Below, one piece after another: positions 1-64,000 of a stretch of 64,000 nucleotides of DNA. How positions within the stretch are numbered: position 1 is the stretch's first letter; every line of letters starts with the position of its first letter. The translations under genes and the position numbers were made by a program. The stretch lies in NCBI GenBank assembly GCA_963966185.1, contig CAWZYM010000098.1, forward strand, positions 66,963-130,962, read 5' to 3'. The notes below the pieces were generated by a model. That model did not search any database and had not been told where the DNA came from. It saw nothing but the letters and a program-made list of their open reading frames with translations. This DNA comes from Rhabditoides inermis. Taxonomy: Eukaryota > Nematoda > Chromadorea > Rhabditida > Rhabditidae.

Positions 1-1022
1 TCAACCTTGCCGATTCGTACCTCAGATTGATGAAAGATTATCTGTCTAACAGGAGGATGCGAGTGCGAGTGAACGGGACTCTGAGTGAAGAGAAGGAGGT
101 TGTAAGTGGAGTTCCGCAGGGAAGTATCCTAGGACCACTTCTATTCAATTGTTATGTGAATCGTGTGGGGTCGATACAATTGAATGAAGGGGCGCGCATT
201 GTTCAATACGCCGACGATACGGTGTATGTCTCTCGGTATCTTACCGATAGAGACAAGGAGAATGCACAAGAAGATGTGGAGAAACTGAGTGGGCTCTTCT
301 CAGAGATGGGAATGAAGCTGAATGCGGGAAAGTGCAAGGTGATTCGAATGGGAGTGTATGAGAAGGAACCAGATTTCGAGGTAAATCTGCACATTGGTGG
401 AACAGAGCTCGAGTGCACTAGCCAGTACAAGTATCTCGGAGTGGCAATTGATCCTCTGATGAACTTCAGTGGTCACGTGGCTGAGAGAGTGACGAAGGCT
501 CGCCAAGCCATTGGTGCTTTGGTGCGAACTATGAGGAAGTGGGCTCCTCGAAGCGCCTTCGAGAAAGTGTACAAGGCGTGTATTGAGCCAGGACTGCTAT
601 ATGCAGAAGAAGGATGGTTTCCTGCAAACGAGACGGACAGGGCAAGACTCGAAAGAGTGAATGTGCATGCAGCGAGGCTGGTGCAGAATGATTTCACGTC
701 ATCGGATGACCGAGTGCTAGAGAAGGCCAAGTGGAATACGGTAAAGAAGACCGTGAGCGAGAGAAGGAGGGTGCTCATGTGGAATTATGTGCACGGAGTG
801 AGAGCCCCTCCAGATGGAATGCTGGTCCTGGTGTCGGACAGCGGAGTGAGAAGGACAGCACGCGGTGGCCACTCACTGAGAGTGATGGAGCCTGTGGTGA
901 CAAGTGCGAGATTGCACGACTACCCGGTGAACGAGTTGAGAAGGCTATGGAATGCCCTACCGGAGAAGGCTGTATTGGAGGAGACCAAACAGTCGTTCAA
1001 GCGTGCTGTCAAGAATCTGTGA
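1..1022 (+). mobile_element. non-LTR retrotransposon reverse transcriptase, C-terminal part
   Basis: An open frame runs from the window edge to a TGA at 1020-1022. It shows two hallmark reverse transcriptase motifs: GVPQGSILGPLLF at about 109-147 and the catalytic YADDT at about 208-222. A thumb-like region and a typical LINE C-terminal tail (LWNALP near 945-962) follow. The N-terminal fingers and any endonuclease lie outside the window. The enzyme would copy the element's RNA at a nicked target site. No frame break is visible in the 331 residues after the first Met. The motifs fit Jockey/CR1/RTE-type LINEs; the exact clade cannot be settled by eye. Confidence 0.9.
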
Positions 1023-1390
1023 ATTTGTGACCGTCGGAGACGGTGTTTTATCCTACTAACAGTTGTTTTTATCGACTAGCGTGCTTATATAGCACGTTGG
1101 TTGAACTAATCTAGTTCTCACAGTCGTTATAATCCAAGGCTCTGTCTTGTTTTCGGCTGAGAACAATTGGTACGGCTATATCCTCGTTACTCTCTATGAG
1201 TAGTGAGATAAACGCAATACCAACAATAAAAAAAAATTCCTCTTCTACAATGCGCGGAATGTAGCCTCCTGTTGACGGCAAAATATTTGAATTCTTGCGA
1301 AAGAGACTGTGGCGAGAGGAGAGGGTGCAGACGGTGAGCGCGCGTGTCTCTCCATTTCCCATTATCTCTCACAATAAAGTAGTCCGCGCG
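1023..1390. other. LINE 3' flank with a small perfect hairpin
   Basis: No gene is seen. A perfect 6-bp stem hairpin (CGTGCT, loop TATAT, AGCACG) lies at 1080-1096, just downstream of the reverse transcriptase stop. This is a plausible LINE 3' UTR structure recognised by its own enzyme. No clear poly(A) or short-repeat tail was found to mark the element end. Confidence 0.4.
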
Positions 1391-1552
1391 GCCACTGTAC
1401 ATGCATTCTTAACTCTTAATCGCCCAGATATTGTTCTTATAACCCAGTCTTTTTTGTACAAGTCCATTCTTGATAGCCAAATTGTGTCCGACCTACCGTA
1501 CTCAGTGATGCGTAAAGACCGAAACCGTCATGGTGGAGGGGCGTTTTCTATA
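1391..1552 (+). pseudogene. fragment of a LINE AP-type endonuclease
   Basis: About 54 codons read like the middle of an exonuclease-endonuclease-phosphatase domain of LINEs. There is a PDIVLITQSFL segment (usual form PDIlaitEtwL, where the Glu is catalytic), then LPYSVMRKDR and GGGAFSI, which match the conserved lpYsvyRkDR...GGGv block. The glutamate position reads Gln and the flanking domain is missing, so this is a dead scrap. It is not continuous with the reverse transcriptase upstream, since the order is reversed relative to a LINE. It is probably an independent insertion. Confidence 0.7.
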
Positions 1553-2405
1553 TTAGGATTACAGACAGACGGACAGGGCGTTTTCTATATTAGGATTAGG
1601 AATGTACTAAGCTTTCAACTTTCAATCGCTTGGATGGTCAAAGACGTTACCTTCGATTTTTATGGTAAAATTCATGGAAACTAAACAAAATACGCTCTTT
1701 CTGATTGTGTGTGCCGCTGCCGTTGTCGCGGGGCGGAACATTCTCGAAAAAATCAAAATTATGCAAATTTTCTACTTATGGACATTACTTTTTAACACTT
1801 CAGTTAATCAAAATTCATTTTATAAAAAAAATTCAGAATGCCAAGACAAATGAAACAAGCTATTGAAAAGTTATTTTGGACCAAAACTGGCTGATTTGAG
1901 GCAGTGGTCCCTTAACTGAACAAATTTGCATATTGATCTAAAACCACCGATACCACCTTATAGAGCACCCTTGAAAACCCCCATGTGCACACATCCAGCT
2001 CCTAGGTCCCACCTCGTACGATTCTTACGCGGAACGTGTGATACACGAGTCTTTCAAAACGAACCCATTTATCGTAAATAAAAATTTCAAAACAGAAACA
2101 CGTAAGATTATTCCAGTATATTCACAGCGGGACAGCGCCTCGCCTCGCTGCTATCCAGCGCAGATTAGCATAACTTATGCTCGCTCGACACAAGAGAGAG
2201 GGGGTAAAACGGGGGAGGAGTAGGTGGGGCGATGGTACATCGGGAGAAGGAGAATCAACTTGATCTCAAATCCAAATTGGTATCATAATACTTTTGTGGG
2301 AAATTGTGCACAACTACTGACAAATTGAGAACAAGTAAGAACAACTCCTTGAACGTGAGCTGGAGACTGTCGAGAGCGACTCCATTACCTGAAACATCCA
2401 CACAG
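1553..2405. other. intergenic, short direct repeat, no gene seen
   Basis: A ~22-bp motif containing GGCGTTTTCTATATTAGGATTA occurs twice in a row at about 1540-1600, separated by a (CAGA)-like stretch. The rest is AT-rich with no supported coding region on either strand. Confidence 0.4.
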
Positions 2406-4134
2406 TCAGTACAATGCATTGTCAAAGTCAAAGACAGGACTGGCCTTGATGGGTCCGAGTGAAACACGCATGCCCTCGCAGGCAAACACGTATCGCTGGA
2501 TGAGATGCGGGCTGTTCTCGAGCATGTTCGGCCACACGTAGTTAAGCAGATGCACCAGGGCGTCCTCGCAGCCGAATCTGAATAAACAAAAGTTGGAATT
2601 GAATTGACAGGTGTGGATGGAAGTGAAAGGATGCACTCACCCATATACTCCGAGCGATAGATGGGCGACGGCGTCGATGGCGATCTGCCTGTGCACCTGG
2701 TCCCTCTCCATCAGGGCGTCAATCAGCAGGGGAGTCACCGCGTAGATGTAGTCCTTAGCCATCTCGCCAATGTACTGAAACAACACACATCAATCCCACC
2801 TACCTACCTCCAAACACCACACCCTCACCCACCTCGAACATGAACGACAGCGACTTGAGGACTCCGTTCTGGACGTTCATGTCGGGTACTCTGTACTCGT
2901 TCATGATGGCGGGCAGGACGGTGAAAGGCGCGCACGTCTCCGACACAATGGCGATGGCGACCGTGGTGCAGACACGCAGCTGGCGCTCCTGCACCTTGAG
3001 GTTGTTGAGCAGCGTGGCGAGCACATCGTGGGGGCCGATCGCCTTGGCGATGAATCCGAACGTGTTGATGGCGGCACGGCGGATGCTCTTCTTGTGCGCC
3101 TTGAGCAGCTCGAGCAGCTCGAAGCAGATACGCATCCACTCCCTCGCAGACACAAACTCGCTTCCGCGGTCGGCGATCGATCCGACGAGGTCGATGCAGT
3201 TCTCCTGCACCTTCTCGTGCCTGTTCTTGAGGATAGGCGTGAGACGTGGGAGGAGATCCTTGATGGGCGGGGTCATCTTGCTCATTCCGATCACGTTGGT
3301 GATACTCTTGAGGGCACCGAGGATGGATCCGAGCACTTCGGGGTACTCTTCTCCGAGGTACTCGTACAGAACCACTCCAAGATGGCACATCAGCTTCTCC
3401 TCCTCACACAAATGCATCACCGGGGCTACACGCGAGATGAGATCCGCCGCTTGTTGTCGAACCTGAAATGAACCAAAAAATATTAGTCGTCCTCGATTTC
3501 TTCTAAACCAACCTTGGCCGACTTGTTATTCAACCTCCACAGAATGGTTCCACAAATCTGAGGCAAGTATGGCTTGGAGCGGCGACCGAGGGCGCGGCAC
3601 ACCGTACCGAATCCGTCCAACATTACCACGTCCTCTTGCGTTTGCTGTTTGCTCCTAAAGCAACAATTGTTGTGATCACGTAAAATGTCTATTTACCACT
3701 TCCCTATCACAACTTCACAACATATTCAAATGATAACATAAGATTTGACCTCACCTGGAAAGAGTACAGGATACCGTCAATGAGCTGCTCCTCCAACCTC
3801 GAATCAATCTCGGTGGCGCCCTGCAGCTGGATGATGTTCTCGATCGTCTCCATCACCATCTTCCTGAAACAAACAGTTTGAGTCCTTTACGTCCCTCTCA
3901 AAAACAAACCTGTACTGCTCGTTCTCGTCCTTGAGGTCATCCACCACGCGGGCGATCATCTCAGCCGTGCCGACCTTGGTGGCAATCTCCACTGTTGTGT
4001 CGACCAGTTGCCGGTAGTTCCTCCTGTCCATAGCCATTCTCTGGTTCCAGAATGCCTTGAAGAACGGACCGAGAATCTCGTCGTGAATGTACGCCGGCTC
4101 GATTCCATCAGTCGCACAGCACTGCTTCACCACC
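2406..4134 (-). pseudogene. SF3B1 (SF3b155) C-terminal HEAT region, truncated at both ends
   Basis: Six minus-strand exons (about 3911-4134, 3755-3864, 3513-3656, 2833-3462, 2641-2774, 2406-2577) join in phase and match the C-terminal HEAT repeats of splicing factor 3B subunit 1 almost residue for residue. Examples are [43 protein letters not shown] and [17 protein letters not shown]3B1 belongs to the U2 snRNP and clamps the branch-site duplex. Two things are wrong. The N-terminal two thirds are absent, replaced by a satellite and then an opposite-strand gene. The last exon leaves homology after a GP dipeptide and stops at 2406, losing roughly the last 70 residues. What remains is conserved and open, so it is either a recent partial duplication or an assembly fragment. 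Identity is very sure; pseudogene status is inferred from the missing ends. Confidence 0.88.
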
Positions 4135-4435
4135 TAAACGACAGAAAATAAGCTTTGTTCAAGGCTTTGAAGAAAGAGCATCTAAGAGCATCTCTCTCGT
4201 TCAATCTGTATTTGAATAATCGTTTCATGACACATAAACGATTAAAAATCGTGAAATCGTCAGAAATAGGCCCCTGTATATTTAAAGGTAGTGTACCCTC
4301 TGATTCTGGTTGCGAAACGAACCTTGACACGTTTATCGACGATATTTTTCTAATGTTTTGCCACAATATAGCTTTTAAATTCATACAATATTTATTTTAA
4401 AAATTCATTGATAAATGCGAACCAAGGTTCAGATT
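4135..4435. other. SF3B1 upstream flank, no exon found
   Basis: The sequence just upstream of the last recognised SF3B1 exon shows an acceptor-like TTTAG on the minus strand at 4135-4139, then AT-rich DNA. No further SF3B1 exon can be found here or anywhere up to 6.3 kb. Confidence 0.4.
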
Positions 4436-4626
4436 GGTCTTCGGCGCCACTCGCGCCTTTCTGCCGCGCCTTTCTGAATGGGGCACTTGGCAGAGAGTGC
4501 GTATGATTGGAATGACATAGGCAGGAGTAGTGTAGGGATGGATCAGTATCACACTGCCCAAGCCCAGCACGGCGCCGTGACAGACGGAATCGCGGTGGGA
4601 GAAGAGCATCTAGAGAGCTAGAGTGG

Positions 4627-4674
<48 letters not shown>

Positions 4675-5093
4675 GAGAGAGACGTGCTGCCCTGATGGCG
4701 ACCGTCTGGGAATGGGGCACTTGGCAGAGAGTGCGTATGATTGGAATGACATAGGCAGGAGTAGTTTAGGGATGGATCAGTATCACACTGCCCAAGCCCA
4801 GCACGGCGCCGTGACAGACGGAATCGCGGTGGGAGGAGAGCATCTAGAGTGGAAGAGAGAGAGAAAGAGAGAAAGAGAGAAAGAGAGAGAGAGATAGAGA
4901 AAGAGAGAAAGAGAGAGACGTGCTGCCCTGATGGCGACCGTCTGGGAATGGGGCACTTGGCAGAGAGTGCGTATGATTGGAATGACATAGGCAGGAGTAG
5001 TGTAGGGATGGATCAGTATCACACTGCCCAAGCCCAGCACGGCGCCGTGACAGACGGAATCGCGGTGGGAGAAGAGCATCTAGAGAGCTAGAG

Positions 5094-5142
<49 letters not shown>

Positions 5143-5325
5143 GAGAGAGACGTGCTACCCTGATGGCGACCGTCTGGGAATGGGGCACTTGGCAGAGAGT
5201 GCGTATGATTGGAATGACATAGGCAGGAGTAGTGTAGGGATGGATCAGTATCACACTGCCCAAGCCCAGCACGGCGCCGTGACAGACGGAATCGCGGTGG
5301 GAGAAGAGCATCTAGAGAGCTAGAG

Positions 5326-5380
<55 letters not shown>

Positions 5381-5612
5381 GAGAGAGACGTGCTGCCCTG
5401 ATGGCGACCGTCTGGGAATGGGGCACTTGGCAGAGAGTGCGTATGATTGGAATGACATAGGCAGGAGTAGTTTAGGGATGGATCAGTATCACACTGCCCA
5501 AGCCCAGCACGGCGCCGTGACAGACGGAATCGCGGTGGGAGGAGAGCATCTAGAGTGGAAGAGAGAGAGAAAGAGAGAAAGAGAGAAAGAGAGAGAGAGA
5601 TAGAGAGAATGA
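4436..5612. repeat. tandem satellite, five units of ~235 bp, each with a GA tract
   Basis: The block starting GGGGCACTTGGCAG recurs at 4480, 4714, 4950, 5182 and 5420 (spacings 234, 236, 232, 238). Each unit is a conserved ~160-bp core followed by a (GA)n/(GAAA)n tract whose length explains the period differences. Long open frames on both strands are by-products of the repeat. Units 2 and 5 share a T and a shortened boundary, which hints at a two-unit duplication. Confidence 0.9.
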
Positions 5613-5773
5613 GTGATTGTAAGTGATAAACAGATCGAAGTGGCTCCTCCATCCTTCTCCATGCCACTTTCTCGTTCAGCGCCAGTCGATCAATCATTCC
5701 CGACCTCACCAACGCTCACTTTTTCTTTCTACCCCCCTCCCCTTCTACCTTTCTCCCTCTCATTATCTTTATC

Positions 5774-5816
<43 letters not shown>

Positions 5817-6403
5817 CTATTCCTTTCTTCCTCTTTCTCTTCCTCTCCCCCTCTCTCTTTCTCTCCCCCCTCTCACCCTCTCTCCCCTCTTTCGAGGTAG
5901 AAGGGCATCAAGTCGCGATCCAAGTCAACTGTGCATTTTCCGACTGGTCTCTGCCCCGGGCGCCTTTCGCATCCCCGTCTGGTCTCTCTCTCAACACACT
6001 GTCTCTTGCGAGCGGTGTATGGTATCAATGCCGATAAGAATGACCGCTGGGAGCCATTTGTCACCGCTTCTGTTGTTCTGTATATCCGTGTGCGCAGTTG
6101 TGTGTCTTTGTTGTTTCGTGCGAGTTTTGTTACGAGTATTCGATGACATAAAGTCTTCATTATCTTCATTGTCTTCCCTACTCACCTCATGCTCATCTCA
6201 TCGCGAATTCTTTCTAAGCTATCATCACCTGCGCTTTTTGTGTTACAACCTTCGTTTCATTTTCGTCATGCTATCCTCTAGAAGCTCGTTTTACGTAAAG
6301 GGTGCATCGAAAACAAGCTCTTCCACAATGCCCTGGGCTGGCCAAGTGAAAGAAGGTACGTGAGCGAGTGGCGGGTAGGGGTGGATTGAGTGGGAAAATC
6401 AAT
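5613..6403. other. pyrimidine-rich spacer upstream of the 6.4-kb gene
   Basis: 5720-5890 is nearly pure C/T, including a (CT)n run. 5900-6300 has no convincing exon. A possible 5' exon with a short open frame and a GT donor ends near 6355 but could not be tied to the gene. Confidence 0.4.
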
Positions 6404-8144
6404 ATGGCAGGTCCATCCTCTTCATCGAGTGGTGGCTCTGCGAGTGGAGACGAGAAGAAGGACATGATCGAGATCGACGACGAGCAGGTCGACGACAAGG
6501 ACGAGAGCAAGCCGCTTGTCAAGCAGAAGGCTGTCTCCGAAGAAGAGAGCAGCGACAGGGAGGTAAGCTGGAAATGGAGTTGAGTACGCTGTTGGAGATG
6601 TAACGGCGTGAATGTTATGGTATTTGTTTTGTTTTGATTGATTATCGATTGAACATCTGCTGATTATCGATTGATTATCGATTGCCGTTTAGTATGCTTG
6701 CTGTTTCTGAGTTTTGATTTGCAGGTGTCCGAGTACTGGCGCGCGCCGTCGCTGATATTCCTGCAGGATGGTGTATACCAGTGAGTCAATACACATTATT
6801 GTGTCTTGTTATTGATGTTATTCAAACCCTATTTTAGGAGGAGGGATATGGACGCAGTTCGCTTGGAGCTTGAGGCTCAGAGGATCCATCTTGAGCTGAA
6901 TGAGAAGAAAGGGGCTCCGATTCAGCGAACGATGCTGCTCAGCAAGTTGAACATTGTGACGGTACGTTCCTTCTGTCTCTTTCGTTCCCTTCCCCTCGCA
7001 TTCGTTGATAAAATTGTATGTAGTTTTTTTTATTTTTGAATGCACACGTTTATTTTTTCAGAGAAAGTTCGGAGCAGGTTACCCTACTACTACACAGGAC
7101 GTGTTAGATTACACACAGGAGATTTCCTACTGGTGGGTTGGCAAGTAGATCGCATCTTCTGAAACGTACTAAACTGTGTGATATTGATTTCGAAGAAATG
7201 TGATACCAAAGAGAATTTACGAATTTTGTTGAGCGATTTACCAAAATCCGAAACTTTCTTCTTTTTCAGCGAGGGACTCCTCTTCGCGGCTCGTCTGAAC
7301 ACGACTCTCCCGGTCGGTTTCATCTCTCTTCCACGTCTTCTCTCTCCCCCCCCTCTCTCTCTTACTTTCCCTCACTTTCCCTCTCTCTCTCCCTCTCTCT
7401 CCCCCCCTCTCTGTCTCCCCCCTCTCTCTCCCTCTCTCCCTCTCTCCCTCTCTCCCTCTCTCCCTCTCTCCCTCTCTCCCTCTCTCCCTCTCTCCCTCTC
7501 TCCCTTTTCCGCCTTGAGTCATGTATTATCACGTTTCGTATTTCAGCGAGCCGAGCTAAACGCTCTCCAGACGTCTCTCGACAAGATCATGATCGCAGTC
7601 AAGAAGAGAGCCGCCTTTCTTCGGGCAGAGACGCTGCTCCTGTTCTGTCAGCTTCCACTACATGTACGTTACGCGACAAGTTTCATCAACCCTTGATGTT
7701 ATTCTTTCCCTGATCGGTACGTTTCAGTTGCCATGCCACGTGATTACGGCCTCTGACAGGGTTGCATACTGCCAAATTCTGCTCGACTCGTTCCTCGTGT
7801 TCGACGCTGTCGCGCAGACGTACGCCTCTGTGCATGACGATGTGGCAGGACTGCCGGCGGACGATGACAGTGCTGCCCTCGTCCAGCCCGAACAACTCGA
7901 CGCTATCAAGACGAACTTCATTGCGGCAATCGAAGAGACCATGACCAAGGCCAAAGCCGGTGCAATCTTGGAAGTAGGTGAACGGTAGTTGTGATTTGAT
8001 AAGCGAGTCGTTTGTGCTCAGGAAGAAAAGACTGCGCGTGAAGCCCTCGCTGCCCGGAACGCCGCTCTCAAGGAAGAGCTACAGACTGCTGGCACGCTGG
8101 CGCCTGTCTCACTGAAGAACCCGCTAAAGGCCGGCAGTGATTAA
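6404..8144 (+). CDS. unrecognised 312-residue, eight-exon protein
   Basis: Exons at 6404-6562, 6725-6780, 6838-6961, 7062-7132, 7270-7312, 7547-7663, 7728-7974 and 8023-8144 join in phase to an open 312-codon frame ending in TAA. All introns are GT-AG. The N-terminus (residues 1-53) is acidic and Ser-rich and probably disordered. It is followed by a helical, Leu/Glu-rich body containing a likely coiled coil around residues 72-115 and a charged Ala/Glu-rich coil near the C-terminus (EEKTAREALAARNAAL). No signal peptide or membrane segment is visible. I do not recognise the family. It is the only host-like gene in the first 15 kb without a visible frame break, so it is probably functional. An ATG further upstream (6268 or 6329) with another splice is possible. 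Confidence 0.7.
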
Positions 8145-8916
8145 TCGGTACGATAGCATACTGTACATCACCACATCGTACCTCGTTCCTTCCTGTTGTG
8201 CAGTGTTTGTGTGGAGTGCTAAGCGGTTTATGACGTAGCGTAGCTTGCGGAGTTTTAACCTATTATGTGTTGACGCGCCCTTGTATTGCGGCGATGTGTT
8301 GATTTGTGTTGACGCGCCCTACCCACTGAGCGGCCCGCTCTTGTCATAATATCGATCAGCTGTTGTATTGTCACCGCCGGCCTCTCTCTCTCTGCATTCG
8401 TTGGTCCGACTTTGTTTCTCTTGTTCTCCCGTTTTACCCGTTTCACCCAATTCATTCATTTTGCCGTTCGGAATAAAGGCGCTTCTTTTACTTTGGCTTG
8501 TGTTGATTGCCGAAATATATTTCTCGAATGATATGTTTCAATTTATGTGTCATGTTGTTTCTCTCGTTTTCAACCCGAATAATCCGTCGGCTCGGCATCA
8601 TGTGATTCTTCTTGTTTTTGCATATGACGCGAAACGTGACACAAAACATGCTATATTGCCCGTTTCGTTCACCCCAATATCACAGCGGTAATGGCCGATC
8701 TGATCTGTGAGACAGCAGCAGAGCCATGCATAATGTTGATGTATTCATTGTTTGTAATTGTCCGTCTGTCTCGCATGTTTTCCGCTCTGCGCGTGATTGG
8801 CGGTCGCAAGCTGGTCAGTAGACCCTGGTTGTCTTCCAGAATGAGAAACGTCGCCCTTCTACATACGTGTGGTTATGATTATTGATTTATTGAGATGAGT
8901 ATTGATTGTTTGTAGG
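8145..8916. other. 3' flank with a possible poly(A) signal and a short direct repeat
   Basis: GTGTTGACGCGCCCT occurs twice (about 8266 and 8307). AATAAA at about 8472 could serve as the poly(A) signal of the gene ending at 8144. No supported exon is present up to 8916, although the PWP2 N-terminal exons would be expected here. Confidence 0.35.
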
Positions 8917-11178
8917 GTGTGCAACGCGATCTCTATAAACTGGGCTGCGATGCTGCTGAGTTCGTTCACTGGACGATGTATGTGCTAATCGAGGACGGCC
9001 GGCGCGCGTCGGTGGAAACACGGAGTCGATGGCGTAACTGTGCCGGGTGCGTTGTTTACTTGTTTACTTGTTTGTTTACTCAGCAGTACGATGACCAGTG
9101 TGAGATCTGCAGGTGAGGTTATGGTGTCCGTTATGATTGTGTTACATTCGTTTCCAGGTGGTGTCGGTGTGCCGTCGCGGCCACGCGTTCTACTGGACGT
9201 CGAACCTGAAGCCGGGCGATCTGATCGCGGGAGAGTTTGACACGGAGCTCCTCAAGAACGTTGACGACGTCGACGCCAAGCAACAGGTGCTGGCTTACGA
9301 GAAGACGAGGTGGGTCGAGAGAGAGTGTGTATTTAGTTGTCCAGTTGGCTTGTCATCATATGATTGTATTTATTCTGTCACTGGAGTATCTACGAGTATT
9401 TAGTTGTCATCATAGCTTTCAGTCGTAGTCATCAGAGCGACTTTCAGAATGTGAAACAATGTTTACGAAAGTCATATTGTGTCAGACAAGCGCGAGACAG
9501 GCCGTAACAGCACCAATTGACTACAACATTTGATCATGTCATTACAGGGTGAACCTGTGCGAGTCGTCCGGCGGCGGCAAGCAGGTGGACATGACTGCGT
9601 GTCGCCTGCACGGCAAGAGCCAGCTGCTGGTGACGGCATTCGCCAAGGGAGTATTCGTCCTCCACGAGCTGCCCACCTTCGCCCTCATCCACAATCTACG
9701 GTGAGAGTGGTTTTTGCCAAATGTATGGTGTTCAAGCATTCATGATTCTGTAGTTTACTTTCCGAACACAGCGCAATGTCTTTAGTTTTTGTGTCGAGAT
9801 TTGTAATGGTATTCTGAAAGATATTTCCCGTGTCGCTCATTCACAACCTACTGTCGGTGGTTGTTTCTGGAGTTTGTCAAGATTCGCGCTATGTAAAATT
9901 AATCCAGATTTTGTGTTGATACCCTTGTTATTTCCATGAAATGTATTGTTTCGTGTTTCAGTGTGTCGCAGCTGCAGGTGAACACCATTGACATCTCGGC
10001 GCGCGGCGAGACTGGCTCGCCATCGGGTGCGGAAAGGTACGCGATGGTGAAGGCGGTGTTGGGCAGTTGGAAAAATGCAGGCATATCAGTTGTGAGTAAG
10101 GTAGACCAGTTCATTGCTGAGTATTGCTAATCATTGTTGCTATGTTGATGTATGTACGGCAGTTGTGTAGGAGAGTGAGACGCATGTTCAATTTTGCGTT
10201 GTCATTGCTTTGTTGATGTTTCATCTTTCATGTGCAGGTTCGTCTGCGCAGCTGGTGGTGTGGGAGTGGCAGTCGGAGACGTACGTGATGAAGCAGCAGT
10301 CGCACTCGCAGCGCGTCCGCTGCGCCCGCCTACTCGCCCGACGGCGCCCACACCTCGCCACCGTAGCTGAGCACGAAAAGGTACGTGTTTGATTGGCTGA
10401 AGTTTTACGTTACGTTTCAGTTTACGAGATTGGATATGTATATTTTTCTGTTTGAAACGGATAGGCACGTTTCAAGTGGTTGAAGATGGTCTATATGGTA
10501 ATAAGTTATTTGCTTTGTAGGTGAAGATCTGGTCGTCTCGGAACGCGGTCTGCACGGTGACCTTTGACGAGCACATGTCTGCTATGGCGGCGGTGGCGTA
10601 GACGCAATCGGGCAAGGCCATCCTTCTCGGCAAGCAACAAGCAAGGACGGAACCATCAGGGCGCACGACCTCAAGCGGTGTGCAGAGAGTTTGTTGATAT
10701 GGATAGAGATGGAGATTAGGAGAATGGTGAGAATGGGCGGTTTTGCAGCTACCGCAACCACACGCTGGTGTGTCCGGAGCCGACGCATCCGGGATCACTG
10801 ACTGTCGACGACGCGAGCGGAGACACTGTCGTCGCTGCTGGAATCGAGATATTCCAAGTGCGGTCGATTCCGGCGTTTACTATTGGATCAATTGTTGTTG
10901 GATAATGAGTGAACTACTCTCACTCCGTTTGTGTCGATTCCTCATTGTTGCAGGTGTACATTTGGTCGATGGAGAACGGTCGTACACGGCGCCTGTGTCG
11001 GGCCTCGCCATCCACAACAACACGCTGGTGACGTCTTCGTGGGACAAGAAGTTCCGCGTCTGGAACATTGTCGATTCGTCCAGCGAGATGACCGACATAC
11101 CACAGGAGGTGCTCAACGTGGCACTGTCGCCCTGCCGACAGGTGAGTGAGGCTTGTGCGTCTATATCTCCCACCCCCC

Positions 11179-11227
<49 letters not shown>

Positions 11228-11972
11228 GTGCCTGGTGCAGTCTGTCTCTTCGGAACCGAAGTTTTTCGATTGTTTCGAAGAGCTCTTCCGTACAGCTTGT
11301 TACGAAGAAGTTTGAAAAACTTGTTCCGTAGAGATTGATCATTACGCATCTCTCCCCTCCTAGGTGATCGCTGCGCTGACGATGGGCTCGTGCATCACGC
11401 TGTTCCACACACAGTCGATGGCGCAGATTGGCTCGATCGACGCTCGCTGGGACGTGGATCCACCGAGGGGGGAGACGGACGAGATCAAGCGGGACACGAG
11501 TGCCAGGAGCAAGTGAGTGCAGGGACGATGACGGAGCCAGGGCGCATTGAATAGCGTCTCGTTTCAGGGCGTTCAACCAGTTGTGTGTCTCGCCAGACTC
11601 AGCTGTTGGTGGGAGAGAGCAACTACTTCTGTCTGTACTCGGTCGGTGACCGACTGCTCATGAACAAGTTCAAAATCACGGTCAACAGGAGTCTCGATGG
11701 AGTCGTGGTGAGTGGGAGGAGGGAAAGGGAGGAAGATGGGCATCGAGGATGGAGACACATGTCATGCCTGTTTCAGCTGGACATTCGCTAACGCGACATG
11801 AGCGAGTTTGGCAAGCTGAAGCTGATTGGACTGCGCGGACAGTGGGGACGACGGGATGGGCTCGAACAAGAAGGCGCTCAAGCTACCCGGAAAACTGCAG
11901 TCTGATGCGGCTGAGCGCAGCCACAAACCCATGATCAGAGTGTATGGCGTGACGTTCTGTCCCACTGGTGAG

Positions 11973-12033
<61 letters not shown>

Positions 12034-12834
12034 CTTTCTTTCTTTCTCTTATATACTTTCTGGTTTGTGCGTTTGTCAATCTGTCTGCGACCAACAGCAC
12101 TTTTATCATCTCAATCACTTCCAGGTCGTCTGGCAGTGTGTTCGACGGAGGGCGTCGGTGTGTACTCGCTGGTCACTGTCGGCATCTCTGACACCTTTCT
12201 GGCTCGGTTCGGCTAGCTCGCCGCAGATGGTCGCCAAGTGAGTGGGGGGAGGGGGGAAGGGGATCTGTAACCATATCACTGCCTGTGTAGTTAGTACAGC
12301 TGTAGTATGGCTTTGGTAAGGTAATGTTATGGCAATGGGGTGTTATGAACGATGTGTGCATGTGTTGTGCTGCAGGTACCTGCAGGCGGGCGTCGTCTGC
12401 GCTGCTCGCCTCGCCACGCCTCAACGAGTCGAAGCTCATCGCCAAGTCGCTCAAGGCGACCGAGATGGATACGAGTGAGGGGGATACTGTAGGTGTACTA
12501 GAGATACTGTAGATGTTCCCATAATATTGCTAACTGGTTGCTTGCAGTCCCCCTGGTGGTGGGTGCAATGATGCCTCTTATCTCTGATCTACGCGGAGAA
12601 GCTGCTCAAGTGAATGTCGGACAGCGACGCCGTCGTCGCCAGCAACGACTCTCACTTCTACATGGTGAGCGCGTCGTGGGTGCTCTTGGGTATACGGTAC
12701 TTATCCGTGTTGCAGATGTGGCTGCGCTGCGTTCTGCAGGTGCGCAGAAGCTCATGGGGCGGACGGACGTGGCGATTCTGACGGGCGCCCAGCAGACGAT
12801 CGCCCATCTCAGAGAGCGGACTGATTGGAAAGCT
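8917..12834 (+). pseudogene. PWP2/UTP1 WD40 protein of the small-subunit processome, frameshifted
   Basis: About 13 exons read as PWP2: the linker after the first WD propeller, LLVTAFAKGVFVLHELPTF at about 9630, LVVWEWQSETYVMKQQ at about 10250, LVTSSWDKKFRVWNIV at about 11030, a block from MSEFGKLKLIG to YGVTFCPTG near 11800-11970, and the C-terminal Utp12 region with ALLASPRLNESKLIAKSLKA near 12400. PWP2 nucleates the UTP-B complex in 18S rRNA maturation. The frame is broken many times: a 2-base insertion in the exon 9962-10036, a TGG-to-TAG change in the exon starting 10521, and indels in the exons at 10239, 10521, 10955, 11776 and 12716. The N-terminal ~150 residues are missing. Splice sites are still recognisable. 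This is decayed or poorly assembled; the shared frameshift in the copy at 15 kb favours real decay. Confidence 0.85.
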
Positions 12835-13077
12835 GTGAGTGGGGGTAGGAATCAAGATCAGATAGACTGACGGCGGTAAAGTGTTTGACGATCTGTTTCT
12901 CTTTGACGCTGTATGTATGATCTCAGTATATGTGGATGCGACGGGCAATGTTTGAGAAGTATTACAGTATTTCCACGACGACTAGTATGTTGATGGTTGA
13001 CGTAGTATATTCACATGGTGATTGTCGACCGACTGCATCGTTCAAGAGCTCTAGTTTATCGACTCGTTCAGTGGTAG

Positions 13078-13791
13078 GATTCCGAAGAAGAGGAGGAGGA
13101 AGAGAAGAAGGCTGCGAAGAAACCGGTGGGAAAGAAGGAGAGGAAGGCGGAGGAAGTTGAGGAGTTGGAGGACGACGGCGAGTTCGACGAGCTGGTGGGA
13201 GAGAGTGGAGGAGAAGAGGAGGAGGATAGCAGTGGAGAGGAGAGCGGGGAAGAGGAGGAGGAGGGAGAGAAAGGAGCCGCCTCGGGAGTGAAGCGTGTGG
13301 AGGCCTTCCTGCCTGACGAGGTCATTGATGCTCTGGCTGATATGGTGTGGGTTATTTGTGACCACATATTCAATGTTGTATCTTGTCTGCATGTGTACCT
13401 GTGTAGCTCAAAGTGTCTTTGTCTAGTATGAGTGTTGAATGCTTTGGGTTGTTCACCATCACTTTCTGGTCACAACGTTCACTTGTTCAGATTCGCCAAG
13501 CCGACCGAGGTCCAGCAGCTGGTGTTGCCGAGCGCCGTTCGCGACGGGCTCGACATTCTCGGAGCGGCCGAGACGGTGAGGGGGGGGAATAGTTGTGCTT
13601 ATACCAGCATGGTAAATAGGAAATCTGATGTTTTTGGTTATTTCCTACGCGCACTTTCTTTAGGGTCCCGGAAAGACTGTGGTGAGTGGTGTACCTGATT
13701 GCTGCTATCACTCGCCTGCTACACTCGCAGCCGGATGACGGGGAGGAGGAGAAGAAGGGCAAGAAGGCACAGCGCGGACCGAGGTGCGTGG
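13078..13791 (+). pseudogene. DDX24/MAK5-like DEAD-box helicase, N-terminal piece
   Basis: Exon 13078-13345 encodes a Glu/Lys-rich acidic stretch and then a Q-motif lead-in. Exon 13491-13575 gives FAKPTEVQQLVLPSAVRDGL and DILGAAET. An ~18-base exon at 13664 supplies GPGKT, completing motif I (AETGxGKT). A fourth exon at 13731 is a Lys/Glu-rich insert typical of DDX24/MAK5, ribosome biogenesis helicases of the nucleolus. Motifs Ia to VI (PTREL, DEAD, SAT and so on) are absent downstream, so only the first part remains. The match to DDX24 rather than other DEAD-box proteins rests on the LDILGAAETG block and the acidic insert. Confidence 0.72.
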
Positions 13792-14175
13792 TGAGTGCGG
13801 GTGGATTGCTAGCCACTTGTACTCGAGAGTCTTTGAACTGTCCCCTTATTGACTAGGTTGTAATCCATGGATTGTACCTTCTTGCCGAGGGTTGGTTGTA
13901 TAATTAGTATCGGTGAGCACATAGGGAGCGAAGGGAGCGAAGGTAGAGCGAGTGTTGAGTGTGTTCCGAGTTCAGAGATGTATCCAGAATCGTCCAGAAT
14001 GTACATGACATTACAATTTGCAACCGCAACAATATGAGTGGAAACATGCAGTAGGGCCAAGATTTTGCTAGGCCAACTCCGAGGTAACACATTTTAGCGT
14101 GTGTTGATGGTTGGCCGTCCGGCTGGCGCGCGCCGCTTTGCTGCCAGCCGCCTACCACACCCGCCCGTCGACCGC
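13792..14175. other. spacer, no gene seen
   Basis: The expected continuation of the helicase is missing. Two near-identical GGGAGCGAAG units occur at 13924-13943. Nothing else is supported. Confidence 0.35.
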
Positions 14176-14262
14176 TCCTGCCAGGCGCTTTTGCGAGCGA
14201 CAGCCATGTTCGCGAGAAGCATGAACTCCTCCACGAGCTTGTTCGAGTCCTTTCTCTATAAC
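14176..14262 (-). pseudogene. scrap of a DIS3L2-type exoribonuclease
   Basis: On the minus strand about 22 codons (14186-14252) read KDSNKLVEEFMLLANMAVA, the diagnostic RNB-domain segment of DIS3L2/DIS3 3'-5' exoribonucleases (RNase II family, cytoplasmic decay of uridylated RNA). No continuation of the RNB domain was found on either side. This is an isolated gene fragment beside fragments of three other RNA-processing genes. Confidence 0.7.
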
Positions 14263-14485
14263 ACACGCGATGAGCCTCGCCCGCAGAGGATGCGGGCCGG
14301 TTGCCCGCGCTCGCTCCGCCCCTTCTCACCCCGCCCCCTCACCTGGCGACTGATTACCCCAGGTTCTGTCTCATTCACACCAGTGATTGTGACCACTCTT
14401 CCTTCTCTCTTTCTCTTCCTTCTTCTCTCTCTCCCTCTCTCTCCCTCCCTCTCCCTCCCCTCTCGCTCCCCCTCTCTCTCTCTCT

Positions 14486-14541
<56 letters not shown>

Positions 14542-14579
14542 CCTCTCCTTCTGTCCCTCTCCCTCTCTTCCTCTCCATG

Positions 14580-14628
<49 letters not shown>

Positions 14629-15055
14629 CCTTGTCTTGTTCCTGACAGACCACGTGCTTCTTGTTCTACTCTTTGACGGTCTCTAACTCCGCTGCATTAA
14701 CAAACACCATCTATGAATAATATTTGCATCTGTTCTCTTTTCTCCCCCCTCCCTTCTTGCTTCTTGTCTTCAAGTGCTCCTTCTCGAAGTTGACGGCGGC
14801 GGCCCCCCTCTCTTCCGTGCTGCCTCTCATCTCGTGCACCCGACAGCCACAGGGCCACCACCCTAGAACGGGTAAACTATAGTGTAGGGGCAGTAGGTCG
14901 TCGTCGAGTTACATGTGACTAACAGAGATGAGAGCCGCGGCGCCGCACTTTTACCATGAACAAGGGATATGCGACGCAGAATGCAGCTGACGTCAACGTG
15001 GAATGTTGACGTCAATGCAGATGCAATAGCCGTAAATGTAGTTGAAGCGAACATA
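14263..15055. repeat. (CT)n-rich spacer
   Basis: 14395-14632 is almost pure C/T with several (CT)n runs. 14633-15055 has no supported gene. Two TGACGTCA-type palindromes lie 19 bp apart near 14988-15015, just before the PWP2 duplicate; they are CRE-like but their use is unknown. Confidence 0.55.
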
Positions 15056-15878
15056 TGAAGCCGGGCGATCTGATCGCGGGAGAGTTTGACACGGAGCTCC
15101 TCAAGAACGTTGACGACGTCGACGCCAAGCAACAGGTGCTGGCTTACGAGAAGACGAGGTGGGTCGAGAGAGAGTGTGTATTTAGTTGTCCAGTTGGCTT
15201 GTCACCATATGATTGTATTTATTCTGTCACTGGAGTATCTACGAGTATTTAGTTGTCATCATAGCTTTCAGTCGTAGTCATCAGAGCGACTTTCAGAATG
15301 TGAAACAATGTTTACGAAAGTCATATTGTGTCAGACAAGCGCGAGACAGGCCGTAACAGCACCAATTGACTACAACATTTGATCATGTCATTACAGGGTG
15401 AACCTGTGCGAGTCGTCCGGCGGCGGCAAGCAGGTGGACATGACTGCGTGTCGCCTGCACGGCAAGAGCCAGCTGCTGGTGACGGCATTCGCCAAGGGAG
15501 TATTCGTCCTCCACGAGCTGCGAGCTGCCCACCTTCGCCCTCATCCACAATCTACGGTGAGAGTGGTTTTTGCCAAATGTATGGTGTTCAAGCATTCATG
15601 ATTCTGTAGTTTACTTTCCGAACACAGCGCAATGTCTTTAGTTTTTGTGTCGAGATTTGTAATGGTATTCTGAAAGATATTTCCCGTGTCGCTCATTCAC
15701 AACCTACTGTCGGTGGTTGTTTCTGGAGTTTGTCAAGATTCGCGCTATGTAAAATTAATCCAGATTTTGTGTTGATACCCTTGTTATTTCCATGAAATGT
15801 ATTGTTTCGTGTTTCAGTGTGTCGCAGCTGCAGGTGAACACCATTGACATCTCGACGCGCGGCGAGACTGGCTCGCCA
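15056..15878 (+). pseudogene. second copy of a PWP2 segment, cut by a Helitron-like element
   Basis: This matches 9207-10022 almost base for base, introns included, with a 6-bp insertion near 15521 and a few substitutions. It carries the same 2-base frameshift as the first copy. The copy ends abruptly at A15878, where an element starting TCGCCCC begins. In the first copy the same A is followed by the uninterrupted exon. The left edge at 15056 is a sharp break with unrelated DNA. Confidence 0.93.
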
Positions 15879-16236
15879 TCGCCCCGGCTGGGGCTATATA
15901 AAATTTGCTATACAGATGTTGTAAACAAGTAAACAAATATGTAAACAACCTGAAAACGTGTTTGAAAGGTGTCAAACGTGTAGTAGACTTGGAGGTGAGT
16001 TCAAAAATGTTGTTTACATAAAGTGTAAACAAGTAAACAAACTTGTAAACAACGTTCAATTGTCTTCATATTTGGTATTTTGTGTTGTAATGTACTTCTT
16101 AGTTGGACTACAGGTTTGTGGACAGATTTTAGTTAAGAAGTTAGATTTGAGTGATGATTTCAGTTTTGATGTTTGAAAGTTGAGGCCGCCGAAGGCGGCC
16201 CTAGCCCGAGCGGCGCGCCAGCGCCGCTCGGGCTAG
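15879..16236 (+). mobile_element. Helitron-like element 1, short non-autonomous (358 bp)
   Basis: It starts TCGCCCCGGCTGGGGCTATA directly after A15878 and ends with CTAG at 16233-16236. Its first 32 bases are identical to the start of element 3. Its interior holds two GTAAACAAGTAAACAA iterons, and its 3' end resembles element 4, so it looks like a deletion or recombinant derivative. It has no coding capacity. Helitrons typically start TC, end CTRR after a hairpin and insert between A and T without target duplication; all of this is met here. Confidence 0.75.
16184..16236. other. double 3'-terminal hairpin of element 1
   Basis: A 7-bp GC stem with GAA loop (16184-16200) is followed at once by a perfect 16-bp stem with a 4-base GCCA loop (16201-16236). 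The second stem begins and ends in CTAG. It is much longer and more GC-rich than an ordinary Helitron hairpin, and the terminal CTAG is part of the stem. Confidence 0.8.
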
Positions 16237-17789
16237 TCGCCCTGCGAGGGCTATATAAAATTTGCTATGGTCCTTGTGGCTGGCTCGGTCACAACATGTA
16301 GCTCAAACACCATTACACTTACACAGCTCATGCTCTAAACTTAACATTCTATTGGTGACCGCATGCAATCGTTTCATTTTCACACTCACACCTATACTTA
16401 CCGTATGACTTTACCAACAACTTGACATAGCCTGAAAAACTTTTGACCCGTATGCTCAGTCCATGTTTTGAGATGTGAATCTAATACTGTAAACTTAGAC
16501 TCAGCACACTATTTTGACTTGACAAACGTCACTAGGACTCATTCCGATAACTCCTTATATGGGTTTATATAGAATTTCCAAAATTTCAGAAGGACATAAC
16601 TCAATACTGAAGAAACTTTTCACACTCAAACTACAAACTTAAGATCAACTAATCACTCTTAACAGACACACATTAGCATAGGTTCCTATCTAATTTCCTT
16701 AAATGGGTTCACTAACAACTCGGTTCACTTCTATGTAAACCTACCTTCAAACTTCATATTTTTTCATGAAACTTGCACAGTAACATGAAACATGCGTGTT
16801 ATTTACAGTTTTACAGTTTCATATCAAAAAACGAGTTCAAAAAAGTTTTACAGCAATTTTCATTTTCTGACAGGTTCAATCACGTAAGATGCAAAACGCA
16901 AAAACCTTGAATATCTTTGTTTGTTTTGAAGACTAAAATTTCAAACTTCAGCTGATGATAGAAGACACTTGGCCGTTTACACCATTTCAATTTCAAATGA
17001 AATACTCATTCCGTTTTCAAAATATGAATATTCAAATTTTCGTAGAAATTTTACATTTTTGATCATAACTTCTTTCGTTTTCAATATTAATTTTTCAAAT
17101 TTTTATGGTAAATCACCTTCTATGACACAATCAACACAAACACGTATGCTCAACTCTATTACGGAAAATAAAAATCATATTTCATGATTCACTAGATCAA
17201 CTACAATCCCTTACTATATAAGAGTTGAGACCTGGATTTTACACAGTAATTCATAACTCAAAAACTAATATTTACTGACAAAGATTCAGATTTTTCGCTT
17301 CACTGTAGAAGGATTTCACTTTTTCAAAAAACCTTCATTTTTAACTAAATGTGGCTCATTTTTGCAGTTGAGCATATTGACCGCTGACAGGATCAATCAG
17401 GTAAGATGCAAAACGTAAAATACAGTACAACTATGTTTCAACTTCTTAGAAAAACTATTTTTAATTCTCTCATTCCTTTCACCAATGACACCTTAGGTCC
17501 TGAGTACCTGCCAGGTACCGTCTCACCTGTCGCCTCTCATCTATCACCTGAGATAAATTAGCATAAACTTCAAATTTCACTTTACGACCCTGTAACTTTC
17601 GTCTAGATGAGAGTTGACACCTGGATTTTCCTATTTAGTTATCATTACCGTGAAACCTTTATTCATGAATCATTTCAGATTTTTGACTTCTGTTTCAATT
17701 TTTATTTATTTTTCAATTTCGACTTTTTTAATACTCAGAAATGTTATAAAATTTATAACTTTGTTATTTTTTGAAGTAGAAGGTTCATA

Positions 17790-18240
17790 CTTGGTACAGG
17801 TAACAAGTAAACAATTACAATTTTTTATGTAAACAACTTAGGTAAACAAGTAAACAAAAAAGTAAACAACTCAAAATCTCCTGATTTTGATATCTAATCG
17901 ATACTGAACCTTCAGGAGAGTTAAGGTATAGTGTTTACAAGTCAGGTAAACAAGTAAACAAAATTGTAAACAACTCCAAAAGTGGAGATTCTGATTTCTG
18001 ATGTGTACTAGACTCAATGAAGATTTTTTATCTGATGTTTACATGACAAGTAAACAAGTAAACGAAGTTGTAAACAACTCCAAAACTAGAGATTTTGATG
18101 TCTGATGTGTACTAGAGTCATAGAAGAGTTCAAATTTAGTGTTTACAAGTCAGGTAAATAAGTAAACAAACATGTAAACAACTATAAAACTTGAGATTTC
18201 GATTTCTGATGTGTACTAGAGCAATAGTAGAGTTCAGATT
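17790..18240. repeat. GTAAACAA iteron array of element 2
   Basis: About four degenerate ~115-bp units, each with a core of gtaaacaAGTAAACAA followed ~7 bases later by TGTAAACAACT, and often preceded by the inverted GTTTACA. Each unit then continues with GATTTCTGATGTGTACTAGA-like spacer. GTAAACAA is the consensus of forkhead (FOXO/DAF-16) sites, but the regular spacing also resembles replication iterons. Confidence 0.75.
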
Positions 18241-18267
18241 TGAAGTGTTCATGGTTTTACGCGGAGA

Positions 18268-18370
18268 GGCGAGCGCGCCGAAGGCGCGCGAGCCTCGGAG
18301 CGCAGTGCGGCGGCGAAGCCGCCGCCACTAGCGGGCCGGAGGCGAGCGAAGCGAGCCTCCGGCCCGCTAG
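18268..18370. other. three consecutive GC hairpins at the element 2 / element 3 junction
   Basis: A stem around GCGCGCC-GAA-GGCGCGC (about 18273-18290), a stem around CGGCGGC-GAA-GCCGCCG (about 18308-18326), and a perfect 16-bp stem with an 11-base GAGCGAAGCGA loop (18328-18370), bounded on both sides by CTAG. Two of the apices contain GCGAAGC, known as an unusually stable DNA mini-hairpin. Confidence 0.8.
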
Positions 18371-19964
18371 TCGCCCCGGCTGGGGCTATATAAAATTTGC
18401 TATGGTCGTTGTGTGTTTGTTTGTCCGGGCACATAACTCAAGTCACACTGCACATTTACAGCTCATACTCTAAACTTAACATTCTTCTTGTGACAGCATG
18501 CAATCGTTTCACTTTCACAAACACAGCTCTACTTACCGTATGACTTTACTAACAACTTGACATAGCCTGAAACACTTTTCACCCATATGCTCAGTCCATG
18601 TTTCAAGATGTGAATCTAATACTGTAAACTTAGACTCAGCACACTATATTGACTTGACACACGTCACTAGGACTCATTCCGATAACTCCTTATATGGGTT
18701 TATATAGAATTTCCAAAATTTCAGAAGGACATAACTCAATACTGAAGAAACTTTTCACACTCAAACTACAAACTTAAGGTCAACTAATCACTCTTAACAG
18801 ACACACATTAGCATAAGTTCCTATCTAATTTCCTTAAATGGGTTCACCAACAACTCGGTTCACTTCTATGTAAACCTACCTTCAAACTTCATATTTTTTC
18901 ATGAAACTTGCACAGTAACATAAAACATGCGTGTTATTTACAGTTTTACAGTTTCATATCGAGAAACCAGTTCAAAAAAGTTTTACAGCAATTTTCATTT
19001 TCTGACAGGATCAATCACGTAAGATGCAAAACGCAAAAACCTTGAATATCTTCGTTAGTTTTAAAGACTAAAATTTCAAACTTCAACTGATGATAGAAGA
19101 CACTTCGCCGTTCACACCATTTCAATTTCAAATAAAATACTCATTTCGTTTTCAAAGTATGCATATTCAAATTTTCGTAGAAATTTTACATTTTTGATCA
19201 TAACTTCTTTCGTTTTCAATATTAATTTTTCAAATTTTTATGGTAAATCACTCTCTATGACACATTCAACACAAACACGTATGCTCAACTCTATTACTGA
19301 AAATAAAAATCATATTTCATGATTCACTAGATCAACTACAATTCCTTGCGATATAAGAGTTGAGACCTGGATTTTGCACAGTAATTCATAACTCAAAAAC
19401 TAACATTTACTGACAAAGATTCAGATTCTTCCCTTCACTGTAGAAGGATTTCACTTTTTTCAAAAAAACTTGTTTTTCAACTAAATGTGGCTCATTTTTG
19501 CAGTTGAGCATATTGACCGCTGACAGGATCAATCAGGCAAGATGCAAAACGTAAAATACAGTAGATCTAAGTTTCAACTTCTTAGAAAAACTATTTTTAA
19601 TTCTCTCGATCCTTTCACCAATGACACCTTTGGTCCAGAGTACCTGTCAGGTACCGTCTCACCTGTCGCCTCTCACCTGTCACCTGAGATAAATTAGCAT
19701 AAACTTCAGTTTCCACGTCACGACTCCGTAACTTTTTTTCTAGATGAGAGTTCACACCTGCATTTTCTTATTTCATTATAACTATCGTCATACCTTTATT
19801 CATTAATTTTTTCAGATTTTTTTTATTAATGTTTCAATTTAATTAACTTTCCAATTTTCGACTTTCTTATACTCAACTATTTTTTAAAATAGATAACTCG
19901 GTCACTTCTTGAGGTAGAAGGTTCATACTTCGTACATACAACAAATAAATTGAACCAAAGTTTT

Positions 19965-20190
19965 GGTAAAAAATATATGTAAACAAGTAAACAAAAAAGT
20001 AAACAACTTCAAATCTTCTAATTTTGATGTTTAATCGTCACTAGACCAGTATGAGAGTTACAAGGTAGTGTTTACAAGTCACGTAAACAAGTAAACAAAT
20101 GTGTAAACAACTCAAAAACTCTAGATTCTGTTATCTAAAGTGTACTAACTTGTAAGAGAGTTCATATTTGATGACAAGAAGTACACGCTA
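19965..20190. repeat. GTAAACAA iteron array of element 3
   Basis: Two to three units of the same GTAAACAAGTAAACAA-type iteron as in element 2, with the same spacer (CTGATGT/GTACTAG). This marks the end of the homology between elements 2 and 3. Confidence 0.7.
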
Positions 20191-20226
20191 CTGTAAACAT
20201 CCGTACTGCGAGAAGTGCAAGTAGTC

Positions 20227-20292
<66 letters not shown>

Positions 20293-20331
20293 TCGAAGCC
20301 GTCCGGCTGACTTTCTTATCACTACGATTTA
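20191..20331. repeat. (GA)n tract downstream of the envelope-like gene
   Basis: 20231-20292 is (GA)n with a few AAA interruptions. No gene. Confidence 0.8.
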
Positions 20332-20585
20332 TTAACAAACTTTACCGCCCACATTGTTGCGAAACTGGCGAACAGATTTAACATACGGCATCACTTTCCA
20401 CTTCAAATACAAAACAATTCCGAGAAGCACTATTCCAAACACAATTATAAACGAAACGATCAGCACACATAGCCAGTCAACAGAACTCCGAGAACGGCGA
20501 GTTTCCAGAGAAGACAGCCGAGATGTCATAGGGCCCGTCAACTTCTCCACCTCTTCCGTCAGAACGTGCGGTTCACCCTGAATAA

Positions 20586-20634
<49 letters not shown>

Positions 20635-22202
20635 CTCTTTCTCTTTCTCTTTCTCTTTCTCTCTCTCTTTCCCTCTCTCTCTCTCTCGCCCTCTCTCTCC
20701 CTCTCTCCCCCCTCTATCTCTCCCTCTTTCTCTCTCTCACACACACTTTTTCCTCCCCCTTCACGCACCATGTCTACATTCACTGTGAATGATTCAAATG
20801 AGAGTCCCTTCATCACTGTGTCTCCGCATTGCATATCCTCGCCAACTCGCAGCTGCTTCACCAATATTCCGGAACTGCCTACGAGAATGCGCTCTGTGCC
20901 ACCCTCCAATCTAATCGTACACTCCTGGAAAGAGAACATTCGCACTAACAAAACAGACAATACTTACCTTTACTGTATTCGCAATTATATAAACATCTCG
21001 AATCAGACGAACATGAGTGAAACTGTTGTTGTATTTCATATAATGCAATGAGCAAGCGGTTCCGAAATTCAGATGACTACAGTCATTTTCCGATTGGATG
21101 GTACTCGGCACGCACTCAAACTCTCCTCCCGCCTAAATACACAACTACATAAATATATACCATGCAACGAATAAACTGTACCTTTTCAATGCATCTAGAA
21201 ACTCCGATATGGCCTTCACTTTCACTGTCGAAACTGTACAAAGGAACATCATGAAAACTATATATTTTATTTTTTCTATCCAGGAAACCGGTGTCCGCAA
21301 ACTGCAAAACTGTTCATTCATTCAATGTTTATGTAATAATTATATTTCACGGACCTGGTTGAATACTCCAACTTTTCTCTGCCTGGCATCTTCAAAAGTG
21401 AGTGTAGTGTGAATACTAGAAGTGTTCACATCACAGCTGGAGACAACAGCGGATATATCACGAACGGCTGCCAGATAGTTCACACTGCCAGTGAAGTTCA
21501 CAATGTCCTGAACACGTAATAACGTGATACACTAATCGAAACTGAAGAAATACTGAACTCACCGTAGGTAGATCACTGGCGAACGAACCTGCCTACTTAT
21601 TAGCAATAAATAAAGAATACAATTCATTGTTCAATCTCGTCGTTCCAATTTCCGCATGCAATTTCCTAAATTCATATTCACAATTTCACACACATCAATG
21701 TCACTTACGTTATGCTGTTTCTTGCATCCAGAACAGCTTCCTCCACGTTGTTGATTCTTCCGTTAAGTTCATGATGAGCGTACTGTTGAGAAACAGATAG
21801 GCCAACATTTATGATTTGCAGAAGAAAAATAATAGATCTCTTGTTTCGTTTGATTTCAGAAACTGCCTTATGCGGGACTGAAATCAAAATAATATTTTTC
21901 ATAATTACAAAATTTTATGTACCTGTTGTACAATAAGCTTGCAATGTTTTGTTATACGCTTCCAGCATAAAATCATCCACATGAGAGTACGAGAAACGAA
22001 AAACGACATCAGCTTGCACAGAGGGACCCGCAATTCTAAATAGCCAAACAATGTATTCATACATTCACATACATATGTATACCATTTCTCACCTTGCTAT
22101 CTTCCCACTATTGTGTAATTCCAGTAGTCCGTTTTTGAGCACACGAAACGATGAGTGAATGGGAATCAGGAGCAAGAGGAGGAGAAGACGTAAAATCATC
22201 AT
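20332..22202 (-). CDS. envelope-like class I fusion glycoprotein gene with one in-frame stop
   Basis: Nine exons at 22093-22202, 21923-22035, 21709-21877, 21563-21665, 21355-21507, 21182-21301, 20968-21132, 20769-20924 and 20332-20577 total 1335 bases, exactly 445 codons. The coding order is signal peptide (about residues 1-17, Leu-rich); a short N-terminal subunit; an R-N-K-R furin-type site (codons at 21837-21848, about residue 88) followed at once by a hydrophobic fusion-peptide-like run; a heptad-rich helix; a Cys-containing ectodomain with several N-x-S/T sequons; a transmembrane anchor (about residues 396-419); and a ~25-residue tail. This is the layout of baculovirus F, errantivirus Env and similar proteins; the family match is by architecture, not by sequence. 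Exon 4 has one in-frame TAG (near 21597-21599); no intron in phase removes it. The start codon lies one base after a TTTCAG, as at a trans-splice site. It may be a freshly dead or a recoded gene. Confidence 0.72.
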
Positions 22203-22360
22203 ACTGAAACACATAAATTAACAATCATCAACAGAAAAGTACATTGTACTTAATAAAAAGTACATAATATAACAAAGAATAACACAGAAAAATTATGCAT
22301 AAATGAAAAAGTTTTTTTTCATGAGTGTGGTTGATTACGATATGAGAACATTGAGAACGC
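22203..22360. promoter_or_regulatory. upstream region of the envelope-like gene
   Basis: On the minus strand TTTCAG ends one base before the ATG pair, a likely splice or spliced-leader acceptor. The rest is AT-rich. Confidence 0.45.
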
Positions 22361-22501
22361 GTCTGTTCTGCAGCAGACAGCACACGCCTCTGGTATGTGC
22401 TCATTCAGATAGCGCATCTTCAAAGGGTTTCCCAGCAGACAGCTTTCCCATTCCCCGTGGCAACATGACCTCATTTTACACATCCAGAAACGCGCGCCAA
22501 A
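22361..22501. repeat. left copy of a ~140-bp direct repeat flanking the 150-bp array
   Basis: It shares the blocks ACGCGTCTGTTCT, TTTCCCAGCAGAC, TTCCC, GGCAACATGACCTC and CGCGCC in the same order and direction as 23510-23653. The identity is partial (roughly three quarters by eye). Confidence 0.75.
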
Positions 22502-22668
22502 AATGTCTTCTTTACACTGTTCATTGAATGTTACAATCTCCTACATTCTGGAACTCTCATATGTTTCATAAGAATCTTTCCAAGTTGATATCATATTCGT
22601 GAAATGAGGTCTTCATACTTCATTGCACAACAAATATGAAAAGTAAGAAGACAACAACAAGTAATCAC

Positions 22669-23400
22669 GTATCAAAGACAAGTAAACATGTCACAAGCGC
22701 AATCACGTCATTGCCCCGCCCACTAAATGCCGTCAGCCAATCATATTGCACTACCGTATACCTCTCGTGTTATTTAGTTATATTTTCAATGTTTCAATGA
22801 ATATCGTAACAATACTGCGTGTCAAAGATAAGTAAACATGTCACAAGCGCAATCACGTCATTGCCCCGCCCACTAAATGCCGTCAGCCAATCATATTGCA
22901 CTACCGTATACCTCTCGTGTTATTTAGTTATATTTTCAATGTTTCAATGAATATCGTAACAATACTGCGTGTCAAAGATAAGTAAACATGTCACAAGCGC
23001 AATCACGTCATTGCCCCGCCCACTAAATGCCGTCAGCCAATCATATTGCACTACCGTATACCTCTCGTGTTATTTAGTTATATTTTCAATGTTTCAATGA
23101 ATATCGTAACAATACTGCGTGTCAAAGATAAGTAAACATGTCACAAGCGCAATCACGTCATTGCCCCGCCCACTAAATGCCGTCAGCCAATCATATTGCA
23201 CTACCGTATACCTCTCGTGTTATTTAGTTATATTTTCAATGTTTCAATGAATATCGTAACAATACTGCGTGTCAAAGATAAGTAAACATGTCACAAGTGC
23301 AATCACGTCATTGCCCCGCCCACTAAATGCCGTCAGCCAATCATATTGCACTACCGTATACCTCTCATATTATTTAGTTATATTTTTAATGTTTCATGGG
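22669..23400 (+). repeat. five tandem 150-bp units between the divergent envelope-like and Rep genes
   Basis: The marker AGTAAACATG recurs at 22681, 22831, 22981, 23131 and 23281, a period of exactly 150. The middle three units are virtually identical; the first and last have edge differences. Each unit holds, in order, CACGTCATTG (CRE-like), CCCCGCCC (GC box), GTCAGCCAATCA (CCAAT box) and CACTACCGTATACC. Placed between two divergent genes, this is most simply a shared promoter/enhancer. The ends being more diverged than the centre suggests recent unequal exchange. A replication role cannot be excluded. Confidence 0.85.
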
Positions 23401-23509
23401 ATAAAAAAGACCACTGTGTGTCAATGTTGCATTGTTTTAAGTTTGAATACACATATGATCATTTACACAAGTCATGTATGTAGGTGCACGCGTTGTTCGA
23501 TCTATCACG

Positions 23510-23653
23510 ACATACGCGTCTGTTCTACAACAGACCCAATTGGCCTCCGGTATTTCAGACTGCTGAGATAGCGCCTCTTCAAAAGGTTTCCCAGCAGACG
23601 GATTCCCATGCCCCAGGGCAACATGACCTCTACGCAGACACAAATACGCGCCA
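23510..23653. repeat. right copy of the ~140-bp direct repeat
   Basis: This is the partner of 22361-22501 in the same direction, lying between the 150-bp array and the Rep start. Together they make array units flanked by a longer direct repeat. Confidence 0.75.
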
Positions 23654-23719
23654 ATACGTTCATTCACATCTGTACACACATTTCCATAATATTGTTCACT
23701 TCTTACACCTTACACTGTT

Positions 23720-23740
23720 TCATTCATTTTCGTTCAGGAT
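23720..23740 (+). promoter_or_regulatory. acceptor directly before the Rep start codon
   Basis: TTTTCGTTCAG ends one base before the ATG at 23739. With no upstream exon found, this looks like a spliced-leader acceptor and supports this start. Confidence 0.5.
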
Positions 23741-24665
23741 GAGCAACATCGATAAACTCTTTTCGAAGATGTTTACGAGGGCTCGTGTACTGTGCGAAGT
23801 GAAGGTGAAGACAGGAAGGATCGAGAAGATGAACGGTGACTGTGTCGTCAACGCAGCTAACGTGGGACTGATTCCCGGTGAGTATTCTTATCAGTTCCAT
23901 TTCGATTACGTTCGTTTAGGCAGCGGAATCGACGGCGCGATTCGGAGGGCGGCCGGGAAGAAGCTCACTGAGGAGACGAGCGCTCTCATGCAGAGCAGAG
24001 GGAGGAACCTCGACGTTGGAGAGGCAGTGGTCACCAAGGGCCACAAGCTGTGCAAGAGTGAGCTCTCTCTTTCCCTCCCTCTCCCTCCCTCTCCCTCCCT
24101 CTCCCTCCCTCCCTCTCTTCTCTCTCTCTCGCTCTCTAATGTATTTCCCTGGTTTATCTCTTTCTTTCAGAAATCATCCACGTGGCTGGTCCGTACGTGG
24201 ATGAGGGCACGGCCCCCTCGCAACACCAGTGTGACCAGCTCCGGATGGCGTACCGGAATGTGTTCCAGAAAGCAGAGGAGCTGAAGGTGCAGAGACTGGT
24301 GAGTACACAACGCAAAAACAGTTTAAAATTGAATTTATTATAGGTCGTGCCTTTCTTATCGATTGGAGTGTTCCATTTCCCTAAGGAGATGGGAGTGAAG
24401 ATTGCGATAGAAGAAGCATGGAGATTCAAGGACACGACTTCTGTAAGTCACTCTGAAACAACAAAAAATGTGTAAAAGAAAATAAACTTCATAATAATAA
24501 TAATAATTGTTATGTTTTTTTCCAGGCCGTGGAAGTGGTGGTGTTGGTGTGCAGTGATGCCCATATCACACAACTCGCAGACAGGGACAACGAGCGTCGC
24601 TACCAAGAACAGTACGACCGCGTCGTGAGGAAGGTGCGAGAGGAGAACGCGCGCAAGATGCTGGA
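23739..24665 (+). other. macro domain exons of the Rep gene
   Basis: Exons 23739-23877, 23920-24057, 24171-24298, 24344-24442 and 24526-24665. Seen are MNGDCVVNAANVGL (NAAN binding motif), GSGIDGAIRRAAG (glycine loop), GEAVVTKGHKLCKK followed by IIHVAGP, VVPFLSIGVFHFP and VVLVCSDA. These are the successive strands and loops of an ADP-ribose-binding macro domain. Such domains bind or remove ADP-ribose and in several viruses counter host PARP responses. Here the Gly-rich loops needed for binding are intact. I do not know this domain as a standard Helitron part. Confidence 0.85.
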
Positions 24666-24668
24666 GTG

Positions 24669-24721
<53 letters not shown>

Positions 24722-26162
24722 CTCTCTCTCTCTCTTTCTCTCTCTCGGTCTCTTAAATGTTCAATGCAGGAAAGTTGTGGCGGAGGATGAGATGCCACCG
24801 TTAGACAGAGCCATGGGATTCATCCAAGAGATGATTGCCGAGAGGGGAAGCAGCATCGATCTCCTCCTCCCCATCCACACCGCTCTCGTCAGTGTTCTCT
24901 CTCTCCCATCTCTCTCTGTCTCTTTCTCTCTCTTTCTCTCTCTCTCGATTGTTCCTTAAATACCTGAAGCGTTGTTTATAGAACAGCCGACGACGTTTCC
25001 GCCACACGACCGGAGCGACCGGTGCTGCACAAATTATCTCCCTTCCAGGATCCGACAATTACGCTGTTGCCATGTCAGTTACTTTTATCAATATGCAATC
25101 TTATAACTCGAATGTCATGTAAACATTCAGATATGTTTCTGGTGAACACATCGTTACATACTACGACGCATCTTTGATCGGATCGAATCGACCAGTGGAA
25201 ACTTGGGTTAGTGAAACAAATATATGTATGTATTGCATTGGATTAAACTGATGTTTTTTTAGTTCAGCGAGGGAACGGTCCGACAGCTGGTGCACCTCTT
25301 CGGAGCACTGTTCGAGGATGCGCCGATTCGACTATCCGTCGATGTGGCTATCGAAGGAAGCAAGAAGGTGTTTAAATTATAATTTACTTAATAATGTATT
25401 AACTTGCTATCATCTCTCAGTAATCATTTCATGACCCTGTCCATAATTTGTGATCATTTAAGGGCATTACGAGTCAAGAATGGGCAGTAGCAACTCTCAT
25501 ATGTGCGTTGGGCGGTTGCGAGCCTGCCAGGTTAGCTCATTCTCTCTCTCTTTCTCTCTCCCTCTCTTTCTCACTCTCTCATTCGTTTAGTCACTCCTGG
25601 AACGCTTCTCTCGTGAAGGAGGCAATGGCAGGTGCGCAGGCGAGGAAGGGAGACTGGGGCAGCTACGCCAATCTGTGTGCTGTGCACAAGTAAGTCAACC
25701 TCATTCAGTATTGTTTTGAAATAACACTAAAAAATCAGTCGCGTTGTTCCACCTGGCGGATTCGTCAACTTCGCTATTCACCAGGACAGTTTTCGTGCGG
25801 AGAAAACTAACCAGTGAGTATAGCGTATAAACTTCCATTCATTCTCATTTCTCTTAGGTTTTCGGCGCCTCGGAGGGAGATTGAGTATGCTGTGGAGAAG
25901 GAGACGAGTCCTGCGACTGTGAAGAAGGCAACTGCAATGGAGAAGAAGGAAGGCGGAAAGAAGAAGGGGACCAATCCGGAGATCGAGTACGTCTTGGACA
26001 AAGGAGCGAGACTGGTCAGTTGGTTCATCCTGTTGTCTTTCATTTATTGTTCTGTTCAGCCGACGCACGGGGAGATGGCAGAGACCGAGTGTGTGGACAG
26101 GGCGTGTGAGTACCTGCAGAGGATCGCGGACAGGGCAATAGAAGGAGCGCAGATGGTCCAGA

Positions 26163-26198
<36 letters not shown>

Positions 26199-28546
26199 AT
26201 TACTTGCAGTTTTTGAACGCGGATGGTGCCATGCCAATCACTCATCCGACAGGCAGGCTACCGGCTCTCCAGATACACCATCACCAGAAGATGCAGCACT
26301 ACGTCATCACCTCGTGAGTAGTACAGAATCACACTATAACATTGAAATGCATTGTATTCAGCTATGATCCGGAGATGCACGTTGTGAAGATCTATGATAG
26401 CATTATAGATAACAAGGAAAGCGTGAAGGATTACGTGAGTTTCTCTTCTCTCTCCCTCTGTCTTTCTCTCTCGAGTAGGCAATAAAAAAGCCACGGAAAG
26501 AAATTCTTCCACATAATCATAATAATCAGAACGAACACTATTACAACCTCTTTTCTCGTTTTTTGGTTGTTGTTGTACAGTTCACATTTAGTTGATGGAC
26601 TGTCTTCCGTTGCGGAAGCAGATACAGTTCGTGTACAAGGATGTGTTTCCGGGAGAGGACATTCGCATCGCAGTGGAGACGGATTACGACTGCCAGAAAG
26701 TGAGAGCATTATTATTTAAAGTAGTTGCAAATTTGTTTAAAAAAATTCAACTGTTGATTGTTTCAGGACGACTGGAGTTGTGGCTTCCGGTGTCTGGGTG
26801 TGTTTATTGCGCTTCTTCGCGGTGACGACCCCGCCAGGTGAGTACTTATCACCTTGTGTTTTATTATGAAATGTTCAGACTCGTCTGGAATCGGCATGCT
26901 CTCTGTACTCTGATGACTGATGCGATGCAGAACAAGTACTCGTGGTCTCACTACAACAGTGCCGTTCTCGGAAGGTGATACATGTAGATACCGTTCCATA
27001 TATTCCAACACTTCTTCTAGACAACTACATACACACATACACATATCATATAAATTGGGAAAGTTGTTTTCTTTCAGTCATCGAGATCGACGGACCACTC
27101 AGACTGAATCCCTTTTCCATTTCCGCCTCAACCAGCTCACTTTCGTCGTCACTTCTACGGATAACAAGTATGTTTATTTGTGTTTCTTCTGTTATTTCGT
27201 TGTATTGGTTGGTTAGGGATGCGGAGCGGGGAAGACTGTGGGGAGCTCTGACGAGGAGGGAGGCGAGACGAGAGAGGACTCCGTCGCCAGTGTGCATGGA
27301 GGGGGATAGGGAGGAGACAGAGAGTGTTGCCTCGTCTGTCACTTCGTCTGTTGCGTCCACTACGCGCAGTGGGAAGAAGCTGACGCCGAGACAGAAGAAG
27401 GATCGAGAAGCCGAGCGGAAGAGACTGTCACGATCCAAAGGTAGATAGTATGTCTAAATGATTGACTTATGTGTCTTTACAGAAAACACCGAGAAGAGAG
27501 AAGAGAGATTGAAACGAGTTCGTGATCAATCAACCCAGAGACGTACAGATGGTCAGTTTCAGTACATTTCTTTGTAAGCGTGTAATTGAAAAATATTGGT
27601 ATACATTCACTTATTCACATACATATTTCAGAGACGCCTAAGAAAAAAGCAAGGCGACTCTATGAACAAGCTTCTAGATCAGCTCAAGGAAGGGAAAGAG
27701 GTATTATCAAGACAACTTGATTGTAAATTCTCTGAACAGCATTTAAAAAAAAAATTCAGAGAGCGAAGAACAGCGTGTGTCAAGACTGGACGACAAACTG
27801 GCTCGATCCAGACAACGCCGTGATTCTGGTGGGTGCACGACCAAAAAACTTGAAATGATTTTTTTCTCAGAAACCGACACAGAACATGCAGTTCGACTTC
27901 AGAAGAAATCAGATTATGAGCACATGTTGCTTCAGAAAAGTTTGTTCTTGAATATAGTGTTTTCTTCAGTGGGCACTTATTATTTGTTAATGGTTTCATT
28001 TTAGGTTCTTATGACACCCGTGAACAGATCAACGAGCGACGCGCGGCATGGAGGCACGCACCCAAAAATCGTGAGTACAGAGAGAGAGGAAGAGAGAGAG
28101 AGAGGGAGGGGGGTAAGAGGAGAGAGAGAGAGAGAGAGAAAGAGGGAGGGGGGAGAGAGAGTTTTTTTGCAGCCGGCTTCTTCGATAGCTACGAGGGAGT
28201 GGAGCAGCACGACTGCGGAGACTTCACCGTAGCGTGCGAGTTCTGTGGAGCAGTCTACCTGGAGGGAGAGTCGCAGTCCGTCAAGTGCTGCCTCGCTGGC
28301 AACTACAAGCCGACCGACTGGGCAGAGAGGCCGGCCGAAGTCAAGGAGATACTCGGAGCGATGTGGGTTGCGAGAGAGAGAGAGAGAGATAGAGAGAAAG
28401 AGAGAGATAGAGAGAGAGAGATAGAGAGATAGGAGAGGTTGTTGCAGGCTGGTGCAGACAAACTCTGTCGAATTGAACGCGAATCTCGCGCTGGCATCAA
28501 TCAATCGCACGTCGCGAGATGTGAAGGGAGGAGTCTTCGCAAGGAA

Positions 28547-28589
<43 letters not shown>

Positions 28590-28796
28590 CACCCACTGAT
28601 TGCAGACACAAGGCGCGCCGTCCCACTCGCTGTCGTCTGCCATCCCCCGTTTCGCAGACCAGCCTCTGATGTACGGACAGAGGTGGTTCGGAGACGGACT
28701 GTACCCGGACATCAGATGGTCGGAGAAGTACGGTAGATACATGCTGGGCAAGAAGGGACTCAGCCACGTGCAGGGACGAAATCTCTCATTGGTACG

Positions 28797-28872
<76 letters not shown>

Positions 28873-29256
28873 TCTCTCTAGTGTATACTTCTAGGCTCTC
28901 GACCGACTCGCGGAGGTGTTGAGGGAGTGGAATCCGTACGTCAAGATGTACGTGTCGGAGGGGGAGAAGTCGCGCGGAGTGCCGAGGAGTGCGATGAAGA
29001 CCCGCTGGCTGGTCATTCACCACGACTACGTCACACTCCAACAGAGGGCGGATCCCGATGTGCACAAGGTGAGAGGCACTTTCTTTGATGACTGATTCAC
29101 TCTTTGTTTTTAGGGCGCGTACAGCAGACTGAAGGAGGGAGACGTGGTTCTCCTGGCGCAGACGGACAAGGAGGGACGGCCACTGGACACGGCCAACCTC
29201 TCTGTCGAGTACATCCACACCGGACGAAAGAGGGAGATCCCCCACTTCAGGTGAGT

Positions 29257-29292
<36 letters not shown>

Positions 29293-29542
29293 GGTCTTTT
29301 TAGCCCGCTGGTGGACCCGCTCTGCTACATCCTCATCCATGTGATGGGCGAGTCTGGCTACGACCCGCGTGCCCCGGGAGTGCGGCCGCAGCTCGCCCCT
29401 CTCAAGGACAAGAGACTCGGAGTCGCGCCCAGTGAGTAGCCAATGTACTGTTCCCCATTCGCACTTTCTGTTTCAGCTGATCGATCGAGTGGACCGCGCC
29501 GCGGGACGGAAGAGCAGGAGCAGGAGGAGGAGGAAGGTACAC

Positions 29543-29589
<47 letters not shown>

Positions 29590-30338
29590 CAGTATGTGTA
29601 ATGTCAATTTGTCAATGTATAGAGCGTGAGATGGACCATGACGAGGGTGACGTCATAGTAGAGGGAGAAGCGCCGGAGCGACTAGTGCAGGAGCAGGCGG
29701 AGCCATGTGGAGAAGAAGAGATGCTTCGTCAGGACCAAGAAGGATTCCGGATTGGTGAGCCCCCCCTCTCTCTCTTTCTCTCCCTCTCTCTCTTTCCCTC
29801 TATCGCTCTCTTTCTCTCTCTCTCTTTCTCTCTTTCTCTCTCTCTCTATCTCCCTCTCTGCCCTTCTCTGTTTCTCTCAAATTCATGTTCACTATCAGAT
29901 GTGGGAGTAGAGGGACCAGTGGACGACACTGGAACACAGATGGCAGATGAGCGCATGGAGGAAGACGAGGAGGATGAGAACGAGGGAGACTACGGTACAG
30001 TGATACAGTGTATAGATTATAGCAAACAATCAGAATATTGAACTCGGTCCAAGTAGCATTACAATACAGTTGTGTGGAATCGTCAGGATACGGTAAAATA
30101 CAGTAATTCAGTAATACAACGGATTTCGGATATATAACGGATTTCGATAGTCGCGTAATTTTCTGCTTGTGGCTTCTAGAGAAATGAACTTTTGATGATT
30201 GATTTTCAGCTCCCCACAACTGCAATGAGCCCGGAGAAGCGACTGTGCGAGCGAGTCGCGCCATTCGGACCAAGTCTCTACTCACCAACGACAGAGACTT
30301 CTTCGGCGACATCGACCAGACAGTGAGTATCCCCCCCT

Positions 30339-30389
<51 letters not shown>

Positions 30390-31751
30390 TTCTCTCTCTC
30401 TCTCTCTCTATTCACTCACATACATACAACATATTGTCTAGGAGGAGTCTCCTTTCGTTCGCCAACAACTTCCGCGCAATCGCTCTGCATCTGGCCGCAA
30501 GATTCGAGAGCACAAGCAAGAAGGTACGTCATCTTGATTTGTGAAAGAATGAGTTCAATACATTCATTTTCGAAATCGAGAAAAACATTAAAAATATTAA
30601 AAATTTTGCAGTCCGTACTTCGTGCATGTCTCGTCGGGAGGAGATGGTGTTCAAGATTAGGACAACTGAGAAGAACCTGGAGGAGCAGTCGCATCCGATC
30701 TTCTCGATGCTCGGACTGGGGCAGTTGTATGTGGAGGACCAGCACATGCGCATCATCCGGGCACAGTGAGTAGTACTGTATACAGTAGTCGTGTGTAGAA
30801 GATGACAGAACAGAACCGACGTTTTTTTTTCTCGAAGCAATGAGCACATTATAACACGTACATTGGGGTACGGTTACGGTGAAATACAGTAATGCAATGC
30901 CTACTGCGACTTCCAATAGGTCAATAGCACGGATCTCGGTAGTACAGTGTATGCGTACGTGCTATCAGTATCGCATGTTGTAGACACGACTTCACGAAGA
31001 TGCATCATGTGGAGAAGAGGACAATGCCAATTCAGGAGGTACGAAACTCTCTCTCTCTCTCTCTCTCTCCTTCTCACTCTCTTTTTTTATTTTCCGCTTC
31101 AAGACTTCGTTTTCAGATGCGTGAAGAGGTGGCACGTCTGAAGCAGAATCCTTCGAGGGAGAACCGAGCTGCCATCCACCAGTCGAATGCGTTCCTTCGC
31201 TACAGGGACGCCGCCACCAAGCTGCGAGTCGACCTCGGAGCTATTGTGAGAAAATAATTACAATTAAAGTTCTGCAATTGAAAAGTAGCAATCACAAAAA
31301 TATAACGAAAACACACAACACACTAATTAGAAAAAGTAGTATTGAAAAAAGAATCCTCAAAAAAATAGCAATCACAAATTATCAAAAATACATTGGCATT
31401 TACTAATTCGTGCTCTTGTTTTAGTTCCTTGCGAATGCTGCTGTGAAGGGATCTCCGCGCTACATGAGGATGCAGGCAGAGAGGGCGACTGTTGTGATGA
31501 ATGAGGTCGGATCGCCCGATCTCTTCATCACATTCACAGGTACGAGAAGGAAGAGAGAGAGAGAGAGAGATAGAGATATAGAGAGAGATAAAGAAAAAGA
31601 AAGAAAAAGAGAGAGTATACATTTGGGAGCAGTTTTCATTTCGTTCAATATTGAATTTATAGGAAGTCCGGTGTGGGCAGAGATTCAGAGGAACCTGTTA
31701 CCCGGACAGCGATGGGTGGACGCGCCGGATCTGGTCAATCGAGTGAGTATG

Positions 31752-31798
<47 letters not shown>

Positions 31799-31954
31799 AC
31801 TGTTCTTTGCAGATCTTTTACATGAAGATGCACGCGGTATTGGACAAGATCATTCTGGAGGGCGCGTTCGGAGAGGTGCTGGCCTATGCGTGGTCGCTCG
31901 AGTTCCAGGCCCGCGGCATGCCCCACATTCACCTTCTCCTCACTCTCAAGGTGC

Positions 31955-31993
<39 letters not shown>

Positions 31994-32191
31994 TCCCCCT
32001 CTATTTGTATACTTATAGGAGAAGCTGAGCACTGCGGAGAAGGTGGACCGATTCATCAAAGCGCAGATCCCGAGTGAGCTGGAGCCGGTGTTGCGTGAGA
32101 AGGTGCTGCGTCTCATGTGCCACAAGCCCTGCAGCCACTACGACAAGAAGGGAGTCTTCCACCCGCACAAGGACGAGTTCTGTCGGTGAGT

Positions 32192-32252
<61 letters not shown>

Positions 32253-33202
32253 CAGGGAACATGAACTGTTGTGCAGAGTGGACGCGCAGCACCCGGAGGC
32301 GAGGCAGTGTGGCAAGGGCTTCCCGAAGCCGTTCTCCGAGTACACGGTGATGCGTGAGAATGGCTACGCGGAGCCTGCTCGGCCGAAGGGACCGTGGGTG
32401 GACACTCCCCGCAAGTACCAGGTCAACAACCAGTGAGTGCATTCCCCTGTCTACTGTAGTATACACATGTGTTCAGGTGGGTCGTGCCGTTCAACCCACG
32501 CATGCTGATGGAATTCGACTGCCACGTGAACGCAGAAGTCACGTCGTCAATCTTCTGCGCCAAGTATATGTACAAATACATATTCAAGGTGTGTATAATA
32601 ATACTGTTTTTTTTCTTTTATCTGAATCAACTCACGTGAAGTGTTACAGGGTTTCGACAGGGCTATGTGTGAGCTGATTGACAGCGCCATGGTCAACGAC
32701 GGGAGCCACGCGGGAGTGCCGGAGTTCGCCACCTTTCAACACGTGAGAAAGACACAGAGATATAAGAAACATGAGAGCGAGAGAGAAAGCAAGAAAAAGA
32801 GAAAGAGTGAGAGAGTGAGAGAGTGAGAGAGAGAGAAAGAGAGAGAGAGAAAGAAACAGAGAAAGAGAGAGAGAAAGAGAGCAAATGCGAACTTCTAGTG
32901 CGTCATTTCATCTTCTCTGGATCTGAATGAGACCCAGCGCGAATATATGGACCAGAATGCGCAGAAGCTGCTCCGCGACCTCCAGGTAAGAACTGCGCAC
33001 AGACTTTATTTGATTTTACGTTTGAACGACTTCATTGTATGATTCAGATAAGCCCCGAGGAGGAGGTGATCAACGAGGACGGAACGACGGAGAAGGTGAA
33101 GAACGTGGTTCTGGACGAGTTCAGCCAGTTCACTACTCGCATGGCGATCACTGCCCCACAGGCCGTATGGGGAATCCGCGACTGGGAGATCGCCAAGGTG
33201 AG

Positions 33203-33248
<46 letters not shown>

Positions 33249-33626
33249 AGGCAATATCGAGATTGTTTTAGATTTCGCACCACGTGGACTTTGCGAGTGT
33301 GCACCTTCCGAAGAGGGCTCCGCTGGTGTTCGACAAGGACGCGGACTACGATGAGGTCAGAACAGCCAGGCACACCTTTGAAAAGGGAACAGTCTCAATG
33401 TCTCTTTCCAGTTGTTGGCTGAGGCAGACGAGGGAGAGGCGCAGTCGATCACGGAGGCGTGGCTGGAGCTGAACAAGGAGAACGATCTGGCCAGGCGGTA
33501 CACCATCCGAGAGGGAATCAAGCACTTCCGGATCATCAAGAAGGGACACGGATACAAGTGGGCTCCGAGGAACAAGAAGCAGCGCATTCACCCGGTTAGT
33601 ATCTCTCTCCCTCTCTCCCTCTCTCC

Positions 33627-33659
<33 letters not shown>

Positions 33660-34201
33660 CATCTAATCAGTTTTAGCCGATCCTCCGTCTGCGCTCCGTG
33701 TGTCCTTCTCGCCGCGAGAAGTACGCTCTCCGTCTTCTCTTCAACAATGTGGCCGGAGCCCGCAGTTTCCCGGAACTCGCGACCACCGTAAGTTCTCTCT
33801 CATTATCTCTCGCAATCTCTCTCTCTCTCTTTCTGTCGCTCTCTCACTATCATTTTCTTTTTTAGGACGATGGCCGTCAGTGTTCGACATTCTCGGAGGC
33901 GGCAGCGGAGAGGGATCTTGTGACGAGTGACCTGCAGCTGAAGAAGGCTCTCTCTGAAGTGGCAGCGGACGCGCCTCCTCGAAAGGTCGCACTCTTCTTC
34001 GCTCAGCAGCTCGCGAACACTGGACCCAGCAAGGTAAAAACAGACAATCTCGAATCAGAATCAGAATATGTATCTCATCAATTCTAGGATGCTCCCGCGC
34101 AGATGCTTGCAGAGAACTGCGATGCGATGTTCCTCGCTCCCGCTAAGACGGAGAAGGACAGGACGCGACTGATGAACATGCTCCTCTACTCTCTCCAGGT
34201 G

Positions 34202-34251
<50 letters not shown>

Positions 34252-35296
34252 TCCCCCTCTCTCCTTCTCTACGTAAGACATTTACAGAAGATGTTGTCGT
34301 GGTATGACTGTGATCTGGAGCAGTTCGGTCTGCCCCTCCCCGATCGCTCGTTTGTGCCGCAGCCCGAGAGCAGGAGAGGATCGAAGGAGTACGACTACGA
34401 GAATGACGTCATCCACACTCCGCCCACCAACTTCAACCTCATGGACAAGACGAGTGTATGTAATCTCTCTCTTTCTTTCTCTCACTTTATCTTCTTCTTT
34501 CTCATGTTCAATACACTACTTACAGAAGCAATTGAATGGAGAGCAGAAGAAGGTCTATGATCACATTCTCCGCAAGTTGAGCGGTGGATTCGACAGGCGA
34601 CCGGAGATCGTTCTGGGATCCGGCGGATGTGGCAAGACCACTCTCTTCCGAGCTCTCGTCTACGCTGCCATCGACAAGAACATGAAAGTAAGAGAACATG
34701 AAAGATGAACATGAAAGAACATGAAAATAGATGACGATATGTATGATTAATTTGTCTGTTTGTAGGTGGCGTGTCTCGCGTACACTGGATGCGCAGCCCA
34801 TCTCCTGCCAGCTGGAAGCACTCTCCACCGCTTCTTCTGGCTGAATCGGACTGCTGACGGGACTCTCTTCTGCAAGATCACCGGACGCAGTGTCAAGGAA
34901 AGCAAGCTGCGAGAAGTGAGTGACAAGGGCAACACATGACACTATACATTACATACGAGTAGAAATACAAACGTAATCTAAGTATTTTACAAACATATGG
35001 TTTATTCACAACATGTTTTTGTTATAACAAAGGAATACTCACTCAAAAATACATAACATCGCTGCAACATTTTCAGATCGAGCTGTTTCTCATTGATGAG
35101 ATGTCGATGCTGGATCGGGAGCTGATCAATCTGATCGACGCGGTTCTGAGGAAGGCGACTGGAGTGAACAAGTTCTTCGGAGGAAAGCTCGTGGTCTTCG
35201 GAGGAGACTACAGACAGGTAGGGAGAGAGAAGAGAGAGATAGGGAAGAGAGAGGGAGGGAAAGGGATAGAGAAGAAAGAAAAGCGAAAAAAGAGAG

Positions 35297-35335
<39 letters not shown>

Positions 35336-36087
35336 TTTTCAGATTCTCCCGATCATCCAGGGTCTGGAGGGAGACGAGGTTCTGGTGGAGTCTCTTCTGC
35401 AGCACCCTCTCTGGAGGGTCAGTCGCAAGTCGTGGCTCACTCAGAACATGCGTGCCAAGGAGGACAAGGACTATGCCGATCTCGTCTACCACATCGGAAA
35501 CGGAACTCCGGATCTCACTGCCAAGGTAAGTCGCCGCCCGTTATTCATGTGACTGGTAGAAATGATCAAACTTAGACATTCACTCAATAATGCAAATGTA
35601 AGCGATTGTGTGAATATTTTACTTTAGATGTTATAATAATTATTTGCAGGTGTGTTCTGGCTGCTTTCCGATCTTCAAGGACTCTGCCTCGGATGTGATC
35701 AAGTGGACGTTCAACAAGATCGACGATGAGAAGAAGAGGGTCGGAAGCTGTCTCCTCGCCATCACCAACGACGAAGTGAACCAGCTCAACGAGGAGGTAC
35801 GCTTCATATCACTAATTCTCTTTCTCTCTTTCTCTCTCTCTTCTTCTTTATTTTTTTCAATCAACTATGTAACATTGAAAGATCCACTTGTATTTGTAGG
35901 TTCTCGTGCTGCTTCCTCTCTCGAAGAAGAAGGTGGATGGCTACTTGGACCACGTCTACCTCTCCATCGACACTCCGGACTCGACTGGTGGCATGCAGCT
36001 CTCACCCGAAGACTGCCACACCCAGTGTCCTGCCGGTCTGCCACCTCACTCTCTTCATCTCAAGGTAAGAGAGAAAGATAGACAGAC

Positions 36088-36139
<52 letters not shown>

Positions 36140-36405
36140 GAGGGAGATAGAGATTTCAATTCAGCTGGGAGCCACTGTGATGTTGATCAAGAACATCGAC
36201 GTGAGGCGTGGACTGACGAATGGCACTCGTCCCATTGTCCGCAAGATGGTCAGTTGTCTGATATGCAAATATCACATCTTACTTTTCACTTCTCACTATT
36301 CATTTTTAGGTGTTTCAATTGTATTTTTTTTCAGCGAGAGCATTCGATCATGGTGCAGCGGATCGGAGATGCGACGGGAGAGACTTACGAACTCGGAAAG
36401 TGAGT

Positions 36406-36444
<39 letters not shown>

Positions 36445-36687
36445 AGGGAGGGAGAGAGAGGGAGGGAGAAAGTGAGAGAGAGAGAGAGAAAGAAGGAGAG
36501 AAAGAAGGAGAGAAAGAGAGAGAAAGAGAGAGAATCTTCTATATTTCGATCTAACAATCGTGTATTCAGGATGCTTCTCCAGGACGCGGATCCGAGGAAG
36601 AGTCTCTTCACTCGCTTCCAGTTCCCTATTCGTCTCGCGTTTGCGATGACGATCAACAAGTCGCAGGGAGCAACGCTGGACAGGGTG

Positions 36688-36731
<44 letters not shown>

Positions 36732-37108
36732 TTCTTTTTTCTTTTCTCCTTCTCACTTACGAATTTTTTTTATTGTAGGTGGGACTGGTTCTGTCGAATC
36801 CGGTCTTCACTCATGGTCAGCTCTTCGTGGCGATGAGCAGGGTTCGGAGGAGGAAGGACATCGCCATCTACACTGCCATGAAGGTAAGAGAGAGAGAGTG
36901 GGAGTGGAGAGAGAGAAAGAGAGAAAGAGTGAAAGAGTTAAACAGTCTCTTCTTCCAGTCGATCGATGGAGAGAAGTCGTGTGGGAAGCACCACGCTCGC
37001 ATCTACCAGCTGAAGAACATCGTCTACCCGGATGCCGTGCAGGCGATGACCCCTCCCAAGACTCACACCGTTGACCACAACTTGGATGTGGAGGAGGATG
37101 ACCAGTGA
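23739..37108 (+). CDS. Helitron Rep/helicase with N-terminal macro and Ulp1-like domains, ~65 exons
   Basis: About 65 short exons with GT-AG introns of 40-250 bases can be joined into one frame of roughly 2,500 residues ending at TGA 37106-37108. Domains in order: macro domain (23739-24665); an unrecognised region (24770-26170); C48/Ulp1-like cysteine protease (26206-26838); a basic, Arg/Glu-rich linker with the (R/E)xxR repeats usual before Helitron Rep; a CxxC...CC zinc motif (28172-28361); the Helitron-like N region; the HUH/two-Tyr Rep nuclease (about 31117-32741); a linker; and a PIF1 superfamily 1 helicase (34526-37108). It would nick, unwind and transfer one DNA strand in rolling-circle transposition. 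All catalytic motifs are present and I saw no frame break. Such intron density is unusual for a transposase and suggests long residence or adoption by the host. That the N-terminal domains and Rep are one transcript is inferred from continuous phase and lack of internal start/stop signals; cDNA would settle it. Confidence 0.85.
26206..26838 (+). other. C48/Ulp1-like cysteine protease exons of the Rep gene
   Basis: The order His-Asp-Gln-Cys of Ulp1/SENP-type proteases can be read: a His in QHYVITSYDP (codon 26297-26299), an Asp in VKIYDS (26396-26398), a Gln (26694-26696) and the nucleophile in DDWSCGFRC (26779-26781), followed by ALLRGDDPAR. Spacing and motif wording (viYDS; Q..d.dCG; g.dP) fit peptidase family C48. 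It could process SUMO/ubiquitin-like modifiers or the Rep polyprotein itself. The assignment is by motif only. Confidence 0.65.
28172..28361 (+). other. zinc motif preceding Helitron Rep
   Basis: The exon encodes CEFCGAVYLEGES and, a few residues on, VKCCLAGNYK, the CxxCgA...E...CC..G signature that precedes the Rep region in Helitron proteins. It probably binds zinc and helps contact the element ends. Confidence 0.8.
31117..32741 (+). other. Helitron HUH Rep nuclease exons
   Basis: GSPDLFITFTGSPVWAEI is the Helitron-like N core. GMPHIHLLL holds the metal-binding HUH (codons 31924-31932). FCAKYMYKYIFKG holds the catalytic tyrosines in the KYxxKY arrangement (32565-32579). These residues nick and covalently hold the DNA strand. 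All are present and in frame. Confidence 0.93.
34526..37108 (+). other. PIF1-type helicase exons
   Basis: LNGEQKKVYDHIL opens the domain. Walker A is GSGGCGKTTLF (34616 onward), Walker B is LFLIDEMSML (about 35085-35114), then FGGDYRQ-I-LPI, the LTQNMRA motif, and near the C-terminus FAMTINKSQGATLDRVG and GQLFVAMSRVR. This is a complete superfamily 1B 5'-3' helicase, as in Helitron RepHel proteins. Confidence 0.95.
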
Positions 37109-37730
37109 AACGAATATATGTACATACCAGTAATTGTTGTAAGTGATTGAATTAAGAAGTATTGAGTTAGTTTGTCATTGAAATTGTTTGTGTATCATTG
37201 AAATTGTTAATGACTGATTTGTGAATGTATTGATGGCATCGATTGTTTTTACCGCATTTCAATGATTTCCAGACAGATAAATCAATTTCTGAGTTTCTAA
37301 CTAGTTTGTTTTCTTCTGTTTTACATTGTTCACTTTACTATCGGTAACTGTACTATTTTCATTTGAAATAATGTTTCTACAATTATTATTATGTCACGGT
37401 TTTCATTTACATATCAACAATACACAGTGTGACCACTGCTTGCTTGCCAAAAACACTCTAACTCACGAAGATGCACAGTCACGTCTTATCTTTGCCTACA
37501 ACTGAACGTCGGCCAACCATACTGTACTACCGTATAATTCGTACCAATGGTCTTTGATTGCGATTTTTGTATGAATACATTTCGACAGTTCAAGTTACGA
37601 GGCATGGTTGTGATTAACAATTATATTCATTTGTGAACAATATTCTACACAAATACACTATAACTTCAAAAACAATATGTACAATAACGATACATATATA
37701 CATAGACAAGAATGTGTCATGGCCATGACA
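37109..37730. other. spacer between convergent 3' ends, with one diverged copy of the 150-bp unit
   Basis: At about 37440-37545 the blocks CAGTCACGTC, AACGTCGGCCAACCATACTG and ACTACCGTATA follow the order of the 150-bp promoter-like unit at 22.7-23.4 kb, same direction, with clear divergence. The rest is AT-rich, without a gene. Confidence 0.6.
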
Positions 37731-38223
37731 TTAAGGAATGGGAGAAAGAGAGAGAAGCAGGAAAGGGGACGGGGCATCATCCGTCTGACAGCCGACGTCC
37801 CTGTGTCCCTTGAAGAGAGAGTCGTTGTGCTTCTCCGCGAACATCTGCAGTTCTGCTCGCACGCCACGGCGCACAGCATCCGACACTCCGCGGGCGACCT
37901 AAAAAAATTATTACATTACTTATAGCTTGATTTTGATCATATCGTAACATCATATATCTAACCTGGTTTCTTGAGTAACACTTGTACATTCCGATGCAGC
38001 AGGAACAGAGGATAAAAAATACCCCGAGAGCAGAGAGGGCGGCTTGGAACTGTCCAGTGGCGTACCAGGGGATGGAAGGGGTGGGCCAGGGGAGAGAAGT
38101 GGCGATTTCAGGGTGAAAAGAGATATCACCGGGGAGATGACGCGTCGAATCAAGACGGATCGGATGCGCACAGCACATCGTGACGAGGAGAGAGAGAAGG
38201 AACAGAATAATGTGAGATGCCAT
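37731..38223 (-). CDS. small type I membrane protein (142 residues), function unknown
   Basis: Two exons, 37963-38223 and 37731-37898, with a 64-base GT-AG intron, phase 0; stop TAA at 37731-37733. Residues 1-19 form a clear signal peptide (MASHIILFLLSLLVTMCCA). A ~40-residue Pro-rich ectodomain follows, then a transmembrane helix at about 60-82 rich in Cys and aromatic residues (FFILCSCCIGMYKCY), and a ~60-residue charged cytoplasmic tail. The family is not recognised. It lies inside element 3 near the 3' end, on the same strand as the envelope-like gene, so it may be a second surface protein. It is shorter than any known envelope and shows no furin site. Confidence 0.65.
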
Positions 38224-38623
38224 TGTGAAATGATCTCTTCGTTGACACAACTGCCTTTTATGACCTTGTGTTCCCGCGCGAATAGACTGCTCCGTCACCT
38301 TTGTGCCCTCCGGTATAGCCCTTATCACATACTCACATAATGATTGTCATACCCATGTCACATGTGTTGTTATGTGAGTGCAACTGGAAAAAACAGCGAC
38401 AGAGATAGATAGAGAGAGAGAAAGAGAGTTTGAGAACTGTTGATTGATGATGTTTACTAGTTATGTACAGTAGTGAACGATATAGTAAACAAGATATACT
38501 TCACTGAAAACATTCTGATAACTACAAATAACATTTGTACATTCGTGCGACAACCATTAAAATTATGAGTTTATTTTCGTGGAGCAACATTCTCTCAGTC
38601 AAATTCTGATTTCACCTGTACAT
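38224..38623. other. 3' subterminal region of element 3
   Basis: A short GA tract (38405-38428) and AT-rich DNA. No gene. Confidence 0.4.
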
Positions 38624-38666
38624 CTAGCGGGGCGCGAGCGAGCGAAGCGAGCGCGCGCCCCGCTAG
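38624..38666. other. 3'-terminal hairpin of element 3
   Basis: A perfect 13-bp GC stem with a 17-base loop containing GCGAAGC. Both ends read CTAG, and TCGCCCC of element 4 follows at once. It has the same design as 18328-18370 with a different stem sequence, so structure is kept while sequence changes. Confidence 0.85.
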
Positions 38667-40050
38667 TCGCCCCGCCCCCACCCCTAAGATTTGCTATGGA
38701 GTTTGTGGTTCACAGAGGTTTTTTCGATGAGTATTCAGTTTTGAAAACTTCCCGTCCAAACTTAAGGTTCTTGGTTCCCTGGCATGTGAGATCTCAAAGA
38801 TATGGTGATTAGCTCACCTCTACAGGTGAGTTTACTCTAGAAAATTTGCATATTTGGGAACATAGAATATGAGAGACGACCGATTCTATGTAAACTATGG
38901 GTTGTTTTCGAGCTATTGAGTTGCCCTTTTGGGGTTAGATTACTGTAGGGGAGATAAATTAAATTTTGATGTTTGACCTCATTTGCATAATTCCAAATAT
39001 GGCAATGTTGTATCTCGGTCAGTTTTGATGCCAAAGAGTCCTAACTTGGTATGTGACCTGGAGGCAAGTCAGCGATGTTGTTGTTTACATGTTTGTCAAC
39101 AAGAAAACAAGTTTGTAAACAAATTTAAGTTCAGTCTAAAAGGTGTCTAAGGTGTAGTAACCTTGGAGGCGAGTTCAAAAATGTTGTTTACATGTGATGT
39201 AAACAAGTAAACAAATTTGTAAACAATCTGAAAATGTGTTTTAAATATGTAAGTAGTGTAGTGACATTTGTGGCGAGTTCAAAAATGTTGTTTACAGATG
39301 ATGTAAACCAGTAAGCAAATATGTAAACAACCTGAAAACGTGTTTTAAAGATGTGTAAGGTGTAGTAGATTGAAAGGCGAGTTCGAAAATAGCATATTTG
39401 GGAACATAGAATCTGAGAGACGACCAGTTCTATGTAAACTATGGGTTGTTTTCGAGCTACTGAGATGCCTTTTTGGGGTTAGAGTACTGTATAGGAGATG
39501 ATTTGAATTTTGATGTTTGACCTCATTTGCATTATTCCAAATATGGTTATGCTGTATCTCGGTCAGTTTTGATGCCAAAGAGTCCTAACTTGGTATGTGA
39601 CCTGGAGGCAAGTCAGCGATGTTGTTGTTTACATGTTTGTCAACAAGTAAACAAGTTTGTGAACAAATTTAAGTTTAGTCTAAAAGGTGTCTAAGGTGTA
39701 TTAGACTTGGAACCGAGTTCAAAAATGTTGTTTACAAGTCATGTAAACAAGTAAACAAGTTTTTAAACAATCTGAAAATATGTTTTAAAGATGTATAAGG
39801 TGTAGTAATATTTGAGGCGAGTTCAATGCAAAGCGAGTTTAAAAATGTTGTTACATGACGTGTAAACATTTAAACAAGTTTGTAAACAACTGTTTTTTGT
39901 GTGTTTTTTTGTTATAATGTATTCAAATGGATTTTTTTAGTTAATTAGAAGTCTCACGACATCATTTCAGTTTTGAATTGAGATTTGAAATTTGATTTCA
40001 GTTTGATGTCTGAGTGTAGAGGCTGCCCTAGCCCGAGTGGCGCGCGGCAG
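38667..40050 (+). mobile_element. Helitron-like element 4, non-autonomous, truncated hairpin
   Basis: It starts TCGCCCCGCCCCCACCCCTA directly after CTAG and keeps TTTGCTATGG of the family start. It ends near 40050 in CTAGCCCGAG followed by a damaged stem, close in sequence to the 3' end of element 1. Inside, a ~550-bp unit is repeated (about 38845 and 39393), with blocks such as GGGTTGTTTTCGAGCTA and TGACCTCATTTGCAT. No coding capacity. Confidence 0.65.
39060..39900. repeat. GTAAACAA iterons of element 4
   Basis: At least six degenerate units with GTTTACA(N)n...GTAAACAAGTAAACAA and TTTGTAAACAA, separated by a spacer with AAGGTGTAGTA and GGCGAGTTCAAAAATGTTG. The same spacer is found in element 1. 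Confidence 0.7.
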
Positions 40051-40207
40051 CGCGCTCTAAACTTAAGGTTCTTCGTTTTCGGGAATGTGAGATCTCAAAG
40101 ATATGGTTATTAGCTCACCTCTACAGGTGACTTTACTCTAGAAATTTTGCATATGTGTGAACATAGAATCTGAGAGACGACCAGTTCTATGCAAACTATG
40201 GGTTGTT
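40051..40207. repeat. broken further copy of the element 4 interior
   Basis: CTAAACTTAAGGTTCTTCG, GTGAGATCTCAAAGATATGG and the block with CATAGAATCTGAGAGACGACC repeat sequence found at 38750-38880. It has no TC start, so it is a fragment at the right edge of the array. Confidence 0.6.
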
Positions 40208-40349
40208 TTCGAGCTACGGAGATGCCCTTTTAGGGTAAGAATACTGTAGGGGAGATTTATGCTGTAACTCGGTCAGTTTTGATACCAATGTGAGAGGAGG
40301 AATGGAAACAATAAACTATTATATATACTCTCTCTGACACGGGCAGCGC

Positions 40350-40350
40350 A

Positions 40351-40393
<43 letters not shown>

Positions 40394-40860
40394 AGAGAAA
40401 GAGGGAGAGAGAGAGGGAGGGAGATGAAATGGGAGAGAGGAAAAAGTATGAGCAAGAGAGACGCTCTGTATCATTCCAACTCCACAGTTTCGTCTATCTC
40501 GCCGACCAACACGAGAACTACTGCAAATCCCCTCCCTCAGCTCTGAAGCCACAATCACAGTTACAGCGTTCCTTTACTCTTCATTGCGACAGCTACAATG
40601 ACAGTTCAAAGAATGAAAGAGAAAGAAAGTGTGTGTATGTGTGTATGTGTGTGTGTGTGTGAGAGAGATAGAGATGCAGAGAAAAAGAGAGAGAGAAGGA
40701 GAGAGAGAGAGAGAGCGAGCGAGAGAGAGCGCGCGCGCGATAGAGACAGAGAGAGAGAGAGAGAGACGCAGAGAAAAAGAGAGAGAGAGAGGGAGAGAGA
40801 GAGGGAGAGAGAGATGAGAGAGAGAGAGGAGAGAGAGGGGGGGAGACTGGAAGGAGGGGG
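40350..40860. repeat. GA-rich and CA/TG microsatellites in X1
   Basis: (GA)n at 40352-40387 and, with (TG)n at 40630-40661, a long purine run 40663-40850. Long open frames of Arg/Glu or Ser/Leu here are simple-repeat translations. Confidence 0.85.
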
Positions 40861-41052
40861 GAGCCCCTCTGATCACATGTACTCTGATCAACCGACGACT
40901 CACCAGTCTCCCCACTCACTCTTCCCAGTGTGAGCGCCTGCGCGAACACGTAAACAACATGGCCATATCTCGGCCGGCCGCTCACTGCATACGTGCATAC
41001 ATTAGCGAGCGCCCGTAGCGGTTATGTTATCTTTCATTTTTAACACTTTCAG

Positions 41053-41287
41053 ATGGAATCGGTTCGTCTTAAACCAGGTGATATGGATTCAGCCATGTCC
41101 ACTCTTCTCATGCTCTACAACTCTTGGGCAGATGAAAAGACTATGTACATTCCATCCCACATAACACAGGCGAGCATACTGCTTCTCCTGTGCTCATTTC
41201 AATTTGTTCATTTGTAGATCGACATGCCCTACCATCGTGACAGCAGCATTTATCATACCATCAGAGATCCCGTCAATGATAGCCTGA
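41053..41287 (+). CDS. short exon pair of an unrecognised gene, copy in X1
   Basis: ATG at 41053 follows TTTCAG directly. The frame MESVRLKPGDMDSAMSTLLM continues to 41171, where either a GC donor (CAG|GCGAGC) leads to an exon starting after TTTGTAG at 41218 (IDMPYHRDSSIYHTIRDPVN) or the frame reads on to a TAG at 41216-41218. Copies at 55438 and 60862 keep the frame with single substitutions (60862 has Lys for Glu at residue 2). No downstream exon was found beyond the purine tract. The product is unknown and it could be the remnant of a larger gene. Confidence 0.4.
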
Positions 41288-41502
41288 GAGGGAGAGGAAG
41301 AAGAGGAGGGAGAGAGGGGGAGAGAGAGGGGGAGAGAGGGGGAGAGAGGGGGGAGAGAGGGGGAGAGGGAAGAGGAGGGAGAGGGGAAGAGAGGGGAGAG
41401 AGAGGGGCAGAGAGGGGGAGAGGGGGGAGAGAGGGGGGAGAGAGGGGGAAAGAGAGGGAGAGAGAGGGGGAGAGAGAGGGGGAGAGAGAGAGGGAGAGAC
41501 CG
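41285..41502. repeat. GGGGGAGAGA-type purine minisatellite
   Basis: An almost pure A/G run of about 215 bases with GAGAGGGG-like units, present in all three X copies with length changes. Confidence 0.9.
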
Positions 41503-41935
41503 GCACTTCCCACCCTCGTCTCATCGGATGGGGACACTAAACAACAATACTAGACATTCACCATCACCAGTCACAATCCACTTTCCTTATATGGATATTT
41601 CGTACGTTTCACTCAGTCACCTTCGACAAATGGTGTGAATGGAATGGGATTAGCTCATACTAATTTGACAGGGCAGTTCCAGAAACATGGTTTCACTCTC
41701 CTAATATGGTGTCAGCCTTAGATACTTCATATTATTTATCATAATCGCGTGTTCATATACAACAATTTATCGATTCTGAAATTAAAAAAAAAAACACAAA
41801 GCAAGAGAACCGCGAAAATCATCAACACGAGTTGAAATTGTGCATCGACAAATGAGAAATCTTATCTAGTGGCACCATTTCTACAGTATAAAACCTCTTC
41901 ATCGCCCACCGTTCTCATTCCCCTCTAAGACCTCC

Positions 41936-43262
41936 ACTGTGAGTTGACCAGATCAACAAGATACGTTTCTTTTATAAGATGTCGACGTGTGAAAACACAC
42001 CCGTAATCAGCATGATGGAATACGAATTTTTTGAAGGGAATGAACGCATTCTCAGAACGGGACTTGGACTGATCCTTGAGCCAGTCGATGATGTGTGCAC
42101 CCTCCTGCTGAGTAGGTTGCGTCTTCGTCCTAGACACGCTGAAAACCGAACAGCGTCCCAGCCCTTCTTCCCTCCCCTTCACTCCTTTCGTCCTCCATCC
42201 CTCTCCCTCCCTCTCTTTTCCCCTCCTTCTCTCTATCTCACTCTCTCATTTTCCCTCACCCGCCACTCTGTCCGGCGCGTTCCATCTCCGCGCCTGACTT
42301 TCTTCTTTTTCTCTCCCCTCTTCTTCCTTCTTTTCGAACCAGATAACAAAGCGATGAACTTGGCCATGCTCAGACGTGATGTGTTGCACTTCATGGTGTC
42401 AATCGCGCAGTAAATCGAACTAAATCATGCGGGTGAAAACAAATATGCAAATGCGATAATCTCACCGGGCGAACACCGCACCCGGCGTCGGATCGATGAC
42501 GGGCTTCATCTTCTCGACTGCGCGAACTACGAAGCGCGCTTCCTCGTAGGCCGACTGCGATAGACACATAGCAGCCGCCGCAGTCTCTCTGAAACTCAAG
42601 CACTGTTTCTTTTAAATTCAAATATGGACGACAATACTATACTCAAAGATAACAAAAAAATTAGAAAAGAAATTATAAATTAATTGTTGAGAGTAATGTA
42701 TCACAGACAACATTTTCCATTGAGTGACTCACGCTGTCCTTCCTACGACGAACCAGCCCGACACGACAGACGGCGAGAGAGACAGTCGACGAGAAGCGCA
42801 ACCGCCGACCTGCACAGTTCATTGAGTCGGGACTGTGAGTCCGGAGCGGTGGATGAAACTCGCGCCGGGAAGAACGCCCATGCCGTCGGATCTTCTGAAC
42901 AGGAAACGTTTATAACGGCCAGATAATGACATACGTTCAACACCAGTCGAGATAAACAACAACAAAAACAACAACTGTTCACAACTCACTGTTGAGCACT
43001 TCTAACGCAGTGGATACATCTTGGTCAACCGGGTCGTTCGAGATCTGAAAAAAAAGAAAAAAAGTTAAAGAAAATCGCTCATATCGCGAAAATGAGATAT
43101 CCAAATTTCACGACTCGCAGTGAGAGTGTGCAGGATTCAGAGACGCAGACAAAGAGATACATAGTATGTTATATAGTCGCCTCCCCCGTTGGTTAACATT
43201 CATTACCGCTAATTCGCGCGCGCTTTCTCTCAAATGGCCCTCCTGCCTGCGAAACACACGAT
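41936..43262 (-). pseudogene. unrecognised multi-exon minus-strand gene, decayed, copy in X1
   Basis: Candidate exons on the minus strand, high to low: one ending in QEGHLRESARELA (about 43208-43250), one with SNDPVDQDVSTALEVLN (about 42990-43046), one with DPTAWAFFPARVSSTAPDSQ (42733-42900), one with ETAAAAMCLSQSAYEEARFV (42466-42590), one near 42350-42436, and a last one with EGAHIIDWLKDQSKSRSENA ending at 41937. Acceptors are TTTCAG or TTTAG and most donors are GTGAG. Compared with X3 there are single-base indels in at least three exons, so each copy is broken at different points. The order and wording of exons resemble the gene at 45.83-47.18 kb. Family not recognised. Confidence 0.4.
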
Positions 43263-43830
43263 TTGAACGAAAATTTGAACGAAAGTGAACGAAAAACAAA
43301 ATTCATGAAACAAATGCGGAGGTGTATTCATACACTTCCTCTGCACCACATATCCAAAATTCAGCCTTCTAACTCAAAAATTAAAGATGCTGAAGCTTTT
43401 TGGACGTTGAAAAACGACGGATTCTTCATAAGGTCACTTCTACCGGGAGTATGAGACAAAAAAGCGTTATGGTATATAAAAAGAAGATGTAGACAGATTT
43501 GCTACCTAGATCATATCCAAATTGTACGATTTCGTTTCGTGAGGACAGAGATACATTAGTTTAAGTGAAGCCACCTCGCGATCATCAGAAACGGTTATCG
43601 AATGATATCGATAAAACTAGTTGTCCGCTCGAAATTCGCATGCGGACGATTGTTAAGGACTTTATTACAAATGTTCTATTGAATGTACAGAAGAAAATAA
43701 TAAGCTTGCAACGAGCTGAAGCTTTTGGTACGTGACAAACCGCCAATAATTTCAGTTATCGATTGATATCGATTGTGTACGTTTGTGTAACTTGAATTCT
43801 AAGTAGCCATAACAACGATAAGAGATATTT
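43263..43830. other. spacer, no gene seen
   Basis: AT-rich with two TATCGAT-rich short palindromic stretches (about 43605 and 43760). Nothing supported. Confidence 0.35.
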
Positions 43831-44180
43831 TCTTTAAAAAGTACTTGCGTAAACAAATAAACTTTGTCTTGTCCCAATGCAGCAAAAGCACATGCATAAA
43901 GCGTTTACAAATACTAACACAAACCTGCGCCTCTCTCTTTCCCCCCCCCCCTCTCTCTCTTTCTCTCTTTCTCTCTCTCTCTCTCCTCTCTCTGTCTTTT
44001 CTCTCTCTAATAATATGGACCTATGGCGTTATTCATTTGTATTGTTATATTTCATCGGTTAGTGTCCACTGTCCGTTATGCGCAGGTTTGTGTTAGTATT
44101 TGTAAACGCTTTATGCATGTGCTTTTGCTGCATTGGGACAAGACAAAGTTCATTTGTTTACGCAAGTACTTTTTAAAGAA
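43831..44180. repeat. inverted repeat with ~100-bp arms
   Basis: Arm 43831-43930 and arm 44080-44180 are reverse complements with almost no mismatch (for example GCGTTTACAAATACTAACAC against its complement). The 150-bp loop holds a (CT)n tract. A third partial arm lies at about 44469-44492. It could be a foldback or MITE-like element, or a source of hairpin RNA. X3 has the same at 63649-63990. Confidence 0.88.
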
Positions 44181-44321
44181 AATATATGTCCTTTTGTTAA
44201 ATTTCATAGAAATTTTGAATATGTGCTGAATTATGACTATTCTTATGGATTTTATCAAAAACTACTCTCTCACTCACTCTGTTCTCTCCTTCTCTTCGTC
44301 CCTTCTCTCTCTTTCACTGTT

Positions 44322-44372
<51 letters not shown>

Positions 44373-45828
44373 ACACTGTTCTCTCTCTCACTCTCTCACT
44401 CTCACTCTCTCACTCTCTCACTTTCTGCCCTTTCTCTCTGTCTCTTTATATTTTCTGCTCTTCTATCAACGTTTACAAATACTAACACAAACTCTCGGCC
44501 GTTCTCTCTCTTCTTACTCTCATGTACCACAGATCACACGTTACATTTCGGATCGCATTTCACAAAAACGTTTTCCCCACATATTTTCTCACTACCGTTC
44601 GGAGTCGCGCCTACTGCGCTCTTTCTCCTGGTTATGGTTGGCGGACCCAAAACAACGCAAACCCGGCGAGAATTAGACGCTGGCGGCGGCGGGGCGAACT
44701 ACACTCAAAGTGCTAGTTGGAGAACACGGGCAGAAAACGCGAGAGAGAACGCTTTCGGCAGAGAGTCAGCGTTACCGGACACGACTTCCACCCACCCACA
44801 CGCTGGCCTCTCACCTCATGGGTGCGCGAGATCGCTCATAACTTCTTTCGGAGAAAAGATACAAAGATGCCATCAATTAGTGATCTGGCCTACGGAACCG
44901 TGCGAATCTAACTAACATGAATTGGATGAGTTCACATTCCTGCTAACATGATTTTTGGATATAGCTTCTTGAAAAATCTGGCGCGAGCCCTATCCTAAGG
45001 CAAAAGAGAGGGCGCTGCGCGCCCTCTCTAATGACAAGTCGTTTTAAGTTTGAAACTGTTTGCTCCAATTTGAAGTATTTCAGACGAATTTGACCGTTTT
45101 CGCACCGCTCCGAATTCGCACCGCTCTGATCTCTCTGCGCGCGGTGAATGACTTATTTGCATATGCAGCACTGCATATTCTCGCTTCCGGAATGCTAACC
45201 AACGGGGGGGGGCGACCATACATCCATAGAAGATTGTTGTGAAACCGATTTTCAAAAAGGTTACAGTAGTCTCATACTTGTCTGAAAATGCATCATGTAG
45301 CACGTACACGTGTTAGATGAGTCATATCGATTGTTTGGATATGTCATCAATAAAACGTATCACGTCTCCCTAGTTCCGTAGACAGTGTTTCAATCGCCTG
45401 CGCACACACTCGCCCACTTCAAAGTATGTTGAACGTCGCCGAAAAACTGCGAGGCAAAGCTTCCCTATCTCAGCTTTATTTCAAAGTTTCTCTGTCTCTC
45501 TCATGTAACACACTGTTTTGTCGATTTTCTAGCTCAAAAACGTTGAACTTGTTCAAATTTTTCTCAACATTAGTTCGAACTATTTGCAAAAACTGCGAAC
45601 TGTGACTGTCAATATTCGGAAATATTTTGAACTTTTCTTTGTCTCTCTCGTCTTGCACACTCTTTCGCGCGCTCTCACACCAAAAGTTCGTGAGGAGTTC
45701 AAAATATTTTGAATTTAGTTCGAACTTATTTCGAACTTTATGGGGACTCTAATCCCACTCCTGAGTTCGTCAAAACAATAGTGAAAAAAAGGCACTTAAA
45801 TATAAAAGCAACTGTCCTACCCCAAAAG
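44181..45828. other. CT-rich and unique spacer with one GC hairpin
   Basis: 44265-44450 is (CT)n-rich. A perfect 11-bp stem (AGAGAGGGCGC, loop TGC) lies at 45005-45029 and its last bases run into CTAA, reminiscent of a Helitron end, but without a recognisable partner start. No gene supported. Confidence 0.4.
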
Positions 45829-47180
45829 CTCACTGTGCATCTGCGCTCCGCCTCGCAGATGGCTTGGAAGAGAGACGCATCTTCCTCGGCTAAGAATCTG
45901 CGTCCTTTTCCAGCGGCGACTGAAAATGTCATACAATCTCTTCTCATTAATCCCTCCCTCTTCAATCTCCATCCATTCAATTATCCACCTACATACCACT
46001 CACCTTTCACTCAACCCGTACCCGTTTCCTCTCCGCTTCTCTCTCTTTTTACACCCACACTCACCCATGAATAAAAGAAGGCCGCCGCGCTGCACCGAAT
46101 CCAGGGTTGACATCTCAGTTTCCAGGCTTGAGACACGGTCTCTCCAGAAGCCGCCTTGAAAAAAAATTGACTTCTCTACAGCACACGCATATTTTAATGT
46201 AACAGCGGGCATAAAACAACGAAATGCGAACTAGTGAAAAATGAATACATATAAAAGTAAACGTAAAACATACCTTCCAGATACAATTGTAAATGGCATC
46301 AACCATCCTCTTGCAGAGAAAACACGGCCCGGAAAAACACCGACGACAATGTGCTGAAAATCAAAGCATTATGTTTTCCAACGTCGTAAAAGTAAAATAT
46401 AAACAACATTTAGACATCGATAGAAGAAAAGAAGTGGAGGAAAGTGAGACAGAATGAGAGTGAGTGAGAGAGAGAGAACTCACGTAGGAGCTCTCACAGT
46501 CACAGGCGATCCGGGAGCAGACGAAGTCGACCCATATGCACAGACGAACTCGACAGAGTTTGGTGGGCACTCTTCGCTGCCGCCGCAGCCTCTGAAATAG
46601 TACTTTTTAAATTAAAGAAACGAAAACTAAAAATCACAAATCATAAATGTTCAAATAAAAATCGATAGAGGGTAGTAATGCGAGACAGCGAAGGCAAGTG
46701 AAGAAAGAGAGAGAGGGAGAGATAGGAAGAGAGGGAGGGAGAGAGAGGGAGAGAGAGAAAGAGAGAGGGAGAGAGAGGGAGAGAGAGGGAGAGAGGAAGA
46801 GAGGGGGAGAGAGGGAGAGGGAGAACGACATGATGATTGAAAATATGCGCATTCAGCTATCATCCGCTATCCGTTGAACAGAAACTAGGCCCACCGGCGC
46901 CCCGCCCTCAGCGCGTGCACATACTTGAGACTCTTTGATGGATGGGCCCCGGGGCGGCGCGCAGCGATGGCGCACAAACGTAAATGGAGATGGGTAAGAG
47001 ATGGACATGTCAGCCTTATTGGCCGAAACGCCTCATTTTCATATCCGCCGACGCAAATATCGCGTGCGTGGCGGCCGCGTCGCGGCTGCGTCGATCTGCT
47101 CACCATTGAGAACATCAACGCCTTTCTCATCGAGCCGTGGATCAATCGATAATCGCACCGGCTCACTGCGAAATCCGTTT
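45829..47180 (-). pseudogene. relative of the X-unit minus-strand gene
   Basis: Minus-strand exon candidates, high to low: PVRLSIDPRLDEKGVDVLN before a GTGAG donor (about 47107-47160); one starting EAAAAAKSAHQTL or in another frame (46485-46577); a Cys-rich one with CRRCFSGPCFLCKRMVDAI (46272-46354); one with RVSSLETEMSTLDSVQRG (46070-46157); and one with RRFLAEEDASLFQAICEAE (45850-45931). The IDP...VLN exon and the EAAAA exon parallel SNDP...VLN and ETAAAA in X1, so the two are diverged paralogues. Frames between exons were not all reconciled. Confidence 0.35.
46690..46825. repeat. GAGAGGGA purine tract
   Basis: About 135 bases of nearly pure A/G. Confidence 0.85.
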
Positions 47181-47290
47181 CTCCAATCCGCAAAACCTGC
47201 CATATATGATCTAACTAGAGGCATACCAAGTTTCCTAGTCGCGACTTAGTAACACGGTCATACTTGGCTGATGAGACAATCGGAATCGGC
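46840..47290. repeat. duplicated ~450-bp segment, left copy
   Basis: It shares GCGCATTCAGCTA, GGCCCACCGGCGCCCCGCCC, TGGCCGAAACGCCTCATT and ATCGAGCCGTGGATCAATCG with 47410-47950 in order. It includes the IDPRLDEKG exon of the minus-strand gene. Confidence 0.8.
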
Positions 47291-47409
47291 AGCTCACCGT
47301 CATCGTTTCCTCTCACTCACTATTCATACTCACTACTCAACCTCATATGGATCCGATCATGTAAATTTGATCAACCACACAATATAAACAACGTATAATG
47401 TAATAACGA

Positions 47410-47950
47410 CATAATGATTACAAACATGCGCATTCAGCTACAAGCCGCTGACACACACACGTAGGCAGGCCCACCGGCGCCCCGCCCGCCTGCGCGTGCA
47501 CACTCGCACTTTGAGAGACAGTAGTGCGCAGAGCGGCAGAGCATGGCCGGCTCATGGGATGGGCCCATCGGAGGGGCGTCGCGCCGCCGCGGTGGCGCAT
47601 GTGTAAATGAAAATGATAAATGTGAATGGAATGGACACGTCAGCCAAAATGGCCGAAACGCCTCATTCACGTATCTGCCTAAGCGCAAATTGCGTACATG
47701 GCCGCGTCGAGCAGCTGCGCCATTGAAACCACCTTTCTCATCGAGCCGTGGATCAATCGATAATCGCACCGGCTCACTGCGAGATCCGTTTCTCACATAC
47801 GCAAAACGATCAACCGGCAGTGTTGGATCGGCTCGAGACAGACAAGTGTAGTCGCGACATGAGCAACGCTTTAGTAATAAGGCGATACTTGGCTGATGAT
47901 GACAGAATCGGAAGTTCACCGTCATCGCTCCTTTTCACTCACAGCTCACA
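47410..47950. repeat. duplicated ~450-bp segment, right copy
   Basis: A diverged direct repeat of 46840-47290. The IDPRLDEKG exon is kept, but the following codons differ, so it is probably a dead exon copy. Confidence 0.75.
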
Positions 47951-48214
47951 ACTCATAAACGACATACTATAATTCTCTATTTGACCGATTCACAATTAAC
48001 TCTCACTCTCTCACACACAATTACACTCATTGTCAGTTGTAGAGGAAATGTATAAGAAAGTACAGAGTAAAACTTGACCAGTATGACAGAAAAGGAAAGC
48101 AGAGAATAGGATTGCGGACAAATGAACTCATCGAACACATGAAAAGAATCGTATAACACATACCGCGACAAAAGCTCTCCTTCCCTCCTTCCTCCGCTCC
48201 CCTCCTCGAGCCTC
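47951..48214. other. spacer, no gene seen
   Basis: AT-rich with a C/T-rich patch at 48176-48225. Confidence 0.35.
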
Positions 48215-49433
48215 CTTCCGACGGCCAACCTGCCTTCCCACGCTTGTCTCATCGGGTGGGGCCACTAAACAACTACAACAACAATAATAGACATTCACCA
48301 TCACCAATCACAATCCACTTCCAAAAATGTACGCATGTACATACCTATACACATCTCATACGTTTCACTCAGTTGTGATCGGCACAGGCAGTGCGCTTTG
48401 AGTGTGTCTTCTGGCGGCGCTGCCGCGTCGAGTGTGTCTTCCACTCAGAGGCACTACGTACGTAGGGCTGTTACTCTCGGTACTCTCGGTACTGTAGGTA
48501 CAGCGCCTCTGTCCCTGAGACCCTACTTTCCCAGCCTACATCAGAGTATACTTAGACGAGTGCACACATAGTGAACCTCTCACTTTGTGACACATTTCTC
48601 GAGCTACCACCGTGCCTTGCTGAAGGGTACTGGCGGAGAAATATTTCAACCGACCGTGCGGAGAAGAAATAATAAATTGATTATTATGGTGTCATTTGTA
48701 TCGCATTCGTAAAAGATAAACAATATTTATTTTACGTGAAGCTTTCGTACTATAGCGTGAGTTCACTTAGATTGATTGGATGTTTATATCGTATTGACTG
48801 ATTCAGGATACGACAAGACTCGTCTGAGAATCGTTCAAACGAAATGCTACCCGCCGGTTCAGTGAAGACAACCCTTTCTGAAGCGATAAACTGTTTCTTT
48901 CGCTATATGGTATGATATATTTTTTTTTTATCAAATATGCAAGCAGCTCCACTCTTCCACGTGACTGACCGAATTCGGGTGGTTTTGGTTCGCGTGTTAG
49001 AAGCACCCGACAATTTGCATACCTTATATGCGTTGCTCCGTCTTCTCTTCGTTCAACCGCAGTCACTACACTTCCTTCTCTCCGAATTGCATGTGTTATT
49101 ACAAAATGTTCGACTATTCCAATCCCGATGTTATGATCGAAATTCTACTGGAACAGAACATGCCGATAAAGTTCACCGATATCGGCTACAAAGTAGGTAC
49201 CCCTCTCTCTCTCTCTCCCTCTCTCTCTCTCCCTCTCTCTCTCTCTCTCTCAATCTCTCTCTCTCTCTCTCTTCCAGCACACGCTACTCTGCATGGATGT
49301 GCTGAGCGCGCCGACGTGCGTGGTGCTTCTCCTCGTGCTCTTCTCCATCCTGCGTGCCCTGCGTCGTCCGAACCCCGCCACCGCCTACCTCCTCATCACC
49401 CTCGCACAGGCACTCGCCCATGCCGTCACCATG

Positions 49434-50352
49434 GCAAGTCGACTGTCCTGATTTTCCCCCTGTGAAATTTCCGACATTACGGATTATGAAGTCCGTGGAT
49501 AACTTACTCTATTGAATCTCAAGAAAGTAGATACGATTGAGATACCTCCACGTCTCTGATTGCGCGTTTTGTAGCCGGGGGTCAATGGCAACTTCCGCGC
49601 GCCGTCACAATGGCAAGTCACGGCGGGCATTTAAGTCACCATTTGAAATCGTCTATAAACCACTATTTGAAATCGTCTAACCACGGAAACCCGTGAATGA
49701 CCAGTAGCGGGAATTTCTGATGTTTTTCCGCGAAATGTGAAATGGCCGACAGTACGGAGTCCGTGGATAGCTCTAGTTCTTGGATTTCGGTAAGACTCGA
49801 GAATCTCAAGAAAGAAGATACGATTGAGATACCTCCACGTTGCCAGCACCGATTGCGAGTTTATAGCCGGGGGTCAATGGAAACCTCACAATAGCAAGTC
49901 GACGGCGATGCAAATGACCGCAGAAGCAACTCATTGGGCCGATTCTAACATCGCGTTGCAATTGCAAGAAACCTTGCGTTTGCAAGAATTCTTGCGATTG
50001 CAACATTGCGATTGCAAGACCTCTTGCAACTCTAGAAAGAATCGCGAACGGAAGAAACTGATCGCAAAATAATGATTTTGCTCAATACATTTGGATGAGG
50101 GCTATTGAGAGACATCGTTCATTTATCGATTACGTTCGATGCGTGTCCAGTGTCACAGTAAAATCGTGATTGACCAGTAGCGGGAACCTGATTTGTCCCG
50201 ACGTGAAATTTCCGACATTGACGGAGTCCGTGGATAGTTCTGGTTCCAGGGCTTTAGGAACACGCCAGTCTCCAAATGCAAATTTTCAGCCTCGTCAATG
50301 GGTAACTCCCAGTAGTTTCATTGCTCAGTGTCGCACAACTTTTCTGTTGCAG
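49434..50352 (+). other. long second intron of receptor copy 1
   Basis: It contains a duplicated block: GAGATACCTCCACG and the context TCCGTGGATA occur at 49490-49560 and 49765-49850, and again in part at 50215. A run of AATTCTTGCGATTGCAA-type short repeats lies at 49950-50030. No gene. Confidence 0.5.
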
Positions 50353-51006
50353 GCCATCACGACGTTCTACGTGCTACCGCGCATCCAAGCATTCGACTAC
50401 ACCATTGACAAGTTTAAAATCACCTGACTAACCAACTTTAATTTCGCGCCTCTCTCTATTTTACTATCTAAAATCGTCTGACCAATCTAAAAAAAAATGT
50501 GACTCTCTCGATTTTACTATCTGAAATCGTCAGACCAACCTTAAAAAAATCGTGACTCTTTCTATTTTACTATCTGAAATAGTCTGATCAATCTTTAAAA
50601 AAACTTGACTCGCTATATTTCACTATCTAAAATAGTCAGATCAATCTAAAAAAGTGGCTCTCTCTCTATTTTTCTATCAAAAATCGATTGTCAAAAGCAA
50701 AAAAAAAAGGTGACTTTCTGTTTACTATCGGGAATCGTCGGACCAACTCCGTTCAGTTTCATGAGTGTGATCGATACTGGAGTGGAGGCGATGGATCACT
50801 GGTGGATCGGCAGCGTGCTGTGTTGGGCGGAGCTCGTCGCCGCCTACTGTTATGTGCTCGTCGCCGTCAATCGATACACCGCCATCGCCTATCCGATGTG
50901 GTACGGCAGGGTGTTCGGGTGGGTGTCTCTCTCTCTATCTCTCTCTCTCTCTCTCTCTTTCTCTCTTTCTCTCTTTCTCTCTCTCTCTCTCCCCCTCTCT
51001 CTCTCC

Positions 51007-51041
<35 letters not shown>

Positions 51042-51246
51042 CCTCTCTTCCCAGTACTTTCAATCAGAGTCTCTCCCTCGAAGTCTGTTTTCATTTCAGT
51101 AGATTCTCCACCGTCATTATCATATGCCTGTCCGTTTTGATCGCACTGCTGCAACGATCGCCGACAATTCTGTTGTCGTCGTGCAAACTGTACTTCTCGT
51201 CGTTCCTAGGATTCTGGGAGCACTACACGCCGACGTGTCAGGTGCG

Positions 51247-51280
<34 letters not shown>

Positions 51281-51623
51281 GGGAGAGAGAGAGAGAGAAG
51301 GAGAGAGAGAGAGAGAAGGAGAGAGAGAGAGAGAGAAGAATTCAGAACATCATCTACGGAGTGGACATCATCATGGATGCGGCGTGTCTCGTTCTTTTCA
51401 TCGCTCTCTCCACCGTTACCCTCAGACGATTCTCACAATTTTGAGGTACAGATGTGCTCTCAATTCTCATGACCAACAACTTTCCACAGTTGTTGATCGG
51501 AATGAAGTCGCCAGCAAGCGAGATGTGCTTGAAAAACCACGTATCAACTGTCGTGATTCCAATGATATCTATTTTTCTCAACGGGTGAGTCAGCAAAGAG
51601 GCTAAAAGGGTAGCATCTTTGAA

Positions 51624-53528
51624 ATAATAATAATAATATTTATTACCGCGTATACTATATATATGAACACAGGACAAACACATAATAAGAGTGAATACGG
51701 CATTGGAAAATAAATAAACACAAAAATAGGATAAAACAGATAACACAGGTTCCCAAATGAGCACTTATCTAATTTTGGACGGAGGGAACAAATGGGGGTT
51801 ATCTAGGAGGTACGATTTCACTGTTTGATGTTTCGCAGATAAAATGATGTTGTTGGGGAGTGTGTTCCATAGTGCAAAAACCCTACTGAAAAACGTGCTG
51901 CTCTTTAAAGTTGTGTCAAAGCAAGGAATCAGGCGCCACCCATGAGAAACGCGAGACCGGGAAGGTACAATGTTGAAGAGGCCAGAATACTCTAGACTAG
52001 TGCGATTAGTCATAACCTTATGAATAGGGACCACAATGAGAATTTCAGAAGTTTGGATGTGGTTTAGCAGTTTGCATAATATTGTAGATCGTTTCAAGCT
52101 GATTTCGAAAATTTATAATGTTCATAGGGTTCATCGTTCACATTGCGCTCTAATTCCGCGCGGCGCGCGCGCACCAGAGCGCGCGCTCACATAGGGAAAG
52201 TGCGACAGAGGGCGGCTAGATCAAAGCACTGATGACGTCATTAATAGTTAAATTATGAATATACTCGTTTCTAGTAGTAGCACTACGCTTAGTTTGATTG
52301 TAATAAATCAGTACTCGATGAAATACATCTCTTATGACACCATTTTTCATTACCCATTTTGGGCAATGGCGGCTAGATCAAAGAAATATGACGTCATCAT
52401 ATCACTCTTTATCGATTTTCGATACTTTACGGGGCACGTTTTCCCATAAATCGAATACCGTTGGAATCAGCGCGGAAGGGCGAATCGTTCTACGCTAATT
52501 AGAGCAAGTAACGCGTCCAGTCAGAAAATGTTACATGATTTCGACACAAACTCTGCACCTCACGTTGTGGTTCCTACTTATGAATATACGCAATATCGTT
52601 TATTAAGCGTCGCTCTTCGAGCGTTTGGAGATCTAATAGCTGGAGGCGTTGGGGATAAGTGAGCGAGAAAAAGCCGGCACGGTGACATATTCGGCGCGTA
52701 AAATGTCTCTGTACCGACTCAATCAGATTCACCGACCCCACATCTTTAGGATTCCATAATTCTGTACAATACTCAAGTTGGCACCGAAAATAGGTTACGT
52801 ATGCAACTTTAAGAACAGTGAGATTGCGAGTACGATATACGCGCAGAAAGTCGTTTATGGAGTGAAACGTATTCTGAACAATGTTGGAATAGTGATCGTC
52901 AAAGACAAGAGAACTGCTGATAGAGACGCCTAAATCCCTGACAGTATCGGCAGGGGCGAGAGTTGTGCCGTGTGCGGAATACTCATGCCTGGGATTACGA
53001 CGTCCTATATGCAGTATCTGTGTTTTCTGAGTAGATATTTGTAAACCCCACTGAAGGGACCACCATGCGACTAAATCAATTGCCACTTGAAATTTATGCT
53101 GGGCGGAAGGATCATTCGCATCAAATGCGAAGGAAATTTTCAAATCATCGGCGTAAAGCACACACTCAACATAGTCGGGAAGATTGGAGATGATATCATT
53201 AATATATACATTGAACAGTATGGGACCTAGGCAAGACCCCTGTGGTACACCACAGTTGACAAGCCGTGGAGAGGAAAGCTCATCACCGACCATTACTTGT
53301 TGGCGACGGTCGGTCAAGAAACTTCTAATCCATCCCAATACGTTACCGCGAATTCCCAGCGAATGCAACTTTTTGTATAGCAAGTTGTGATTAATAGTAT
53401 CGAATGCCTTCTTGAAATCAAAGTATATACAATCGATAACCATTCCATTAGATAGGTGTTTCAACCAGTGACTATGACACTCAATAAGTTGAGCGTTTGT
53501 GGATCTATTCTTGCGAAAGCCAAATCTT
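51624..53528 (-). mobile_element. 5'-truncated LINE inside the last receptor intron
   Basis: On the minus strand a reverse transcriptase starts mid-domain at 53528 (FGFRKNRSTNAQLIE), continues with YFDFKKAFDTINH, CGVPQGSCLGPILF and YADDLKIS, and ends with a C-terminal part (FSRVFALWNTLPNNIIL) at 51768. The 3' end carries a short (TAT)n tail near 51630. The frame is open from 53464 to 52574, then broken by an insertion. The orientation is opposite to the receptor. The copy at 58.9 kb lacks it. Confidence 0.88.
52100..52573. mobile_element. ~470-bp insertion splitting the LINE reverse transcriptase
   Basis: The LINE frame stops at a TAG after IAYIHK (52574) and the expected continuation resumes near 52095 with LLNHIQTSEILIV. 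The DNA between is unlike the LINE. It holds a GC-rich inverted piece (about 52155-52190) and GGCGGCTAGATCAAAG twice (about 52211 and 52369). It is probably a small non-autonomous element. Exact ends and target duplication could not be fixed. Confidence 0.5.
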
Positions 53529-53646
53529 CATTTCAGCATTTTCATGCTCGTCTTCAACAAAGACTGTCGCGCGGTGCTGTTCGATTACTGTCGTTTCAAA
53601 AGTGAGAAACTTGTGATGACGTCACAGACCAGTAAACAATGCTTTT

Positions 53647-53649
<3 letters not shown>

Positions 53650-53717
<68 letters not shown>
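53650..53717. repeat. (GA)n tract after the last receptor exon
   Basis: It follows the cytoplasmic-tail codons directly. If unspliced, the receptor tail would read into Arg-Glu repeats. Confidence 0.85.
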
Positions 53718-53720
<3 letters not shown>

Positions 53721-53756
53721 GGGAGTCCAATAACAGCAGATAACCTTCAAGCTTGA

Positions 53757-54542
53757 TCGAGAAGACCAACTTATCATCGGACATCTGTCAAATGTAGCCA
53801 AGATTTGCAGGACTCTCTATACTTCAAGTGGGGGTGCATGATCCATCGCCACTCAGGACCCACTTCATTCAACCAAATTGTTCGTGTATCGCCTTCATTT
53901 CCACTCCACAACACTCCTAAACTACCAGTTTTCCGGGCGCTAACGCGCCTTTCGAAATCATCCATTTTGGAGATACCTCAAAGTGCCAGGATTAAGCCCG
54001 ACTTCGCATACGCGTAGCTCTTCGCGCGCGGACTCAAAAAATCCAGCTCCAAAACACATCGGTAGATCCACCCAAAGTACCCCCATTCACACCCTAACAA
54101 CTTCCATACTACCTCCGGATAGCTAATTAGCATAAAAACAAAGTCAGAATCTATGAACCTGGTATAGACCATGGTTGATAGCTTATACCACCCTGTGCTA
54201 TACGCTTATACCACCCCTGGGTGGCATAAGCTTTTCAGGTCATAACTTCTTTCAAAATGGACTCTCACAATTCTAGTTTAGCGGGTTCGAAAGCTCATCT
54301 CGCCGGCTTTCTAACGGACTATTAACATCTATACTTTACTTTACTAGTTAATCCGTTATCGGCCATTGAAATTTCGAAAATTTCAATCCTAAGGGGGGAC
54401 CCTTAGGATCGAATTTTTTTGTTGTCTCGAATCCACTTCAAAGTAATTTCTAAAATCTTCTAAATATTCAATGATACCAAAAAAGTATAAAAATCCCCAT
54501 CTCAACACTCCATTCTAAGCCAATAATTCAGAGACCGCTCGT
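53757..54542. other. unique part of Y1, short hairpin, no gene
   Basis: GCTTATACCACCCCTGGGTGGCATAAGC-like imperfect palindrome near 54202-54230. Conserved in Y2 at about 59590-59620. No coding region is supported. Confidence 0.4.
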
Positions 54543-54899
54543 GGTTCAAACTTATTAGGGCTCACACCGTATTAGGAGTGTGAACCGATGCCTCCGAAAC
54601 TGCCTTGTAAATTTATAGGCTATTCCCATCTCATGCGAAACACCCTTGTCTCGTTATGGAAAAGTTATGGCAATTTCGCGCTTTCTTCCTGCAGTGTCGA
54701 CCCGGTTCGAATTTATTAGGGCTCACACCATAATAGGAGTGTGAAACGATGCCTCCGAAACTGCCTTGTAAATTTATAGGCTATTCCCATTTCATGCGAA
54801 ACACCCTTGTCTCGTTATGGAAAAGTTATGGCAATTTCGCGCTTTCTTCCTGCAGTGTCGTTTTCAGAGACCGCTCGTGGTTCAAACTTATTAGGGCTC
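54543..54899. repeat. tandem repeat of a ~160-bp unit
   Basis: Two full units and a partial third: TTATTAGGGCTCACACC...GCAGTGTCG at about 54556-54706, 54715-54860 and 54883-54899. Y2 retains only one truncated unit (59938-60002). Confidence 0.85.
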
Positions 54900-54929
54900 A
54901 GAGCTGAGGGAATCCCCTCCCTCAGCTCT
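54900..54929. other. inverted repeat at the Y1/X2 breakpoint
   Basis: AGAGCTGAGGGA, six bases, TCCCTCAGCTCT. The right half belongs to X (also at 40531), while the left half is its reverse complement and exists only at this junction. That is a templated insertion at a rearrangement breakpoint. Confidence 0.75.
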
Positions 54930-56183
54930 GAAGCCACAATCACAGTTACAGCGTTCCTTTACTCTTCATTGCGACAGCTACAATGACAGTTCAAAGAATG
55001 AAAGAGAAAGAAAGTGTGTGTATGTGTGTATGTGTGTGTGTGTGTGTGAGAGAGAGAGATGCAGAGAAAAAGAGAGAGAGAAGGAGAGAGAGAGAGAGAG
55101 CGAGCGAGAGAGCGCGCGCGCGCGATAGAGACAGAGAGAGAGAGAGACGCAGAGAAAAAGAGAGAGAGAGAGAGGGAGAGAGAGAGGGAGAAAGAGAGAT
55201 GAGAGAGAGAGATGAGAGAGAGGGGGGGAGACTGGAAGGAGGGGGGAGTCCCTCTGATCACATGTACTCTGATCAACCGATGACTCACCAGTCTCCCCAC
55301 TCACTCTTCCCAGTGTGAGCGCCTGCGCGAACACGTAAACAACATGGCCATATCTCGGCCGGCCGCTCACTGCATACGTGCATACATTAGCGAGCGCCCG
55401 TAGCGGTTATGTTATCTTTCATTTTTAACACTTTCAGATGGAATCGGTTCGTCTTAAACCAGGTGATATGGATTCAGCCATGTCCACTCTTCTCATGCTC
55501 TACAACTCTTGGGCAGATGAAAAGACTATGTACATTCCATCCCACATAACACAGGCGAGCATACTGCTTCTCCTGTGCTCATTTCAATTTGTTCATTTGT
55601 AGATCGACATGCCCTACCATCGTGACACCAGCATTTATCATACCATCAGAGATCCCGTCAATGATAGCCTGAGAGGGAGAGGAAGAAGAGGAGGGAGAGA
55701 GGGGGAGAGAGAGGGGGAGAGAGGGGGAGAGAGGGGGGAGAGAGGGGGAGAGGGAAGAGGAGGGAGAGGGGAAGAGAGGGGAGAGAGAGGGGCAGAGAGG
55801 GGGAGAGGGGGGAGAGAGAGGGGAAAGAGAGGGAGAGAGAGGGGGAGAGAGAGAGAGGGAGAGACCGGCACTTCCCACCCTCGTCTCATCGGATGGGGAC
55901 ACTAAACAACAATACTAGACATTCACCATCACCAGTCACAATCCACTTTCCTTATATGGATATTCCGTACGTTTCACTCAGTCACCTTCGACAAATGGTG
56001 TGAATGGAATGGGATTAGCTCATATGTAATTTGACAGGGCAGTTCCAGAAACATGGTTTCACTCTCCTAATATGGTGTCAGCCTTAGATACTTCATATTA
56101 TTTATCATAATCGCGTGTTCATATACAACAATTTATCGATTCTGAAATTTAAAAAAAAACACAAAGCAAGAGCACACAAACAA
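54918..56183. repeat. segmental duplication unit X2, truncated
   Basis: It covers the part of X1 from about 40529 to 41797, with the ATG exon at 55438 and the purine tract at 55672-55862. It lacks the minus-strand gene and the inverted repeat. Confidence 0.9.
55438..55674 (+). CDS. short exon pair of an unrecognised gene, copy in X2
   Basis: Same as 41053-41287, with a Ser-to-Thr change in the second exon (DTSIYHT). The frame is kept. Partial, function unknown. Confidence 0.35.
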
Positions 56184-57032
56184 CTTCCGACGGCCAACCT
56201 GCCTTCCCACGCTTGTCTCATCGGGTGGGGCCACTAAACAACTACAACAACAATAATAGACATTCACCATCACCAATCACAATCCACTTCCAAAAATGTA
56301 CGCATGTACATACCTATACACATCTCATACGTTTCACTCAGTTGTCATCGGCACAGGCAGTGCGCTTTGAGTGTGTCTTCTGGCGGCGCTGCCGCGTCGA
56401 GTGTGTCTTCCACTCAGAGGCACTACGTACGTAGGGCTGTTACTCTCGGTACTCTCGGTACTGTAGGTACAGCGCCTCTGTCCCTGAGACCCTACTTTCC
56501 CAGCCTACATCAGAGTATACTTAGACGAGTGCACACATAGTGAACCTCTCACTTTGTGACACATTTCTCGAGCTACCACCGTGCCTTGCTGAAGGGAGAA
56601 GAAATAATAAATTGATTATTATGGTGTCATTTGTATCGCATTCGTAAAAGATAAACAATATTTATTTTACGTGAAGCTTTCGTACTATAGCGTGAGTTCA
56701 CTTAGATTGATTGGATGTTTATATCGTATTGACTGATTCAGGATACGACAAGACTCAAGTCTGAGAATCGTTCAAACGAAATGCTACCCGCCGGTTCAGT
56801 GAAGACAACCCTTTCTGAAGCGATAAACTGTTTCTTTCGCTATGATATATTTTTTTATCAAATATGCAAGCAGCTCCACTCTTCCACGTGACTGACCGAA
56901 TTCGGGTGGTTTTGGTTCGCGTGTTAGAAGCACCCGACAATTTGCATACCTTATATGCGTTGCTCCGTCTTCTCTTCGTTCAACCGCAGTCACTACACTT
57001 CCTTCTCTCCGAATTGCATGTGTTATTACAAA

Positions 57033-57203
57033 ATGTTCGACTATTCCAATCCCGATGTTATGATCGAAATTCTACTGGAACAGAACATGCCGATAAAGTT
57101 CACCGATATCGGCTACAAAGTAGGTACCCCCTCTCTCTCTCACTCTCTCTCTCTCTTTCCCTCTCTCTCTCTCTCTCTCTCTCTCCCACTCTCTCTCTCT
57201 CTC

Positions 57204-57260
<57 letters not shown>

Positions 57261-58401
57261 GCACACGCTACTCTGCATGGATGTGCTGAGCGCGCCGACG
57301 TGCGTGGTGCTTCTCCTCGTGCTCTTCTCCATCCTGCGCGCCCTGCGTCGTCCGAACCCCGCCACCGCCTACCTCCTCATCACCCTCGCACAGGCACTCG
57401 CCCATGCTGTCACCATGGCAAGTCGACTGTTTTTTCCCCTTTGTGAAATTTCCGACATTATGGATTATGAAGGAATTCGGTAAGACTCGAGAATCTCAAG
57501 AAAGTAGATACGATTGAGATACCTCCACGTCTCTTCCGCGCGCCGTTACAATGGCAAGTCGACGGCGGGGCATTTAAATCACCATCCAAAATCGTCTGAC
57601 CACGGAAAACCCGTGAATGGCCAGTAGCGGGAATTTCGGATGTTTTTTTTCCGCGAAATGTGAAATGGCCGACAGTACGGAGTCCGTCTCTGGTTCCACG
57701 GATTTCGGGAAGACAGATGAATAAGTAGTAGATACAGTCGACGAGCGGACTATTTCATTTGTTCGAGTGAGAGATGTCCTCTCGCCACAGACTCTGTTCC
57801 ATTTATCAGAGTCCTTTACTTTTTGGGATTCGTTCCAGGGCATCACGACGTTCTACGTGCTGCCGCGCATCCAAGCGTTCGACTACACCATTGACAAGTT
57901 CAATTTCACTTTTACTGTTTAAAATCGCCTGACTAACCAACTTAGTTTTGCGCTTCTCTCGATTTTACTATCTAAAATCGTCCGTCTTTAAAAATCGTGA
58001 TTCTCTCGATTTTACTATTAAAAATAGTCTGATCAATCTTTAAAAAAATCACTCTCTATATTTTTCTATCAAAAATCGATTGTCAAGTCTAATGAAAAAC
58101 TTCGTGACTTTCTATTTACTATCTGCAATCGTCCGACCAACTCCGTTCAGTTTCATGAGTGTGATCGATACTGGAGTGGAGGCGATGGATCACTGGTGGA
58201 TCGGCAGCGTGCTGTGTTGGGCGGAGCTCGTCGCCGCCTACTGCTATGTGCTCGTCGCCGTCAATCGATACACCGCCATCGCCTACCCGATGTGGTACGG
58301 CAGGGTGTTCGGGTGGGTGTCTCTCTCTCTCCCTCTCTCTCTCTCTTTCTCTCTATCATTCATCTCTCTCTATCATTTCATCTTTCTCTTTCTCTTTCTC
58401 T

Positions 58402-58454
<53 letters not shown>

Positions 58455-59042
58455 TCTTCCCAGTACTTTCAATCAGAGTCCTCTCCCTCGAAGTCTGTTT
58501 TCATTTCAGTAAATTCTCCACCGTCGTTATCATATGCGTTTCCGTTTTGATCGCGCTGCTGCAACGATCGCCGACAATTCTGTTGTCGTCGTGCAAACTC
58601 TACTTTTCGTCGTTCCTGGGATTCTGGGAGCACTACACGCCGACGTGTCAGGTGCGGAGAGAGAGAGAGAGAGAGAAATGAGAGAAGGAGAGAGAGAGAG
58701 AGAAGGAGAGAGAGAGAAGGAGAGAGAGAGAGAAATGAGAGAGAGAGAGAGAGAGAGAGAAGAATTCAGAACATCATCTACGGAGTGGATATCATCATGG
58801 ATGCGGCGTGTCTCGTTCTTTTCATCGCTCTCTCCCACCGTTACCCTCAGGCGATTCTCACAATTTGAAAACTCCCTGTCTCGTCGGGCAAGAAGAATGG
58901 AGCCTGTAAAACACTCATGATACAGGTTTCAGCATTTTCATGCTCGTCTTCAACAAAGACTGTCGCGCGGTGCTGTTCGATTACTGTCGTTTCAAAAGTG
59001 AGACACTTGTGATGACGTCACAGACCAGTAAACAATGCTTTT

Positions 59043-59098
<56 letters not shown>

Positions 59099-59170
59099 GG
59101 GGGGAGTCCAATAACAGCAGATAACCTTCAAAGCTTGATCGAGAAGACCAACTTATCATCGGACATCTGT
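57033..59170 (+). pseudogene. seven-transmembrane chemoreceptor-like GPCR, copy 2, TM6 exon lost
   Basis: Exons 57033-57119, 57262-57417 (GC donor at 57418 kept), 57839-about 57898, 58151-58312, 58510-58651, 58770-about 58860 and from 58933 match copy 1. An extra C (CTCCCACC near 58832) shifts the frame at the end of TM5. The TM6 exon and LINE of copy 1 are replaced by about 70 bases of unrelated sequence (58865-58932), so TM5 would join TM7. The intron 2 acceptor changes the next codon from Ala to Gly. It is non-functional as a 7TM receptor. Confidence 0.72.
59045..59096. repeat. (GA)n tract
   Basis: Same position as 53650 in copy 1, shorter here. Confidence 0.85.
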
Positions 59171-60148
59171 CAAATGTAGCCAAGATTTGCAGGACTCTCT
59201 ATACTTCAAGTGGGGGTGCATGATCCATCGCCACTCAGGACCCACTTCATTCAACCAAATTGTTCGTGTATCGCCTTCATTTCCACTCACAACACTCCTA
59301 AACTACCAGTTTTCCGGGCGCTAACGCGCCTTTCGAAATCATCCATTTTGGAGATACCTCAATACGTGCCTCAGGATTAAGCCCGACTTCGCATACGCGT
59401 AGCTCTTCGCGCGCGGACTCAAAAAATCCAGCTCCAAAACACATCGGTAGATCACACCAAAGTACCCCCATTCACACCCTAACAACTTCCATACTACCCT
59501 CCGGATAGCTAATTAGCATATAAAAACAAAGTCAGAATCTATGAACCTGGTATAGACCATGGTTGATAGCTTATACCACCCTGTGCTATACGCTTATACC
59601 ACCCCTGGGTGGCATAAGCTTTTCAGGTCATAACTTCTTTCAAAATTGACTCTCACAATTCTAGTTTAGCGGGTTCGAAAGCTCATCTCGCCGGCTTTCT
59701 AACAGACTATTAACATCTATACTTTACTTTACTAGTTAATCCGTTATCGGCCATTGAAATTTCGAAAATTTCAATCCTAAGGGGGGGACCCTTAGGATCG
59801 AAATTTTTTTTGTCTCGAATCCACTTCAAAGTAATTTCTAAAATCTTCTAAATATTCAATGATACCAAAAAAGTATAAAAATCCCCATCTCAACACTCCA
59901 TTCTAAGCCAATAATTCAGAGACCGCTCGTGGTTCAAACTTATTAGGGCTCACACCATATTAGGAAAGTGAAACGATGCCTCCGAAAATGCCTTGTAAAT
60001 TTATTTTCGAGCTATTGAGATGCCCTTTTAGGGTAAGAATACTGTAGGGGAGATTTATGCTGTAACTCGGTCAGTTTTGATACCAATATGAGAGGAGGAA
60101 TGGAAACAATAAACTATTATATATACTCTCTCTGACACGGGCAGCGCA

Positions 60149-60200
<52 letters not shown>

Positions 60201-60454
60201 TGAGAGAAAGAGGGAGAGAGAGAGGGAGGGAGATGAAATGGGAGAGAGGAAAAAGTATGAGCAAGAGAGACGCTCTGTATCATTCCAACTCCACAGTTTC
60301 GTCTATCTCGCCGACCAACACGAGAACTACTGCAAATCCCCTCCCTCAGCTCTGAAGCCACAATCACAGTTACAGCGTTCCTTTACTCTTCATTGCGACA
60401 GCTACAATGACAGTTCAAAGAATGAAAGAGAAAGAAAGTGTGTGTATGTGTGTA

Positions 60455-60489
<35 letters not shown>

Positions 60490-60861
60490 TGCAGAGAAAA
60501 AGAGAGAGAGAAGGAGAGAGAGAGAGAGCGAGCGAGAGAGAGCGCGCGCGCGATAGAGACAGAGAGAGAGACGCAGAGAAAAAGAGAGAGAGAGAGGGAG
60601 AGAGAGAGGGAGAGAGAGAGAGATGAGAGAGAGAGAGGAGAGAGAGGGGGGGAGACTGGAAGGAGGGGGGAGTCCCTCTGATCACATGTACTCTGATCAA
60701 CCGATGACTCACCAGTCTCCCCACTCACTCTTCCCAGTGTGAGCGCCTGCGCGAACACGTAAACAACATGGCCATATCTCGGCCGGCCGCTCACTGCATA
60801 CGTGCATACATTAGCGAGCGCCCGTAGCGGTTATGTTATCTTTCATTTTTAACACTTTCAG

Positions 60862-61095
60862 ATGAAATCGGTTCGTCTTAAACCAGGTGATATGGATTCA
60901 GCCATGTCCACTCTTCTCATGCTCTACAACTCTTGGGCAGATGAAAAGACTATGTACATTCCATCCCACATAACACAGGCGAGCATACTGCTTCTCCTGT
61001 GCTCATTTCAATTTGTTCATTTGTAGATCGACATGCCCTTACCATCGTGACAGCAGCATTTATCATACCATCAGAGATCCCGTCAATGATAGCCT
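60862..61095 (+). CDS. short exon pair of an unrecognised gene, copy in X3
   Basis: Same as 41053, with residue 2 changed to Lys. An extra T near 61037 shifts the second exon, so this copy is broken there. Confidence 0.35.
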
Positions 61096-61099
61096 GAGA

Positions 61100-61308
61100 G
61101 GGAGAGGAAGAAGAGGAGGAGAGAGGGGGAGAGAGAGGGGGAGAGAGGGGGAGAGAGGGGGAGAGAGGGGGAGAGGGAAGAGGAGGAGAGGGGAAGAGAG
61201 GGAGAGAGAGGGGCAGAGAGGGGAGAGGGGGGGAGAGAGAGGGGAGAGAGAGGGGGAAGAGAGAGGGAGAGGAGAGGGGGAGAGAGAGGGGGAGAGAGAG
61301 GGGGAGAG
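61100..61308. repeat. purine minisatellite, X3 copy
   Basis: Counterpart of 41285-41502. Confidence 0.9.
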
Positions 61309-61734
61309 ACCGGCACTTCCCACCCTCGTCTCATCGGATGGGGACACTAAACAACAATACTAGACATTCACCATCACAGTCACAATCCACTTTCCTTATA
61401 TGGATATTTCGTACGTTTCACTCAGTCACCTTCGACAAATGTGTGAATGGAATGGGATTAGCTCATAATTTGACAGGGCAGTTCCAGAAACATGGTTTCA
61501 CTCTCCTAATATGGTGTCAGCCTTAGATACTTCATATTATTTATCATAATCGCGTGTTCATATACAACAATTTATCGATTCTGAAATTAAAAAAAAAACA
61601 CAAAGCAAGAGAACCGCGAAAATCATCAACACGAGTTGAAATTGTGCATCGACAAATGAGAAATCTTATCTAGTGGCACCATTTCTACAGTATAAAACCT
61701 TCTTCATCGCCCACCGTTCTCATTCCCCTCTAAG

Positions 61735-63082
61735 ACCTCCACTGTGAGTTGACCAGATCAACAAGATACGTTTCTTTTATAAGATGTCGACGTGTGAAAA
61801 CACACCCGTAATCAGCATGATGGAATACGAATTTTTCGAAGGGAATGAACGCATTCTCAGAACGGGACTTGGACTGATCCTTGAGCCAGTCGATGATGTG
61901 TGCACCCTCCTGCTGAGTAGGTTGCGTCTTCGTCCTAGACACGACTGAAAACCGAACAGCGTCCCAGCCCTTCTTCCCTCCCCTTCACTCCTTTCGTCCT
62001 CCATCCCTCTCCCTCCCTCTCTTTCCCCTCCTTCTCTCTCCCCTCCTTCTCTCTATCTCACTCTCTCATCTTCCCTCACCCGCCACTCTGTCCGGCGCGT
62101 TCCATCTCCGCGCCTGACTTTCTTCTTTTTCTCTCCCCTCTTCTTCCTTCTTTTCGAACCAGCTAACAAAGCGATGAACTTGGCCATGCTCAGACGTGAT
62201 GTGTTGCACTTCATGGTGTCAATCGCGCAGTAAATCGAACTAAATCATGCGGGTGAAAACAAATATACAAATGCGATAATCTCACCGGGCGAACACCGCA
62301 CCCGGCGTCGGATCGATGACGGGCTTCATCTTCTCGACTGCGCGAACTACGAAGCGCGCTTCTCGTCGGCCGACTGCGATAGGACACATAGCAGCCGCCG
62401 CAGTCTCTCTGAAACTCAAGCACTGTTTCTTTTAAATTCAAATATGGACGACAATACTATACTCAAAGATAACAAAAAATTTAGAAAGAAATTATAATCA
62501 ATTGTTGAGAGTAATGTATCACAGACAACATTTTCCATTGAGTGACTCACGCTGTCCTTCCTACGACGAACCAGCCCGACACGACAGGACGGCGAGAGAG
62601 ACAGTCGACGAGAAGCGCAAACCGCCGACCTGCACAGTTCATTGAGTCGGGACTGTGAGTCCGGAGCGGTGGATGAAACTCGCGCCGGGAAGAACGCCCA
62701 TGCCGTCGGATCTTCTGAACAGGAAACGTTTATAACGGCCAGATAATGGACATACGTTCAACACCAGTCGAGATAAACAACAACAAAAACAACAACTGTT
62801 CACAACTCACTGTGAGCACTTCTAACGCAGTGGATACATCTTGGTCAACCGGGTCGTTCGAGATCTGAAAAAAAAGAAAAAAAAGTTAAAGAAATCGCTC
62901 ATATCGCGAAATGAGATATCCAAATTTCACGACTCGCAGTGAGAGTGTGCAGGATTCAGAGACGCAGACAAAGAGATACATAGTATGTTATATAGTCGCC
63001 ACCCCCGTTGGTTAACATTCATTACCGCTAATTCGCGCGCGCTTTCTCTCAAATGGCCCTCCTGCCTGCGAAACACACGATA
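61735..63082 (-). pseudogene. unrecognised multi-exon minus-strand gene, copy in X3
   Basis: Same exon series as 41936-43262. Here the last exon is in phase with its TTTCAG acceptor (an extra A relative to X1), and the DPTAWAFF exon reads through where X1 stops, but the ETAAAA exon has its own indels. Together with X1 this points to independent decay, or noise, in a gene whose family I do not recognise. Confidence 0.4.
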
Positions 63083-63648
63083 TGAACGAAAATTTGAACG
63101 AAAGTGAACGAAAAACAAAATTCATGAAACAAATGCGGAGGTGTATTCATACACTTCCTCTGCACCACATATCCAAAATTCAGCCTTCTAACTCAAAAAT
63201 TAAAGATGCTGAAGCTTTTTGGACGTTGAAAAACGACGGATTCTTCATAAGGTCACTTCTACCGGGAGTATGAGACAAAATAACGTTATGGTATATAAAA
63301 AGAAGATGTAGACAGATTTGCTACCTAGATCATATCCAAATTGTACGATTTCGTTTCGTGAGGACAGAGATCATTAGTTTAAGTGAAGCCACCTCGCGAT
63401 CATCAGAAACGGTTATCGAATGATATCGATAAAACTAGTTGTCCGCTCGAAATTCGCATGCGGACGATTGTTAAGGACTTTATTACAAATGTTCTATTGA
63501 ATGTACAGAAGAAAATAATAAGCTTGCAACGAGCTGAAGCTTTTGGTACGTGACAAAACCGCCAATAATTTCAGTTATCGATTGATATCGATTGTGTACG
63601 TTTGTGTAACTTGAATTCTAAGTAGCCATAACAACGATAAGAGATATT

Positions 63649-63990
63649 TTCTTTAAAAAGTACTTGCGTAAACAAATAAACTTTGTCTTGTCCCAATGCA
63701 GCAAAAGCACATGCATAAAGCGTTTACAAATACTAACACAAACCTGCGCCTCTCTCTTCCCCCCCCCCCTCTCTCTCTTTCTCTCTTTCTCTCTCTCTCC
63801 TCTCTCTGTCTTTTCTCTCTCTAATATGGACCTATGCGTTATTCATTTGTATTGTTATATTTCATCGGTTAGTGTCCACTGTCCGTTATGCGCAGGTTTG
63901 TGTTAGTATTTGTAAACGCTTTATGCATGTGCTTTTGCTGCATTGGGACAAGACAAAGTTCATTTGTTTACGCAAGTACTTTTTAAAGAA
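63649..63990. repeat. inverted repeat with ~100-bp arms, X3 copy
   Basis: Arms 63649-63749 and 63890-63990 flank a CT-rich loop. Counterpart of 43831-44180. Confidence 0.88.
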
Positions 63991-64000
63991 ATATATGTCC

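What the first reader, a model, noticed from the sequence alone, without database searches (positions are those of the whole stretch)
18371..38666. A 20-kb Helitron-like element carrying an envelope-like gene and a second membrane-protein gene
Between a TC start and a CTAG hairpin end, shared with its neighbours, lie a complete Rep/helicase gene, an antisense gene with the full class I fusion protein layout, and a small antisense type I membrane protein. Helitrons are normally purely intracellular transposons. Mavericks in nematodes are known to have acquired fusogens linked to transfer between species; a Helitron with the same kind of cargo would be a separate origin of an envelope-bearing transposon.
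Basis: partly seen in the sequence, partly recalled or inferred. Interest (0 to 1): 0.95.

Follow-up and report, generated by a model that had tools for sequence, protein, structure and literature searches.

The report
Helitron carrying an envelope-like gene pair
In a worm-like genome, a large rolling-circle jumping gene carries two selectively maintained membrane-protein genes, one laid out like a viral fusion protein, which hints that a normally cell-bound transposon may have gained a way across membranes.

Summary
The 20.3-kb unit is real. Its ends, Rep/helicase, macro-domain gene, antisense envelope-like gene and small antisense membrane gene recur in the same order at three other places of the 172.6-Mb genome (C190, C109a, C109b), with different 3' neighbours. 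All four close envelope-like copies found lie in such elements. Both membrane genes show purifying selection. A lineage of three near-identical derivatives lacks both; a divergent copy keeps an envelope remnant and another keeps the small gene, so both genes look old in the family.

New here: distant relatives of the two genes lie side by side, envelope then small, at three loci with no Helitron, Maverick-polymerase or integrase match nearby. That is the order they take in the Helitron's circular form. They look like one module split by the element's ends.

No homology to a known fusogen was found (exons searched singly). No capsid gene was recognised in the pieces scanned. Transfer between species could not be tested. 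No earlier report appeared in open-access library listings.

The parts
18371..18376 (+). 5' terminus TC(GCCC), directly after CTAG of the preceding unit
   Evidence: same start after CTAG in C190; C109a and C109b start with TCGCC after an A
18371..20244 (+). 5' block, shared with about 2-kb non-autonomous units that form head-to-tail arrays (16237-18370 is one)
20335..22202 (-). envelope-like gene; exon pieces (edges approximate) 22202-22092 (signal-like), 22031-21921, 21875-21711 (RNKR site, fusion-peptide-like stretch, heptad helix), 21670-21566 (holds the in-frame stop of this copy), 21507-21355, 21301-21182, 21132-20968, 20924-20769, 20577-20335 (stalk, membrane span, tail)
22357..22502 (.). 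block about 76% identical to 23514-23664: possibly paired upstream regions of the two divergent genes
22668..23400 (.). minisatellite, period about 150 bp, between the envelope-like and macro genes
   Evidence: repeat offsets 22695, 22845, 22995, 23145
23739..26970 (+). macro-domain gene; later exons (26210-26970) look by eye like a cysteine protease, with no profile support; whether it ends before Rep or is fused to it is not settled
28173..37108 (+). Rep/helicase gene: HUH exon 31807-31950, KYMYKYIFK exon 32478-32588, PIF1 exons 34526-35525, stop at 37106-37108; start not settled
37731..38223 (-). small type I membrane protein gene, exons about 38223-37960 and 37898-37731, about 142 aa
38624..38666 (+). 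3' terminal hairpin that includes the CTAG end itself

Best explanation
A Helitron-like element whose ancestral gene set includes a two-gene membrane module: an envelope-like protein with class I fusogen layout and a small type I partner. SHOWN: the genes lie between the same ends in four copies, show purifying selection, and relatives of the pair occur side by side in the order envelope-then-small at three other loci. INFERRED: Rep nicks at TC, the helicase unwinds, the 3' hairpin and CTAG end the transfer, and a circle forms in which the two antisense genes come to lie in the order envelope then small. The protein pair is made from the element and put on host membranes, where it promotes passage of the element (circle, or a vesicle or borrowed particle holding it) between cells or individuals. 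That last step is the least certain; a use in blocking rival elements or viruses would leave the same sequence traces.
For: Co-occurrence: envelope exon 3 gives 4 matches of 4 candidates, all inside the element. The four copies are collinear from 5' block to 3' hairpin, apart from the missing envelope exons of C109a, with different 3' neighbours. Selection: dN/dS 0.11-0.58 (exons 1-4, six pairs) and 0.08-0.36 (exons 6-9, six pairs); small gene 0.18 against C341, exon 1 amino-acid identical at 7 of 13 matches. Joint absence: C409a, C409b and C410a share the breakpoint 37474|38218 that removes the small gene; C409a and C409b share 20244|23360 without the envelope gene, and no exon 3 match lies anywhere on C409 or C410. 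Old presence: envelope remnant in C87, the most distant of nine copies over 311 bp; small gene in divergent C341. Module: exon 8 relatives (43%, E 3.8e-6) at four loci, three of which have a small-gene relative 0.7-0.8 kb downstream on the same strand. Layout. Helitrons form circles joining TC to CTAG (PMC4778049, abstract and passages).
Against: No Pfam family over its cut-off on 6 envelope exon pieces. Against PDB, exon 3 gave nothing up to E 10 and exon 8 nothing below E 2.4; exon 9 matched a bacterial adhesin repeat protein (4p99, whole-sequence E 3.8e-4, no single stretch passing), which I take as chance but is not a fusogen hit. Exon 10 (stalk and membrane span) is weakly constrained (0.73-0.79). 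Two of four envelope copies are damaged. No capsid gene was recognised in the pieces scanned (none was specifically searched for), so packaging is unexplained. C410b lacks the envelope gene but holds a decayed small gene, and two units on C410 carry the small gene without Rep or envelope sequence in the stretch held, so the pair is not strictly inseparable. Copies of one genome are not independent witnesses.
Confidence: 0.55

Rival explanations
1. Captured host genes: the pair is a host gene pair (the C89/C112/C87 loci are its home) that the Helitron picked up and carries as cargo, with selection for a host-like function such as suppressing host responses.
For: The second-kind loci have no Rep-domain, PIF1, Maverick-polymerase or integrase match nearby. 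Helitrons are known gene-capturers (PMC4778049, abstract).
Against: C89, C112 and C176 give identical scores and frame lengths for exon 8, as copies of a mobile element would. The genes sit at opposite ends of the element, which simple capture of one stretch does not give. Basic cleavage site, hydrophobic stretch and heptad helix are kept in 4 of 4 copies.
Confidence: 0.22
2. The envelope-like and small genes act in defence or exclusion: expressed at the cell surface or in the secretory path they block entry of related viruses or elements, as some endogenous retroviral envelopes do (recalled).
For: Would explain purifying selection without capsid or particle and the strong conservation of the small protein.
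Against: The fusion-peptide-like stretch and cleavage site are conserved, which pure receptor blocking does not need. No direct evidence either way.
Confidence: 0.13
3. Chance neighbours: the membrane genes belong to another insertion nested next to Rep, and the four copies are segmental duplicates.
For: The copies lie in tandem Helitron arrays where junctions are common; C98 and C190 have the same 40 bases before the 5' end.
Against: Same gene order between the same ends in four copies with different 3' neighbours; C409a lacks both genes but keeps 5' block and 3' end; an envelope remnant lies in the same place in C87.
Confidence: 0.05

Closest known systems
Canonical Helitrons (e.g. Helraiser/Helibat1, PMC4778049)
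   Same: Rep with HUH motif, PIF1-type helicase, 5' TC and 3' CTAG, 3' hairpin
   Different: Hairpin here runs into the CTAG itself instead of lying 11 nt upstream; intron-rich; extra macro-domain, envelope-like and small membrane genes; size 20 kb
Helentrons with OTU or VTD deubiquitinase domains (PMC9741609, passages; PMC4067079, listing only)
   Same: Rolling-circle element with additional domains that may act on the host
   Different: Macro domain here; no OTU, VTD or endonuclease domain matched in the pieces scanned
Nematode Mavericks with a putative fusogen (Widen and colleagues, as told in a passage of PMC10680173)
   Same: DNA transposon of worms carrying a fusogen-like membrane gene
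   Different: No polymerase or integrase match on contig C98; no exon 3 or 8 match on the contigs with a Maverick-type polymerase
Env-bearing retroelements: errantiviruses (recalled) and nematode belpaoviruses such as Atlas virus (PMC9094657, passages)
   Same: Transposon plus envelope gene
   Different: Those are reverse-transcribing elements with gag; Atlas Env is class II; here a class I-like layout in a rolling-circle DNA element
Helitron that became a bracovirus segment (PMC5714489, abstract and introduction)
   Same: Helitron DNA linked with virus particles
   Different: There the particle is supplied by the wasp virus; here the element carries its own membrane genes

Membership tests
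Helitron | Rep with HUH motif | tested here: met
   PF14214 E 1.5e-12, 48.5 bits against a cut-off of 28.9, and the HIH motif on exon 31807-31950
Helitron | second Rep motif with two catalytic tyrosines | tested here: inconclusive
   KYMYKYIFK on exon 32478-32588 read by eye, motif recalled; no profile hit
Helitron | SF1/PIF1 helicase downstream of Rep on the same strand | tested here: met
   PF05970 on four exons, one over the cut-off (E 4.9e-10), three weaker
Helitron | 5' TC and 3' CTRR ends with 3' hairpin | tested here: met
   4 of 4 copies start TC and end CTAG after the hairpin sequence
Helitron | insertion between A and T without target duplication | tested here: inconclusive
   Base before TC is G, G, A, A and base after CTAG is T in 4 of 4, but all lie in arrays and no empty host site was seen
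class I viral fusion protein | signal peptide, basic cleavage site, adjacent hydrophobic peptide, heptad helix, C-terminal membrane span, in that order | tested here: met
   Exon by exon in the window; cleavage site, hydrophobic stretch and heptad kept in 4 of 4 copies, membrane-span exon in the 3 copies that have it; exon 3 models as one helix (pLDDT 95). Signal peptide judged by hydropathy only
class I viral fusion protein | sequence homology to a known fusogen family | tested here: not met
   No Pfam family over cut-off on 6 envelope exon pieces, no fusogen among PDB matches of 3; single short exons have low power
class I viral fusion protein | trimeric six-helix fold and fusion activity | not testable with these tools
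   Would need the exons joined; step referred
Maverick/Polinton | type B DNA polymerase and integrase in the element | tested here: not met
   No PF03175 or PF00665 match on contig C98 (150 of 164 integrase candidates scored)
LTR retroelement with env | integrase and reverse transcriptase next to env | tested here: not met
   No PF00665 match on C98; the reverse transcriptase frames seen among 10 window frames scanned, 3-1022 and 52574-53464, lie outside the element

The most novel reading that the evidence does not exclude
An enveloped Helitron: a rolling-circle transposon that carries its own two-component entry module and spreads between cells or animals as DNA circles in membrane vesicles or borrowed particles, a separate invention from envelope-bearing retroelements and Mavericks.
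Probability: 0.22. Interest if true: 0.97.

Novelty: new variant of a known kind. Interest (0 to 1): 0.87.

Why it matters
Helitrons are reported to have crossed species, and the vehicle is unknown (recalled; titles such as PMC4038834 in a listing). An element that keeps a fusogen-like gene and a partner under selection would make that question directly testable, and would suggest that the step from transposon towards a virus-like agent has also been taken by rolling-circle elements.

Tried and rejected
Rejected: nested-neighbour reading (same order and ends in four copies). Not supported: origin from this genome's Mavericks (no exon 3 or 8 match on contigs with a Maverick-type polymerase). 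Rejected: an intron hiding the stop in window exon 4; I looked for GT-AG solutions by eye and found none that keeps the frame, then saw that the other three copies have no stop there. Led nowhere: viral contigs searched with envelope exon 8 (alone and as alignment) and a Rep exon; protein database searched with the small exon and exon 8, where the length filter hides full-length relatives of exon pieces; Rfam (0 matches); PDB with the small exon and a helicase exon (chance-like or generic ATPase matches). My first codon counts read envelope exons 1 and 2 in a wrong frame; one search replaces them and leaves out the 9 codons after the stop in exon 4; a few codons at exon edges there include intron bases (end of exon 2, start of exon 4). 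The region upstream of the macro gene in C341 reads N and was not pursued. What the C89/C112/C176/C87:1.42M loci are remains open.
Full report
The window is C98:66963-130962 of an unnamed 172.6-Mb genome in 599 contigs. A weak Srx chemoreceptor match (PF10328, E 0.004, below its cut-off) and short introns suggest a nematode; I did not identify the species.

Element boundaries. The element starts with TC at 18371, directly after the CTAG of the preceding unit, and ends with CTAG at 38666, where the next unit's TC follows. The last 43 bases fold as a hairpin that includes the CTAG (-22.2 kcal/mol, shuffles -12.7 +/- 2.1, 0 of 200 as stable). The first 130 bases belong to a large family: 355 candidate places, 40 scored, 40 matched. 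Many are about 2-kb units in head-to-tail arrays, one of them at 16237-18370.

Genes. On the plus strand lie a macro-domain gene (PF01661 E 2.8e-10 and 5.4e-5 on two exons) and Rep/helicase (PF14214 E 1.5e-12; PIF1 on four exons, one over the cut-off at E 4.9e-10, three weaker). On the minus strand lie the envelope-like gene (20335-22202) and the small membrane gene (about 37731-38223). No Pfam family passed its cut-off for the pieces of either that I scanned, 6 and 2.

Copies. Nucleotide searches with the envelope-like region (74 matches, 40 of 1,551 candidates scored; the weaker ones fall in one simple-sequence intron) and with the 3' part (15 matches, 15 of 15 candidates) place the envelope-like gene at C98, C190, C109a and C109b, and the 3' end or small gene at these and further places. 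A protein search with exon 3 found 4 matches of 4 candidates, the same four loci. The four elements are collinear over their length, apart from the envelope exons missing in C109a. The sequences after their CTAG differ in all four, each starting T; the base before TC is G, G, A, A, and C98 and C190 share the 40 bases shown before the 5' end. So they are not one duplicated block including its 3' neighbours, though all sit in Helitron arrays and no empty host site was seen.

State of the copies. The window's envelope-like copy has an in-frame stop in exon 4; the other three have none in that exon. C109a lacks the C-terminal exons from within exon 8. I name no change and pick no copy.

Selection. 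Counting exon pieces apart, dN/dS for exons 1-4 is 0.15, 0.58, 0.21, 0.11, 0.14, 0.23 over six pairs; for exons 6-9 it is 0.10, 0.08, 0.11, 0.09, 0.36, 0.21 (C109a with exons 6 and 7 and a little of 8 only); for exon 10 it is 0.73, 0.79, 0.73 over three pairs. Pairs are not independent. In one search (whose envelope totals are not used, exons 1-2 being misread there) Rep pieces give 0.03-0.05, helicase 0.03-0.22, macro 0.07-0.11. The small gene is amino-acid identical in exon 1 at 7 of 13 matches; against C341 dN/dS is 0.18 with dS 0.27, and its coding part is more conserved than its flanks in most copies compared.

Layout of the envelope-like protein. Exon 1 starts with a hydrophobic stretch (mean hydropathy 2.1). 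Exon 3 holds RNKR followed by SIIFLLQIINVGL and then a heptad row (L37, I41, V44, V48, A51, I55). This is kept in 4 of 4 copies apart from one two-residue insertion (C109a), conservative changes, and T for A51 in C109a. AlphaFold2 models exon 3 alone as one helix, residues 2-53, mean pLDDT 95; this is one short piece and supports a helix only. Exons 6-9 hold seven cysteines, exon 2 one; there are four N-glycosylation motifs. Exon 10 holds a membrane span (hydropathy 3.3) and a short tail. The layout is that of a class I fusion protein; homology to one was not found. One PDB match with a nominal E of 3.8e-4, exon 9 to a bacterial adhesin repeat protein, has no single stretch that passes and I take it as chance.

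Gain and loss. Among further elements with macro and Rep matches, C409a and C409b join 20244 directly to 23360, without the envelope-like gene. C410b joins about 18560 to 23432. C87 keeps a short envelope remnant (62 bp at 87%; tblastn E 3e-7) beside frames that look Tc1/mariner-like by eye. C410a holds a 1,013-residue reverse-transcriptase-like frame there, so its breakpoint is hidden, but no exon 3 match lies anywhere on that contig. C341 reads N. C409a, C409b and C410a share the breakpoint 37474|38218, which removes the small gene; C409b's 3' match then stops at 38308. Over 311 bp around the macro start these three are 99.7-100% alike and C87 is the most distant of nine copies (86-88%). So a recent lineage, counted once, lacks both membrane genes, and both genes look older than most sampled copies. 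Against strict coupling: C410b has no envelope gene but a decayed small gene; two short units on C410 carry an intact small-gene exon 1 without Rep or envelope sequence in the stretch held; C238 keeps only small exon 2; C454 ends at a contig edge.

A second kind of locus. Exon 8 finds, beside three element copies (C109a lacks the exon), four relatives at 43% identity, each E 3.8e-6: C89:865793(+), C112:36841(-), C176:207778(+), C87:1423568(-), and one at E 1.2 (8 of 8 candidates). Small-gene exon 1 finds C89:866778(+) E 5e-4, C87:1422515(-) E 0.007, C112:35970(-) E 0.024 and C147 E 0.36 (13 of 13). Three of the four exon 8 relatives thus have a small-gene relative 0.7-0.8 kb downstream on the same strand; C176 and C147 are the exceptions. 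Exon 3 found no match there. The weak single E-values are strengthened by this pairing, which chance would hardly give in 172 Mb (inference). No Rep-domain match (80 listed, 85 candidates), Maverick-polymerase match (11, 25 candidates), integrase match (150 of 164 candidates scored) or PIF1 match (89, 144 candidates) lies near these loci. C89 and C176 have none at all, and the nearest on C112 and C87 are about 250 and 570 kb away. Reverse transcriptase was not searched there.

Reading. In the linear element the two genes sit at opposite ends, both antisense. Joining CTAG to TC, as in Helitron circles (PMC4778049, abstract and passages), puts them in the order envelope, 5' block, junction, small, same strand: the order of the second-kind loci, at about 3 kb instead of 0.7-0.8 kb. 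The simplest reading is a two-gene module into which the element's ends came to lie, by permutation of a circle or by capture on both sides. That the pair belongs together is well supported; that it moves the element between cells is inference.

Literature. Eight searches of an open-access library (5.39 million PMC papers) listed no title or abstract start describing an envelope or fusogen gene in a Helitron; only the top of each list was seen, subscription papers are mostly missing and bioRxiv is not held as a library. From what I saw: nematode Mavericks with a putative fusogen (PMC10680173, passages); Helentrons with VTD or OTU deubiquitinases (PMC9741609, passages); a hookworm endogenous virus with a class II envelope (PMC9094657, passages); retrotransposons that regained infection without env (PMC13269885, passages); a Helitron as a bracovirus segment (PMC5714489, abstract and introduction). 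PMC4067079 and PMC4038834 were seen in listings only.

Verdict. A real, apparently old and selected association of an envelope-like gene and a partner with a Helitron: a new variant of a known kind. Whether it is an entry module, a protective one or captured cargo is open.

Noticed in passing
16237-18370 and 38667 onward; C109 and C190 arrays: About 2-kb non-autonomous units in head-to-tail arrays joined CTAG|TC; 355 candidate places of the 5' end in the genome, of which 40 were scored.
   Followed up: partly
C418, C419, C420, C131 and others: Many Helitron Rep matches in single open frames of about 1,870-2,030 residues, plus 2,852-residue ones on C34, C52, C96 and C516: other families that may be recently active.
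   Followed up: no
L053:2346-5384 (C410a): A 1,013-residue frame next to the macro gene that looks by eye like a Penelope-type reverse transcriptase with an N-terminal GIY-YIG-like part.
   Followed up: no
L055 (C87), between 5' block and macro gene: Tc1/mariner-like frames, by eye, where the envelope-like gene has decayed.
   Followed up: partly
C410:309.6k and 335.8k (L035, L034): Short units with an open small membrane gene and a 3' end but no Rep or envelope sequence in the stretch held: possible non-autonomous carriers of the small gene alone.
   Followed up: partly
3-1022 (+), 52574-53464 (-), 50852-51472 (+): Two reverse transcriptase frames (PF00078) and a weak Srx chemoreceptor match flanking the arrays.
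   Followed up: no
26210-26970: Exons after the macro domain look by eye like a cysteine protease, without profile support.
   Followed up: partly
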